From a virus: a DNA stretch of 44,051 nt. The stretch is from IMG/VR virus record IMGVR_UViG_3300033148_004205, positions 1 to 44,051 of that record; one strand, written 5' to 3'. This document shows positions 1-44,051 of the stretch, piece after piece. Position 1 is the first letter of the stretch. The number at the start of each line of letters is the position of its first letter. The notes below the pieces were generated by a model. That model did no database searches. It was not told the DNA's origin and was given only the letters and a program-made list of their open reading frames with translations. Made by a program: the position numbers and the translations under genes.

Positions 1-621
1 GCAGCTCATGCCCTGGGAAGTAAAGACGATAAAGTTGATATAAGCCTGCAGGAGAGCCGGAAAGAACGTCTCCATGTTCTGCTGGTCTCCGCCCACGCTC
101 GATGGAACGACTAGAACAAGGTCCTTCGTGCCCGAGGCGCAGCCGCCGTAAAACCGAGACGGGTGCGAATATGGTCCGTCAGCGCAGTTGAACGGATAGA
201 AAAGATGGGTGTTTGCAATGTGGCCACTTTCACCCATATTCTCGCCGCCCCGAAGGACGATCCCATGCATGGCCTCGACATCGGCCCCGTCGAAGGGATC
301 GGCGTAACTGTGCCCGCCGCGATTGTCCTTACATGCCAGGAGATAGTGAATCCCATCCCCGCAGGGCTTCATGTCGAGGGTTCCCTTGTGGTCATAGGTT
401 TGCTGATCGCACCGCGTTATTGTTGGCTCGACACCCGTTACCTTTGAGAAACTACCCCACACGTCCCCGGCGGGATTCGGGACGTTGCTCCCGTCCCCCT
501 CAATTTTCTGCCGGCTCAAGTCGCCGGACGATACAAGCCCCTTGGCGCAGTTGATGTAATCCCGATTCACGGCCGCGTCATTTTCCTCTCGATCAAGGAA
601 GCGGTTCCGGTAAAAGTTGTC
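1..621. repeat. Terminal repeat copy A (diverged partner at 43428-44051)
   Basis: Bases 1-621 align with 43428-44051 over their full length, and both copies are flush with the window ends. By hand I count about 79 mismatches plus one 3-base indel near 375-380, or about 87% identity. Most changes are at third positions and the indel keeps the frame (GTLDMKPC against GTLHDTKPC). The copies therefore evolved under protein-level selection and do not differ by sequencing error. This suits two alleles at the overlapping ends of a circular assembly better than an exact terminal redundancy. Confidence 0.9.
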
Positions 622-3150
622 TAGCACCCGGTTATAATTCCAGCCGTCCTCCCGGAAGTCGTTCGAAATCTCGATGGACGTTTCTAGGGTGTCGAAATCG
701 TAGGTTACTGACACGACCGGGACGGCCACAATTTTATCGACAACGCCTTGCGCCAGGGTAATCTTCATCCCGAGCCCAGCTGCATCCCAATATAGCCCGC
801 GCTTGCCGACAGCCCCTTGGACGAGAACGTCCATGAATGGTTTCAGGATTTCTTCTGCCAGGACGGCGAAGTTGGCGGCATCCTGGGGGTTGTAGAATTC
901 CGGCACGATCAAAATCTTATCGCGCTCAATCCCCTCGACCGTGTAGGCAGTCCCGGCATATCCCGACGTCGGAAACCGCGTTTTGAATGGCGTCTCGAGG
1001 GTCGCGTGCCGGTAGCAATACTCAAATCCGATGTTGTCCGCGATGGCATAGACAAGCCCGGTCCTTGAGTATAGGGGCGACTGTGCCTCGATGACGGTTC
1101 CATAGACCGGGTCCCCGCGAATAATCCTGACGGGGATTGACACCTTGGCAATGCATCCGCTCGCAGTTCCCTCCACAAAACCGTAGACGAACAGCCTCGG
1201 GCAACAGTCCTCTCCGCCAAACTGGCCTTCCTCGACTAGGTCGCGCTTGGCCGTATCCGTTATATAGAAGCGCCTATATACTTTAGTATATTCCGTGTCT
1301 CTCTTAAGCAGGAAAGGCTCCGCCGCCAGGACCGCCGGAGCGTCGCCCGTGTAGGCATAGGTAATTTTCGTCTCGGTGCTATCTGTGATAGCATATTCGG
1401 TCTGCCCGAGCCGGGGAAAAACGATAAATCCATCGTTCCAGTAATCCGGCTCGTAGTCCTTCGCGGTATCGTCAACCCATCCGACGCCCCCGCCTTCAGA
1501 GTGAGTGACCGCGCTTCCATAGTCGCGCTCGCCCAGGCTTTTCTCGAGGTCCCATGCCGCTTCATAGCCGGAATCCCACGCCTCTCCAAGCCCGGAGAGG
1601 TCCGTACCAGAGCAGTCGATTGAGCCCGCCGCGCCTACCTTCGCCTTCATTAGAAATCCGCCGGACCCGGCCCGGCCGAACATGGTGCAGCCGGTAAAGC
1701 AGTCCTCAGTAGACGTCCGCAGCGATGGAGCCACTATCCCATCGTCATCGTCCTCGATGTCGAAAGTCGTGGTAGCGCCATCGTCCTGGCGGTTGATGAA
1801 ATGCCAGACGCCATCCACGGGGCCAACGCACAAATTCCAGACGCCGCCCTGTTTTGAAAGGACCTGGACAACCGCCTCTTCGAAGTTAACTTCCCTCAAA
1901 TCAATCTTGCCGGGGATAAAGTCCAGCTCGAGCAGCTCGGCAGAAACATACATGGCCCCGGTGTCATAGACGCCATCGGCAGCCAGGAGCAGCGATGAGT
2001 GAGTGTCGAAAAGGTCCTGAATAATCTCGCCCACGTTTTGATCGACGGCGACGCATCGTCCATAATCCTCATCCGTAGTCGGAGCGTTATAGATCCGGCT
2101 TGGATAGGACGGAGCGGCAGACGGGTCCGCCTGAACGTCAACCTTCCTGGCGCAGCCCCGGAAGTCATAGCACGAAAAACTGTACCTCTGGGGGGACCCG
2201 CCATGCCCCTCGATAGTCTGGATGCGGCCAAGGAATCGAGTCTCCCCGCCATAATCAAACTGGACGCGCTTGTTATTCCAGTCCTTCAGGTTGAGGTGCT
2301 CCCCGCCGTATGCCGTCCACCTGAACTCGGTTGCTGATCGGTAGTCAACGGTCATGCTGTCGGGATTGGCCCGCTGCAGAGTGACCGCCTCGAGGTCGGG
2401 CCAATCGTCATCAATTTCGCCAACCTTAATTTCGATATCGTCCGCCGGTTGCGGGGGCGAAAAGATGTTGAGTTCAGCTGGCCACAACCAGAGATGATAA
2501 TAATAATCGACCGCCGCCCCGTTGGCGTTGCGCTCGAGGTAGGCCACGAGCCATATTTGATAGAGCCCGTCCTCTGTAACGTAGGCGGACAGGTCGATGT
2601 TCGCGGAATATGCAACGGACGTTCCGGGGGGCGGGATTTGGGATTGTTGATAAACCTTTGTCGCCGGCCCCGGGACAGCGCCAACCTTCTGAAAATAAAC
2701 CTCAAAGCGCAGGGCCGCGCACGTATTGGCAACGTAGAAATATTTTCCGAACGCCACGCGCAGCGTGACCGTGCTCCCCACATAGAGCTTACTAGGGATC
2801 ATGTAGCAGGCAGCCCCGGAATAGCTCTCGCTGATGTTGAGGTTGCCCTGAATCAGAAGGTGATCGTAAGGTGTCAGGTTTGTTTTCGCCGGATAGATAT
2901 TCAGATATTCTTCGCCCGGCTTGGCAATGGATACCCGCCCGTTTGCCGCCGGCCCGTTGCCAGGATGAGCGCTCTCGCCCTCTCGGTAATACCAACCTTC
3001 CCACATTCCGCCGCGAAACTGGCGGTCCTCAGCCATAGCAACAACAGGCCCTCGGCCGACGGGAACAGTCGGCACGGTGCTTATAGCCGCTTCGCTGAAA
3101 ATCCCTATCGGATTGAGATAGGTGTTGTTTGTTTCTCTGTAAAAGGTCAT
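1..3150 (-). CDS. Tail hub / tail-tip protein, 3'-truncated at the left edge
   Basis: The minus-strand frame is open from ATG 3150 to base 1 (1050 codons, no stop). Its end matches the partial gene at 43059-44051, so the full protein would have about 1170 residues. It follows the tape measure and spike genes, where phage tail hub and tip proteins sit. Roughly residues 255-355 (KDWNNKRVQFDYGG, then RIQTIEGHGGSPQRYSFSCY) resemble a beta-barrel of the gpD/gp27-like hub type; this is inference from pattern only. The C-terminal part is Cys-rich and ends with the duplicated segment. The start overlaps the stop of the upstream gene as TAATG, implying coupled translation. It is probably a virion protein at the tail tip and may determine host contact. 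No lysozyme or peptidase motif was recognised. Confidence 0.75.
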   Translation of the reverse strand, partial: MTFYRETNNTYLNPIGIFSEAAISTVPTVPVGRGPVVAMAEDRQFRGGMWEGWYYREGESAHPGNGPAANGRVSIAKPGEEYLNIYPAKTNLTPYDHLLIQGNLNISESYSGAACYMIPSKLYVGSTVTLRVAFGKYFYVANTCAALRFEVYFQKVGAVPGPATKVYQQSQIPPPGTSVAYSANIDLSAYVTEDGLYQIWLVAYLERNANGAAVDYYYHLWLWPAELNIFSPPQPADDIEIKVGEIDDDWPDLEAVTLQRANPDSMTVDYRSATEFRWTAYGGEHLNLKDWNNKRVQFDYGGETRFLGRIQTIEGHGGSPQRYSFSCYDFRGCARKVDVQADPSAAPSYPSRIYNAPTTDEDYGRCVAVDQNVGEIIQDLFDTHSSLLLAADGVYDTGAMYVSAELLELDFIPGKIDLREVNFEEAVVQVLSKQGGVWNLCVGPVDGVWHFINRQDDGATTTFDIEDDDDGIVAPSLRTSTEDCFTGCTMFGRAGSGGFLMKAKVGAAGSIDCSGTDLSGLGEAWDSGYEAAWDLEKSLGERDYGSAVTHSEGGGVGWVDDTAKDYEPDYWNDGFIVFPRLGQTEYAITDSTETKITYAYTGDAPAVLAAEPFLLKRDTEYTKVYRRFYITDTAKRDLVEEGQFGGEDCCPRLFVYGFVEGTASGCIAKVSIPVRIIRGDPVYGTVIEAQSPLYSRTGLVYAIADNIGFEYCYRHATLETPFKTRFPTSGYAGTAYTVEGIERDKILIVPEFYNPQDAANFAVLAEEILKPFMDVLVQGAVGKRGLYWDAAGLGMKITLAQGVVDKIVAVPVVSVTYDFDTLETSIEISNDFREDGWNYNRVLDNFYRNRFLDREENDAAVNRDYINCAKGLVSSGDLSRQKIEGDGSNVPNPAGDVWGSFSKVTGVEPTITRCDQQTYDHKGTLDMKPCGDGIHYLLACKDNRGGHSYADPFDGADVEAMHGIVLRGGENMGESGHIANTHLFYPFNCADGPYSHPSRFYGGCASGTKDLVLVVPSSVGGDQQNMETFFPALLQAYINFIVFTSQGMSC

Positions 3151-3764
3151 TAGCTAACCGTTGGAATATGGATAATCCTATCATCACAGCCTGGAGCAGT
3201 CGCCTTGAACGAAGTAAGATCCGCATTCATTTCGGCCGCCTTTAGAGTAATCCAATAGAAACCAGTTGATCCGATTTCTGCAGCCACGTTAGTACAAGCA
3301 GCAAAGGCCGCATGGTCGAGTGACCTTGTGGCCGTGATAGATTCCCCCGGCGAAAGAGTTGCATGGTCAGACGCGAGAACCATCGTAAACGTGAAAGTAA
3401 ACGCAACGTTTTTCTTAATACCCCTGGGCAGAATGTCCGTCACCGCTTTAACTGCGTCGATCTTGGTTTCGTCGTGGGTGTAGATCGTGTACGCATGCAG
3501 CTCAATTCCCGTAGTCGAGCAAGCCGGATCGAGATCGAGCACATCAACATTCGTCTCGGCCTGCGCCATGTCGAAAATGTACTTGCCCTTATGATTCGTC
3601 GCGTCGAGTTCGGTCGGGTTCACGTCGTCCGTGGCCGCACTCGCCCCGCCGTCCTTGCTGATCTGTGCCGTGATGTTAGCGGCCTCGCCCGTAGCAGGGA
3701 GATTCGTGGCCGTATTCCATGCGTAGACAGTAATTTTCTGTCCCGCAACATTTTTAAGAAGCAT
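3150..3764 (-). CDS. Putative virion protein with BppU-like N-terminal domain
   Basis: Start set at ATG 3764, which has GGAGGG about six bases upstream; an in-frame ATG at 3779 lacks this. The protein has 204 residues and opens LLKNVAGQKITVYAW, followed by NLPATGEAANITAQISKDGG and ELDATNHKGKYIFDMAQAET. This pattern is common in small phage and metagenomic proteins of the tail/baseplate region and resembles beta-sandwich baseplate upper-protein domains. The C-terminal half is a second, unrecognised domain. It overlaps the upstream spike gene by 11 bases and ends in a TAATG overlap with the tail hub gene. A role in the baseplate or fibre is inferred from position; the family assignment is from memory of the motif. 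Confidence 0.6.
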   Translation of the reverse strand: MLLKNVAGQKITVYAWNTATNLPATGEAANITAQISKDGGASAATDDVNPTELDATNHKGKYIFDMAQAETNVDVLDLDPACSTTGIELHAYTIYTHDETKIDAVKAVTDILPRGIKKNVAFTFTFTMVLASDHATLSPGESITATRSLDHAAFAACTNVAAEIGSTGFYWITLKAAEMNADLTSFKATAPGCDDRIIHIPTVS

Positions 3765-5190
3765 TACAGCCCTCCACAATATGCCGTTTCCCGCGCCGAC
3801 TCCAGCCGGGGGGGATGTTGCCGTGTACGTAGTGATAACCCTGATCTATCGTCCCGTCGTCGGGGAGGAAGTCCTTTGATGTAGATCCGAATGGCGTGGT
3901 CGCGTCGCCCGCGTCTTTCGAGGGCGAGTCGTCTTTCAGAAAATACCCGAACGCGCCGCCGAAGCCGGTGAACTTGGCGTCAGAGTCGATGTTGTTTCCG
4001 CCGTCTTCGCCACCCGCCACACCTCCCTCGACGTTGGAGTATGAGATTGTTAACGCCCCGGCATCGTTATACTGAACGCCCGTGTTGCCCCGCAGAATAG
4101 TATTGTCAACCGTTACCGTATTCCCTGCCCCGATTGACAGACCGCCACAATAAGCGGCCGTTGCAATATTGTCGGCGATGGTTGCATTTTTAATTGAGGT
4201 GCTGTCGCCAATAGCAACAGCATAATTATATGCGGAGGTATTCCCAACGGCTATTAAATTTGAAATAGCCAAGTTTGTACAATCAATGTAAGCTCCGCCC
4301 ATGTACCCCGCGGCATTATTATAAAATATGAGGTTTTTAAATTCGATTATCCCCGAACAGCCGGTCATGTATAAGCCGCCGCCATACGCGCCGGAATCCG
4401 TCGCGAGGACATTCCCCGCAATGTAATTATCATTGAATTTCCCCGCACCCGTGGACGCGGACATATAAACCCCGCCGCCGTCTTGGGCCGCCACCGCGCA
4501 GGAGTTATCCGTCACGTCGTTGCCGATGAACTCCCACGCACCGTCGAGGCTGGTGAAGTAACACCCCGCGCCGTGAGCGCCGGAGACGTTGCCGTCAATG
4601 GGGCAGTTGATGACCTTGAGGGCGTCGAAGTTGGAGTAGATGCCGCCGCCGGAGCCGCCAGCGGTGTTGTTGAGGATCTTGACGTTGCGGAGGGTGACGG
4701 CGGTGGCGGACCCTGGGAAATGAACCCCGCCACCGGTGGTGCTGGCGGTGCAGTCCGTCGCCGTGGAGTTCGTAACATTCACCGTCGCGCCGGAGGCTAT
4801 ATAAACCCCGCCCCCGCCGCCCGCCGTAGCGTCGCAGGCGCCCATGATGCAGTTGTCAATATCAACGAAGCCGCCCGCACCGCCGAGACTAGCGCCGCCG
4901 CCAAAACCGGCGACGTTGCCATTCAGAAACGTCAGCCCCTTTAGCAGACTCCCAGGGCTTGTCGGCAGCGAGGCGTCGCTGAACACCCGGTCATTATCCT
5001 GCGCGTCCATGACGCACGTCACCGGGTTATTATCCGAGCTAACAACCTCGACCACATAGTCATTAGGGAAATACAGCGCGGCCGTTAAGTTGTACGTCCC
5101 CGGCGAGCACACCACCCTGTCGCCGTTTTCCGCAGCGTTAATGCCTAACTGCGGGGTGCCGTAGACCGAGGGGACAAGCCTGTCTGTCAT
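3754..5190 (-). CDS. Parallel beta-helix tail spike/fibre protein
   Basis: 478 residues with a regular series of beta-helix turns of about 20-30 residues rich in N, G, T and V, such as VDIDNCIMG, VNVTNSTATDC, VTLRNVKILNN and ATIADNIATA. GGG/GGV/GGI steps (AGGGGGVYIA, GGGVHFPG, GSGGGIYS) resemble right-handed pectate-lyase-like helices and the GGA(I/V) repeats of polymorphic outer-membrane proteins. In a phage tail cluster such proteins are usually spikes that bind or cut surface polysaccharide, but I see no clear catalytic acid pair. The start overlaps the previous stop as ATGA. There is no signal peptide, as expected for a virion part. It could be a plain fibre instead of an enzyme. Confidence 0.7.
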   Translation of the reverse strand: MTDRLVPSVYGTPQLGINAAENGDRVVCSPGTYNLTAALYFPNDYVVEVVSSDNNPVTCVMDAQDNDRVFSDASLPTSPGSLLKGLTFLNGNVAGFGGGASLGGAGGFVDIDNCIMGACDATAGGGGGVYIASGATVNVTNSTATDCTASTTGGGVHFPGSATAVTLRNVKILNNTAGGSGGGIYSNFDALKVINCPIDGNVSGAHGAGCYFTSLDGAWEFIGNDVTDNSCAVAAQDGGGVYMSASTGAGKFNDNYIAGNVLATDSGAYGGGLYMTGCSGIIEFKNLIFYNNAAGYMGGAYIDCTNLAISNLIAVGNTSAYNYAVAIGDSTSIKNATIADNIATAAYCGGLSIGAGNTVTVDNTILRGNTGVQYNDAGALTISYSNVEGGVAGGEDGGNNIDSDAKFTGFGGAFGYFLKDDSPSKDAGDATTPFGSTSKDFLPDDGTIDQGYHYVHGNIPPGWSRRGKRHIVEGCNAS

Positions 5191-5690
5191 TTCGTTACTA
5201 CCTTCCCGTTTGTAATCTTAACCGATCCTTTGCAAAGGCGATGCGTTATCCGCTGATGCCAGGTTTTCGGAAAGCTCGTTATTGCCGCCGACATCTTCCC
5301 GGCGCTCGGCGTCTTCTGGACGGTGACGGACGGGTTATCCTCGAACCATTGATGGTAGGCGACAAGCTCCTTCTTAAACTGTATCACCTGCGCATAAGTC
5401 GGATTCTTTGGTAGGATCGGATGAAGCGGCGGTTCATCGGCGCACTCGCAGACCAAGTTAAACGGACAGGCCGTTGTGATTTCCAATACACCGCTCATTA
5501 CCATAGGCGTCATTTCGTAAAGTGGAACGATCTTTTTCGTTGCGAGGTCAATGCGACTCTCGCTCGGGATGACCGTTGAGTCGTCGTACTCGAACGGCTC
5601 GAAGTCAGGGGCGAACTTCTGATCTAAGGGGAAGCCGTAATTCACGATCCGCCCATCGGTCCTGTTGTATGTGCCCTTGCGCTTTGTCAT
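5187..5690 (-). CDS. Hypothetical tail-cluster protein (167 aa)
   Basis: 167 residues, not recognised. It starts MTKRKGTYNRTDGR, has a central TTACPFNLVCECADEPP segment with three cysteines, and a conserved-looking aromatic stretch VAYHQWFEDNP. It is joined to its neighbours by TAATG at its start and ATGA at its end, so it is translated together with the 234-aa protein before it and the beta-helix spike after it. Position between tape measure and spike suggests a minor tail component. No membrane segment or signal peptide is visible. Confidence 0.6.
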   Translation of the reverse strand: MTKRKGTYNRTDGRIVNYGFPLDQKFAPDFEPFEYDDSTVIPSESRIDLATKKIVPLYEMTPMVMSGVLEITTACPFNLVCECADEPPLHPILPKNPTYAQVIQFKKELVAYHQWFEDNPSVTVQKTPSAGKMSAAITSFPKTWHQRITHRLCKGSVKITNGKVVTK

Positions 5691-6394
5691 TAAATTAACT
5701 CCGTTCCGCTCTTCGGCTCGCCCTCCGGAGTCATGTCAAGCTGTATATCGCATCGCCCGTTGTGCGATGGCGACGGCCGGGCAGACTCAAGCCTGGCGTT
5801 CGGATAGCCCCAACCGATCTTAAACACCTGAGCCCCCGCATAGTGGGGCTCCTCAAGGTAGCAAGTAAATGTCCCGATAGAATAATTAACCGCCTCGACA
5901 ACTACGATCTCATCAACATGAGCATCCGAACCGCCGGCGACAAATGCAAAGTCCCCGGCAGCAAAAGGAGCGTCATCGTCGCCGTCCCCGTCATAGGTGA
6001 ACTCTACCGTTACCAGGTCCGTTGACGTCGTGCTTGCCGCCTCCGTATTGTCGATCGTCGCGTAGTCGTTGACGTCATCGGCGTACCATAGATTTTTAGG
6101 AAAGTCCGTATTAGCCGGGCCTGCCATCTGGTTTATCAAGTGGACAAGGTCATGGATATGGCCAATGAATTCCTTTCGAACGTGCAGGACGCATCGCAGT
6201 TTGTTCGTTATGGACTTCCCGTCCGCCGGCGCTCCGCCGTAGGTCTTGCCGACTAGCGCCAGGTCCCGAGCGGACAGCATGCGCCAGTCCGGCGTGAACT
6301 CCTTCAACAGGACCAGCGAAGTGCAGGGGGTGTAAAGCCCCTGTGACCCGTCCGCCTCTCCGAAAAAGATCCTGGGTGATGCCTGATGAGCCAC
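5690..6394 (-). CDS. Hypothetical tail protein directly after tape measure (234 aa)
   Basis: 234 residues beginning MAHQASPRIFFGEADGSQG, two bases after the tape measure stop. In siphoviruses the gene in this place often encodes the distal tail (Dit) protein, but no Dit signature is clear here. The N-terminal half (FTPDWRMLSARDLALVGKTYGG, about residues 33-54) looks globular. The middle has an acidic loop YDGDGDDDAPFAAGDFAFVAG. The C-terminus (RCDIQLDMTPEG) reads like a beta-rich domain. Assignment to the tail rests on context. Confidence 0.6.
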   Translation of the reverse strand: MAHQASPRIFFGEADGSQGLYTPCTSLVLLKEFTPDWRMLSARDLALVGKTYGGAPADGKSITNKLRCVLHVRKEFIGHIHDLVHLINQMAGPANTDFPKNLWYADDVNDYATIDNTEAASTTSTDLVTVEFTYDGDGDDDAPFAAGDFAFVAGGSDAHVDEIVVVEAVNYSIGTFTCYLEEPHYAGAQVFKIGWGYPNARLESARPSPSHNGRCDIQLDMTPEGEPKSGTELI

Positions 6395-6396
6395 TG

Positions 6397-9060
6397 TTAT
6401 CTCCCCATCGAGGCTTCAAGGCGCTCGATTTTCGACCGGAGCGCCCTTTGTTCCCGGATGTATTGAAGCATCTGCTCGCGCAGATCTACGGCAATATCAA
6501 TGAGGCTCTTATCGGTTTCGAGCGTCTCCCCGCTGGCCTGGACTTGGAGAGACGCAACGTTTTTCATCTCGCTTGCTACTGTCGCATAAGCCATTTGCTT
6601 CAGCTTTATTTGCTCTCGCCAGAGCCGGATTTTCTCGATCGTCTCTGAATAGTCGGGTGCGGCCATGTCCGCCGTGCTAGGGATAAGTTCTCCAATGGCC
6701 GTGAAAATGGAAGCGGCTGCGTCCGCCGGCCCGGCCATGTATTTGCTCATGCGCTCGCTGAATTCCCGCGCCCACTCTTCCCCCTCGCGCGCGCGATCGG
6801 AAAGAATGTCCCGCAAGGCCGCCTTGGATTCGCCCGCGTCAATACCGATTGGAATATTGATGTCAGGCCACGGCCGCAGTCCTTCGCCGGTGCCAAGTTG
6901 CCGCTCTAGCGCAGCTCCTAGTTCGGGGTACAAATCTCGAATCTCGCGCAGGGCATCCGCATATTTGTTTGCCGCTGCACGTTGTTCCTCGCCGTAGTAG
7001 CCGAGAACGTCGCCGAAGATGGCCGTCAACGGGTGCTTTGCTTTGATAGCCAGGACGTTAATCATGTTGGAGAAGTCTGCCCCGAGTATTGCAAACATCT
7101 CCGAAAACTTTAGCTTTAACAGGTCGATGACAACGCCGAAGCGGTCGAGGAAAGGCCCCAGGAAATCAGCATCCCCGAGAGACTTGAACGCCACCTTGAT
7201 CAAGTCGATGGCGTCGAGCGCCAGTGCCTTCATGCCTTGAAAAAGTATGTTCGCACCGTGGAACAGGGCCGATTCCGAAAGGTCAACGTCCCCGCCAGTG
7301 AAAAAGGAATGAACGGCGTCCTTCAGGACGTCGAACTCGCCGACCAGGACAGCCACGCCCTTGATCCCGCCTTCAAAGATAGTGGACAGGATGCCTTTCA
7401 GAGTTTCGAACGACGGGAGCAGGCTAGCGGCCTCAGTCCCTAGAGACTTCAAGCCTTCCTTCAATCGCTCTGGCCCCTGAGAATCTTCCCATTCGCGCAA
7501 CAGCTCAGTGATGTTGCTGAATAGCTCTCCGATGTACTTGAAAATCTTCCCGATATCTTCCTCGAACGAGTAAAAGAAGGTCGAAAAGACGTTGAGGAAG
7601 TTTCCGATCATCATATCGAACTGGCGTGTAACCGACTTTGCCCGCTGCTCGTTCTTTGCGAAAAGGACGTTTTGGCGTGTTAAGATCCCTTCCACTAGGC
7701 CGCCATATTCTTTTATGTTCGGGATGAGGCCCATGATACCCTTTGCGGCTTCTTGACTCCCAAAGAAGATATTGGCGATGTCGCCTTCTGTGGCGTGTTT
7801 CCTTTTGAACTGGTCGAAGATGTCCTCAAGTCCGACAAACTCACCCTTGGCATTCTTCAGCTCCATCCCGAGGTCTTTCCACGACTTTTGCGCGGCCTCG
7901 GGCCACATATCAATCCCGCGAGAGAACATCATCATAATTGCCGACAAACTCGTGAATGCCATTGAGGGCTCGAGCCCGCCGGCCGTCGTTAGCATTGAAA
8001 CCGCCGCGCCGATCTCCGCGAATCCCTTTGCCCAATCTTTATAGAGATAGGCGACGGAGCCGACCACTTTCCCCATGTTCATAATGTAGTCTGTCGGCTC
8101 GATGATTCCCTTTTCCCAGGAGACGGACACCATATCAAGAGCCCGCTGCAGGCCGACTACGTCGAGGTTGAATGTTCGCATCGTCCGGGCAAATAGTTTT
8201 GCGGCCTGGCCTGCCATCTCGACATCGTCGAGTCCAGCAAACATCGTAACGAGATCGCCGAATTCTTTGAGTCCTTCCTTGATTCCACCGGAGACGGCAT
8301 TTTTCATCACCGTCATGACCGCTCGCGTAGGCGCGCCCGTGGAAGCCCGGATGTCCTCCGCCGAGCGTTGCAAGTATCGCTCGAGTTCTTCTGTGATCTC
8401 GCCAGGCTCAAACAGGGCGACGATCTTCGTCCGCTCATCCTGCATCGTTGCCGCAAGTTTCGTTGCAAACGCAACGCCGATCCCGCCGGCAATGGCAGTT
8501 ACTTTATTGAAGATCAACTTAAACGGGCCAAGCACCACGACATCGAGGATTGCCCCGAGCCCGGAGAACGCCCCCCGGATGACCGTCGAGATACCAGAAA
8601 GAACGAACTTGACCGCCCCCAGGGCCGCCGTGAAAGCTAGCTTGAAAGCGCCGACTACAACACTGGTCAGGGTTGAGAGGACAGTCCCCACAACGGAGAC
8701 AACGCCAGAGGCGACGCCGCTCACAACGTTGGTAACAAATCCAACACCCTTCAAAAGACTCGATGCGATTATGCCGACCGGGCCGGCGATCAGCCCGGCA
8801 TAAGAGCCGAGCCCGCTTTTTGAGGATCCAGAGGTTTTATCCAGCTTCTTCTGGAGGTCGCTAAACGTGTCGGCAATCTTGTCGGCTGCATCCTCCATCG
8901 CATCGACGATATCCTCGCCGACGCGGTCGAACGTATCGCCTAGGTTCAAGGCGTCGTTGTGGATCTGCTCGAGAGCGCCTTCGAAGGACTGCTCGATCTG
9001 GTTAGCAACCGGGCTTGCCTTGTCGATACCCTCGAGAATAATCTTGATGTTAGCCGTCAT
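6397..9060 (-). CDS. Tail tape measure protein
   Basis: 887 residues and one of the largest genes, in the canonical place after the frameshifted chaperone. The N-terminus (1-75) is helical and polar. Residues about 85-205 form long Gly/Ala/Val hydrophobic stretches (VGFVTNVVSGVASGVVSVV and following) typical of tape measure membrane-active segments. From about 205 comes a TP901-1-like core with FATKLAATMQDERTKIVALF, APTRAVMTVMKNAV and IGAAVSMLTTAGG. The C-terminus is coiled coil (REQIKLKQMAYATVASEMKN; REQRALRSKIERLEASMGR). At about 0.15 nm per residue the length predicts a tail near 130 nm. The start overlaps the -1 frame of the chaperone by 11 bases. Confidence 0.93.
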   Translation of the reverse strand: MTANIKIILEGIDKASPVANQIEQSFEGALEQIHNDALNLGDTFDRVGEDIVDAMEDAADKIADTFSDLQKKLDKTSGSSKSGLGSYAGLIAGPVGIIASSLLKGVGFVTNVVSGVASGVVSVVGTVLSTLTSVVVGAFKLAFTAALGAVKFVLSGISTVIRGAFSGLGAILDVVVLGPFKLIFNKVTAIAGGIGVAFATKLAATMQDERTKIVALFEPGEITEELERYLQRSAEDIRASTGAPTRAVMTVMKNAVSGGIKEGLKEFGDLVTMFAGLDDVEMAGQAAKLFARTMRTFNLDVVGLQRALDMVSVSWEKGIIEPTDYIMNMGKVVGSVAYLYKDWAKGFAEIGAAVSMLTTAGGLEPSMAFTSLSAIMMMFSRGIDMWPEAAQKSWKDLGMELKNAKGEFVGLEDIFDQFKRKHATEGDIANIFFGSQEAAKGIMGLIPNIKEYGGLVEGILTRQNVLFAKNEQRAKSVTRQFDMMIGNFLNVFSTFFYSFEEDIGKIFKYIGELFSNITELLREWEDSQGPERLKEGLKSLGTEAASLLPSFETLKGILSTIFEGGIKGVAVLVGEFDVLKDAVHSFFTGGDVDLSESALFHGANILFQGMKALALDAIDLIKVAFKSLGDADFLGPFLDRFGVVIDLLKLKFSEMFAILGADFSNMINVLAIKAKHPLTAIFGDVLGYYGEEQRAAANKYADALREIRDLYPELGAALERQLGTGEGLRPWPDINIPIGIDAGESKAALRDILSDRAREGEEWAREFSERMSKYMAGPADAAASIFTAIGELIPSTADMAAPDYSETIEKIRLWREQIKLKQMAYATVASEMKNVASLQVQASGETLETDKSLIDIAVDLREQMLQYIREQRALRSKIERLEASMGR

Positions 9061-9537
9061 TCAGAAACCCCAGGTTGCAGCCTGCCAGAAAAACGTGCAG
9101 CTCTTTAATCGTTAATTTATAAAGAACGTCAGGCGTCCATCCGTAGGTTGCGGCTAGGATCCGATAGGCATCGCCTAGCGTAAACTCTCTTGTGTCTCTT
9201 CTGCCTCCTTCATCGGCTCCCCTGTCGATGGTTCGGAGGACGAATCCGAAGGGTCACTGGCGTCATCGTCTCCCATCTCCTGACGGATTAGGTCAGAGCA
9301 GAGTTTGGCGAATTGAATCGCAGTGAACGCCTTGGCAGCCTCTTCGGACTTCTCTCCGAAAAGGACGTTGAACGCCACGAGCATCTTCTCGCGGTCGAGC
9401 ATCTCCCGAGCGCCATCGCAGATAGTTTGCAGATACCAAGCCGGGATTTCCTCGACTTCGAAAGTATGGAGCGCACCGTCCGGGGTTGTCTTTTTAACAA
9501 CCCTAGGGGGGGCGCTTGCGATCTCGATAGGTTTCAT
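9050..9537 (-). CDS. Predicted frameshift product: tail assembly chaperone long form (gpGT-like)
   Basis: Downstream of the 120-aa chaperone a -1 frame is open from about 9250 to its stop at 9050-9052, with no usable start codon of its own. It encodes REFTLGDAYRILAATYGW, TPDVLYKLTIKELHVFL and a short tail ending LNDG. The YGWTPD...LT..EL pattern is that of the T part of G-T chaperones. The order tail tube, G, G-T, tape measure is the one in which programmed -1 frameshifting is conserved in long-tailed phages. The slip must fall between about 9250 and 9180. I see no textbook X-XXY-YYZ heptamer; GAC-CCT-TCG near 9248 and ACA-GGG-GAG near 9224 are the best candidates. The product would be near 160 residues. 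Confidence 0.72.
9175..9537 (-). CDS. Tail assembly chaperone, short form (gpG-like)
   Basis: 120 residues, starting MKPIEIASAPPRVV after an AAGGAGGAATTC leader. The middle (QTICDGAREMLDREKMLVAFNVLFGEKSEEA) is helical. The C-terminus is acidic and disordered (GDDDASDPSDSSSEPSTGEP), which is usual for the short chaperone before the slip site. It lies between the tail tube region and the tape measure gene. It is expected to coat the tape measure protein during tail assembly and to be absent from the finished virion. Family assignment is by position and character, not by a diagnostic motif. Confidence 0.75.
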   Translation of the reverse strand: MKPIEIASAPPRVVKKTTPDGALHTFEVEEIPAWYLQTICDGAREMLDREKMLVAFNVLFGEKSEEAAKAFTAIQFAKLCSDLIRQEMGDDDASDPSDSSSEPSTGEPMKEAEETQESLR

Positions 9538-9550
9538 GAATTCCTCCTTT

Positions 9551-9943
9551 TTAAGAGCCTGCTTTTCTCAACACAAGTGAACTGCTAGTCACCGTCCCCG
9601 TCGCCACGATCTTGATTCGGATCGGCGAGAACGGAATTTTAATCGGATTCATCGGATTGTTGGAAGGGTCCCCGATGACGAGGGCGACGTCTTTGTTCCC
9701 TGTCAGCGTGAGCGTCCAGAGCGCGGTCGCGTCCCCTCCGTACAGGTCAATCCAGGCATCATCGTCGCCGTCGAACACCTGAGCCGTGAGGACGATGTTC
9801 GTCAGCGACCCGAGCGTGAACTTGACGCGCAGCCCCACGACCGTGAGGTGCTCAATATCAACGGGAATTGAATACTGAGCGCCCACGGCCAGCGGGGTTG
9901 CGGAGAATATTTCGTTGCCTATCGCCGGAAATGGTGCGGGCAT
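9551..9943 (-). CDS. Small beta-rich virion protein (130 aa)
   Basis: 130 residues, beta-rich throughout (HLTVVGLRVKFTLGSLTNIVLTAQVF; RIKIVATGTVTSSSLVLRK). The start has a GAGGT site and overlaps nothing. It follows the tail tube gene by four bases. The sequence looks like a small sandwich or decoration domain. It could be a second tail tube partner, a tail decoration protein or a chaperone partner. No catalytic or binding motif is visible. Confidence 0.6.
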   Translation of the reverse strand: MPAPFPAIGNEIFSATPLAVGAQYSIPVDIEHLTVVGLRVKFTLGSLTNIVLTAQVFDGDDDAWIDLYGGDATALWTLTLTGNKDVALVIGDPSNNPMNPIKIPFSPIRIKIVATGTVTSSSLVLRKAGS

Positions 9944-9947
9944 TGGT

Positions 9948-11201
9948 TTACCTCACAAGCCATCCGAGCGGGTCGAAGGTCGAAGAGGCTTCGGCCTCAA
10001 AGTCGATGCGCTCGTAAATCTGGTCAGTCGGCCCGCCTTCGTCCTCGCGGTTTTTGATGACGAAATCGCGGATGTAAAGCTGAATCCCCTTGGAATAGAT
10101 ACGGCTTCCGACCGTAAACGTTTGCCCACGGCCGATGGATTCTCCCATAGGGTCATCCCCGTCAGTGTCGACCTCGATCGAAAGGGCCGACTCATTAACG
10201 GCCGTGACATAGAGAGCCTCTCGGATCCAATCAACCCGATCGGCCGCCGTCGAGTCCTCGAGATAAACAACATCGCCGGCCTCAAAGTCAGAAGGATCCG
10301 CAACGTTAATTGTGGCGTCCCCGGAGCTAGTTATAAACGAGCCGGTGGTGGACAGCGTGACGGCCGAGCCTGGATGGAATCCGAGCAGGCGAATGGAACA
10401 TTCCGTCTGCCCGTAAAAGCGGTCGAGCCAGTCGGCATCCATCTTCTTGATCGTGAATGACCCCGTGACCTTGTGCGTCCCCTCGTCAACGGATGCCGGG
10501 CCTTCGATCTTCACTCCTGCATCGTCATAGTAGTATGTCAGGGGGCCGTGGGAGATTCCGTTGTTTAGCTCCATGTTGAAGCCACGGACAGAAACCTCGG
10601 ACGTTACAACGTCGGCCGCATTGGCTCCGACTTGCATCGCCATGAGTGTGAAATTCCACGCCAGATGAAGCGGGAATGTAGGCGTGACGCCGGCCCAGGT
10701 TGTCTCTTTTGACGGAATCATTCCAGTCAGGCCTAGCGTTACGTTAGCCAGTCGGTTTCCCTCGTCCCATCCGAGGCGCATATTGTTAGGCTTGCAGCCC
10801 GTCACCCGGCGGCCGTGGACGGCGCTCGCATGCGGGGACGCGCACACAAGGGTGTGAGAATCTAGGACGTTTGCCGTTCGCTGTGTTGCCCAGTGGAGAA
10901 GGAAATACATCCACGATCGCTCGACCGCGCTCATGGTTGGGTTTCCCTGAGACGAGAACGGAGACGGGACGATCTCGATATCTCCCGATGGTTGGAAGCC
11001 CGCGAATCCCTCGGCCGGCTGAGACGTCCGGTTGCCCTCGACTGTCTGCGGGTCGAAGAGCGGTCCCTCTCCAAGTCCCCAGCCCCCCGCCCCCATGTAG
11101 GGATATCCCTTGACCGGGGCTGCATTGACAGCCCCCGGAGTAGTCTCCGGCAGCGTGTCGATGACGAGCCATCTGTTTTGACCTGTGATTCCTCCTGACA
11201 T
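9948..11201 (-). CDS. Major tail tube protein
   Basis: 417 residues, following the tail terminator-like gene and preceding the chaperones, which is the usual slot for the tail tube. The N-terminal half has the G-x-E-P-like opening and long beta strands; a stretch such as KVTGSFTIKKMDADWL is typical of tube proteins built on a two-sheet fold. Residues about 285-360 (ITSSGDATINVADPSDFEAG, VVYLEDSTAADR) read like an inserted Ig-like surface domain, and it is longer than many tube proteins, so an added domain is plausible. The start has AGGAG with good spacing. Confidence 0.72.
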   Translation of the reverse strand: MSGGITGQNRWLVIDTLPETTPGAVNAAPVKGYPYMGAGGWGLGEGPLFDPQTVEGNRTSQPAEGFAGFQPSGDIEIVPSPFSSQGNPTMSAVERSWMYFLLHWATQRTANVLDSHTLVCASPHASAVHGRRVTGCKPNNMRLGWDEGNRLANVTLGLTGMIPSKETTWAGVTPTFPLHLAWNFTLMAMQVGANAADVVTSEVSVRGFNMELNNGISHGPLTYYYDDAGVKIEGPASVDEGTHKVTGSFTIKKMDADWLDRFYGQTECSIRLLGFHPGSAVTLSTTGSFITSSGDATINVADPSDFEAGDVVYLEDSTAADRVDWIREALYVTAVNESALSIEVDTDGDDPMGESIGRGQTFTVGSRIYSKGIQLYIRDFVIKNREDEGGPTDQIYERIDFEAEASSTFDPLGWLVR

Positions 11202-11210
11202 GACGATCTC

Positions 11211-11771
11211 CTAATGTGTATGGGGCCAGATTGCCTCAAGATTTAACAGCACGACGAGGGGGAACTCGAACCAAGGAAACTCCCCTTCTTTGATGAAGTC
11301 CCAGAAGTCTAGATTCGAAGCGCACCAGATATCGCCGATAGGATTGACGAGCTCGCCGGCAGGCAAATAAATTGAATTGGTTGCCCGGATATCAGGAACA
11401 GCGGCCCCGATAGCTTTCTCGGTTAAATACTGAAACGTCTTTATGAGTTTGTCGCCGGTTGCCTCACGCTGAGACTCGGCGTAGAGAACACCTCGGATCG
11501 CAATCCCATAGTGCCGGTCGTGTGGCCCGTACTTGGCCCCCTCCTCGGGCAAGAGAACTCCCAGGGTTCGGAATCCGAGCGCCGGAACTTCGTTCTTTGC
11601 CGGAGCATCGGGAATCTGCCCGGTGCGGAAATCCTTGCCGGTGTGCCCGTCTGACCACTGTTGCCCGCGCCACTCCGCCAGGGCGGCCCCGTGGGCCTTG
11701 TCTGTATCCTCGAGAGCGTTCCAGAGGATTTGCTCCGCGACCCAGTAGGGATTTGTGTCACTGACTGTCAT
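11211..11771 (-). CDS. Putative tail terminator / head-tail joining protein
   Basis: 186 residues. It lies between a Phage_tail_S-like protein and the tail tube protein, where lambda gpU-type tail terminators are found. Segments such as FRTLGVLLPEEGAKYGPHDR, IAIRGVLYAESQREATGDKL and FEFPLVVLLNLEAIWPHTH give the alternating strand-helix pattern of such proteins. The start overlaps the preceding... next-gene stop arrangement as ATGA: the gene after it in the genome map (11768-12307, translated first) ends inside its start codon, so the two are coupled. The role is inferred mainly from gene order. Confidence 0.55.
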   Translation of the reverse strand: MTVSDTNPYWVAEQILWNALEDTDKAHGAALAEWRGQQWSDGHTGKDFRTGQIPDAPAKNEVPALGFRTLGVLLPEEGAKYGPHDRHYGIAIRGVLYAESQREATGDKLIKTFQYLTEKAIGAAVPDIRATNSIYLPAGELVNPIGDIWCASNLDFWDFIKEGEFPWFEFPLVVLLNLEAIWPHTH

Positions 11772-12307
11772 TCGAGGATTGCCCCAAGCCCCTTCAGGGG
11801 TTTGAATTTCTCCATTTTGTTGACCGCCTTAGCAAGCGCCCGATACCAGATATCCCCGTGCTTCTTGATGAGCTTCTCGAGGATCGGCTTGCGATAGATC
11901 GGACGGGCCTCTTGATATCTTCCTCCGTCGTGGAAATGTACTAGGCGGGTCCTGATTTCGTCCTCACGGCCAAAGGATCGCTCGTATAGCTTCCGCTTCG
12001 CCTTCCCTTTCGAAAGCGCTCTACGGCGCATTTTGCCCGTCCAGACGCCGATCGGATGAGCGTCCCCCCTTGTCAATCCGCCCTTCTTGTAATATCCCCA
12101 CCGCCGCGCCCGGGCTTTGCGGGTTGAGGCGGCTAGTTGCCGCCATCCAGGGCCTTCATAGCCGAAGCGATCCTTGACATGATCCGTAATGACCGTGTCG
12201 GCATACCCGAAAAAGAGCCGAAAGTCCCCTGCCTGGAGCTTGAACTCCGTCATGGCCTTGTCCATGAACTTCCAGAACTGGTTTACATCGATATCCAGGC
12301 CGATCAT
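11768..12307 (-). CDS. Virion morphogenesis / tail completion protein (Phage_tail_S / HK97 gp10-like)
   Basis: 179 residues with the family hallmarks: an N-terminal helical part, VKDRFGYEGPGWRQLAAST (residues about 44-62), then KARARRWGYYKKGGLTRGD and a basic GVWTGKMRRRALS segment. This GxGW..L...T...(R/K)...L...G.LR pattern is shared by proteins that complete the neck or tail in Mu-like and HK97-like phages. The gene is strongly basic. It overlaps the start of the tail terminator candidate as ATGA. Confidence 0.7.
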   Translation of the reverse strand: MIGLDIDVNQFWKFMDKAMTEFKLQAGDFRLFFGYADTVITDHVKDRFGYEGPGWRQLAASTRKARARRWGYYKKGGLTRGDAHPIGVWTGKMRRRALSKGKAKRKLYERSFGREDEIRTRLVHFHDGGRYQEARPIYRKPILEKLIKKHGDIWYRALAKAVNKMEKFKPLKGLGAILE

Positions 12308-12318
12308 AAAGCCAATCC

Positions 12319-12606
12319 CTATGTTAAGAACACGCCAGGAAGGCCACCAACTGGCGGCCCGGAAGGAGGGCCATAAATCCCGCTGTCAGGTGCCGGGACC
12401 GGCGGCCCGGATCCTCGGGCATCATAAAGCATTTGCTTGCGAAGGCGTTCGTTAGCCTCCTTCGCGTCCTCTGTTTCCTTCTTTACCCTGTGTTCGAGTA
12501 TTAATATCCCGTGTATGATTTTTAGATTTCTCCGCAAATCCCGGTCGGTTTTATACTTGCCCGCCTGTGGCGCTCGCGGGGGTGCAACGGGGCCGATGTC
12601 AGGCAT
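12319..12606 (-). CDS. Small Pro-rich hypothetical protein (95 aa)
   Basis: Start placed at ATG 12606 because of a clear AAGGAGAT site; the frame stays open further upstream but the extra residues are Arg-rich and overlap the next gene. The 95-residue product begins MPDIGPVAPPRAPQAG, has a helical coiled-coil-like centre (NLKIIHGILILEHRVKKETE, DAKEANERLRKQ) and ends in a Pro/Gly tail (SGIYGPPSGPPVGGLPG). Unrecognised. It lies between head and neck genes, so a minor structural or assembly role is likely. Confidence 0.6.
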   Translation of the reverse strand: MPDIGPVAPPRAPQAGKYKTDRDLRRNLKIIHGILILEHRVKKETEDAKEANERLRKQMLYDARGSGPPVPAPDSGIYGPPSGPPVGGLPGVFLT

Positions 12607-12616
12607 AGCGATCTCC

Positions 12617-12856
12617 TTACTTTTGTCTTGATCCGACGCCTGGGAATCCGCCGCCTTGCGGCAGGGACGGAGTCGGACCATACACAACCTGGCTCGAGCC
12701 CGGCGGAGAAATCGTGTTCCCCGCAGCAGTAGGCCCGGACGGGTTGACATAGTTCAACGCGCTAGGATTAGATGCCAGGCTATCAACATGCCCGGACCCA
12801 ACCGTCTGTTTTGCGGCGGAGTCTATTCCCGATAAAAGGTCAAGTAGTTCTGGCAT
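12617..12856 (-). CDS. Small Gly/Pro/Ser-rich hypothetical protein (79 aa)
   Basis: 79 residues, MPELLDLLSGIDSAAKQ followed by a Gly/Pro/Ser/Asn-rich disordered tail. It has a GGGAGACCCTAC site before its ATG and a 10-base gap to the next gene. The composition is similar to that of the 95-aa protein after it (shared Pro/Gly C-terminus). It is unrecognised and could be a minor virion protein. Confidence 0.5.
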   Translation of the reverse strand: MPELLDLLSGIDSAAKQTVGSGHVDSLASNPSALNYVNPSGPTAAGNTISPPGSSQVVYGPTPSLPQGGGFPGVGSRQK

Positions 12857-12884
12857 GTAGGGTCTCCCGTTTCACGTGAAACAC

Positions 12885-13604
12885 CTATCCAGGCCGCAGG
12901 ACGTTCGGGGAAATAACGTACTCTTCCCCGTTCGATAAAATCAGCATGCTATCCCGCTTCATCGCCGAGAGCGAGTCCCTCATTTCGTAGGTTGCCCGCT
13001 CCATCGTTTCTTTCTGAATGTCCGCCGTCAGCGATGCCTCTCGCAAGATTTCTCGCGATACCTTGGCCTTGGCATAGGCCGCCAGGTCCGCCGGCGGGAA
13101 CTTGAATACCTCGATGACGTCGGCGGCCGACAGCCAATCGCGCAGCATTTCTATGATCTGTTCGTGACAGCGCCACATAATTGCCATAGCCTCGAACCAC
13201 GAGACGCCCTCCTGGGCAGCCTCGGAATCCTCTTCGAAGTCAATCCCGCGTAAAAATCCCTCCTTGTCCCGAAGGTCAAAGAGGAATGTCGGGACGTCGT
13301 TCCGAATCACGTTCGACCACGCGGAACAATAGATTGCAGCCGGGGCAACCTGAGCGGCCCGGTAATACCACGTTTCAGACTGCAGCTTTGTGTCATCGTC
13401 GAAGGTCACGAAAGGATAGGTCGTAACCTCTGGCTTTGTTTTCGTGTAGGCCAGCGTCCAGGCGGAATCGGCCGCATTACGCGACGTTGCCCGATAAAAC
13501 TGGACTCCGCCCAAGTCGGCAACGTTCGTCCACGTGCTGCGGACATACGGAGCGGCCCCGCCAGGCAGCGCCCACAAGACAGGCCGCGCTAGTCCCTGAG
13601 ACAT
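12885..13604 (-). CDS. Hypothetical head/neck protein, possible Fn3-like N-terminus
   Basis: Start taken at ATG 13604 (AAGGAT nine bases upstream); a TTG two codons earlier is in frame. The 239-residue protein has an N-terminal part resembling a fibronectin-type fold (LGGVQFYRATSRNAADSAWT, ETWYYRAAQVAPAAIYCSAW: position of WYYRAA and the closing strand). It then has a helical half (EAMAIMWRCHEQIIEMLRDW; AKAKVSREILREASLTADIQ). It lies between the capsid cluster and the neck proteins. It may be a head-tail connector or decoration protein; I do not recognise the family. Confidence 0.6.
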   Translation of the reverse strand: MSQGLARPVLWALPGGAAPYVRSTWTNVADLGGVQFYRATSRNAADSAWTLAYTKTKPEVTTYPFVTFDDDTKLQSETWYYRAAQVAPAAIYCSAWSNVIRNDVPTFLFDLRDKEGFLRGIDFEEDSEAAQEGVSWFEAMAIMWRCHEQIIEMLRDWLSAADVIEVFKFPPADLAAYAKAKVSREILREASLTADIQKETMERATYEMRDSLSAMKRDSMLILSNGEEYVISPNVLRPG

Positions 13605-13634
13605 CTGCAAATCCTTTCCAGCACGAGGATGGTG

Positions 13635-14228
13635 CTACGTCACGCCCGTTGGAGCCGGGGCGAAATCATCTTCTATGACCGGCGGGACCTGCTCGGCCTC
13701 GACCGCCGCCGGCTCCGGCCCGCCGGTAGGCTCGGGGATGCCGGCCTGTGCGAATTCGTCTTGTGGCACTCTTGTCTGCTTGAGGTTGACCGTTGACATC
13801 GGCCCGCGTACAGCGGCTTGCTGCATGTAGTCGGACGGTTCGACGCCATCGTTAGCGACTCTGATCTCCGGGGCTTCACCTCTCGCAATCCAGCCGCCGA
13901 TACGCGCTAGAATGCCTTCCGCCAATCCCGGCTCGAGCGACCTGTCTACTCGCAGGAAATGGTTCATGAATTTGATGGTCGGAGGCCTAGAGCGGGCCGC
14001 CATCCACGGCTCCAAGGGCGCCTTGTACCGTGGGTCTGGGAAAGAATATCCCGACTTGAGAGACACGAAAGTAATGACCCTTGGCAATCGCTTGACAAGA
14101 TCGGTCAGCCTTTCGGCGTCGGTCATCGGCCCCGCCGTCTTCATCTCCGACTGTTTCTTTGTTGGCGATGTGTGAGTTTCAGACTTTGGGGGCCGACCTC
14201 TCCGAATAGTCTTCTTTTGTTCAGCCAT
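13635..14228 (-). CDS. Hypothetical protein with AT-hook-like N-terminus (197 aa)
   Basis: 197 residues after a strong AAGGAGG site. Residues 6-15 (KTIRRGRPPK) match the R-G-R-P core of an AT-hook, which binds the minor groove of AT-rich DNA. The middle (RLPRVITFVSLKSGYSFPDP, PTIKFMNHFLRVD) is globular and the C-terminus is acidic and Pro-rich. It follows the major capsid gene directly. A DNA-contacting head protein or a neck protein is possible. A second RGRPRK motif occurs in the small terminase. Confidence 0.6.
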   Translation of the reverse strand: MAEQKKTIRRGRPPKSETHTSPTKKQSEMKTAGPMTDAERLTDLVKRLPRVITFVSLKSGYSFPDPRYKAPLEPWMAARSRPPTIKFMNHFLRVDRSLEPGLAEGILARIGGWIARGEAPEIRVANDGVEPSDYMQQAAVRGPMSTVNLKQTRVPQDEFAQAGIPEPTGGPEPAAVEAEQVPPVIEDDFAPAPTGVT

Positions 14229-14261
14229 GTTCTAGGCCTCCTTTTTGGTTAGAAGTTGGTT

Positions 14262-15506
14262 TTAGACGCCGCCCGAAATGCCGGAGATCCAGCACATATA
14301 TTTCTCGTGGGTTGCGAAAAGGCCATAGCCCCCAACCCAACGGTCAACGTCCTGGCGAGTTCCGTCCTTGACGATGTCCGGCTCGAGTTCGATCGTCTCA
14401 CCGGGAACCGTCATCGCGAACACCTGGCCAGGCACGACGGAGAACGCGCAGCCATTCCAGCCGACCGACGTTGCGTAATCCTTGAGGTTCGGCTCGAGGA
14501 ATAGCTCGACCGGTCCGGCCGATCCCTGGTATTTGTTGACGGAAATACCATGCACCAGGTCAGAGGGACCGTATTGCAGTTTTGCCCGGCCCCAGAAGGT
14601 CAGAGCCGAGAAGAACGCCTGAGAGCAGAACAGAGGCAGGAGCTGTCCCTGTGCTTCGGGATGTACGTAGGCCACGAGCATGTCATCGAAGGCGGACTCC
14701 GTGATAGTCGCACGAGCGCCACTCGATGCGTGGTTGTCAAAAACGTAGGTACTAGCCAATCCCTTGATACCGTTGGAGATGTAAAGGGGATGATCGGTTG
14801 ATGTGTCGAGCCCGGCAGCCGAGCCGGTTGAGCCGGTCCCCTTGCCACTGACATGGACAGCGCCCTCGTTGAGCATCAACGCCTTGTCAACGTCGAGCCA
14901 GAGCTCGTTGAGCTGGACTGCCCGCTCGATCATCTTGCGGTCACCGCCGACGATAGTTTGCACGTTCCTATTTTCCTTGTTGAACCTGACGAGCTTCTGG
15001 AATTCCTGCACGTAATGGTTGGACAGGACCGGGGCCGTGGTGGCCACGTCACCGACACCTTCACCGTGCCTGGAACCGGGGTTGAGGCGGATCAGGTAAT
15101 CACCGTCCACCAGGTTTGCGGCAACGGTCGTTCCGAGCGCCCTGGCAAGCTGCACGGTGTTCGTGCTGATCGTCACGGCCGTGACTCGATACCGCTCTTT
15201 GCTGGTAAAGTTCAGGACCAGGTCGTTGATCCTGAAGATTGAGGCATCCGTAACGACCACGCTAATCGGGTCGGTCGTAGAGTAGCCGGCTGAGTGGTTG
15301 ACCGTGGTATGCTGCGGCAGCTTGTCTTTGAAGTGGGTCTTGATGTGATAGTCCGGGGCTGGGATGACGCCCTGCGTCAGCATGTAGGCCAGGAAGGGAT
15401 AGGAATAGGCCGCGGCCATGAAAAGCCTGCGGTCCGTGTTGAGTCGTTCGGTCGTGAGGAAGTTTGTAACGGATATGGGGCGGGTGCCCGTAACCTGCTG
15501 AGCCAT
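14262..15506 (-). CDS. Major capsid protein, SU10-like (DUF5309 type)
   Basis: 414 residues, directly after a scaffold-like gene, the normal order for HK97-fold capsids. The N-terminus (FLTTERLNTDRRLFMAAAYS, about residues 16-35) and later features such as GVGDVATTAPVLSNHYVQEF, VGGDRKMIERAVQLNELWLD and a C-terminal GRAKLQYGP...ISVNKYQ region fit the SU10/DUF5309 capsid family, in which no separate protease gene is needed. Length is near normal for the group. The start has AAAGGGTGG. This protein should form the hexon and penton lattice of the head. Confidence 0.85.
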   Translation of the reverse strand: MAQQVTGTRPISVTNFLTTERLNTDRRLFMAAAYSYPFLAYMLTQGVIPAPDYHIKTHFKDKLPQHTTVNHSAGYSTTDPISVVVTDASIFRINDLVLNFTSKERYRVTAVTISTNTVQLARALGTTVAANLVDGDYLIRLNPGSRHGEGVGDVATTAPVLSNHYVQEFQKLVRFNKENRNVQTIVGGDRKMIERAVQLNELWLDVDKALMLNEGAVHVSGKGTGSTGSAAGLDTSTDHPLYISNGIKGLASTYVFDNHASSGARATITESAFDDMLVAYVHPEAQGQLLPLFCSQAFFSALTFWGRAKLQYGPSDLVHGISVNKYQGSAGPVELFLEPNLKDYATSVGWNGCAFSVVPGQVFAMTVPGETIELEPDIVKDGTRQDVDRWVGGYGLFATHEKYMCWISGISGGV

Positions 15507-15559
15507 GATAATCCACCCTTTCAGGGTCGGGGGTTAATCATGCCTCGACTGTTTTGGTG

Positions 15560-16273
15560 CTAGGCTTTCTCCCCGGGCAAAACGTGACCAAGTTTCTTTT
15601 GGGCCTTTCCAAGTCCATCAAGAAAATTGTCTTTATGTGCAGGACCGCCGCCGGCGATCTCGGAAACGTCCTCCTGGGGCTTAGCCTCTGCAATAGTCAG
15701 ACGAGGCTGCAGTTGCAGAACTCGCTCGATGTGGTCCCTGTCCGATTCTTCATCGTTCGTTTTCGGCTCTAGCTTCAGCATGCCCCGCAGCAAGGTATAG
15801 TTGTCTTCGGGAACCTTGAGCGCCTTAAAAAGCCCTTCCTGTTCTTCTTTTTTTTCTTTCTCTTCTGCTTTCTTGAAAACAGGTTCGATTTTGGCGACAT
15901 AGTCCGCCTGGGCTTTTCTAATCTCGCCGACCTTCTCGTCGAATTCAACCTTCGCGTCGTTCAGTGCTTTGATTGACGCAGTCTTTGTTTCGTCGAGAGC
16001 GTCCTGAGCCTTCTTGCCTTCCGCAAGCGCGCTCTTTGCATCGTCGAGATTCTCAATGCCGAGCTCTTTGAGGAGTTCAGCTTGGGCTACTGTTTTGCCG
16101 GTTTCAACGCCTTTTGATTTTCCCGCATCGAATGAATCCTGAACTTGGTCGGCCGTATATTTTTTCGAAGCCTCGTCAGGCTTCCCCCCTTTGTCCGCGT
16201 TTTTGCCGTCCGCGTCTGACGTTTTGCCCGTAGGGTCCTGCACCTTTGTTTTGTCTCCAGGTTCGTCGCCCAC
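15560..16273 (-). CDS. Capsid scaffolding protein
   Basis: 237 residues, very rich in K, E, D and A, starting at GTG 16273 with AAAGGAGGATATT upstream. The N-terminal 40 residues are polar and disordered. Residues about 60-145 form a long charged coiled coil (AKSALAEGKKAQDALDETKT; FDEKVGEIRKAQADYVAKIE). A helical C-terminus ends DGLGKAQKKLGHVLPGEKA, as expected for the coat-binding end of scaffolds. It sits just before the capsid gene. It should guide procapsid assembly and leave the mature head. Confidence 0.82.
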   Translation of the reverse strand: MGDEPGDKTKVQDPTGKTSDADGKNADKGGKPDEASKKYTADQVQDSFDAGKSKGVETGKTVAQAELLKELGIENLDDAKSALAEGKKAQDALDETKTASIKALNDAKVEFDEKVGEIRKAQADYVAKIEPVFKKAEEKEKKEEQEGLFKALKVPEDNYTLLRGMLKLEPKTNDEESDRDHIERVLQLQPRLTIAEAKPQEDVSEIAGGGPAHKDNFLDGLGKAQKKLGHVLPGEKA

Positions 16274-16287
16274 GTAAATATCCTCCT

Positions 16288-16857
16288 TTAAATGATCAGA
16301 TCAGTTTCCTTGCCGCCGATCACCGGGACAAGTCTGCAATGGCAATACTGGCGGCACCGCGTCGCGCCCGTTCTCGGAAGGCCATAAGCCCGCCACCTGT
16401 CCATCTTCATTGCTTTCATTTTGTGGCGCGCCTCACAATCCTCGCATGGCCCGTTCGGGTTGCTAGGACCGAAAAGGGCCTTCCATTTGTACTTCAGGTT
16501 TCTCGCACTGGTCTTTCCTTTTTCTGTGCCGAGTTCAGACATTAAATCGGCTTGAACAATTTCTTCGGTGCGATGCACTCGAAAAAGACTCTCTGCGATT
16601 TTTAATTGTCTGTCAATTATTTTAGCCGCCGCCTTTTCCATTTGATCGCCCGTCGCGTTCTCGATGACGTCGATCCATCCATGCTGCTTTATGCTTGCGG
16701 CGCTCTCTCCAATGATGTCGAGCAGGGATCTCGCTAGGTCCCGGCGGGAAACTTTAATCCCGTAATGCTGCAGGAGGGAGATTTTCTGTTCAAGCGATAG
16801 CGCCCCTGCAGCGTTGAGTTTAAAGAGTTTATCGATATCAAGGGGCCGCTTCGGCAT
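16288..16857 (-). CDS. Minor head protein (SPP1 gp7 / Mu F-like C-terminus)
   Basis: Start chosen at ATG 16857, with GGGGAGG nine bases upstream; the same frame reads 46 residues further but those are Ser/Arg-rich and overlap the previous gene. 189 residues. The C-terminal segment CEDCEARHKMKAMKMDRWRA followed by GLPRTGATRCRQYCHCRLVP (about residues 140-182) is the Cys-rich ending typical of phage minor head/head morphogenesis proteins. The N-terminal half is helical. It is shorter than most of the family. It overlaps the preceding gene by 20 bases. Confidence 0.7.
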   Translation of the reverse strand: MPKRPLDIDKLFKLNAAGALSLEQKISLLQHYGIKVSRRDLARSLLDIIGESAASIKQHGWIDVIENATGDQMEKAAAKIIDRQLKIAESLFRVHRTEEIVQADLMSELGTEKGKTSARNLKYKWKALFGPSNPNGPCEDCEARHKMKAMKMDRWRAYGLPRTGATRCRQYCHCRLVPVIGGKETDLII

Positions 16858-17236
16858 TGCGATTAACCTCCCCGATAGCCCTCTCGATCTGGCCGATTGT
16901 GATTGGCGGAATTTTGTCAACGCCTTCCGGGCCGATCTCCTTGACCAGCGAAAGCGACTCGCGCTCCTGGCGGTCAATCTCGGGAAGGTCGGCAAAAAAT
17001 AAATTAATGATTTCGTCCTGCAGGATAAGCGCCCCGGCCTGAGCCCAGATATTTTCTAGCCTGGTTATCATGGGAGCGCCCTCGACTGGATCGAGCAGGG
17101 AAGGGTCCGTGTCAGGGTTGTATTTCTTGATCATCGCCCGTAGGCGACGGGCGGCCCTCGAGAAGTCCCGTGCTCGAGATCGCTCCTGGTTGATGCGATA
17201 ATGATCGGCAACCGCCCTGATATATCGCTCAGGCAT
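16838..17236 (-). CDS. Hypothetical head-region protein (132 aa)
   Basis: 132 residues, basic at the N-terminus (INQERSRARDFSRAARRLRA) and helical later (LENIWAQAGALILQDEIINL). It follows the portal after a 179-base gap containing a GGTGGG array and a hairpin. The only ribosome-site candidate is the last GGTGGG of that array, five bases before the ATG. The product may be part of the minor head unit with the next gene, which it overlaps by 20 bases. Family not recognised. Confidence 0.6.
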   Translation of the reverse strand: MPERYIRAVADHYRINQERSRARDFSRAARRLRAMIKKYNPDTDPSLLDPVEGAPMITRLENIWAQAGALILQDEIINLFFADLPEIDRQERESLSLVKEIGPEGVDKIPPITIGQIERAIGEVNRNAEAAP

Positions 17237-17240
17237 TTAA

Positions 17241-17295
17241 ACCCACCAAACCCACCAAGCCCACCTCAATACCCACCAAACCCACCAAACCCACC
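17241..17295 (-). repeat. Tandem GGTGGG array before the 132-aa head gene
   Basis: On the coding strand six GGTGGG blocks recur about every nine bases (consensus TTTGGTGGG, one unit TATTGAGGTGGG). They end five bases before the ATG at 17236. Runs of GGG separated by six bases could form a G-quadruplex in the mRNA, and the last block doubles as the ribosome site. Confidence 0.75.
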
Positions 17296-17328
17296 GCGAG
17301 AAATTCCCCGGTACAAAAGCAGTGTTCA

Positions 17329-17365
17329 GTGTTCGATCGTTCGACGTTCGCCGAACGCCGAACAC
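17329..17365 (-). promoter_or_regulatory. Intercistronic hairpin between portal and head gene
   Basis: GTGTTCG (17329-17335) pairs with CGAACAC (17359-17365) and CGTTCG (17338-17343) with CGAACG (17352-17357). This gives a 13-bp interrupted stem with an 8-base loop. Extra GTTC copies flank it. There is no T-run, so it is not a standard terminator; RNA processing or stability control is more likely. Confidence 0.55.
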
Positions 17366-17415
17366 TTAGGGGCGGGCCTGTCAACAACTTGTGGCGGTTC
17401 AACTGTTCGATAATA

Positions 17416-19101
17416 TCACGCCTCTCCGGTAAAGCCTTCGTCGTCCTTATCAAACTGGCCTAGCACACCTTCTAGCGATTCCTTGTTCTGGAAATTGCCC
17501 GTAGGCCCGCCGGGGACGTAGCCGATCTCCTGGTTTTCCTTCACATTGTCCTTGAACTTCCGTTTCGCCTCTTCCCGCTCAAGGTCCGGGTCCTTTTGCA
17601 TCATGATATCAATCGGCGTAATTATGCCTTGCTGCAGCTCCCACTCGTCACTTGTCCGCTTGGCTTCATCGTCCCTGGGCATAACCGATTCGTCATCGAA
17701 GTTGGGATAGAGATCCACTTCTGGAATTGGCCGCGTCGGATCTCTATTCGCCCATCTCGCCTGGACAAGGGAAATCGTCTTTGCCAGGAGGTTTTCGTTT
17801 TCCTCATAGACCGGCTTTAATTCCTCGAACAGTTTCTGGATCGGAAACCACTGGATGACCAGGTGGATCCCTGAAGTTGCCGAATTATCAGGAAACACGA
17901 CGCCGGCAGGGATCCGCCCGGCCTTATGCATCTGCTCCATTTGCATCGTCAGGATGTTCTGCAGCTTGTCCAGGGGGGCTTCGGGAGAGAGAAACTCGGC
18001 ATGGCACGGCTCGCCCTCTTTGATGTTTTTGGCGTCAAGGTGCGCCCCGGGGCCGATATAACCGGGGGCATCGACGTTGATCGTGAACAGGATCGAGAAT
18101 GATTGGTAGTCGGCAATCCGCAGGATATCGGACAGCTTGATGTTGACCGCCTCGTTATTCAGGACGAAGTCCGATGCCGTGACGGATCCGTAGTGTTTCG
18201 AAAGGTCGTAAGTCGGTTCTTTCCAGAGACAAACGGGAATCCGGTCCCCGCAAAAATGCTGCTCCTGGCGAGTAACCTTCATGTCGTCCGTAACCGTGAA
18301 TACCTTCTCCTGAGTCCATATCTGATAATATGTAACTGTCTTGTTGTTTTGCGCCGGGTCCTCGACTGTCCCGAAATGGGTGAACGTGTCCATGTCGCCC
18401 TCGACGGAATAGACACAATTAAAGAACCGCCGGTCATAAGCCTTGAGGATAATTGTTTTTAGGGATGGCTTCCACCACGGGATGATCGCAATCGTTCCGC
18501 CCAGGATGGTGTTCACGTTCATGCTTTTGAACAGCGTCTTTTTGTTGTTCAGCGGGTGGTTGATGACCGTCTCGACTTGTTCGGCTCCCGGCCCTTCGAA
18601 CGTCCGGACGGGTTGATGTCGGTAAAGCAGGGACCCACGCTCGAGCGCCATGACCTTCGTAAAATTCACGTACTCGAGCCGGCGGGTTTGGAAGTCGGAC
18701 CACGGCTCGTCTGTTTTCTGGGCCGGGGCTCGCCATTGCTCCTGAGACGTTTTCGGCGAGCGCTTGGAGTCCTTGCTGCTCCTGACGGATGACAGGTCGA
18801 AGCGGCTATAACCGCCACGCAACTGCTTTTCGACCTTTTCACCGCCCTCAAAATAGTCGTAGTTTTTGAGAATTTGAAAGTATTCGTCGGTCGTCTGCCA
18901 CTGTTCAGCGGCATTGATGGCTCGAATGACGCGGGCCTTGTCGGCCGCCGGAAGGTCCCCCACTGGAATCGAGCCTCCGCCCACGAAAGGGCTAGGCGGC
19001 GCGCCTGGATCCGGGCCGGCTCCGCCCCGGGGAATTGCACCAGCGCCGGGTGCGGATGGCGTCCCTGGTTGGCTCGCGTTTACGCCTGGTGCTATTGGCA
19101 T
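17416..19101 (-). CDS. Portal protein
   Basis: 561 residues, directly after the large terminase (24-base gap), which is the standard place. The first 45 residues are Pro/Gly/Ala-rich. The core has portal-like traits: YVNFTKVMALERGSLLYRHQ, AYDRRFFNCVYSVEGDMDTF, a stretch ending VTYYQIWTQEKVF, and a long helical part with ILTMQMEQMHKAGRIPAGVV (about residues 400-420). The C-terminus (KRKFKDNVKENQEIGYVPGG) is helical then flexible. Size and order fit the dodecameric portal through which DNA is packaged; no single diagnostic motif exists. Confidence 0.83.
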   Translation of the reverse strand: MPIAPGVNASQPGTPSAPGAGAIPRGGAGPDPGAPPSPFVGGGSIPVGDLPAADKARVIRAINAAEQWQTTDEYFQILKNYDYFEGGEKVEKQLRGGYSRFDLSSVRSSKDSKRSPKTSQEQWRAPAQKTDEPWSDFQTRRLEYVNFTKVMALERGSLLYRHQPVRTFEGPGAEQVETVINHPLNNKKTLFKSMNVNTILGGTIAIIPWWKPSLKTIILKAYDRRFFNCVYSVEGDMDTFTHFGTVEDPAQNNKTVTYYQIWTQEKVFTVTDDMKVTRQEQHFCGDRIPVCLWKEPTYDLSKHYGSVTASDFVLNNEAVNIKLSDILRIADYQSFSILFTINVDAPGYIGPGAHLDAKNIKEGEPCHAEFLSPEAPLDKLQNILTMQMEQMHKAGRIPAGVVFPDNSATSGIHLVIQWFPIQKLFEELKPVYEENENLLAKTISLVQARWANRDPTRPIPEVDLYPNFDDESVMPRDDEAKRTSDEWELQQGIITPIDIMMQKDPDLEREEAKRKFKDNVKENQEIGYVPGGPTGNFQNKESLEGVLGQFDKDDEGFTGEA

Positions 19102-19124
19102 GATATAACTCCTACTCCCCCTTT

Positions 19125-20450
19125 TTAGCGCTTCGTGAAAGTCGGCCGTATAATCGGGAAATCATACTCGAGGAAGTAGGCCAGACCATCGCTCGCGTGA
19201 GAGAGCGTCCAGCCCCACGCTCGATTTATCTGGGTCTTATCTATATCCCCCTTGCTACTCCATGCCAAGTGTTCTAAATCGTAAATCACGTGATAGCAGC
19301 GCGGATGAATTAAAAGGCGGTGTTCCCCCTTGGCCGTCTCGAGCATGAAATTTGTGCAGTGCGCCCGAGCGTCGTAACCCGGATCTGATCGCCGATACCG
19401 ATAGTAAACCTTTTTCCGGGCGGCCATTACCTCGAGGTGATATTTAATAATATCATAGTGGGAGTCGTTATTCTTGGCGTCACCATATTGGCCGGCAGGG
19501 TCCCCGTAGACATGCCAGCCGGCGGAGTGAGCCCCATATTTCGAAAGGATTTTCTTGCACAGCGCGGGGGTTGTTAGTGGCAGAACGATCTCATCAAAGA
19601 CATAGACGAGCCGGCCGTCCGGGGATTTTTGGGCGATGACACAGACGTTCGGCTCCTTCCCGAAGTCGAAGCACAGGATTATCGGAAGGTTTGGCCGCCA
19701 CTCCATATTCCGCGTGACGTTCTTTCGGCGGTCGAAGGATTCATAAACAAGCCCCATGCCGGGCGGCAAGAAGCCCCCCTCGAGGAACACGTCCCGCATA
19801 TTGGCCGGGATGTTTGATAGCAGGGAATCCACGTAGCCGACGCGGTTGTAGACGTTCTCCTTTGACGATGCCCGGTAATAGGCATAGTTTTTATCGCCGG
19901 AATCGTGGAAGCGGTCTTTCAGCCAGGGAGTTTCTGCTGTCGTGGTGATAATGGACTGGATGCAGCGGGCATTTTTGTCTCGCATGCGAGAAAGCATGAT
20001 CATCCACGCCTCGTCACTCTTCGTAGAGCCCGCCTCATCCATCCAGCCATAAGCCAGCGTCGGCCCCTTGAGGGCGTCAGGGTTGTCGGATGAAAGGAAA
20101 TAGAGCCATCCACGCGGCTCGGAATCCCGGTTGCCCCACGGGAAAATAATGACGGGTTGCTGGCCCCGGATGAACGTGTACGGGATTTTGTGCCGGCCAA
20201 GGAATCCGCGCATAGCCTGGAGGGCGGTCCGCTTGAGCATGCCCATTGAAGGGGCGGTAACTATGCCGCCGCATTTCCTGTTGAGGTTGGCGAGCAGCCA
20301 GGTTTTTGGCGCGCCCGCAAACGATTTGCCGGAGCCCCAGCCGCCGAAATAGGCAAGGCATTCATAGGCGAAATTCCGAACGAACTCGAGTTGAGTCGGC
20401 AGGAGCTTTTCGTTGATGCTAAGTTGGATCTTGTTACTAGGAATTATCAA
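19125..20450 (-). CDS. terL: Terminase large subunit
   Basis: 441 residues. ATPase domain: GGWGSGKS (36-43, Walker A) and LAYGWMDE (132-139, Walker B plus catalytic Glu). Coupling motif region: QSIITTTAETPW (165-176). RNase H-like nuclease domain: ILCFDFG (Asp262), HVYGDPAG (Asp317) and HASDGLAYF (Asp421), the expected three acidic metal ligands. The enzyme translocates DNA into the procapsid and cuts concatemers. It overlaps the small terminase gene by 14 bases. I cannot tell cos from headful packaging from this alone, although the broken tail gene at the window ends fits a permuted genome. Confidence 0.95.
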   Translation of the reverse strand: MIIPSNKIQLSINEKLLPTQLEFVRNFAYECLAYFGGWGSGKSFAGAPKTWLLANLNRKCGGIVTAPSMGMLKRTALQAMRGFLGRHKIPYTFIRGQQPVIIFPWGNRDSEPRGWLYFLSSDNPDALKGPTLAYGWMDEAGSTKSDEAWMIMLSRMRDKNARCIQSIITTTAETPWLKDRFHDSGDKNYAYYRASSKENVYNRVGYVDSLLSNIPANMRDVFLEGGFLPPGMGLVYESFDRRKNVTRNMEWRPNLPIILCFDFGKEPNVCVIAQKSPDGRLVYVFDEIVLPLTTPALCKKILSKYGAHSAGWHVYGDPAGQYGDAKNNDSHYDIIKYHLEVMAARKKVYYRYRRSDPGYDARAHCTNFMLETAKGEHRLLIHPRCYHVIYDLEHLAWSSKGDIDKTQINRAWGWTLSHASDGLAYFLEYDFPIIRPTFTKR

Positions 20451-20970
20451 TATCGTCAGCGATCAGCTTTTGATCCCCGGCCCGGATTAGCTTAACGTCT
20501 TTGAGGTCCTCTGGCTCTCCGAGAATGTTGAGCGTCATTGTGATGTCGTAGTCTCGATCTGAAACGTCCAGCGGCCGCATGAGTCCTTGGAGGTTTGCCA
20601 TAGAGTCGAGGACCATCAGTGCCCCGCGCAAGTCCTTGCGGCTGAGCATGCGCCGGAGTAGATAGATTCTAGAAACAATGGCCCGTTGCCGAACGTCCTC
20701 AATGTTTATCTCTGGGATCGAGGCTCGCAGTTCTTCCCAGACTTGGCAGACGTTTTTTCGGATGGTCCCCGGCTTGAGGTTCTCGGCCTCGGTAATAATG
20801 TTGACGATCTCGTTTTCACTGTAGTGCCCGAGTGCGATCATGTCGGCAATCCTGCGCCGGCGGGCAGTCAGCTTGAGCGAGAAGCGGCGCTCAGTCCCGT
20901 CGTCCTTGGTTTTCTTGAAGGGTTTCCGAGGCCGGCCGCGCTTCTTTGGTAGATCCTTCGTCTTGACCAT
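20437..20970 (-). CDS. terS: Terminase small subunit
   Basis: 177 residues just before the large terminase. Residues 8-18 (PKKRGRPRKPF) form an AT-hook-like motif. Residues about 30-80 (LKLTARRRRIADMIALGHYS, ENEIVNIITEAENLKPGTIR) give a helix-turn-helix. The following helices suit oligomerisation. It should recognise the packaging site and feed DNA to the motor. The ribosome site is weak (CGGGAT), so coupling to the 86-aa gene it overlaps by 80 bases may matter. Confidence 0.78.
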   Translation of the reverse strand: MVKTKDLPKKRGRPRKPFKKTKDDGTERRFSLKLTARRRRIADMIALGHYSENEIVNIITEAENLKPGTIRKNVCQVWEELRASIPEINIEDVRQRAIVSRIYLLRRMLSRKDLRGALMVLDSMANLQGLMRPLDVSDRDYDITMTLNILGEPEDLKDVKLIRAGDQKLIADDIDNS

Positions 20971-21151
20971 GTTTTATCCCGTCTTTCACAATCGGGCAAT
21001 TCGACCACCTTGCGCACAACGGGCGCTTTATAATAGGACCAGTCCATCGCGCTTCCTTGTAACACCTATACGAATCCATACCATACGACCACTTCCTGTG
21101 AGCGCAATTCCTATAGAGCATTTCCCATGTGATCGTGATGCGTTTTGTCAT
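20891..21151 (-). CDS. Small Cys-containing hypothetical protein (86 aa)
   Basis: 86 residues with GAGGTAGGCAG before ATG 21151. Cys/His residues are spaced as NCAHRKWSYG, SYRCYKEA, PLCARWSNCPIV. This could be a small metal site, or a disulfide-free fold. The last 27 residues overlap the small terminase in another frame and are polar and low in information. It sits four bases after the TAGT-type glycosyltransferase gene. Unrecognised. Confidence 0.6.
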   Translation of the reverse strand: MTKRITITWEMLYRNCAHRKWSYGMDSYRCYKEARWTGPIIKRPLCARWSNCPIVKDGIKHGQDEGSTKEARPASETLQENQGRRD

Positions 21152-21155
21152 CTGC

Positions 21156-22016
21156 CTACCTCTTCGATAGTTTGGCCCTCTTATTAACCTTTAATACCAT
21201 CCCATAATTATTAATTCCGCTCTTTAACTCCGCATCGTTTTTTAGTTGTAGCTTATTCCTTTTAAATGGCCGATAGTCAACCTGGTGTTGATAGCGGCCC
21301 CATTTTTTTGTTAGCTTAACTATATCAGGGTGTGCCCTCACTAATTCTTCTGCAAACTCCCGGCGGTTGTTTGTCTCTTTATAGTAGTTTGTCATCCCGC
21401 CTTTAACCTTCATCGTTGTTAATTTCCTGATAAGGAATGCATTAAAAAGAACTGTGCACCAGCCGCTTTTTAATACCCTAATACATAAATCCGTGTCATC
21501 GTTAAAGAAAAGGATATTCCTAAAAGGTTGTCCAGATTTGTCTTTCGCAAAGGTACGAATCAGCATATTTGAATATACGCGGGTATTAAAATATACAGGT
21601 GGTATTTTTATCTTTCGCGGAGCAAACATATAATAATGCATTCCAGCGATGGCTATATTTTTATATCGCAGCGTAAAGTCTTCGACCACGGCAAGGGGGG
21701 TTCCGTCACCACAAGGCACTTTCTGGTTCTTAGTGAGCCGATAAAGCCCTGTAATATTATCATCGAACGTCCAGAACCACTCGTAGCCTAGCTTGGCGGC
21801 ATGATCCCAGATTGCGTTTCGAGTTACCGACAATCCCTTGTCACGATGAGGGAGAATAATTATTCGTTTTTTGTCAACGTGTTTTGCGTATTGATCATAT
21901 TCTTGCTCTTCGATAAAGACCGTATAGGGAATATTAAGCCGGTCGAATAGCTTTATTGTTAACCGTGACTCATGCCGGCCTTTCGTTGGAATAAAAACGG
22001 GGAACCTCGGATTCAT
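21156..22016 (-). CDS. TAGT-type glycosyltransferase (TET/JBP-associated family)
   Basis: 286 residues. The N-terminal Rossmann-like GT-A features are VFIPTKGRHESRLT (7-20), TVFIEEQEYDQYAKH (32-46), KGLSVTRNAIWDHA (60-73) and a metal-binding FDDNI (84-88). Later come FFNDDTDLCIRVLKSGW (about 170-186), KLTTMKVKGG and a basic, lysine-rich C-terminus. These match the family described computationally by Iyer, Aravind and colleagues as sugar transferases for modified DNA bases in phages. No TET/JBP oxygenase or pyrimidine hydroxymethylase is visible here, so the acceptor is unknown. It is coupled (ATGA overlap) to the ParB-like gene. The region is AT-rich compared with the head genes. Family call from motif memory. 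Confidence 0.72.
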   Translation of the reverse strand: MNPRFPVFIPTKGRHESRLTIKLFDRLNIPYTVFIEEQEYDQYAKHVDKKRIIILPHRDKGLSVTRNAIWDHAAKLGYEWFWTFDDNITGLYRLTKNQKVPCGDGTPLAVVEDFTLRYKNIAIAGMHYYMFAPRKIKIPPVYFNTRVYSNMLIRTFAKDKSGQPFRNILFFNDDTDLCIRVLKSGWCTVLFNAFLIRKLTTMKVKGGMTNYYKETNNRREFAEELVRAHPDIVKLTKKWGRYQHQVDYRPFKRNKLQLKNDAELKSGINNYGMVLKVNKRAKLSKR

Positions 22017-22648
22017 TTATCCCCCTCGGCCGCCTCAACGTATACCTTATGGGCAACGCGGACAATTTCTGCCGGCGGAAACCATATCGACCGCGTATCT
22101 TCTGTAAGTGGTTGTTCAATAAGTTTCGAGAATGCTTCCAAGTCGCTTTTCTTAGCGAAGTGTACTGTTAATTGTTTCCAGCTTGTTAGATCCTTCTGGT
22201 CAAACTCTGGCATCCCGTCCCACTCTTTTTCAGGATCATTCTCCGGCCTATCCTTTGCCTGAAGTTGCCACTCCTCAAATCCATATTCTATTAAATCATC
22301 AAAATCGCAGTCACTCGCCAATAGCTCCCAATCCCAATCACCGGTGTTCCTGTTCGACCTGATGTTGTATTCGCGCACCTCTGCGGCCGTCAGCTTTCGA
22401 GACGGCACGCGCACATCAATCTTGTAGTTCGGCCGATGCAGGTGTGCCAGGACCTTAATCCGCTGGTGCCCGGCAATGAGCGTCCCGTTCGTATTGATGA
22501 CCGGCGGCTCCACGAGGTCAAACTTCTCGATAGACTTCTGCAGGTCGGCCCGCTGCTTATCAGACAGGGTGCGGGGATTCTTCGGCATTGGCGTCAGATC
22601 GCACAGTGCCCGCCGTTCCGTTTTCCACGATAGCTTTGCCTTGACCAT
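22013..22648 (-). CDS. ParB-like (ParB/Srx fold) protein
   Basis: 211 residues. The ParB N-terminal fold is clear: LCDLTPMPKNPRTLSDKQRA (15-34), LQKSIEKFDLVEPPVINTNG (36-55), then TLIAGHQRIKVLAHL (GHQR, the GxRR-like box) and AEVREYNIRSNRNTGDWDWE. The C-terminal extension (WKQLTVHFAKKSDLEAFSKL; TRSIWFPPAE) recurs in phage ParB-like proteins. In phages such proteins often neighbour DNA modification genes and may act as nucleases or ATP/CTP-using DNA-binding factors, not as plasmid partition proteins; no ParA is present. Translationally coupled to the TAGT gene. Confidence 0.85.
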   Translation of the reverse strand: MVKAKLSWKTERRALCDLTPMPKNPRTLSDKQRADLQKSIEKFDLVEPPVINTNGTLIAGHQRIKVLAHLHRPNYKIDVRVPSRKLTAAEVREYNIRSNRNTGDWDWELLASDCDFDDLIEYGFEEWQLQAKDRPENDPEKEWDGMPEFDQKDLTSWKQLTVHFAKKSDLEAFSKLIEQPLTEDTRSIWFPPAEIVRVAHKVYVEAAEGDK

Positions 22649-22654
22649 GTTGCC

Positions 22655-23371
22655 TCACCAAATCAAAACAGGCTGAACGTCAACCCCCGGCATGACAGGG
22701 ATCGACCACGTCACATCCGCGAAAGTTGCCGCCGGACAGCTCCCGAGAGCATGCCCCGTCGTTACGCTCACAAGCCGGATTGGCTCTCCGTTCTCGTCAA
22801 ACACCTGGTTGCCGTCCCCGTCGAGCAGCCACGACCACGAGGCGGCCGCGTAGTAGTAAACCACGCCCTTCTTGATTGCCCCGGCGTCGAAGAGGGTCTT
22901 GAGCGTTACGAGCCCGGCCCCGCCGCTAGCGACCTCATATTGCCACTCGGGCGGCGCGACCGCCCCGGTCAGCGCCTCCTCTATCTCGCTCGCGTAGATG
23001 AAGTAGCCATCGACCGGATCCGCCGGCGCATCCCATGACAGCTTCCCAAGGTTCAGGACGCCAGTCTGATAATCGTAAACGCCCTGACGCCATGTCCAAA
23101 CAACGGAGTATTGAACCGCACCAAAGGACATTTCGGAAGTCGACCATGTCTCCGCGTCTTTCTCGAGGACGGCCACGCGCTCGCTCCCCCTGAACACGAG
23201 GACGCGCTGGAAGTTGGGCATGGTGTGCTTGACCGTCCAGGTGAGCGTCACGCTTGCATGGTCAGCCTCGACGGTATAGGCAGCGTCCAGGTTTGAAATC
23301 AGGTCGTAGTCGGCGGCCACGAGCCCAGAGAGAGAGAGAGCAAAAAAGATCAATAGATGGACAGCCTTCAT
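22655..23371 (-). CDS. Secreted protein with Fn3-like domains
   Basis: Start placed at ATG 23371 (AAGGAGG six bases upstream). The 238-residue product opens with a signal peptide, MKAVHLLIFFALSLSGLVAA, with probable cleavage after VAA. The mature part has two beta-sandwich-like modules: ASVTLTWTVKHTMPNFQRVL...YSVVWTW, and KLSWDAPADPVDGYFIYASE, which has the W...P...Y.(I/V)Y signature of fibronectin type III. The signal-peptide codons contain a (CT)7 tract. A secreted phage-encoded protein outside the virion genes is unusual; it may act at the host envelope. Function unknown. Confidence 0.7.
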   Translation of the reverse strand: MKAVHLLIFFALSLSGLVAADYDLISNLDAAYTVEADHASVTLTWTVKHTMPNFQRVLVFRGSERVAVLEKDAETWSTSEMSFGAVQYSVVWTWRQGVYDYQTGVLNLGKLSWDAPADPVDGYFIYASEIEEALTGAVAPPEWQYEVASGGAGLVTLKTLFDAGAIKKGVVYYYAAASWSWLLDGDGNQVFDENGEPIRLVSVTTGHALGSCPAATFADVTWSIPVMPGVDVQPVLIW

Positions 23372-23381
23372 AGCAGCCTCC

Positions 23382-24125
23382 TTATCTTGCTGGCGCAACC
23401 TTTTCCATGAAGTCAACTACATACGGTCCCCAAGTGTCCTTCAGCCCGAAAGGGCCATGTATTGCCCCCTCGAGCGGGTGCAGCTCCGAGTAAACCCCGG
23501 CGGCCTGGGCCTGGCGGTTGATCTCGACCGCGCCGGCATAGGGGATACTAGCGTCCGCCGTCCCGTGGACGATGCAAACGGGCGGGTCTTTAGGCCGGAA
23601 GAAATTGATTCCTTCGTCGCTAATTATGTAGTGGTCGCTGGCAGATAGGATCCCCCACAAATCGATCATGCCGGCAATCTGCGGCTTGAGGAGGCAGGAC
23701 TGATAACCGCCAGGATCGGCAATGTCGGAATAGCAGGAGTGTAGCGAGATCATCGCCCCGCCCGAGCAGCCGCCGACGAAGATGCGCTCCGGGTCTACCC
23801 TAGCGGCCCCGGCGAAGCGGATAAATGACCGCCATATTTTTCGGGCCTCGAGGTGGACGTCGTCTAGGTAGGACCATCGCTCCGCCCAATCGGCCGGATA
23901 GTGCCCGAGCGTATAATACTCCATGTTGGCGACTACAACGCCGTGTAATGCAAACCAATTGCAGAGCTGAAGAATATTAGGATCATCTTTCCAGCCGTCA
24001 ACGTAAGAGCCCCCGTGCAAGAAGATGAGCAGCGGCAGCGTGCCCTCAGTGCAAGGATGAAAGATATCGTAGATTTCGTAATCCTCATTCCCATAGGACA
24101 GGTTCTGCCAATATCTGACCGTCAT
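23382..24125 (-). CDS. Alpha/beta-hydrolase fold esterase
   Basis: 247 residues, no signal peptide. The oxyanion loop is LIFLHGGSYVDGW (33-45, HGG). The nucleophile elbow is GGCSGG with Ser121. The acid is probably Asp191 in HGTADASIPY, and the base His223 in EGAIHGPF. This is a complete catalytic triad of the BD-FAE/CE-like esterase group, whose members remove acetyl or other acyl groups from carbohydrates. Between glycosyltransferases and a secreted protein it may edit acyl groups on a glycan or on precursors. It overlaps the zinc-ribbon gene as ATGA. Confidence 0.82.
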   Translation of the reverse strand: MTVRYWQNLSYGNEDYEIYDIFHPCTEGTLPLLIFLHGGSYVDGWKDDPNILQLCNWFALHGVVVANMEYYTLGHYPADWAERWSYLDDVHLEARKIWRSFIRFAGAARVDPERIFVGGCSGGAMISLHSCYSDIADPGGYQSCLLKPQIAGMIDLWGILSASDHYIISDEGINFFRPKDPPVCIVHGTADASIPYAGAVEINRQAQAAGVYSELHPLEGAIHGPFGLKDTWGPYVVDFMEKVAPAR

Positions 24126-24295
24126 GCTAGCGTCTCCTCAATGGGGCCGATAAACCGGCCGCGCATGTTGGTACACTTCGGGCACTGGAGGTAAAGAGCT
24201 CTGCACGTTTTCGGAACCATTGCAATCCAGATATAACTACATGTCGCGCACTTTGCATAGCCTTTGAAGTGGGGAACAAGGTTTTTACGATCCAT
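24122..24295 (-). CDS. Small zinc-ribbon protein (57 aa)
   Basis: A short gene from ATG 24295 (AAGGAAAT site) to TGA overlapping the esterase start. The product carries CATCSYIWIA and CRALYLQCPKC, i.e. C-x2-C...C-x2-C, a classic zinc ribbon, and ends FIGPIEETLA. It is coupled to the esterase. Such ribbons in phages often bind nucleic acid or partner proteins. Its place within the island is notable but no function can be assigned. Confidence 0.72.
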   Translation of the reverse strand: MDRKNLVPHFKGYAKCATCSYIWIAMVPKTCRALYLQCPKCTNMRGRFIGPIEETLA

Positions 24296-24300
24296 GTCTT

Positions 24301-25014
24301 TTATTTCCTTTTAGGCCCGCCGGGATTGCCACTGTACTCGAATGAGCCCGCCGTTCCGGTGAATTGCGCTTGATAGAACTCCTGCGGAAATCCCCAATAG
24401 GCAGCATATGTGATCTGCGGGACGTAGCGCCACTTTGCAGCCACTTGCATGAATCCGTCGATGACGTCCCAATCATGGCAGAGAACACATCGCCAGAGGG
24501 ATTCACGCGACGTCTCTTTAACGGACCGGTTGGCAATGCGCCGGGTGTGCATGAGAGCGTTCGTCCCGATGTGTAGCCGCACCGGGCTTTCCTTGCCCAC
24601 GACGCGTACCTCAAGGTCTCGCAACGAAATGAAGATGCCCCGGCTATAAGAGAAATCCGCCCCCTTGTCGGTTATGGGCTCGCGCAAAAAGCGGAGATGG
24701 TCAGGAAGCCAGAGGTCGTCATCGTCGAGGTAGGCAATAATCGGCTCTTCTGAAATATCGAATCCATGGTTTCGTGGGGCAACGCCTCGGATTCCCTTCT
24801 CACCGGAATGGTTTTCAGGCAGGTTGCACCATACTATCTTTCCGTCATGCTCATCTCGATATTCGGCTACAACCGCCTCCGTTTCATCGGTGCAGTGATC
24901 GCCGATGATATAGAGTTTCCAGTCTGTAAACGTCTGGCGCAATACAGACTCGATTGCCACTCTCAGGGAGTGGGGCCGGTGGAATGTGGGCGTGATGATT
25001 CCGATTTCTGCCAT
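24301..25014 (-). CDS. Glycosyltransferase family 2 (copy 1)
   Basis: 237 residues, GT-A fold: IGIITPTFHRPHSLRVAIES (4-23), then LYIIGDHCTDETE (34-46), and the nucleotide-sugar/metal site AYLDDDDLWLPDHL (about 94-107). A later WDVIDGFMQVA segment lies where the acceptor-binding base is found. The protein is soluble, without membrane segments. It is a paralogue of the next gene upstream, sharing GD-C-TDETE, SYSRGI/QYSRGI and a C-terminal VPQ/HITY-like stretch. The two overlap by 52 bases. It should transfer a sugar from a nucleotide donor; acceptor unknown. Confidence 0.85.
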   Translation of the reverse strand: MAEIGIITPTFHRPHSLRVAIESVLRQTFTDWKLYIIGDHCTDETEAVVAEYRDEHDGKIVWCNLPENHSGEKGIRGVAPRNHGFDISEEPIIAYLDDDDLWLPDHLRFLREPITDKGADFSYSRGIFISLRDLEVRVVGKESPVRLHIGTNALMHTRRIANRSVKETSRESLWRCVLCHDWDVIDGFMQVAAKWRYVPQITYAAYWGFPQEFYQAQFTGTAGSFEYSGNPGGPKRK

Positions 25015-25712
25015 GATCCGAAATACCTTTGTGGGTGATCCTGGTAAACTTCATAGGTTACGTGCGGGACATGCCGAACGATGCCGCCTAGTTTGATAAC
25101 GCGACGGACAAGATCCCAATCATATGCCTTGCTTCCAACCGCTCGAGTAGAGCGCCAGAGTTTCAGCGTCTTGCCCTTCACGCGCATAGCCATATCGCGG
25201 GAAATAACTATGGCGCTCGTATCGATGGTGTTCTCTCTGGGCCTGCTGTCGCCGATGACCTTCTTGACGTCGTGTTTGTTATAAAGTATCCCGCGTGAAT
25301 ATTGAAGATCGGCCCGTGGCACATCTTGATTGTCGAGCAGGTTTACGTGGGCTTGGAGGTGGTTTGAAAGCCAGATATTATCATCGTCGTTGAAGGCGAT
25401 GAACGGCTCCGATGACATCTCGAATCCGACGTTTTTAGCCGTCGCCCCGTTGTCTCCCGTTTTCCATCCGGTATGCCCGCCGCCGTGGTTGATGTCGAGA
25501 TTCTTCCAGTGAACGCGCATGTCCTTCCTCTGGAGTTCGCGCACCATCTCCTCTGTTTCATCGGTGCAACAGTCGCCGACAACGTAGAGTTGCAAGTCCG
25601 AATAGGTCTGCTCGAGGACGGATCGGATCGACCAGTAGAGAGAGGCCGGCCGATGGTAGGTTGATATGATGACACCGAAGATGGGATAGGAGCTGGCGGT
25701 TTCACTCACCAC
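24963..25712 (-). CDS. Glycosyltransferase family 2 (copy 2)
   Basis: 249 residues from GTG 25712 (GAGGGG site). Motifs: FGVIISTYHRPASLYWSIRS (12-31), LYVVGDCCTDETEEMV, and FIAFNDDDNIWLSNHL as the metal-binding site. The acceptor-side segment is KAYDWDLVRRVIKLGG. It looks like the result of a tandem duplication with copy 1, now well diverged. Coupled to the sulfotransferase gene upstream (11-base overlap). Soluble and therefore likely to act in the cytoplasm. Confidence 0.85.
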   Translation of the reverse strand: MVSETASSYPIFGVIISTYHRPASLYWSIRSVLEQTYSDLQLYVVGDCCTDETEEMVRELQRKDMRVHWKNLDINHGGGHTGWKTGDNGATAKNVGFEMSSEPFIAFNDDDNIWLSNHLQAHVNLLDNQDVPRADLQYSRGILYNKHDVKKVIGDSRPRENTIDTSAIVISRDMAMRVKGKTLKLWRSTRAVGSKAYDWDLVRRVIKLGGIVRHVPHVTYEVYQDHPQRYFGSWQKSESSRPHSTGPTP

Positions 25713-26409
25713 GATAAAGCCCCTCGAAATCTTTCGGCACGATGGAGTAGAAATACTCGAGGTCCTCTTCCGTAAAATGGGTTCGCCACTCGCCAGGGCG
25801 GGACTGCCAGTGCCAGCGGCCGCTTGGCTTCTCGGGCCGCTTCCACCTCTCCGGCCTGGGCAGGTCGTGATGAGCGGCTATCGCCTCCATAGTTTCATCA
25901 AAACGATAATATAAATCCTCGTACCTGATGCACAGGACCGGCTTTGCGGCAAGCCAGGCGGAGACGGACTTGTACCAGTGTTCGACCGGCGTTTGATACG
26001 GCTTGTCTATCCTGGCCCGCGGTGCCGCTTCCCAATTAATCCAATCGCGGATGTATCTCCCGAACGTTGCCGGCCGGGCAATGGGCCCTAGCTGTTCGCC
26101 GGGACGCCTGGCAGGAACGCCCACAAGATGAAACATCGGAGAGCGATACATGGAAACGAGAACGTCCCGGCCATCCCTGTAAATATATATCTGCCCGTCA
26201 CGCCTTGCTCTGGGCGTTGCCGGGTGCCCGCCGAAAAGGCCATAGTGCGCCAATCTGAACTTGCGATAGATTCCGTTTGCGTCCGGGTCGCACTGGTCGC
26301 GAGAGACGTCCATCTTCCCGCGATAGAAGTTTGTCTCGAGGCAGTCGCCGAGCCAGAAGTTTCCAGACCGAACGTGCCCGACGGTTTTAAGTTTCTTTAA
26401 TATCGGCAT
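25702..26409 (-). CDS. Sulfotransferase
   Basis: 235 residues, start at ATG 26409 after AGGGGGATCTT. PAPS-binding signatures are present: VGHVRSGNFWLGD (10-22) in the place of the PRSGTTW 5'-phosphosulfate loop, IYIYRDGRDVLVSMYRS (75-91) as the 3'-phosphate motif, LCIRYEDL, and RPGEWRTHFT (204-213), the usual C-terminal GxWxxxF-type box. A variant residue pattern in the first loop (SGNFW) is noted. The enzyme should move a sulfo group from PAPS to a hydroxyl, most likely on a sugar given that glycosyltransferases flank it on both sides. No PAPS synthesis gene is in the window, so the host must supply it. Confidence 0.85.
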   Translation of the reverse strand: MPILKKLKTVGHVRSGNFWLGDCLETNFYRGKMDVSRDQCDPDANGIYRKFRLAHYGLFGGHPATPRARRDGQIYIYRDGRDVLVSMYRSPMFHLVGVPARRPGEQLGPIARPATFGRYIRDWINWEAAPRARIDKPYQTPVEHWYKSVSAWLAAKPVLCIRYEDLYYRFDETMEAIAAHHDLPRPERWKRPEKPSGRWHWQSRPGEWRTHFTEEDLEYFYSIVPKDFEGLYRGE

Positions 26410-27127
26410 TTTCAAGATCCCCCTTTGACCACTTAGCTTCTGTCCTGTTGCCGCTTGCGCCCACTAGATGATGGATCTCGGATCTATGAGTGTGAACGAA
26501 CACCCATCCACGGGCGGCAGCGCGCTTGCAATATTCTACGTCTGACAATAGGTGGAAGTTACCTTCGTTGAGCAATCCCATTTCGTTGATTAGGTCGCGT
26601 TTGATATAGGCGCAACAGAACGGAAACCACTCCCTGAAATACATCAGCCCGCCTAGCTCCATCTCCTCGAGATGGTCAAGACACCTATTCTTTGCAAAAT
26701 GCTCGAGGGCGCAGTTACGATGTTTGAGCCGGCCGTTTTTGTATTTCAACTGCGGGCAGGCCAGGCCAACCTTCTTGTTTTTCGAGGGGGCATAGGCAGC
26801 GCGGCGCAACTCTTTCAGCCAGCCCGTCGCGCACAGGGTATCGCTATTGAGCAGGACAACGTCGTTCTCCCCCGCCTCCTGGATGATCTGGTTTGCCCCG
26901 GCCGTGAAGCCCAGGTTAGTTTCGTTAATGATCAGAGTGTCAACGTGCTCTTTGATAATGCCCGCCGGGATTTTAGAAAGGGAGTCATCACTGTTGACGA
27001 TCAAGATTATCTCGTTAGGCGCATCCGCGCATGCGGCCGCCGACACGATGGCAAGAGACGTTAGGCCTGGCGTGTTGTACTCAATGATACCGATTGACGT
27101 ACTTAATAAACTTTGCGAAGCGCTCAT
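26387..27127 (-). CDS. Glycosyltransferase family 2, rhamnosyltransferase-like
   Basis: 246 residues. Motifs: [20 protein letters not shown] (12-31), then INETNLGFTAGANQIIQEA and VVLLNSDTLCATGWLKEL, the NxGF..G.N and LNPD/LNSD boxes of rhamnosyl/galactosyl GT2 enzymes. GGLMYFREWFPFCCAYIKRD and LLSDVEYCKRAAARGW form the acceptor side with D-x-E/D. It differs clearly from the two paralogous GT2 genes. It overlaps both neighbours (23 and 47 bases). Confidence 0.83.
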   Translation of the reverse strand: MSASQSLLSTSIGIIEYNTPGLTSLAIVSAAACADAPNEIILIVNSDDSLSKIPAGIIKEHVDTLIINETNLGFTAGANQIIQEAGENDVVLLNSDTLCATGWLKELRRAAYAPSKNKKVGLACPQLKYKNGRLKHRNCALEHFAKNRCLDHLEEMELGGLMYFREWFPFCCAYIKRDLINEMGLLNEGNFHLLSDVEYCKRAAARGWVFVHTHRSEIHHLVGASGNRTEAKWSKGDLENADIKET

Positions 27128-27893
27128 AACCTGGCAGCCTTAATTCTACGACCTGGGTTGCTGATGGTTGCCCGTTGAAGTGATACACGACGAACGAGTC
27201 AGGGTCTATTTTGTCATTTCCGAACAGCCGGAGTTTCTTCTTTTTGTGCATCTCTGAATATTCGAATATGACTTTATAGATTACATGGAATGACTTGGGC
27301 CAGTAGTCGATGTGGCGATCTCGTTCGCTTTCCTCGAAGTGACGAGAAAATACAGCCTCGATGAATTCTTGATCGCCGTGGTGAATGGGGTTCCGACGGC
27401 ATATCTCAAAGCTAGACCATATTCTTGCGGCATATTCGGATCGGCGGTTGATATAAAACAGGCCAGTTGCAATCCGCTTTTCGTTCTTGCCCCAAGAGTG
27501 GGACGCCTGCAGGAATATCATCGGCCGCCTGCGGATGTCGATCAGCTCGAATATAGGCGACGGGTCATTGATGAACAGGGTATCAATATCGACGAAGAGG
27601 ATATCGTCCGGCAGGAGGTCTTTTCCGTAGGGTGAGAAGAAAAGCAGCTTGTTCCACCAGCCCTCGAGTTTTTTCTTGCCTGGGGTTCGGGCCTCTCTAA
27701 TGGCGCAAGGGTGATATAGCAGCGGGCCGGTCGGATAGAAACTAACGCGGGGAAATTCCTTGGTTGGCGGACTGATATTGTCGGTCAGCACGTTGATGTC
27801 AACGTGATACGGCTCGAGGGAATAGCAGAACATGGCAAAGTCACGCTTGGAATATTTATCGCCCGTCCAGACCGTCCATATTTCGCGTTTCAT
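27081..27893 (-). CDS. GT-A glycosyltransferase with DxD motif (GT8/GT32-like)
   Basis: 270 residues: [20 protein letters not shown] at the N-terminus, [20 protein letters not shown], then [14 protein letters not shown] (about 98-111), the DxD metal site, and a later [16 protein letters not shown] and [12 protein letters not shown]. The pattern resembles GT8/GT32-type retaining transferases, but I cannot fix the family. No membrane segment. It overlaps the GT2 gene by 47 bases, forming one compact cluster with it and the sulfotransferase. Confidence 0.72.
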
Positions 27894-27896
27894 TGC

Positions 27897-28511
27897 TCAT
27901 TCCTTCCCGGCCCTATGGCGGGCCTCCAGCCTCTTCTTGAATGTCTTCACCTGCCACCTGCGCTCGGCATCCCCGGCGGCATCCCCGGCGGCATCCCTGG
28001 CGGCAGCCCAGGCGGCATCCCTGGCGGCAGCCCAGGCGGCATCCCTGGCGGCAGCCCAGGCGGCAGCCCAGGCGGCATCCCAGGCGGCAGCCCTGGCGGC
28101 ATCCCCGGCGGCAGCCCTGGCGGCAGCCCAGGCGGCAGCCCAGGCGGCATCCCAGGCGGCGGCCAATTCCTCTTCGGTGGCCTTGCCGCGCGCGTACCGC
28201 CGGGCAACTTCGATGGCCTCGCGCGGCCGCTTGTCGCCTGGAAAAGCCTTCCCAAAAAACTTGAGAACATGCGCCGCGCAGTCGCAGGCAAAGAGTCGAG
28301 CCAGCTTGTCGCGCGTAGCCGCCTGGTCCTCCGGCACCGCTCTCAGCGACCACAGCGCGTCAGCGATGCCGTTGTGTTTGAGGAGTACCGCCAGCGGAAT
28401 CGGTTTATCCCGGCCGTACTTCTTGATGCCGCCGAGCGCCTCGGCGAGATACCGATAGCGGCCGGTGCAAGCCCCGGCTTTGTGTAATAGTGCAAACGTG
28501 GTTGATAACAT
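27897..28511 (-). CDS. Imm5-like protein with Ala/Trp repeat helix
   Basis: Start at ATG 28511 (GAGGAGGG site, TGATG overlap with the gene before). 204 residues. The N-terminal domain has [20 protein letters not shown], then [20 protein letters not shown] and [20 protein letters not shown], which match the Imm-5-like putative immunity domain found in phages and polymorphic toxin loci. From about residue 115 a long helix of [17 protein letters not shown]-type repeats follows, ending with a basic [12 protein letters not shown]. Its DNA is a tandem array and its length probably varies between strains. No toxin partner is seen. Function unknown. Confidence 0.72.
27970..28165. repeat. GC-rich tandem repeats in the Imm5-like gene
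   Basis: About 195 bases of 12-base units alternating GGCGGCATCCCT- and GGCGGCAGCCCA-like forms. They encode the Ala/Trp/Arg/Asp helix repeats. Units are multiples of three, so copy-number change keeps the frame. On the other strand they read as a Gly-Pro-rich frame, which is an artefact. Confidence 0.85.
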
Positions 28512-29209
28512 CACACACCCTCCTCTTTTTCAAACCGATTCGACCAGGGATAGACAGGAACGCTAATCGCGGAGTGGTATCCCATTTGAAACATATTGAC
28601 CCCCTTCCCGCGCAGCCACTCCGCCAGGCCGTTGAACTGGAGAATCCAATCGCGGAATCGATCCCTGTAGAAATCATCGAAAACGTCCTTGTGATGAGCG
28701 TTGCCGGAGTCGGCCCCCTCGATGTATTGGCAATCGCAACCAACTAGAACGATGGGGCGGCAGCCCATGAGATAGGCAATCTGGGCAGCCAGGAAGCCGG
28801 ACGATCCGTGGGCCAGATCGCACGAGGCTTTGTCTGGGGTGACGATGAAGCGGTTGGTGGTGGCGTCCCTGCGGGGAACATACTTGTATCCGTAGATCGG
28901 CCCCTTGTGCGCCTGCATGGCGTGTGTCTGGGGGACGGTTAGGCGCTTGTCCTTTGTGATGATAGGGCCGTGGAATATCTGGAACATGCGCTCAAGGACC
29001 GGGCCTCGAGGGTCGGCATCGTCCCGCCCGACCAGGTAGTGGGCGGCATGATATTGAGTGGCGAGATTGCAAGCGAAGGTGATTCCGCCGGCCTGCAGGA
29101 TCTTCTCAACGTCGAAGAACTTTTTAGAATAGCCATTGCCGAACACGAACGCGGGCAGGCCAACGTGGATATTCCGAAGGTTCTTTAGTGGGGCTAGCGC
29201 GGCGGTCAT
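28511..29209 (-). CDS. GT42/DUF115-like putative glycosyltransferase
   Basis: Start at ATG 29209, overlapping the stop of the hydrolase gene; an upstream in-frame start would overlap further. 232 residues. AFVFGNGYSKKFFDVEKILQ (about 20-39) and ITFACNLAT resemble the G-N-G-x-S and F-x-C-N motifs of CstII-type sialyltransferases (GT42) and DUF115/MAF proteins. Later GSSGFLAAQIAYLMGCRPIV and LVGCDCQYIEG fit the second Rossmann half. The likely role is sugar transfer from a nucleotide donor. Exact family not certain. Confidence 0.6.
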   Translation of the reverse strand: MTAALAPLKNLRNIHVGLPAFVFGNGYSKKFFDVEKILQAGGITFACNLATQYHAAHYLVGRDDADPRGPVLERMFQIFHGPIITKDKRLTVPQTHAMQAHKGPIYGYKYVPRRDATTNRFIVTPDKASCDLAHGSSGFLAAQIAYLMGCRPIVLVGCDCQYIEGADSGNAHHKDVFDDFYRDRFRDWILQFNGLAEWLRGKGVNMFQMGYHSAISVPVYPWSNRFEKEEGV

Positions 29210-30441
29210 ATAGTGGCATCCTGCACTTTGGTATATTTGATATATCCTGTATCCTTGAAATCGTCGTTCGGATCCCACTCGAACTCAAGAGCGGTCCCGT
29301 CGTGATAGTAGATCCTGCCAAGAGATGCGCCCTTAGCCATCTCGATCTTTTCCATGCCGGCAAGTTTCACCGCCATCGCCGCGTAGCTTTGAGCTTGATA
29401 GAGGGGATATAGTTTTCGGATGCCAACCGGGCCGGCAGACCACTCGCACAGGCGCATGCGGCCGAAGATGGGATGGTGGCCGCCGGAAACGAGGTTCCAG
29501 TAGAAAACATATTCAGCCTTGCATAGATCAGACAGAAGGATGACGGTCCGCTGAAAAACGTCGCGAAGGTGGACGGATTCATGGAGGGCAATTAGGCTCG
29601 GGTCCTTGGACATGAACATCTTCAGGGTATCGGGAACGCTCCGAAGGCTATTCGGATATTGCGCCCGGTATTTCGAAAACAGGGGGTGTTCTCGAGGGTC
29701 CGGGCCGCCGTACTCGGTGCAGATCATCGGGACGTCTGATTTTCCGCAACTCTCTAACTCCGCCCGGAACCACTGGAATTTTATCGGCAGCTCATACTTG
29801 TTTTGGTATCCCCGACAATCGCAATAGTCGAACGGGGAATGCTCGATAACCGTCTTGAAAAACTTGGCATAGGCCGGAGTTCCCTTGGAGAAATGCCCGG
29901 CACAGTTGACGCCGACGATCTTGACATCGGGATTTACATCCTTAGCGGCCGAGTAGAGAAGCGAATAGAGATCGCAATATTCATCAGCCCTATCGGACGG
30001 CCAATGGATCGCAGATGAAGCCGGCTCCGTATTGCACTGCAGGAAGGTCACGCGGCCGTTACATCGATCCACAACCGCTCTGACCATCGCCGTGAACTTA
30101 TCCCGATAGTTGACGTGCACGAGCGACCCCTTAGCTCTTTTTGCGCTCGTGTAAATGGGATGGTCGGTAAACAGGTTGACAAGGGCAACATCGCCGGGGG
30201 CAATCTGTTCTAGGAAGCGGTCGAGTAGATGCCAATCGAAAGGGTCCGGCAGCGTCTTTCGGCCGACCGGCTCAAGGCTCGACCACGAGAGCGATATTTT
30301 CGACCCATGCCCGCCGAGCTCTCGGATGGTCGGCATAAACGTCTCGCCGAGATATTTCTCACCGTAGGCGATGGCGAGTGGGGCCTTCGGCCCGCCCTTC
30401 CTCGGAAACAGCTTCCTCAACGTCCGTCCAATCACTGACAT
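29206..30441 (-). CDS. Clan GH-A-like glycoside hydrolase
   Basis: 411 residues, AAGGAGGATTAAT site. TIM-barrel features: ISLSWSSLEPVGRKTLPDPF (49-68, W..(I/L)EP), FLQCNTEPAS with Glu139 as likely acid/base, and MICTEYGG with Glu243 as likely nucleophile. The spacing and strand context (beta-4 and beta-7) agree with GH5/GH39/GH42-type enzymes; the canonical NE is here NTE. No signal peptide, so it acts in the cytoplasm or on lysis. It may trim the glycan made by its neighbours or attack a host polysaccharide. It opens the island in transcription order. Confidence 0.7.
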   Translation of the reverse strand: MSVIGRTLRKLFPRKGGPKAPLAIAYGEKYLGETFMPTIRELGGHGSKISLSWSSLEPVGRKTLPDPFDWHLLDRFLEQIAPGDVALVNLFTDHPIYTSAKRAKGSLVHVNYRDKFTAMVRAVVDRCNGRVTFLQCNTEPASSAIHWPSDRADEYCDLYSLLYSAAKDVNPDVKIVGVNCAGHFSKGTPAYAKFFKTVIEHSPFDYCDCRGYQNKYELPIKFQWFRAELESCGKSDVPMICTEYGGPDPREHPLFSKYRAQYPNSLRSVPDTLKMFMSKDPSLIALHESVHLRDVFQRTVILLSDLCKAEYVFYWNLVSGGHHPIFGRMRLCEWSAGPVGIRKLYPLYQAQSYAAMAVKLAGMEKIEMAKGASLGRIYYHDGTALEFEWDPNDDFKDTGYIKYTKVQDATI

Positions 30442-30480
30442 ATTAATCCTCCTTTTCCATTGTGTCTCACCTTAAGCAAA

Positions 30481-30708
30481 TCAAGAGCGGGGAATTTTAC
30501 GCGGTCCGATACGCTCTAAATACACTCTTTTAATAGGGTTTGATCTCTTGTTTCTGCCCCCGAGCCCCCAACCGGGGCCTTTATATTTTGCAAAGTCCAA
30601 TCTTGGCCCATCCCGAGCCCCATTTGCAACCACGAGGCGGCCGGAAATGGCCCGCCACGCGATTTCGATTGCCCGAGTGGTGTCTTTTCTATGGCCTGTC
30701 AATTTCAA
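30481..30708 (-). CDS. Doubtful small basic ORF (75 aa)
   Basis: A TTG-initiated frame overlapping the end of the 85-aa gene by 20 bases. The product is basic and Gly-rich. Weak TAAGG upstream. Within it the coding strand holds GCCCC-GGTTG-GGGGC, a possible hairpin without a T-run. If it is not coding, 30442-30688 is a 247-base gap before the glycan island in which I find no convincing promoter. Confidence 0.3.
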   Translation of the reverse strand: MKLTGHRKDTTRAIEIAWRAISGRLVVANGARDGPRLDFAKYKGPGWGLGGRNKRSNPIKRVYLERIGPRKIPRS

Positions 30709-30946
30709 GGGCCTTAGAGCGCAACTTTAAAACATTAAGCCTCGTTATTTCGTTCGCCGTGGACGTCTTTATGGCCCATGGGTTGCCTTTTTCGGGGTCG
30801 TGATATTCACAGATTACAACAGGCTCCCCGTTCGACAAGACCATCAGGCCGTGTTTCTGGCATAGCGCCTCATACTCTTCGAAAAACCGGACGTAGTTAT
30901 TTGGGATTTCTACGTCATCGCCGCAACCATCTTTCCAGATTGTCAT
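30689..30946 (-). CDS. Small hypothetical protein (85 aa)
   Basis: 85 residues after a GAGGAG site. MTIWKDGCGDDVEIPNNYVR opens the protein, followed by FFEEYEALCQKHGLMVLSNG and VVICEYHDP. It is well folded in appearance but unrecognised. It follows the 218-aa replication-region protein after 24 bases, so it is the last gene of the replication block before the glycan island. Confidence 0.6.
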   Translation of the reverse strand: MTIWKDGCGDDVEIPNNYVRFFEEYEALCQKHGLMVLSNGEPVVICEYHDPEKGNPWAIKTSTANEITRLNVLKLRSKALEIDRP

Positions 30947-30970
30947 AATTTCATCTCCTCTCTGAGTTTC

Positions 30971-31627
30971 CTAAAACGGGCATTCTTCCTCCTCGACCGC
31001 CTGGAGGTCTGCCACGGCGGCCGGCATGGCAACCGCGATGTGATGGCGTCGGTCTTTCCGCTTGATGGTATTGCGGGCTATGATTTTCACGGTTTTGGCC
31101 AATGCCGCCCGTTTCTCCTCGAGCCCGAAGGTGTACCTGGGCTCCACAGCACGATCCATGGCGCTTCTGCCCCGAACGTTCAGGGCTGCAGCCGGCTCAG
31201 GGATGTCGAGGTAGGTCGGCCTGTCCGGCTGATGGTTGATGGATCGAGGATCCCCCCGGCCGACGCGGTTCTCGCACGTGCAGTCTACAATCCCACGGTA
31301 ACCGAGATCGTCGGTCACGAAGAGGACCCCAACTCCAAGACAAATCCCGCATGACACGTTGACGGATGAGAAGCTTTCGCGCGATTGCCCCCGCATGGCA
31401 CCGTCAAGGGCATCAAGGAAGTGGGCCAGGTTCGGGACCCGGTTAAACTTCCAGGTCCGGCGGATAATGGAACAGGCATCTTCCCAGACCGATTTTGATG
31501 GGCAGGCAACATGATTGAGGATTTCGTTTTTGAGGTCCTCGATTAGCTCGGGTTTGCCCTTATCATCCATCCGGCGCACAACGTCGAGCGCGATTTTGAC
31601 AAACGCCTCTTGATCAACCCTGTTCAC
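30971..31627 (-). CDS. Replication-region protein with zinc-binding centre and acidic tip
   Basis: 218 residues from GTG 31627 (AAGGAGG site). The N-terminal helices include LNHVACPSKSVWEDACSIIR and RVPNLAHFLDALDGAMRG. The centre, VSCGICLGVGVLF...VDCTCENR (about 90-118), is C-x2-C...C-x-C, a zinc knuckle seen in phage replication accessory proteins and helicase loaders. The last residues are AVEEEECPF, resembling the acidic Phe-ending tip of bacterial SSB. It overlaps the DUF1376 gene by 14 bases, so both probably work in replication. Helicase-loader function is a guess. Confidence 0.6.
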   Translation of the reverse strand: MNRVDQEAFVKIALDVVRRMDDKGKPELIEDLKNEILNHVACPSKSVWEDACSIIRRTWKFNRVPNLAHFLDALDGAMRGQSRESFSSVNVSCGICLGVGVLFVTDDLGYRGIVDCTCENRVGRGDPRSINHQPDRPTYLDIPEPAAALNVRGRSAMDRAVEPRYTFGLEEKRAALAKTVKIIARNTIKRKDRRHHIAVAMPAAVADLQAVEEEECPF

Positions 31628-32519
31628 GTTTAGCCTCCTTCTTTGGGAATAGATTTTTCATGTAACGGGCGGTTTCTTCCTCGAGCGTCTCCCCGCCTGG
31701 GCCGTCGTGGTTGACGTAATGCCCGTTCAGGATCTTCTCGAAATTCTTCGGCCCGACGATCCATCCGAGGGTTGCCCTGAAGTCGGTTTTCCGGCCCATG
31801 AGAAAATCGGACGCCTGCACCTGCTGAAAGAAATCCGACCACCACGAGAGGGATTGCCGGAGCTTGTCTTCTCTCCACCTAGTCTTGATGTTTTTCCGAG
31901 ACGTCCCGTTCCAGATCCGGACCGGCTGAAGGGACGGAAGGATTTTATGATAGAGCTCGATAATCTTGGCATGCGGACAATGGTCAACGGCTTGCCGTTG
32001 ACGAGTATTACCCCTTAAGGGTAATGCGATATCTTCAGAAGAAGAAGAAGAAGAAGAAGAAGAAGAAGAAGAAGAAGAAGAAGAAGGCCATCGCTTTGCC
32101 ATCGCTTTGCCATCGGCTTTGCCATCGGCTTTGCCATCGGCTTTGCCATCGGCTTTGCCATCGGCTTTGCCATGACCTTCCCATTTTACGGCCGCGCCTT
32201 TTTTCCCGGCTCTAGACTTCGCGCTTATGTAATCAATATAGTTGTCCCTATCCTTTTTCATGCGCTTGTTTTGGAGCGTCCCCGATTCCTCCCCGGGCTC
32301 GAAGCATCTCGATATCTTTAACCGCGTCTCTGCCCATTCCCCAGGCGTCGAGTTTGTCATCATTGCTAGTTCATCATCGTTATCTGGTATGCTTCCTGTT
32401 TCCCATTGGGCGGAAAGGAGCAAAAGGTAGTCGAGCTTTTGGGCTTTTGACATTCTCATCACATTGGGATCGCCGAAGAAAGACTTGTAGTAAAACAGCC
32501 ATCCTGGGCTTGGCTTCAT
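31614..32519 (-). CDS. Replication protein, DUF1376-type N-terminus
   Basis: 301 residues, GGAGGCAGG site. The N-terminal domain (KPSPGWLFYYKSFFGDPNVM; KLDYLLLLSAQWETGSIPDN) matches DUF1376, common in phage replication initiators/helicase loaders. A linker has five KADG repeats (about 117-136) and 16 consecutive serines (about 145-160). The C-terminal domain (WREDKLRQSLSWWSDFFQQV; DFRATLGWIVGPKNFEKILN) is like that of phage replication O/DnaD-type proteins. The linker DNA carries tandem repeats and palindromes like an origin. It lies just after the XRE regulator. Confidence 0.75.
   Translation of the reverse strand: MKPSPGWLFYYKSFFGDPNVMRMSKAQKLDYLLLLSAQWETGSIPDNDDELAMMTNSTPGEWAETRLKISRCFEPGEESGTLQNKRMKKDRDNYIDYISAKSRAGKKGAAVKWEGHGKADGKADGKADGKADGKADGKAMAKRWPSSSSSSSSSSSSSSSSEDIALPLRGNTRQRQAVDHCPHAKIIELYHKILPSLQPVRIWNGTSRKNIKTRWREDKLRQSLSWWSDFFQQVQASDFLMGRKTDFRATLGWIVGPKNFEKILNGHYVNHDGPGGETLEEETARYMKNLFPKKEAKREQG
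31985..32025. promoter_or_regulatory. Two adjacent perfect palindromes inside the replication gene
   Basis: CAACGGC-TT-GCCGTTG (31985-32000) and ATTACCC-CTTAA-GGGTAAT (32007-32025) lie six bases apart. They sit beside the trinucleotide tract and 12-base repeats. Protein binding or origin function is inferred. Confidence 0.55.
32038..32086. repeat. (GAA)16 / (TTC)16 trinucleotide tract
   Basis: A perfect GAA run of about 16 units on the plus strand, read as TCT codons for 16 serines. It is a pure purine/pyrimidine tract, so it is prone to slippage and unusual structure. Changes keep the frame. Confidence 0.95.
32090..32172. repeat. Iteron-like 12-base repeats
   Basis: Two 11-base CATCGCTTTGC copies are followed by five CATCGGCTTTGC copies in direct tandem. 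They encode the KADG linker. Their arrangement next to palindromes and a homopurine tract is like phage lambda's origin inside gene O; function is inference. Confidence 0.8.
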
Positions 32520-32531
32520 CCGGCCTGCCTC

Positions 32532-32801
32532 CTATTTCGTGAGCTCATCCAGTATGCCCTTCGGGATTCGTCCGCTTGCCCGGACCCACTCGAGCAGATC
32601 GTCGCCGAAGAATTTGGCAATCATGGCAATCTTGTCTAGGGCCGGAGGGGGGGAATAGCCGCGCTCGATAAATCCGATATAAACGGACGTCACACCAACC
32701 GCCGCCGCGACCGTGTCCAGGGTTAACCCGCGCTCTTTCCGGCGGGTCCTGAGCATGATCCCGAAGCCGTTCTGTTTGAAGGCTGGTTTCATGTTTGTCA
32801 T
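32532..32801 (-). CDS. XRE-family transcriptional regulator
   Basis: 89 residues, AAGGTGACGCC site. Helix-turn-helix of the Cro/CI type at about residues 15-70: GIMLRTRRKERGLTLDTVAA, AVGVTSVYIGFIERGYSPPP, LDKIAMIAKFFGDDLLEW. It lies just before the replication gene (12-base gap). It could repress or tune early expression; the AT-rich palindromes at 40.55 and 41.41 kb are possible targets. With no integrase present, this alone does not show lysogeny. Confidence 0.9.
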   Translation of the reverse strand: MTNMKPAFKQNGFGIMLRTRRKERGLTLDTVAAAVGVTSVYIGFIERGYSPPPALDKIAMIAKFFGDDLLEWVRASGRIPKGILDELTK

Positions 32802-32862
32802 GGCGTCACCTTAATAACTATTCCTTTCCTGTCCACCCCTTTTCTAAAAAAGATTTCCCCCC

Positions 32863-33093
32863 TTATTTTAACAAACAGATAGTTGGAGGCAGGCTCGGCA
32901 AGTCGGGGATTTTTACCGGGGCCTCAAGGTAGACAATCATCGAGGTTTGATTCAGGAATCCCGTATCGCGGAATTTCTCGGCCCGGTTGAGCAGGGCCAG
33001 GCATATCTCCGCCAGGGTTGAGGTTGGCTCGCGGTCCCAGGACCTGACCCCGAGGGCCAGGCTCCGGACCTCTTCTCTCGTATAGGTTCGCAT
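32863..33093 (-). CDS. Small hypothetical protein (76 aa)
   Basis: 76 residues with AAAGGAGACGCC before ATG 33093. MRTYTREEVRSLALGVRSWD then LAEICLALLNRAEKFRDTGF give a helical N-terminus, followed by a strand-like MIVYLEAPV. Unrecognised. It lies 11 bases after the exonuclease remnant. The C-terminus is hydrophobic (TICLLK). Confidence 0.6.
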   Translation of the reverse strand: MRTYTREEVRSLALGVRSWDREPTSTLAEICLALLNRAEKFRDTGFLNQTSMIVYLEAPVKIPDLPSLPPTICLLK

Positions 33094-33104
33094 GGCGTCT
33101 CCTT

Positions 33105-33179
33105 TCAGAGTCCAGCCGGCCGGGCGATGGTGATTGCCTTGAGAATTTCGATGTCATAAATCAGTGCATTAATTCCCAT
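33105..33179 (-). pseudogene. Truncated N-terminus of a DnaQ/RNase H-like phage exonuclease (24 codons)
   Basis: ATG 33179 has a good AAAAGGAGAATTAAC site, but the frame ends after 24 codons. The start NALIYDIEILKAI matches the opening of a phage 3'-5' exonuclease family in which the D-x-E is the first metal-binding pair. The rest of the domain is missing and the next gene begins 11 bases on. It is most likely the stump left by an internal deletion. A short leader peptide cannot be excluded. Confidence 0.5.
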
Positions 33180-33221
33180 GTTAATTCTCCTTTTGGGTTG
33201 ACTGTCAACCTTGGCAAACCG

Positions 33222-34457
33222 TTAGGTTTTGATCTCACCATCCTCGATTATCACATGGCACCCTTCATCCTTGCCGACGATCTCGGCCAGGACAAGCGCC
33301 CCTTCCCTTGTCGCCACATCTTCCAGGGCCGCCATTGACTGGTCATCGAGCAGACTCGCGTTACGGATTATCAGCACCTTGAGTTCCGGGTTACTACGGA
33401 AAGCCGTTGCCGCCACGATCTCGACCCACTCGGAACTTGACGCCTGGTTGAGAGGCCGCCCGTTGTAGGTCACCATCCCGTCTCGGTAGCCCATACCTGG
33501 GATGGGAAAGCTAGTCGTGGAAAGGACGTGCTCTTTCTCTGCGTCGATATCGGCGATGTGCTTCGATAGCCCGTCCGCCTCGATTTCCTTGTTGAGCATT
33601 TCGAGTTCAATTTTTGCGGCCTCGGCGTTTGCCCGTACCCTAGTGTTTGTTTCCTCGGCATTAGCAACCTCGGCGCGCAAGGCCCCCGTGTCGATCTTGC
33701 TTTTACCCTGAAGAGATGTGGTTTGCATAGCGATGAAATGTTCAGAGCCATCTATCTCGGCTTGAATCCGCGCAATTTCTTCGCGTCTTTTTGCTATGTC
33801 TAATTTTGTTCGTTCGATTTCATATTCTACAGCCTCGATTTCCTGGTTGTGCCTGTCGGCCTCGTCTATCTCTCCCATTATTTCCCCGATGCGGATTATG
33901 TCTGCAGGCGCATCGGCATAGGCTGGGGCACTGTCGAGACGCGCTTTCAGGCCCTTAACATCGCCGTTGACGCCCGTACGCTGTTTGAAAAGAAGCGCCC
34001 GTTTTTCCTCGAGTTCCGTGAAGTCAATTCCGGCCACCTTGCGGATTGTTTCCGATATCTCGCCCTCTCCCATCTTCAACACGGCGTCGAAGTCGATCCA
34101 CGCCTTGCCGGTTAGACGTTCGACAATCTCCGCCGGGCGCTTGAGTGTTTTTGTGATTCCCTTCTCGCCCTTTTCCTCGATGACGAGTTCGCTCTTGCCA
34201 TCGGGCTTTATCTTCCTGGTTAGGATGAATCCGTTATCCAGCTCGCCGATGACGATGCCCTCCTTAGCGTCGCCGTGAACAGGCTCTTTGCACTGGCTCG
34301 CCTTCCCGCTCAAGAGGTAGACCATCGCATCGCAGAGCGATGATTTTCCCTGGGCGTTCCGGCCGCCGATCTTGAGCACGTTTATGCCTGACAGGTCAAT
34401 ATCAACACGCTTGAGGCGCTTGATGTTCAGCGCCTGGAACCGTAGAAAGTTTGTCAT
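33222..34457 (-). CDS. SMC/RecF/SbcC-like ATPase
   Basis: 411 residues, AAGGAGG site. N-terminal FLRFQALNIKRLKRVDIDLS and NVLKIGGRNAQGKSSLCDAM (27-46, Walker A GRNAQGKSS), then LTRKIKPDGKSELVIEEKGE. A charged coiled coil spans about 130-300 (RHNQEIEAVEYEIERTKLDI). A compact head returns with PLNQASSSEWVEIVAATAFR (signature-like) and LKVLIIRNASLLDDQSM (Walker B-like, degenerate). It is shorter than SbcC. Such phage ATPases accompany Bet/RecT and nucleases and are thought to act in recombination. No partner nuclease gene lies directly next to it except the DUF1064-type one nearby. Confidence 0.82.
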   Translation of the reverse strand: MTNFLRFQALNIKRLKRVDIDLSGINVLKIGGRNAQGKSSLCDAMVYLLSGKASQCKEPVHGDAKEGIVIGELDNGFILTRKIKPDGKSELVIEEKGEKGITKTLKRPAEIVERLTGKAWIDFDAVLKMGEGEISETIRKVAGIDFTELEEKRALLFKQRTGVNGDVKGLKARLDSAPAYADAPADIIRIGEIMGEIDEADRHNQEIEAVEYEIERTKLDIAKRREEIARIQAEIDGSEHFIAMQTTSLQGKSKIDTGALRAEVANAEETNTRVRANAEAAKIELEMLNKEIEADGLSKHIADIDAEKEHVLSTTSFPIPGMGYRDGMVTYNGRPLNQASSSEWVEIVAATAFRSNPELKVLIIRNASLLDDQSMAALEDVATREGALVLAEIVGKDEGCHVIIEDGEIKT

Positions 34458-34520
34458 GCTGTCCTCCTTTTTGTTGGTGTGCCCGGGCGACGAAGTGCCG
34501 CCCGGGCGAAGGCGGTAGGG

Positions 34521-34757
34521 TTATGCCTCTTCGGGCTTTTCCTCGAAGAACTTGATAGTCCCCTTCTCGTTCTTGATGTCCTTGTAATAAGCGATCTGGC
34601 CAACCTTGGCCCGGACCACGTTATTACATTGTTTCGCGAGAGCATTGGCCTTTGCAATCGACATATCCTTGTCGTTTGTCAAAAGCCCCGTGACCGCCAC
34701 GCTAGCGATCCCCGTGAGAACGTCAATGTGCTCGATCTCGATCTTCATAGGTTCCAT
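34521..34757 (-). CDS. Small hypothetical protein (78 aa)
   Basis: 78 residues, AGGAGGCAAC site. MEPMKIEIEHIDVLTGIASV and ANALAKQCNNVVRAKVGQIA suggest an alpha/beta mini-fold; the C-terminus is charged. It precedes the ATPase gene in transcription by 63 bases. Unrecognised. Confidence 0.6.
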   Translation of the reverse strand: MEPMKIEIEHIDVLTGIASVAVTGLLTNDKDMSIAKANALAKQCNNVVRAKVGQIAYYKDIKNEKGTIKFFEEKPEEA

Positions 34758-34770
34758 TTGTTGCCTCCTT

Positions 34771-35238
34771 TTAGGATAGAATGGGACCTTGAAATGAGCC
34801 CGCTTTACATTTGCGGACTCGATTTAATTTTAATTGAGCCCGCCAATATCTTATTAGGGGCTTCGGGATCTCTGATGCCCTTGTGAATGGTATTGTTTTA
34901 TTCCAGATCAATAACTGAATTACATAACCATCAACTATATTGGCGACTCTCATTTTCTTTGAGGATCTATTGTTTCTCATGAATTGCTCTTTATTTTCTA
35001 AATAATAATTAATTTCATAATTCCGCCTTCTCTCTGGATGTCTTTCTATATATCTCCTATTTCTTATATATTGTTTTTCTAAATATTTCGGATTTCCCTT
35101 CTTTGTTCCATAATGGAAACTTTTTCTGTATCCTTTAACTTTTTCTAGGTTGTTTTTGGCCCACAGTTTTGAGGTTTCGCCATATCTTGCTTTTCTTAAC
35201 TTCTCTTCCGTCACTTCCTCAATCGGTATTTTAATCAC
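34771..35238 (-). CDS. AT-rich, basic, HNH-region-like hypothetical protein (155 aa)
   Basis: 155 residues from GTG 35238 (AAGGAGGG site). The middle is very basic and Tyr/Asn/Arg-rich (PKYLEKQYIRNRRYIERHPE, RRRNYEINYYLENKEQFMRN). The end TRASEIPKPLIRYWRAQLKL NR-type segment is found at the C-terminus of phage HNH/homing-type and DNA-binding proteins. No HNH cysteine/histidine core is visible. Its DNA is clearly richer in A+T than both neighbours, which points to recent acquisition. It could be a homing-like selfish gene or its remnant. Confidence 0.6.
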   Translation of the reverse strand: MIKIPIEEVTEEKLRKARYGETSKLWAKNNLEKVKGYRKSFHYGTKKGNPKYLEKQYIRNRRYIERHPERRRNYEINYYLENKEQFMRNNRSSKKMRVANIVDGYVIQLLIWNKTIPFTRASEIPKPLIRYWRAQLKLNRVRKCKAGSFQGPILS

Positions 35239-35250
35239 AGCTCCCTCCTT

Positions 35251-35505
35251 TCAGGCCCGCTCCTCTGGATCTCTCTCCCCGTCTCGCCGGCAGTCTCGAC
35301 ACTCGCTTCCGGCAACTAGCACCCTAGCATCACACAGCGGGCAACGAAACGGATCTATGCCAGCGGCAACTAGTAGGAAGAATTCAGCACGCCTTTTCGT
35401 CTCTTCTATAGTCCGGGTCTTGTGGTCTACGGCGTCCTGCTTTGCCTGGGCATCCTTGTCTACCGGGCCGCCCGGCATCCAGTGTTCCGGCATCGTGTTT
35501 ATCAT
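35251..35505 (-). CDS. Small zinc-ribbon protein (84 aa)
   Basis: Start at ATG 35505 (GGAAGGAGATAGC site, ATGA overlap with the nuclease gene); the frame is open slightly further upstream but lacks a site. The C-terminal half has FRCPLCDARVLVAGSECRDC, a C-x2-C...C-x2-C ribbon. N-terminal part helical (HKTRTIEETKRRAEFFLLVA). Probably nucleic-acid or partner binding; unrecognised. Confidence 0.68.
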   Translation of the reverse strand: MINTMPEHWMPGGPVDKDAQAKQDAVDHKTRTIEETKRRAEFFLLVAAGIDPFRCPLCDARVLVAGSECRDCRRDGERDPEERA

Positions 35506-35825
35506 GCTATCTCCTTCCACCGTTTTCGCTTGTACTGCCACATCCGAAACACATAAGGATATTTTCCTTTCGCCACCTTATATCTAACCATAGCGGCTTC
35601 TCGGATATACCCGCCCTTGATCTCGTGATACTCAACGGTCCCGTCCGAAAGGATCACAAGGAAATCCGGCGTGTACCATGCGCCGTCGCCGATGCGCAAC
35701 TTGGCGCTGGCATAGAAATATTTATGAACTTCCCCGGCCATGATACGGACGTCGAGAATACGGGAGTATCGCTCCTCAGTGCGGTTCATGTTGTCGAGGT
35801 CAAATCGTGTTGCGCGGGCTTTCAC
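35502..35825 (-). CDS. DUF1064-type PD-(D/E)XK nuclease
   Basis: 107 residues from GTG 35825 (AAGGAGGGAGA site). MNRTEERYSRILDVRIMAGE, then AWYTPDFLVILSDGTVEYHE and EIKGGYIREA: the TPDF...E-x-K triad of PD-(D/E)XK nucleases as seen in the DUF1064 phage family. It is likely to cut branched or phage DNA during recombination. It lies between small genes, coupled to both sides (GTGA and ATGA overlaps). Confidence 0.8.
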   Translation of the reverse strand: MKARATRFDLDNMNRTEERYSRILDVRIMAGEVHKYFYASAKLRIGDGAWYTPDFLVILSDGTVEYHEIKGGYIREAAMVRYKVAKGKYPYVFRMWQYKRKRWKEIA

Positions 35826-36025
35826 TCTCCCTCCTTGCGATAGCGCTCGATAACGTGGCATTGTCCACATCCCATCGCATCGCAGTTGTGATCGCTACCT
35901 TCGGCGGGACTGCCAAGTACAACGATTTCGTTTTTGCTTTCCCATGTTTCGGGATTGTCAGATACTTTAAACCACTCGACGCCCTTGCGATCCTTGCGCC
36001 ACAATTCGCCCTCTTGTGTTCCCAT
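35822..36025 (-). CDS. Small Cys-containing hypothetical protein (67 aa)
   Basis: 67 residues starting at ATG 36025 in a TGATG junction (stop of the previous gene). GVEWFKVSDNPETWESKNEI then HNCDAMGCGQCHVIERYRKE with closely spaced cysteines and histidines near the C-terminus. Ends KEGE, whose codons form the next gene's ribosome site. Unrecognised. Confidence 0.6.
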   Translation of the reverse strand: MGTQEGELWRKDRKGVEWFKVSDNPETWESKNEIVVLGSPAEGSDHNCDAMGCGQCHVIERYRKEGE

Positions 36026-36198
36026 CACTCGCCCTCCTTGCCGGTCTCTCGTGGGTCTATCAAAGCGTCGATTGTCGGGCAGTTCCCATTCTCTGATGCA
36101 TAAAGAATGGCATAGCGCAACTCAACCCACTGTGATTCAGACGGATTGCCGCTTTGAAATAATTTTTGCACTTTATCCATGTAAATAGTGATATTCAT
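36025..36198 (-). CDS. Small hypothetical protein (57 aa)
   Basis: 57 residues from ATG 36198, in TGATG overlap at both ends. MNITIYMDKVQKLFQSGNPS and WVELRYAILYASENG suggest a helical protein. It ends RETGKEGE, the junction motif. Ribosome site AAGGAGGG lies in the previous gene's last codons. Unrecognised. Confidence 0.6.
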   Translation of the reverse strand: MNITIYMDKVQKLFQSGNPSESQWVELRYAILYASENGNCPTIDALIDPRETGKEGE

Positions 36199-36569
36199 CA
36201 CTTGCCCTCCTTCCCGGTGAGGATGTATTTAATATCTGTCAACGCAAAGTCGATTTGAATACACTCGATTTCTTGACATGATGTTTCGGGGGTAACGTTT
36301 ATTTTCTCTACCGCCCGGCCGATGCGGTGTTTGTAGTCTGCGATAAAACCTTTGTAAACCGCCACGTCTAACGGCATTGGGCAACGCTCTTTTATGGTTT
36401 CAAGGGCATTTTTCAGGGCCGCGTTTGTGACAAGTATCTCCTTCTCCGCCTCCTCCACCATCTCGAGGAGGGCGGTTATCTGCCGGTCTTCCTTGGTCGG
36501 ATTGTAAGTACCAATCTCGGCGAGATTGTACGCGTTACGGTTTTCTGCTTTAATTTCGTTAATGTCCAT
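36198..36569 (-). CDS. Paralogous small protein family, copy C (123 aa)
   Basis: 123 residues, MDINEIKAENRNAYNLAEIG, then ITALLEMVEEAEKEI, YKHRIGRAVEKIN and the C-terminus YILTGKEGK. Shares with copies A and B an N-terminal (N/K)-EI(K/R)A start, a LxxMVEE helix, an R(I)(D/G)xAVE helix and the LTGKEG end. Probably a helical, dimeric protein. Function unknown. Confidence 0.65.
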   Translation of the reverse strand: MDINEIKAENRNAYNLAEIGTYNPTKEDRQITALLEMVEEAEKEILVTNAALKNALETIKERCPMPLDVAVYKGFIADYKHRIGRAVEKINVTPETSCQEIECIQIDFALTDIKYILTGKEGK

Positions 36570-36940
36570 CATCTACCCTCCTTGCCGGTGAGTTCCCTCA
36601 ACGTGCGGCATATATCACAGTTTATCCATTGGCAGTATTTAGTATGATTATCACCAGTTGTTAAGTGTCCTTGTCCTATTTCCACCGCCAAGTCGATGCG
36701 GGATTGAAGACGGCGCTTATATTTTTTCTCCATTGCCGTCTTGCTTTCCGCGCCCATAATATCGCGGGTAAGATTGAGGACTTCTTGGTCCCGCTCCTCC
36801 ACCATCTCGATGAGGGTGACGCGGTCGAGACATGCTTCCTCTGCTATTTTAGATCGTTCCTTTTCCGTGTATTTCTCCCAGTCTTTATCGGCGCTTCTTA
36901 GTGCATCCCGCCGCGCCCTAATTTCGTCGAGCTTGTTCAT
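36569..36940 (-). CDS. Paralogous small protein family, copy B (123 aa)
   Basis: 123 residues from ATG 36940 in a TGATG junction. MNKLDEIRARRDALRSADKD, VTLIEMVEERDQEVLNL, YKRRLQSRIDLAVEIG and RTLRELTGKEGR. The centre of the C-terminal half has CQWINCDIC, a possible metal site absent from copy C. Coupled at both ends. Confidence 0.65.
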   Translation of the reverse strand: MNKLDEIRARRDALRSADKDWEKYTEKERSKIAEEACLDRVTLIEMVEERDQEVLNLTRDIMGAESKTAMEKKYKRRLQSRIDLAVEIGQGHLTTGDNHTKYCQWINCDICRTLRELTGKEGR

Positions 36941-37173
36941 CACTTGCCCTCCTCGCCGGTAAAATAGCTTTCTGGAAAATCACCCCGGAACGTGCAATTA
37001 AAGCCTGGTTGGTCGAAGTGGACCTCCGCTGCCCGCGCAACACCTGCCAAGCTACGGAGGCGGACTTTGGGCCTCGCGCCGATAAACCGAATAACCCGCC
37101 TTGCATAAACCCTGACGCCGCCCTGCTGGCGCTTGAAGACGACGGTCTCACCGGGCATGAGGATGTCGGTCAT
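36940..37173 (-). CDS. Small beta-rich hypothetical protein (77 aa)
   Basis: Start at ATG 37173 (GGAGG seven bases upstream, ATGA overlap with the radical SAM gene); a longer frame exists but lacks a site. MTDILMPGETVVFKRQQGGV and VRRVIRFIGARPKVRL-type strands make it look like a small beta-barrel (perhaps KOW- or hypermodification-adaptor-like). Ends FTGEEGK, the junction motif. Unrecognised. Confidence 0.6.
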   Translation of the reverse strand: MTDILMPGETVVFKRQQGGVRVYARRVIRFIGARPKVRLRSLAGVARAAEVHFDQPGFNCTFRGDFPESYFTGEEGK

Positions 37174-37976
37174 TTGCGGGCCTCCGAACTTCGATATGCG
37201 GCGGGCCTTGCCCATTTCCGTTGTAGCGCCCGCCAGGGCCGATCTGGTGCGGTATTCGCCGAGTCGCGATACAACATCGCGAACGGCAGAAACCCCATTT
37301 TATAAACGCGCTCAAGGCGGCGCTCGGCGGCGGCCAGGGTGTCGCTGCCATGTCCGATCAGGACGAAACACCGCTTCTTTTCGATTGACACCCCCGCCAT
37401 GACCGTGGCTACTTTTTCAAGGTGCCGCTCGGCCCCCGGGTAGTCACAGGCAAACCACGCCTCGTTCAGACTGATTCCCTCAAGAAGCCGCATGTGCCAT
37501 TCGTCGAACAGGCGCGCATCCAGGCCGCCAGAGAATACCGCGCCCTTCGATTGCCGCCCGAGCATGGCGAAGACGGCCTCGATGTGCCGCCTTGAGCAGG
37601 CGAGCAGGTTGTTATCGAAGATGTTCCAGCCATCCTCGATTGGCAATTCGCGGATACCGCCCTCGCGCTCCGGGACGAAGCAGAAGGCACACTTGCGAAT
37701 ACAGCCGCGCGATGTAATTACGGCCCCTTCTTTTAAAAACGCGCCAGGGACAAAAAGCCCACCGGAATGATCAAGTGCCGGTCCGCCGATCTCGACGTGC
37801 GAATAGAAGCGCCCCCATGACTCGGCAAGGCGCCGCGCCTCGTAAATATCCCAAGTAAAGGCAACGGAGATCATGACGCGCAGGTCTTCACGAGGCCGGA
37901 ATAATGGCGGGTCGCCAACAAACGCGAGGGCGTCGCCCGGCGTCCATTTTGTTCTACGCGGAAAAACTCGGATCAC
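37170..37976 (-). CDS. Radical SAM protein
   Basis: 268 residues from GTG 37976 with GAGGAGGCGAGGGA upstream; the same frame is open earlier without a site. The iron-sulfur motif is SRGCIRKCAFCF: Cys92, Cys96 and Cys99 (C-x3-C-x2-C). After it come ELPIEDGWNIFDNNLLACSR, FSGGLDARLFDEWH and FVLIGHGSDTLAAAERRL, giving a partial TIM barrel. The N-terminal part has VEIGGPALDHSG. This family recurs in phage genomes near recombination genes; its reaction is unknown. Because the genome also has TAGT and ParB-like genes, nucleotide or base modification is one possibility. Confidence 0.82.
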   Translation of the reverse strand: MIRVFPRRTKWTPGDALAFVGDPPLFRPREDLRVMISVAFTWDIYEARRLAESWGRFYSHVEIGGPALDHSGGLFVPGAFLKEGAVITSRGCIRKCAFCFVPEREGGIRELPIEDGWNIFDNNLLACSRRHIEAVFAMLGRQSKGAVFSGGLDARLFDEWHMRLLEGISLNEAWFACDYPGAERHLEKVATVMAGVSIEKKRCFVLIGHGSDTLAAAERRLERVYKMGFLPFAMLYRDSANTAPDRPWRALQRKWARPAAYRSSEARK

Positions 37977-38502
37977 TCCCTCGCCTCCTCGTCGCCCTTC
38001 CCGTCGCAGTCCGGGTACTGGCAATAAAACTGCGGCTCGACGCACCCGCACCCGGCGGTTTGTCATACTTGCAGAGGTCCGCCCCATGACATTCTTCCGC
38101 GACATCACATCGAGCCACGCCCTCCTTGCCGGTGAGGAACTTAACGCCGCTTCTGATTTTTTCGAACACTTTCGAATCCGTCGGCAGACCGCAACCATCT
38201 GCCAATAGAATTTTAAAATGTTCCACTGCTCGGTCGATGCGGGATTGGAGGGTGCCAGAACAATGTTGAGCCCATGCCCACCCGGAACCGTATGTATCGT
38301 GCTTAAACTCGGCCGGTTCGGAATCGACTGGCTCGCCACGGTCAAATGCCAAATGACCCGCGTTAAATTCGTCCACCTCCTCCGCGCTCTCCTCCACCAT
38401 CTTGATGAGGGCGTTTATTTTTTTAAAGACTATCTCTCTTGGGATTGGTCCGTGTTTGTACCATGCTTTTTTCCACGCTTTGATTTCGTCGAGCTTGTTC
38501 AT
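37973..38502 (-). pseudogene. Paralogue copy A fused to Cys-rich tail, frame broken
   Basis: From ATG 38502: MNKLDEIKAWKKAWYKHGPI, LIKMVEESAEEVDEF, LQSRIDRAVEHFK and FLTGKEG, as in copies B and C. Here no stop follows; the frame reads on into RCDVAEECHGADLCKYDKPP. It then turns into Arg/Ser-rich noise (stop at 37954). Shifting -1 near 38048 restores a cysteine pattern, GCGCVEPQFYCQYPDCDGKG, ending EEARE with TGA overlapping the radical SAM GTG. That overlap supports the shifted frame as the original one. Either a frameshift mutation, a base-call error in a G/C run or programmed slippage explains it. Confidence 0.55.
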
Positions 38503-38798
38503 CACTCGTCTCCTGCTAGCTCTGGATACCACGTCAGGCAGTTTGATCCAACCACTTGGCACCGCCGCGCCTCTCCGTTTTTCACAAGCCCGCCATCGCG
38601 CAACTCGGGAAGCCGGCGAGACGGAGCGTGCCGCTCGAGCCCCGTCATCCTGGCAATCTCAGCGGCCGTGTGCCCTGGGCACATACTGACCGCCAGAAGG
38701 CAGACCCGCCGCTGTTTCGAAGCGGACCCGTCCCACTCAACTCCGCTGGCGGCCTCGTGGGATGTCTCGGGATCCGTTCGTCTTGCTCGTGCTTTCAT
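38502..38798 (-). CDS. Winged-helix DNA-binding protein (phage wHTH)
   Basis: 98 residues, TAGGAGGCGGTC site. RRTDPETSHEAASGVEW, then QRRVCLLAVSMCPGHTAAEI, ARMTGLERHAPSRRLPELRD and GGLVKNGEARRCQVVGSNCL TW-like end: the R.TDP.TSH...Ta.Eia..tgl....rRLpeL pattern of small phage winged-helix proteins. Likely a regulator of early genes. TGATG overlap with copy A. Confidence 0.8.
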   Translation of the reverse strand: MKARARRTDPETSHEAASGVEWDGSASKQRRVCLLAVSMCPGHTAAEIARMTGLERHAPSRRLPELRDGGLVKNGEARRCQVVGSNCLTWYPELAGDE

Positions 38799-38953
38799 GA
38801 CCGCCTCCTATCATTCCGCGCCACTTCCCGGACGTGGACGTATAGGATCAGCAAGACCACGAACGCTAGCCACGGGACACTTAATAAGTAGAGCGCCCCG
38901 GATAGAAGCGTAAGAATGTATGCCTCGTAAAATGCCTGTGCCCAGGTGTTCAT
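38795..38953 (-). CDS. Small single-pass membrane protein (52 aa)
   Basis: From ATG 38953 with GTAAGGAGGGAACG; ends in an ATGA overlap with the wHTH gene. 52 residues: a short polar N-terminus, a hydrophobic core (ILTLLSGALYLLSVPWLAFV plus VLLILYV) of one long or two short membrane segments, then a basic end (REVARNDRRRS). Host-membrane action or a lysis accessory is possible. Confidence 0.7.
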   Translation of the reverse strand: MNTWAQAFYEAYILTLLSGALYLLSVPWLAFVVLLILYVHVREVARNDRRRS

Positions 38954-38963
38954 CGTTCCCTCC

Positions 38964-39179
38964 TTACCACCCAATCTTTTTACTTGCGGCCGTATGACCG
39001 TCCGGCCCGACCACTATGAGTTTCTCTGCAAACACCCTCTCGAAATACTTACTCGCCTCACGGTCCCTTCTGAACATCGGATCTCCTGCGGGAGCGAACC
39101 GCCGCTTCCGCAACATGCCTTCATAGCTCGCGCTATCAATCCACGCTTTTTCCGCAATCGTCATTGCAATAAGAGCCAT
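38964..39179 (-). CDS. Small hypothetical protein (71 aa)
   Basis: 71 residues after GAGGAGGACAAG. MALIAMTIAEKAWIDSASYE, FRRDREASKYFERVFAEKLI and VVGPDGHTAASKKIGW. Helical, soluble. It follows bet in transcription after a 30-base gap. Unrecognised. Confidence 0.6.
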   Translation of the reverse strand: MALIAMTIAEKAWIDSASYEGMLRKRRFAPAGDPMFRRDREASKYFERVFAEKLIVVGPDGHTAASKKIGW

Positions 39180-39209
39180 CTTGTCCTCCTCTATGGTTAC
39201 GAACGGCGG

Positions 39210-40367
39210 TCAGATAGGGCACTCTTCGTCGGGCAGGCCGTCCGGGTCTATAAACGCTTCATCTTCTTGGCCTGGCCCCTGACTGTCGATCTTCTTGATG
39301 TGCTCCTGAATCTGTTCCTTGAAATAGACCACGGCCGCGAATTGATCCTTCCGGTTGTCCGGCGTCGGGTATTTTTTCGGCTCTCCGGCCGCCGTCGTAT
39401 CGGAGTAAAACCATGCGGCCGCGTCTTTCGGGATGTCGATCAGAAGATAATCGCCGTACTTCTTGCCCCACGTACATCTCTCCGTCCACGGGTTGCGCCG
39501 GCATTCATCGACGATCTCCGCCAACCACTCGTTCCCGGGCCACTTAGGGTCAAAATAGTGGTAGTTAATTGACCCATCGTCCTTGATGGCGCATGTTGGT
39601 TGCTGATCCTGGCCCGCGCTCGCCGTCGTCACCGTCCCGCCTACCTTCTCCGCGATCCCCGCAGCCGCCGCCCTGGCTACATCGCCCATCTTGTCCGCAG
39701 TGGCCCTGGTTGCCATACCGGCGGATTTCCTTTCGGCAATCGCAAAATAAGCCGGCGGCCGGGCGGGCTCAGGGCTCGAATCCGCGTCCGCCTGGCCCAT
39801 CTCCTCTGACGTATAGACGCAGGAGAGTTCTTGCGGGAATGCCTTCCGAAGCGCAAGCGCCTCGGCACACTTTCCAAGCATAAGGAACGGCATCTTGTTC
39901 CAAATAGGGCTTGTAGAGATATAGTATTCAGACCATCGAGCCGATGCGGAGAACGGGACCCGCTCGGCATTGACGATCTTGTAAACCGTCGCCGTTGCCT
40001 TCGTCGGCCGCTCCGCCCCGGGGCCCCCCGTGTGGACATAATCATCATTCCCGGCGTAAAGGCCAGTCCTGTCGGCCGTCAGGCGATAGCCGTCGATATT
40101 TGTTTGGAAAGCCACCTCCTCCCGCTGCTTTTTTTTGTTTCACCTCTTGACATAATAAATTTGCCGCGAGAACGGATCAAGTTTTGTCCGGTTGATGTGG
40201 ATCAAGTAAAGGCCGAATTCGTCATCAGATAGGTCGTCGGCTATTGTTCTACGAAGGAGTGTTATCTGTTCATTGGATAGCCCCCCGTCTATTGATCTCC
40301 CTGCGTCCCCCTCGTGGGCCGGCCGATGCGTGACTCCCGCCTCTGGTTTGCTCGCGCTCTTAACCAT
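39210..40367 (-). CDS. bet: Bet/RecT-type recombinase interrupted by an in-frame UGA
   Basis: From ATG 40367 (AAAGGAAGTG site): ADDLSDDEFGLYLIHINRTK, LDPFSRQIYYVKR, then TGA (40140-40142). The same frame continues NKKKQREEVAFQTNIDGYRL, TADRTGLYAG and MLGKCAEALALRKAFPQELS to a stop at 39210. Together these make an ordinary Bet protein: in the family the residue after I-Y-x-x-K-R is normally Trp, here UGA. A GTG at 40115 could start the second part, but its GGGAGGAG lies directly against it. The C-terminus ends GLPDEECPI after an acidic stretch. Role: single-strand annealing recombination. The break may be a mutation, readthrough point or assembly error. Confidence 0.8.
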
Positions 40368-40519
40368 CTCATCACTTCCTTTCTCTTGAAATATCTCATG
40401 CCCGGCTGATACGGCATCAGCCGCAGCGCTCCATCTCCATGATTGACCGCCCTGTACACAAGTTGGGGCGAAACCCCAGCCAGGTCGGCCACGTTGCGGA
40501 TTGACATCAGGTTATCCAT
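40289..40519 (-). CDS. Helix-turn-helix (MerR/excisionase-like) protein
   Basis: Start at ATG 40519 (GGAGACCGCT site). 76 residues: MSIRNVADLAGVSPQLVYRA then VNHGDGALRLMPYQPGMRYF KR and EVMRWLRAR, the HTH_17 pattern of small DNA-binding domains. Basic C-terminus (RRESRIGRPTRG). It is the first gene after the AT-rich element at 40.55 kb and overlaps bet by 79 bases. Probably an early regulator. Confidence 0.82.
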   Translation of the reverse strand: MDNLMSIRNVADLAGVSPQLVYRAVNHGDGALRLMPYQPGMRYFKRKEVMRWLRARANQRRESRIGRPTRGTQGDQ

Positions 40520-40540
40520 AGCGGTCTCCAATCTTCCGAG

Positions 40541-40579
40541 ACGCTATCACTGTTTTTGCTTTTTTGCAAAAGAAAAATA
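40541..40579 (-). promoter_or_regulatory. AT-rich palindromic element, copy 1, upstream of HTH gene
   Basis: TTTTTGC-TTTTTT-GCAAAA at 40553-40571 plus GAAAAATA. It is nearly identical to copy 2 at 41402. A TTGCAA -35-like box (40564-40569) lies 17 bases from TAGCGT (40541-40546), a poor -10. It is an operator or weak, regulated promoter for the main early operon. Confidence 0.55.
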
Positions 40580-40680
40580 AGAGGCCCGCCCGGCGGATTA
40601 TGTTCGGCCGACACCACGAGCGCCGGCGAATAGCGGTCCATTTCACTCCGAGCTGTCTAGTGTTCCGCCGGCCGGGCCTC
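40574..40680 (-). terminator. Long inverted repeat followed by T-rich run
   Basis: Coding-strand arms 40665-40680 and 40581-40596 (16 bases, one mismatch, GAGGCCCG..CCGGCGG type) enclose 68 bases. TTATTTTTCTTTT follows. It could terminate transcription from the 41.4-kb promoter before the HTH gene, or be a structured RNA. Confidence 0.45.
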
Positions 40681-40691
40681 ACTTTATTAAA

Positions 40692-40782
40692 GGCGAGTGG
40701 CCTTGTGGCATCGTTGCCGGTACGCCCGGCAATCGATAGTGACTGTTCAACACGATCAGTCTGGGTTTCTAGGCCACTCGCC
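40692..40782. repeat. Inverted repeat, 11-base perfect arms
   Basis: GGCGAGTGGCC (40692-40702) and GGCCACTCGCC (40772-40782) enclose 69 bases. With the neighbouring repeat at 40581-40680 it forms two consecutive stem-loops of about 90-100 bases in the region 40580-40785, where I see no convincing gene. Confidence 0.7.
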
Positions 40783-40785
40783 ATT

Positions 40786-40875
40786 TTAAATCCTCGATAC
40801 TATGACCATTGCGATCAGCCAGAGCCCGAAGGCCAGGCCGGCCGCGATGGTCAGCGCTTTCTCTCGCCTCGACAT
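40786..40875 (-). CDS. Tiny membrane peptide (29 aa)
   Basis: ATG 40875 with GGGAGGAAATC; stop TAA 40786. MSRREKALTIAAGLAFGLWL then IAMVIVSRI: a basic start and one membrane helix. It overlaps the 56-aa gene by 25 bases. The site is strong, so translation is plausible. Confidence 0.5.
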   Translation of the reverse strand: MSRREKALTIAAGLAFGLWLIAMVIVSRI

Positions 40876-41021
40876 GGTTTGATTTCCTCCCAATAGAACT
40901 CGCGAAAAGCCAGGAAAGCCTTCCCGCCATTAACCGACCGAAGCCGGACAATCCTCTCCGAAGGCTCTCCTGTTATTTCAAACTTCTGATTTTTATGGTT
41001 GACTACGATTGTTGGTTTCAT
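40851..41021 (-). CDS. Small hypothetical protein (56 aa)
   Basis: 56 residues from ATG 41021, ATGA overlap with the gene before, AAGGTGA site. MKPTIVVNHKNQKFEITGEP then RIVRLRSVNGGKAFLAFREF: compact alpha/beta look, basic end. Unrecognised. Confidence 0.58.
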   Translation of the reverse strand: MKPTIVVNHKNQKFEITGEPSERIVRLRSVNGGKAFLAFREFYWEEIKPCRGERKR

Positions 41022-41332
41022 TGGCAGTCACCTTCGCACCAAGTCCCGCACTTAGGGCAACGGCCGTCGCTCCCGTCCTTGACGGTGGCGGCCTTGGACT
41101 CGGGCTCGTCAATGACGATCTCGCGTTCGTACCCGTCTGCCAGCGTCGCCATGATGGCGGCCTGAATATCGGGGCTATCATCGTAGCACCGACCATCGCG
41201 CGTGAGACCGACCGACCCGTCCATCCGCTTGCCGTAAGATCCCCATCCGCGGTTAACTCCGTCGCTGATCCTGTAACCGCTCGGGCTGTACTGGTTGCCC
41301 TTGTTGATCGTGAGCGTCTTTGTCGTCTTCAT
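41018..41332 (-). CDS. First gene of the early mini-operon, zinc-binding C-terminus (104 aa)
   Basis: ATG 41332 with GAGGAGGAAGGCG is preferred to ATG 41383, which would coincide with the predicted transcription start. MKTTKTLTINKGNQYSPSGY, IAAIMATLADGYER-like helix and the C-terminus GRCPKCGTWCEGDC (four cysteines, ribbon-like). Its promoter-proximal place suggests an early host-directed or regulatory role. Unrecognised. Confidence 0.65.
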   Translation of the reverse strand: MKTTKTLTINKGNQYSPSGYRISDGVNRGWGSYGKRMDGSVGLTRDGRCYDDSPDIQAAIMATLADGYEREIVIDEPESKAATVKDGSDGRCPKCGTWCEGDCQ

Positions 41333-41389
41333 CGCCTTCCTCCTCTCGTCGTTTCCTTCCGGGCTGTTTTCTTTCGCCTTCATGCCTAT

Positions 41390-41418
41390 ACTATATCGTC
41401 CTTTTTGCTTTTTTGCAA
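41390..41418 (-). promoter_or_regulatory. Predicted sigma70-like promoter with AT-rich palindrome, copy 2
   Basis: On the minus strand TTGCAA (41413-41418), exactly 17 bases, then TATAGT (41390-41395). The -35 box lies in the palindrome TTTTTGC-TTTTTT-GCAAAAA (41402-41421) shared with copy 1. Start would be near 41383. An operator overlapping a promoter is the natural reading. Confidence 0.65.
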
Positions 41419-41421
41419 AAA

Positions 41422-41667
41422 GAAAATAGGCGGAATGTGAAGTTTTTTTTACCAGGCGCATGTCCTTGCAAGTCAAAGACTTGCGGCATCTCGCCCTAGA
41501 CTGCCCCCTTTTTGTTCTTCCCTGCCCGCTTTCCCTGATACCATGATCGCAGCTCCTTTCTCAGTGGGGCGGCCGGGTCCCTTTAGAGTCCTTCGCGCAA
41601 AACAATAGACGTTAAGACACCATCTCCTCATCTTCATTTCAAGCCGGCCGCCCCTTTTTGCTGTGCT
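41422..41667. other. Intergenic control region with 11-base inverted repeat
   Basis: No convincing gene between the promoter and the terminator. GGGGCGGCCGG (41566-41576) and CCGGCCGCCCC (41644-41654) form perfect arms around 67 bases. A 23-codon minus-strand frame from ATG 41544 (GAAAGGAGCTGCGATC site) to 41473 could encode a peptide but has no further support. Being the only sizable gap in the map, the region is a candidate for a packaging or replication signal. Confidence 0.5.
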
Positions 41668-41701
41668 ATAAAAGAAACCCCGGCACTTTGCAGCACCGGG
41701 G
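41668..41701 (-). terminator. Rho-independent terminator ending the late operon
   Basis: Coding strand: CCCCGGTGC-TGCAAA-GTGCCGGGG (41701-41678, nine pairs with two G-U), followed by TTTCTTTTAT. It lies 52 bases after the holin candidate and before the early promoter. Confidence 0.8.
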
Positions 41702-41752
41702 CCTGCACGGCACCGGGATAAAGGAGGACAACCCAGGCCAAGCAGTTTCCGT

Positions 41753-41986
41753 TTATCTTTCCTTCAACGCTTCCATGATTTGGTCATCCATCCTGGATCG
41801 CTCTTCGATTCGTACTTTCACCTCCATGATCGAGGATTTTAGATCGCCGGTTTTCTCCGCTAAGGAGTAGACCGTCGCGACAAGAGAGCCTAATACTACG
41901 ATCAAGACGCCGACCATGCCACGAAAGGACGCAGTTTTGGCCCTGGCGTTGATGGCCGACCACTGGCTTCTAGATTGTGCTTCCAT
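41753..41986 (-). CDS. Single-TM protein with coiled coil, candidate holin
   Basis: ATG 41986 with AAAGGATC; an upstream in-frame start adds a Cys-rich stretch without a site. 77 residues: polar N-terminus, membrane helix GMVGVLIVVLGSLVATVYSL (about 24-43), then a charged helix (SSIMEVKVRIEERSRMDDQI). Size, topology and position at the end of the late operon suit a holin or XhlA-like lysis protein. No endolysin was recognised in the window, which weakens the call. Confidence 0.55.
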   Translation of the reverse strand: MEAQSRSQWSAINARAKTASFRGMVGVLIVVLGSLVATVYSLAEKTGDLKSSIMEVKVRIEERSRMDDQIMEALKER

Positions 41987-42065
41987 CGAGCAGATCCTTT
42001 CGATGACTCCCGAGTGTTGTCGGCATGTTGTATTGTTCCCCGCTGATGTTTCGCTTCTCTGCATA

Positions 42066-42485
42066 TTACAATTTCCAAGCATTAATAACCGCGCGTTGAC
42101 CGCCGCTCCCCTTAAGCTCGGCAGTGAGTTTACAGTTGCGGAACCGGCCTCGGATGGTGCGATTGCAACGATACGAGGCAGCCTCTCCTACTTCGTCGAC
42201 GTCGAATGAGTCGCCGATGTGAACCGCAACGGGCCTGAACTCTTCGCCTGTCAGCTCAAACCACATTGCATTTGCAATATTGTCCTCTGTTAAGATATCC
42301 CAATCCGGCGAGTGATAGCCCCGGACCACCACGAAGTTGTCTCCGGCAGCCGACATCTCATCAAGGCCGATCTCGAGGGCCACGACCGTTTCGCCGGAAG
42401 TTGCCGTGAATACCTTGGAATTGTACGGCGAGTCCTTCGTCGCCAGCGAGATAGTCGAATATGGCAGAGTTGATTTCTCAGGCAT
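42066..42485 (-). CDS. Hypothetical virion-type protein (139 aa)
   Basis: 139 residues, GAGGACAATC site. STISLATKDSPYNSKVFTAT, VVALEIGLDEMSAAGDNFVV and a basic NRTIRGRFRNCKLTAEL; beta-rich. It overlaps the previous gene by eight bases and belongs to the tail block. Possibly a small fibre or head-surface protein. Unrecognised. Confidence 0.58.
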   Translation of the reverse strand: MPEKSTLPYSTISLATKDSPYNSKVFTATSGETVVALEIGLDEMSAAGDNFVVVRGYHSPDWDILTEDNIANAMWFELTGEEFRPVAVHIGDSFDVDEVGEAASYRCNRTIRGRFRNCKLTAELKGSGGQRAVINAWKL

Positions 42486-43059
42486 GATTGTCCTCGTATC
42501 CCTTACAGGGTTTGATACGCCTTGGATCCTTGAAAACCGTTATCTCCCTATCCGACCGATAGGCCAGGCCAAGAGACTCACACAAGAAATCAAAGTTGTC
42601 CGCCCGGTCTGCAGGCATGGCGGTTGCAATTGGTTTGCCCCTGGCCCCGCCCACGGCGCAAAGGAAGTCCCCCTGCATCCTGCCCTGCTCGTAGCAGTCG
42701 AGGGCTCGGGCTAGGTTGTCGGCATGGAGATAATGAAGAAACATCCCCGTAGGGGAATGCATCTGGAAGTCAATCAGAAACGTTCCTAGCAGCCGCTCAG
42801 CATCCGGGCTTTCCGGTCCCTCCATCGAGAAAATGAACGCCAGGAGGTTGACTGCCTGCTCGCCGTGCACGGCCGCCAGGATGTTGCGGAAAACGTTCTC
42901 GTGATCAGACACCGCCGCGATGATTAGGTTCTGGATCTTCGTCCGGGGCGCTCGCATCCTGAGCGTTTCCATGTTCATCGGCTTGAGCTCGGGCATCGAG
43001 ATAACAACCCTTTTCAGCCCGCCGGGCAGTTCCGTCTCGCTCTTTACCCGGTAGTTCAT
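42478..43059 (-). CDS. Hypothetical protein after the tail hub gene (193 aa)
   Basis: Start at ATG 43059 in a TGATG overlap with the hub stop, GGGAGCTG site. 193 residues: ELPGGLKRVVISMPELKPMN, a helical middle (IQNLIIAAVSDHENVFRNIL; NLLAFIFSMEGPESPDAERL) and ARALDCYEQGRMQGDFLCAV. The mixed fold is unlike a fibre and more like an assembly factor or enzyme of unknown kind. Confidence 0.58.
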   Translation of the reverse strand: MNYRVKSETELPGGLKRVVISMPELKPMNMETLRMRAPRTKIQNLIIAAVSDHENVFRNILAAVHGEQAVNLLAFIFSMEGPESPDAERLLGTFLIDFQMHSPTGMFLHYLHADNLARALDCYEQGRMQGDFLCAVGGARGKPIATAMPADRADNFDFLCESLGLAYRSDREITVFKDPRRIKPCKGYEDNHA

Positions 43060-44051
43060 CAGCTCCCCCCCTTGCAACAGTCGGAGATATCACCGCCGGC
43101 CGTACAGACCGGGCAGCATCCAAGGGTGAACTCACAATCCGGCTTCTCCGGCGGGTTTCCAGGGACAACCGACTCGGTTGCCACAGTGTGGGTGTGGGGC
43201 GGATCTCCGGCCTGGGATGTTGGGTAAACCTTGTGTTTCGCGCATGAGAAAAACGTACTATGGAGAGCGGCCATGTACGTAGTCGCGTATTGCGACCACG
43301 TCTTGAACATCCCGCAAACCGCCTCGGCAAAGCTTTGAGCGTCTTCGCCCCCGGCCTTGCATCCCTGGTGCGTTAGGCTCGGGTCCCCCCAAAGATGCTG
43401 ATCGAGGATGAACAGCCGGTCATCAACGCAGCTCATGCCCTGGGAAGTAAAGACTATGAAGTTGATGTAAGCCTGCAGGAGGGCCGGGAAGAACGTCTCC
43501 ATGTTCTGCTGGTCCCCGCCCACGCTCGAGGGAACGACTAGGACGAGGTCCTTTGTGCCCGAAGCGCAGCCGCCATACCAGCGGGACGGGTGCGCGTAAG
43601 GCCCGTCCACACAGTTAAACGGATAAAATAGGTGCGTGTTCGCAAGGTTGCCACCGTCACTCATATTCTCGCCGGTTCGAAGGACTATCCCATGCATGGC
43701 TTCCACGTCGGCCCCGTCGAAGGGATCGGCGTAACTGTGCCCGCCTCGATTGTCCTTACATGCCAGGAGATAGTGGAGCCCGTCCCCGCAGGGTTTCGTG
43801 TCGTGCAGGGTCCCCTCATGGTCATAAGTTTGCTGGTCGCATCTCGTTATCGTCGGTTCTACGCCTGCTACCTTCGAGAAGTTGCCCCAGACATCGCCGG
43901 CGGGATTCGGAACGTCGCTACCGTCTCCCTCAATTTCCTGCCGGCTCAAGTCGCCGGACGAGACGAGCCCCTTGGCGCAGTTGATGTAATCCCGATTCAC
44001 GCCCGTATCATTTTCCTCTCGATCAAGGAAGCAGTTCCGGTAAAAGTTGTC
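43059..44051 (-). CDS. Tail hub protein, C-terminal part (5' end beyond right edge)
   Basis: Open frame of 330 codons plus stop running off the right edge; the GTG near 44000 is internal, since the reading continues upstream as DNFYRNCFLDREEND in match to copy A. It supplies the missing C-terminus of the gene at 1-3150. It contains CDQQTYDHEGTL, VPSSVGGDQQNMETFFPALL and a Cys/His-rich end (CEFTLGCCPVCTAGG, CCKGGS). The many cysteines at the very end (CC-x2-C...CC) suggest metal binding or disulfides. Confidence 0.75.
   Translation of the reverse strand, partial: DNFYRNCFLDREENDTGVNRDYINCAKGLVSSGDLSRQEIEGDGSDVPNPAGDVWGNFSKVAGVEPTITRCDQQTYDHEGTLHDTKPCGDGLHYLLACKDNRGGHSYADPFDGADVEAMHGIVLRTGENMSDGGNLANTHLFYPFNCVDGPYAHPSRWYGGCASGTKDLVLVVPSSVGGDQQNMETFFPALLQAYINFIVFTSQGMSCVDDRLFILDQHLWGDPSLTHQGCKAGGEDAQSFAEAVCGMFKTWSQYATTYMAALHSTFFSCAKHKVYPTSQAGDPPHTHTVATESVVPGNPPEKPDCEFTLGCCPVCTAGGDISDCCKGGS
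43428..44051. repeat. Terminal repeat copy B (partner of 1-621)
   Basis: Diverged copy of bases 1-621, flush with the right end. Three bases longer through one in-frame codon. Both copies are read in the same frame of the tail hub gene. Confidence 0.9.

Follow-up and report, generated by a model that had tools for sequence, protein, structure and literature searches.

The TAGT of phage T6 puts a second glucose on DNA (PMC13216743), OM43 phages carry sulfotransferases of unknown function (PMC10580990), and virion glycosylation is reported for mycobacteriophages that have glycosyltransferase genes (PMC11256854, citing Freeman et al. 2023). The window analysed here, the whole 44,051-nt stretch of IMG/VR record IMGVR_UViG_3300033148_004205, has genes of all these kinds in one block in front of the terminase genes. 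Its TAGT shares the PF20691 family, the GT-A fold and aligned acidic motif positions with the T6 enzyme (beta-glucosyl-HMC-alpha-glucosyltransferase), but the two are distant (25% identity over 141 aa), and the T6 gene adjoins a gene annotated as thymidylate synthase, whose position points to the hydroxymethylase, whereas the window has neither a TET nor a hydroxymethylase gene. Much closer are phages of temperate size (Pantoea/Erwinia prophages L107, L108 and L004, and loci L015, L036, L066 and L106), which have the order ParB/MPEF-TAGT-TerS-TerL as in the window and TAGT identities of 44-58%, MPEF being the name given here to a domain of about 60 residues that forms the C-terminus of the ParB ORF in the window. 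These phages have no sulfotransferase where tested; in the Pantoea/Erwinia type a DUF115-like gene occurs together with a GT9-like one, and L036, L066 and L106 lack an upstream glycan cassette.

Partial likeness to the remainder of the block was found in two further settings. Citrobacter phage phiNP has a sialyltransferase-annotated gene and a homologue of the DxD glycosyltransferase in the same slot just 5' of terS-terL, but the part of it that was examined contains neither a sulfotransferase nor an annotated TAGT. Viral glycan islands that include sulfotransferases, L211 and L214 (IMG/VR), belong to different virus lineages, have homology to the window cassette that is detectable at the GT2 level only, and contained no TAGT that we could find. 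L211 resembles the window in grouping GT2, DxD, DUF115-like and sulfotransferase-type genes (GT2s, a Sulfotransfer_2 match at 1.2e-9, a second sulfotransferase-like ORF, an ORF with a DUF115-like motif and a DxD ORF).

The block runs from 30441 to 21156 and consists of 13 densely packed ORFs, all on the minus strand, with replication genes on one side and terminase genes on the other (Table 1). Every ORF described in the first-pass annotation was recovered at its coordinates and on that strand. Neighbouring ORFs, as listed, from the GH-A-like gene to the TAGT stop overlap or lie at most 6 nt apart, and 185 nt separate the TAGT stop from TerS. The candidate TerS matched no family in the Pfam or PHROG profiles. 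The adjacency to the terminase genes that had been claimed was borne out, a compact cassette abutting ParB-TAGT-TerS-TerL, and the proposed single transcription unit is probable.

Table 1. Genes of the block and the adjoining terminase genes, with positions in the window and the basis of each assignment.
Feature	Position	Strand	Basis
GH-A-like hydrolase, 411 aa	29206..30441	-	motif-level call
DUF115/MptE-like, GT42-like protein, 255 aa	28511..29278	-	PF01973 and phrog_4603, GNGYS..CN motif
Imm5-like phage protein, Ala-rich repeats, 205 aa	27897..28514	-	PF21805, phrog_18326
DxD glycosyltransferase, 270 aa	27081..27893	-	phrog_1962, VDIDTLF motif
GT2 glycosyltransferase a, 246 aa	26387..27127	-	PF00535 at cut-off
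PAPS-type sulfotransferase, 237 aa	25702..26415	-	PF00685 and motifs
GT2 glycosyltransferase b, 249 aa	24963..25712	-	PF00535
GT2 glycosyltransferase c, 237 aa	24301..25014	-	PF00535
Zinc-ribbon-like ORF, 57 aa	24122..24295	-	two CxxC pairs
Alpha/beta esterase, 247 aa	23382..24125	-	PF20434 BD-FAE and triad motifs
Secreted beta-rich (Fn3-like) protein	22655..23371 (corrected start)	-	N-terminal hydrophobic segment, no family
ParB-N (about 1-130) with C-terminal MPEF domain (about 140-200)	22013..22648	-	phrog_620, AF2/Foldseek, MPEF HMM
TAGT-family GT-A glycosyltransferase, 286 aa	21156..22016	-	PF20691, phrog_842
Terminase small subunit candidate	20437..20970	-	position, directly upstream of TerL
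Terminase large subunit	19125..20450	-	phrog_2 3.5e-30

The TAGT ORF matched PF20691 far above the cut-off (E 1.7e-34, 120 bits, cut-off 27.5) and phrog_842 (1.2e-38), it keeps the residues that are invariant in 14 homologues, and the AlphaFold model of a homologue has a GT-A fold, so the TAGT-type call stands. The ParB ORF had no Pfam match; the PHROG ParB family (phrog_620, 4.2e-22), the sequence AGHQR (GxxR box) at residue 59 and a predicted structure (AF2, pLDDT 89.8; Foldseek to ParB-N structures, E 6e-7) bear out its ParB-like nature. The MPEF HMM detected its domain in the window at 22231(-), immediately 5' of TAGT (E 2.2e-26). MPEF accompanied TAGT at 105 of the 107 loci that could be tested, within 2.5 kb and on the same strand, and occurred nowhere else in the flanks, and in the reverse test all 80 loci retrieved via MPEF alone had a TAGT, immediately downstream in 74. 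The domain occurs as the ParB C-terminus, as a stand-alone ORF or fused to the N-terminus of TAGT, as in Aeh1, Vibrio phage 1.124.O, L038 and L041. TAGT is therefore nearly inseparable from MPEF, and the two are near-obligate partners. A search of 30 kb of T6 detected no MPEF domain. In the AlphaFold model of a natural fusion the GT-A domain is confident and the MPEF part is of low confidence, so that the docking of MPEF on TAGT is unreadable from it. The base composition of the TAGT gene (GC 0.41, GC3 0.44) departs from that of the large cassette ORFs (GC3 0.62-0.75) and of TerL and portal (0.68-0.69), with ParB intermediate (GC 0.52); a difference confined to TAGT could stem from the source of that single gene.

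The sulfotransferase matched Sulfotransfer_1 (PF00685) above the curated Pfam cut-off (E 3.7e-7, 30.2 bits against 22) and has a 5'-PSB loop RSGNFWL (16-22), with Arg where Lys is usual, a candidate catalytic His57, a 3'-PB segment YIYRDGRDVLVS (77-88) and the further motifs YEDL (165) and RPGEW (206). With the 5'-PSB, the 3'-phosphate site and the catalytic His all present and intact-looking, the reading of this ORF as a PAPS-dependent enzyme holds as a prediction. Its sequence matches in the PDB were short chance matches to trimerisation tags and were set aside. IMG/VR gave no close relatives of the sulfotransferase, the GH-A-like protein or TerL; tblastn against INPHARED phages gave no match for the sulfotransferase, the DUF115-like or the GH-A-like protein; and BLAST for a bacterial source of the sulfotransferase against 195 genomes of one phylum, a search with no positive control, returned nothing.

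Among the three GT2 enzymes that had been proposed, b and c were verified by PF00535 matches above the curated Pfam cut-off (4.9e-17 and 3.4e-18) and are tandem paralogues with 38% identity, and the weaker a lies at the cut-off (7.1e-5, 23.2 bits against 23.3), yet is supported. The GT42/DUF115-like call agrees with the motif and with phrog_4603, 'alpha-2,3-sialyltransferase' (1.5e-6), but its Pfam match (PF01973, E 2.4e-4) is below the cut-off; the DxD glycosyltransferase is a weaker yet supported assignment (phrog_1962, 3.8e-8; VDIDTLF at residue 101). No clear transmembrane segment was seen in the cassette glycosyltransferases (KD19 at most 1.61). The Imm5-like protein matched PF21805 above the Pfam cut-off (3.9e-11) and phrog_18326 (2.4e-37), and the esterase matched BD-FAE (PF20434, 1.8e-11), likewise above cut-off, with HGGSY, S121 in G-C-S-G-G, D191 in HGTADASIP and H223 in GAIHG, so both identifications hold, the latter with its Ser-Asp-His triad. 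The GH-A-like ORF does have NTEP (137-140, with N137 and E139) and TEYG (242-245, with T242 and E243) at the spacing seen in clan GH-A, about 100 residues, but it matched no Pfam or PHROG family, and its best PDB sequence matches were weak ones to GH1 glucosidases (E 0.13-0.83). Similarly, two CxxC pairs are read in the 57-aa zinc-ribbon-like ORF, but no family was above cut-off, and the Fn3-like call is based on motifs, the Pfam profile search having found no family. The probable start of the Fn3-like gene is ATG 23371 instead of 23416, judging from an RBS-like aaggaggcagcc just 5' of that ATG, as deduced from the listed ORF. With this start the protein would gain a signal peptide (N-terminal hydrophobic segment AVHLLIFFALSLSGLVAAD), and the overlap with the esterase gene disappears.

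In many of the neighbourhoods of other TAGTs, ParB-TAGT lies 5' of terminase genes, and 32 loci share a single TerL homology cluster; this cluster was used in place of a regular-expression count, which was too strict (5 of the 90 loci with at least 2.5 kb downstream of TAGT). The genes 5' of other TAGTs are mostly for replication or DNA metabolism, and L106, L036 and L066 have ParB-TAGT before the terminase with no glycan genes upstream. A search for PF00685 in the other virus records with TAGT, about 105 in number, found none, many of the contigs compared being short fragments. Among 65 TAGT records including the window, neither a thymidylate-synthase-type hydroxymethylase (PF00303; the search controls worked) nor a TET enzyme (PF12851; a weak search, with no positive control) was detected, which leaves a hydroxylated base without a recognised source; the base-hydroxylating or hydroxymethylating enzyme of a phage DNA hypermodification system was likewise not detected in the window, whose record may be a fragment. 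Sugar genes lie near TAGT in a minority of loci: NAD-dependent epimerases (PF01370) were above cut-off in 10 of the 65 records and beside TAGT in L018, L022, L041 and L042, DUF115-like and GT9-like genes occur in the Pantoea/Erwinia prophages, and L002 has a DegT aminotransferase with an acetyltransferase. C5 methylases were present in 5 of the 65; radical SAM proteins (7 of 65) had no clear pattern and were dropped as recurring partners.

These comparisons bear directly on the proposal that the island is one DNA-hypermodification pathway, in which ParB/TAGT would put the first sugar on a modified base, the other glycosyltransferases would extend it and the sulfotransferase would cap it. The contiguous, tightly packed genes, the glucosylation of DNA by T6 TAGT (PMC13216743) and the sugar-nucleotide or sugar-tailoring genes of some TAGT loci speak for it. 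However, ParB/MPEF-TAGT occurs elsewhere without a sulfotransferase, and sulfotransferases occur in glycan islands where no TAGT was found, so that the check on co-occurrence in other phages, which the first-pass annotation had named, went against a single pathway. No base-hydroxylating enzyme was detected in the 65 TAGT records, and the T6 enzyme that supplies the precedent is distant, lies beside a hydroxymethylase-type gene and had no MPEF domain detected in the 30 kb searched. We therefore regard one pathway as improbable, and its fullest form, with ParB/MPEF directing TAGT to phage DNA so that virion DNA carries a sulfated glycan, as very improbable; we know of no sulfated glycan as a DNA base modification. 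The failure to find the same set in another phage, its varying composition and the Imm5-like homologues in unrelated contexts (Burkholderia phage Bcep176 and others, with no glycan genes) would also fit unrelated accessory genes gathered at one permissive site with no common pathway. Such an origin is unlikely for a group of six or more overlapping ORFs with carbohydrate-active or sulfate-transfer functions, the GT2 tandem among them.

We favour, at a probability of about 60%, two independently assembled modules that adjoin here: a glycan/sulfate cargo cassette (30441-22655) and a conserved phage unit of MPEF and TAGT (22648-21156). Both precede the terminase genes, probably within a single transcription unit. 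In the cassette, the soluble DUF115/GT42-like, DxD-type and three GT2 enzymes would use nucleotide sugars of the host to make a short oligosaccharide, which the PAPS sulfotransferase would then sulfate; its trimming or de-acylation could fall to the esterase and the GH-A-like enzyme. A virion protein or a host-surface glycan is judged a likelier acceptor than DNA, and a sulfated glycan made and trimmed on the virion or host surface, as had been suggested, is possible. Glycosylation and sulfation of capsid or tail proteins, altering surface charge, adsorption or particle stability, is a tentative choice: the transferases have no evident membrane anchor and so look cytosolic, as would fit modification before assembly, packaging and head genes adjoin the cassette, and the mycobacteriophages (PMC11256854, citing Freeman et al. 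2023) offer a reported precedent, but the esterase and the secreted protein are harder to accommodate. Those two proteins could find their substrate in envelope glycans if the cassette changed LPS, capsule or EPS during infection or lysogeny and so gave superinfection exclusion. Viral glycosyltransferase islands with sulfotransferases exist elsewhere, and accessory genes occupy the pre-terminase slot in other phages such as phiNP; yet this remodelling of the host surface is rather doubtful, as no flippase, polymerase or membrane Gtr-type protein and no nucleotide-sugar synthesis gene was recognised in the window, and its glycosyltransferases lack the membrane-anchored architecture of a Gtr-type seroconversion cassette.

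In the conserved unit, MPEF, here fused behind ParB-N, is probably the targeting or acceptor-holding part of TAGT. The fusion to ParB and the neighbouring replication and packaging genes make DNA or a DNA-associated protein a plausible acceptor. The gap of 6 nt between the modules and their probable shared transcript mean that functional coupling may nevertheless exist.

The near-exclusive pairing of TAGT with MPEF, in phages with no detected base-hydroxylating enzyme, makes the label 'TET-associated' unsafe as a basis for inferring DNA modification in this large TAGT subfamily, and MPEF is the natural starting point in a search for the TAGT acceptor. Further, the presence of a sulfotransferase within a compact set of phage glycosyltransferase genes, paralleled in other viral glycan islands, predicts sulfated virion or host glycans.

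The single 44,051-base IMG/VR virus record carries the genes of a tailed phage, almost every one of them on the minus strand. Genes for tail and head occupy the left, terminase genes lie at 19125-20970, replication and recombination genes (DnaD-like, SbcC-like ATPase and RecT) are on the right, and 13 packed ORFs stand between the terminase and the replication/recombination genes. Most gene calls of the first-pass annotation for this island were supported by profiles, while the GH-A, Fn3 and zinc-ribbon calls were without such support; the PAPS loops described as intact are indeed present in the sulfotransferase sequence. Two of the glycosyltransferase family 2 (GT2) genes are tandem paralogues with 38% identity, and the Fn3-like gene, judged from sequence, most likely starts at 23371 and most likely encodes a secreted protein. 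Elsewhere, ORF 34771-35238 (-) has 34% GC in a 55% GC phage and is a probable recent acquisition, and the early region encodes a radical SAM protein (37170-38345, -; phrog_9298, 7.5e-22), which at the compared locus L057 has a homologue some 3 kb beyond TAGT on the downstream side.

When TAGT homologues were gathered from IMG/VR and GTDB, we observed directly upstream of TAGT an ORF with a conserved domain of about 60 residues (consensus W..MPEF.Q ... VHF ... F..LI.Q..T.KT.SIW.P), which can be the C-terminal part of a ParB-like protein (window included), a separate small ORF (about 75-118 aa), or an N-terminal fusion to TAGT (in Aeromonas phage Aeh1, Vibrio phage 1.124.O, L038 and L041). Of the 107 TAGT loci that could be tested, 105 gave a match to the MPEF HMM, with none elsewhere in their flanks. 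Circularity was countered by scanning IMG/VR with the domain alone: TAGT was present in 80/80 loci, immediately downstream in 74, these being the best-scoring 80 of >500 matches, with some contigs overlapping the first TAGT set. Stand-alone and fused copies had no significant Pfam match and no PHROG match, save one 152-aa ORF weakly matching a PHROG of unknown function. The MPEF domain is an undescribed, near-exclusive partner of phage TAGT, and this pairing is our strongest new observation, the check for prior mention in the literature being incomplete. The window ParB has a high-confidence predicted structure (pLDDT 89.8) matching ParB-N structures. In Aeh1, a second MPEF-like ORF (L119:4894-5094, HMM E 3.4e-7) lies just downstream of the fusion.

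Positions of MPEF domains
Feature	Location	Strand	Context
MPEF domain	window 22013-22234	-	ParB C-terminus
MPEF domain	L007:2283-2510		
MPEF domain	L013:9679-10008		
MPEF domain	L119:3695-4894		Aeromonas phage Aeh1, MPEF-TAGT fusion

T6 TAGT puts glucose onto glucosylated hydroxymethylcytosine (PMC13216743; PMC13390438) and adjoins a gene annotated as thymidylate synthase, whose position marks it as the dCMP hydroxymethylase. The window TAGT shares 25% identity over 141 aa with it, a 30-kb stretch of T6 showed no MPEF domain, 65 MPEF-TAGT records showed no thymidylate-synthase-family protein and no TET (searched without a positive control), and 288/753 phage genomes have TAGT without T4-type glucosyltransferases (PMC13216743); therefore, membership of the TAGT family does not by itself point to DNA as the acceptor of the MPEF-TAGT subfamily. 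C5 methylases occur in 5/65 of these records.

Searching with both GT2 paralogues gave 19 viral loci, two of which (L211, L214) have sulfotransferase-type genes within 10 kb of GT2: one clear on L211 (Sulfotransfer_2, 1.2e-9) and two other, marginal matches on L211/L214. Both are large viral glycan islands (L211:1-20447) with GT2, DxD-type and DUF115-like ORFs, the latter two being motif-based calls on L211. TAGT was above cut-off in 0/18 GT2 records tested. At L205:1290-12560, terminase genes are interleaved with NeuB, UDP-GlcNAc 2-epimerase, nucleotidyltransferase, hexapeptide acetyltransferase and MptE-like genes, a possible phage nonulosonic acid pathway, and in Citrobacter phage phiNP a gene annotated as sialyltransferase and one homologous to the window DxD glycosyltransferase closely precede terS-terL. 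Phage sulfotransferases of unknown function are on record (PMC10580990). Thus, the window cassette is a rich example of viral glycan islands, a known kind.

The first-pass annotation had counted the glycan/sulfate and ParB/TAGT genes as one cassette, and a single system would agree with the abutting of the two gene sets and with the sugar genes at a minority of TAGT loci: epimerases above cut-off in 10/65 TAGT records, several beside TAGT, DUF115-like and GT9-like genes that precede ParB-TAGT in prophages of Pantoea/Erwinia, and DegT and acetyltransferase genes at L002. However, sulfotransferase PF00685 was found in 0 of ~105 other TAGT virus records (26 + 48 + 31, many of them fragments), the ORFs that precede TAGT elsewhere mostly belong to replication, and relatives that share the ParB-TAGT-TerS-TerL order, among them L106 (TAGT 58% identical to that of the window), L036 and L066, have no glycan genes upstream. 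The window TAGT gene also deviates in composition (41% GC, GC3 0.44) from the large cassette ORFs (GC3 0.62-0.75) and TerL/portal (0.68-0.69). A joint pathway to a sulfated DNA glycan is accordingly not borne out. NAD-dependent epimerase/dehydratase genes lie near or directly downstream of TAGT at L018, L022, L041 and L042; epimerases near TAGT suggest that some TAGTs use a nucleotide sugar made by the phage. On the MAG contig L106, the TAGT frame is broken into two ORFs (8328-9209), by either a frameshift or an assembly error.

The evidence best supports two modules, one a cargo cassette for glycan and sulfate transfer, the other a conserved MPEF-TAGT unit. That a sulfated glycan is placed on DNA is, as the evidence stands, unlikely. 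For the cassette, glycosylation of the virion is slightly favoured, given the apparently cytosolic character of the transferases and the mycobacteriophage precedent (PMC11256854), and modification of the host surface is nearly as likely.

Follow-up and report, generated by a model that had tools for sequence, protein, structure and literature searches.

How does a phage come to carry a stop codon within the core of its recombinase gene, and is the stop there for use or by accident? The question is raised by a RecT/Bet single-strand annealing protein gene in a virus record of IMG/VR, which was analysed over its full length of 44,051 bases (the window). The gene is encoded on the minus strand, a point on which an earlier note on this DNA was silent, and its translation from the ATG at 40367 to the terminal TGA at 39210 gave 386 codons with a single internal stop. 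This stop is the TGA at 40142-40140, codon 76; it is preceded by RQIYYVKR and followed by NKKKQREEV, and past it 309 further codons are open in the same frame. When the record was searched with PF03837, the gene was the sole RecT match (E 3e-23), covering positions 3-194 of the 198 in the profile with the one TGA inside, and its score of 77.2 bits, against a curated cut-off of 24 bits, places it in the family. It was also matched by phrog_2449 and phrog_2780. The two halves searched separately gave colinear PF03837 matches (profile 3-48 and 58-194), and the description in the earlier note, of two Bet halves in the same frame parted only by a TGA right after IYYVKR, was thus borne out. The homology to RecT/Bet holds, whereas a functional RecT cannot be claimed; the uninterrupted frame expected of a PF03837 member is broken at codon 76.

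To what codon the TGA corresponds was read from the relatives. A search of phage records returned only distant RecT matches (40% identity or less), and a search of viral contigs returned 80 RecT loci, the best of them (L013) being 57% identical; a near-identical contig was searched for and none was found. The sole match among genome contigs (L012) is to a short peptide and was rejected as due to chance. L013, the closest relative found, is uninterrupted and carries KRWDSQSQREVM at the stop site; its alignment there (VKRWDSQSQREVMTIQTGIDGYR) places Trp at the site with the frame continuous. The segment from the VKR-type strand to the IQTGIDG strand differs in length among relatives, and the residue at the site depends on which relatives are compared. 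It was Trp in 20 of the 24 loci having the hairpin length of the window (F in two, T and K in one each, a stop in none), and in an alignment of 40 relatives of mixed lengths it was G in 12, W in 11, K in 8 and other residues in the rest. The Trp had been called conserved; judged from these alignments, it is typical of one hairpin-length class, and conservation across the family is absent.

All viral contigs were further scanned for TGA or TGG followed by D or N, nine free codons and IQTGIDG. TGG gave 60 matches, all 60 with RecT-type flanks, and TGA at the site gave none; the pattern leaves out the RecT of the window itself, which reads FQTNIDG there. Likewise, none of the 80 related virus records had a stop inside its RecT profile match, and both counts are to be read with the proviso that the scans may omit records very near the window, i.e. 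copies from the same species. The core of the window RecT is split by an in-frame UGA that is absent from all the relatives examined. A substitution at a Trp-type codon is the simplest account of this, because YYVKR before the stop and N with KKKQRE after it stand in register with the relatives, and their uninterrupted frames with Trp lend good support to the one-base TGG-to-TGA change that had been proposed. We thus consider that this is very probably an ordinary RecT/Bet gene in which one substitution made a sense codon, likeliest Trp, into UGA, by recent mutation or by an error of the consensus. Some points limit this reading: the base is read from the consensus of one copy of the phage, the search for further defects in the record found none, and a downstream frame left intact is what useful readthrough would lead one to expect as well.

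The quality of the record and the state of the gene were then considered. Stops with coding sequence in the same frame on either side were sought by codon usage, in a scan that placed the Bet site just below threshold and yielded five tandem same-frame gene pairs; since a start codon lies downstream of each stop, these are gene junctions, in contrast to the Bet stop, the one site without a proper restart. The large terminase gene showed no interruption, nor did those other matched genes that were checked; the check covered genes with known relatives, which many genes of the window lack. As no further defect was seen in the record, nothing independent points to a sequence of poor quality. The window RecT agrees with the family at 60 of 68 conserved columns, and the eight deviations fall on both sides of the stop. 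At near-invariant columns it deviates in 6 of 56, towards the high end of the 0-10 seen in intact relatives, and no further stop or frameshift was found within the gene. Because the deviations lie within the range of intact relatives and no other stop or frameshift accompanies them, an old pseudogene is unlikely.

An AlphaFold2 model of the read-through protein, built from an alignment with 40 relatives, showed a confident core over residues 31-180 (block pLDDT about 88-98), in which the beta1-beta2 hairpin, the helices and the antiparallel sheet of a Redbeta/RAD52-like core were present. A search of the PDB by sequence gave no match; searched by the model, the top match was the N-terminal domain of lambda Redbeta (7ujl, E 2.2e-6, TM by target 0.63), which the modelled core resembles. 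The modelled strands 70-77 and 82-89 pair as a hairpin, with residue 76 close to where the first of them ends. The beta1-beta2 hairpin of Listeria RecT inserts as a wedge between base pairs, and its tip touches the outer strand (PMC9772228). By fold order, the modelled hairpin would correspond to this DNA wedge, and the stop site would lie near its tip. The upstream ORF (40140-40367, 75 aa; phrog_2780, E 9.7e-11) has an AAGGAAG Shine-Dalgarno-like sequence 7 nt upstream of its ATG, and it encodes the N-terminal helices together with the greater part of the first hairpin strand. Such a fragment should not anneal DNA and is presumed inactive, because the second strand of the hairpin and the rest of the core are missing.

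Could the stop be bypassed by some special decoding? That TGA is read as Trp by the phage or its host, in the manner of code 4, is a reading that fits the position of the codon; it is extremely unlikely, and an alternative code is ruled out by the genes that end at TGA. This triplet terminates 20 of the 44 long ORFs of the window, the RecT gene included, where 221 TGG codons also occur; no other in-gene TGA was found, and a tRNA gene search of the window found none. The genetic code of the window is standard, in agreement with the earlier note, and the features expected of TGA-to-Trp recoding were not found. The stop-recoding phages, e.g. the code 15 crAss-like phages (PMC9523058), likewise have an in-frame stop inside a phage gene; in the window, unlike in those phages, a single gene is affected, TGA is a normal terminator and no suppressor tRNA was found. 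A bypass through selenocysteine, or through slippage of the transcript or two frameshifts at the run of eight A residues that lies just past the TGA (A8, 40128-40135), is just as hard to credit. The closeness of the run and the overlap of a GTG with the TGA as GTGA might be taken in its favour. Against selenocysteine, no relative has Cys at the site, and neither a notable hairpin of the SECIS kind after the UGA nor any Rfam match in the window was found, so a selenoprotein was rejected. Slippage would require two opposite shifts, since the frame and the alignment register are equal on both sides, and frameshifting at the A8 run is thereby ruled out. The run need not be invoked, as had been said before, because the frame is unchanged across the TGA; it explains nothing that needs explaining.

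The other alternatives that the earlier note had raised found less favour than the substitution. In programmed readthrough, the stop would cap how much full-length recombinase is made, and the rate at which tRNA-Trp inserts Trp would be tuned. The 309 open codons after the UGA are consistent with this, near-cognate tRNA-Trp would restore the residue of the relatives, and in all three species that were assayed UGA leaked more than UAG (PMC9481147). The same source stands against it as well, as native leakage depends on the host and goes down to 0.04%. Moreover, the stop is conserved in no relative, as seen in the counts given above, and no notable RNA structure was found near or 3′ of the UGA (z 0.81 to -0.56), so that a stimulatory fold is also wanting, as is a suppressor tRNA in the window. 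Programmed readthrough is therefore unsupported and very unlikely, and slightly less likely still is that the UGA acts as a lineage-specific dose limiter, which would yield mostly truncated Bet and, through misreading by tRNA-Trp at the residue thus restored, a little full-length protein in an amount that depends on the host. It is very unlikely that a two-piece recombinase is assembled from the N-terminal 75 aa and a second piece of 301 aa begun at a possible GTG restart (39210-40115; PF03837, E 6e-11). The break does fall near the end of beta1, in a hairpin with a loop of variable length, and the GTG at 40115 is in frame 24 nt downstream of the TGA. However, GGAGG stands just 2 nt before this GTG, a poorly spaced ribosome site, and the product would have neither the N-terminal lobe nor the first of the two strands of the DNA-wedge hairpin; the cut parts these strands from each other, and a two-gene arrangement, which was looked for, occurs in no relative.

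The reading that we favour remains a one-base substitution in a sense codon, likeliest the Trp codon of the closest relatives. The stop would then have one of two origins: a recent nonsense mutation truly present in the sampled phage or in a part of its population, or an error of the metagenome consensus. If it is genuine, most ribosomes would terminate once 75 residues had been made, still within the first strand of the wedge hairpin, leaving a fragment that should be inactive; misreading of the UGA by near-cognate host tRNA-Trp may insert Trp and give some full-length protein. Phage annealing recombinases are often dispensable under laboratory conditions, and a null recT allele is therefore plausible. 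In one assay, misreading of UGA, ascribed to tRNA-Trp, stood at about 12% for E. coli and at 0.04-0.08% for two species of Pseudomonas (PMC9481147); the leakage rate is strongly host dependent. With ordinary leaky UGA nonsense mutations the gene shares a single in-frame UGA at a Trp-type codon and the lack of accompanying signals; it differs from the known ones in that its base comes from a consensus and its leakiness is conjectural. We judge the finding to be ordinary.

The neighbourhood of the gene was also surveyed. No exonuclease partner was recognised adjoining the window RecT, whereas one is present in several annotated relatives. A gene for a radical SAM domain protein (37170-37976, phrog_9298) with a CxxxCxxC motif lies about 1.2 kb downstream of the window RecT; as listed, its ORF is over-extended at the start, and the start is probably an internal GTG near 37976. 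The overlapping ORFs 37170-38345 and 37954-38562 had been a candidate for a second damaged gene; a frameshift was rejected there, and they are two adjacent genes. Two neighbouring 124-aa genes at 36198-36943 show weak mutual similarity (29% identity), and an SbcC-like/AAA_23 ATPase gene of 411 aa (33222-34457) is matched by phrog_1499 over its entire length. Between the terminase and the replication genes, about a dozen minus-strand genes (21156-30441), mostly of 200-290 aa, include several with glycosyltransferase-type, sialyltransferase-like and esterase-like matches (phrog_842, 22739, 1962, 4603, 3341). Two adjoining glycosyltransferase-like genes among them (24301-25712), 37% identical over 223 residues, are probably a tandem duplication.

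The stop in the RecT gene is of little importance beyond annotation. Gene callers will divide the window RecT into two ORFs, and the record deserves a flag to say that a nonsense substitution, or else an error of the consensus, is probable in this gene. Were the stop maintained for a purpose, the phage would be a rare example of one that adjusts the dose of its recombinase through stop-codon leakage.
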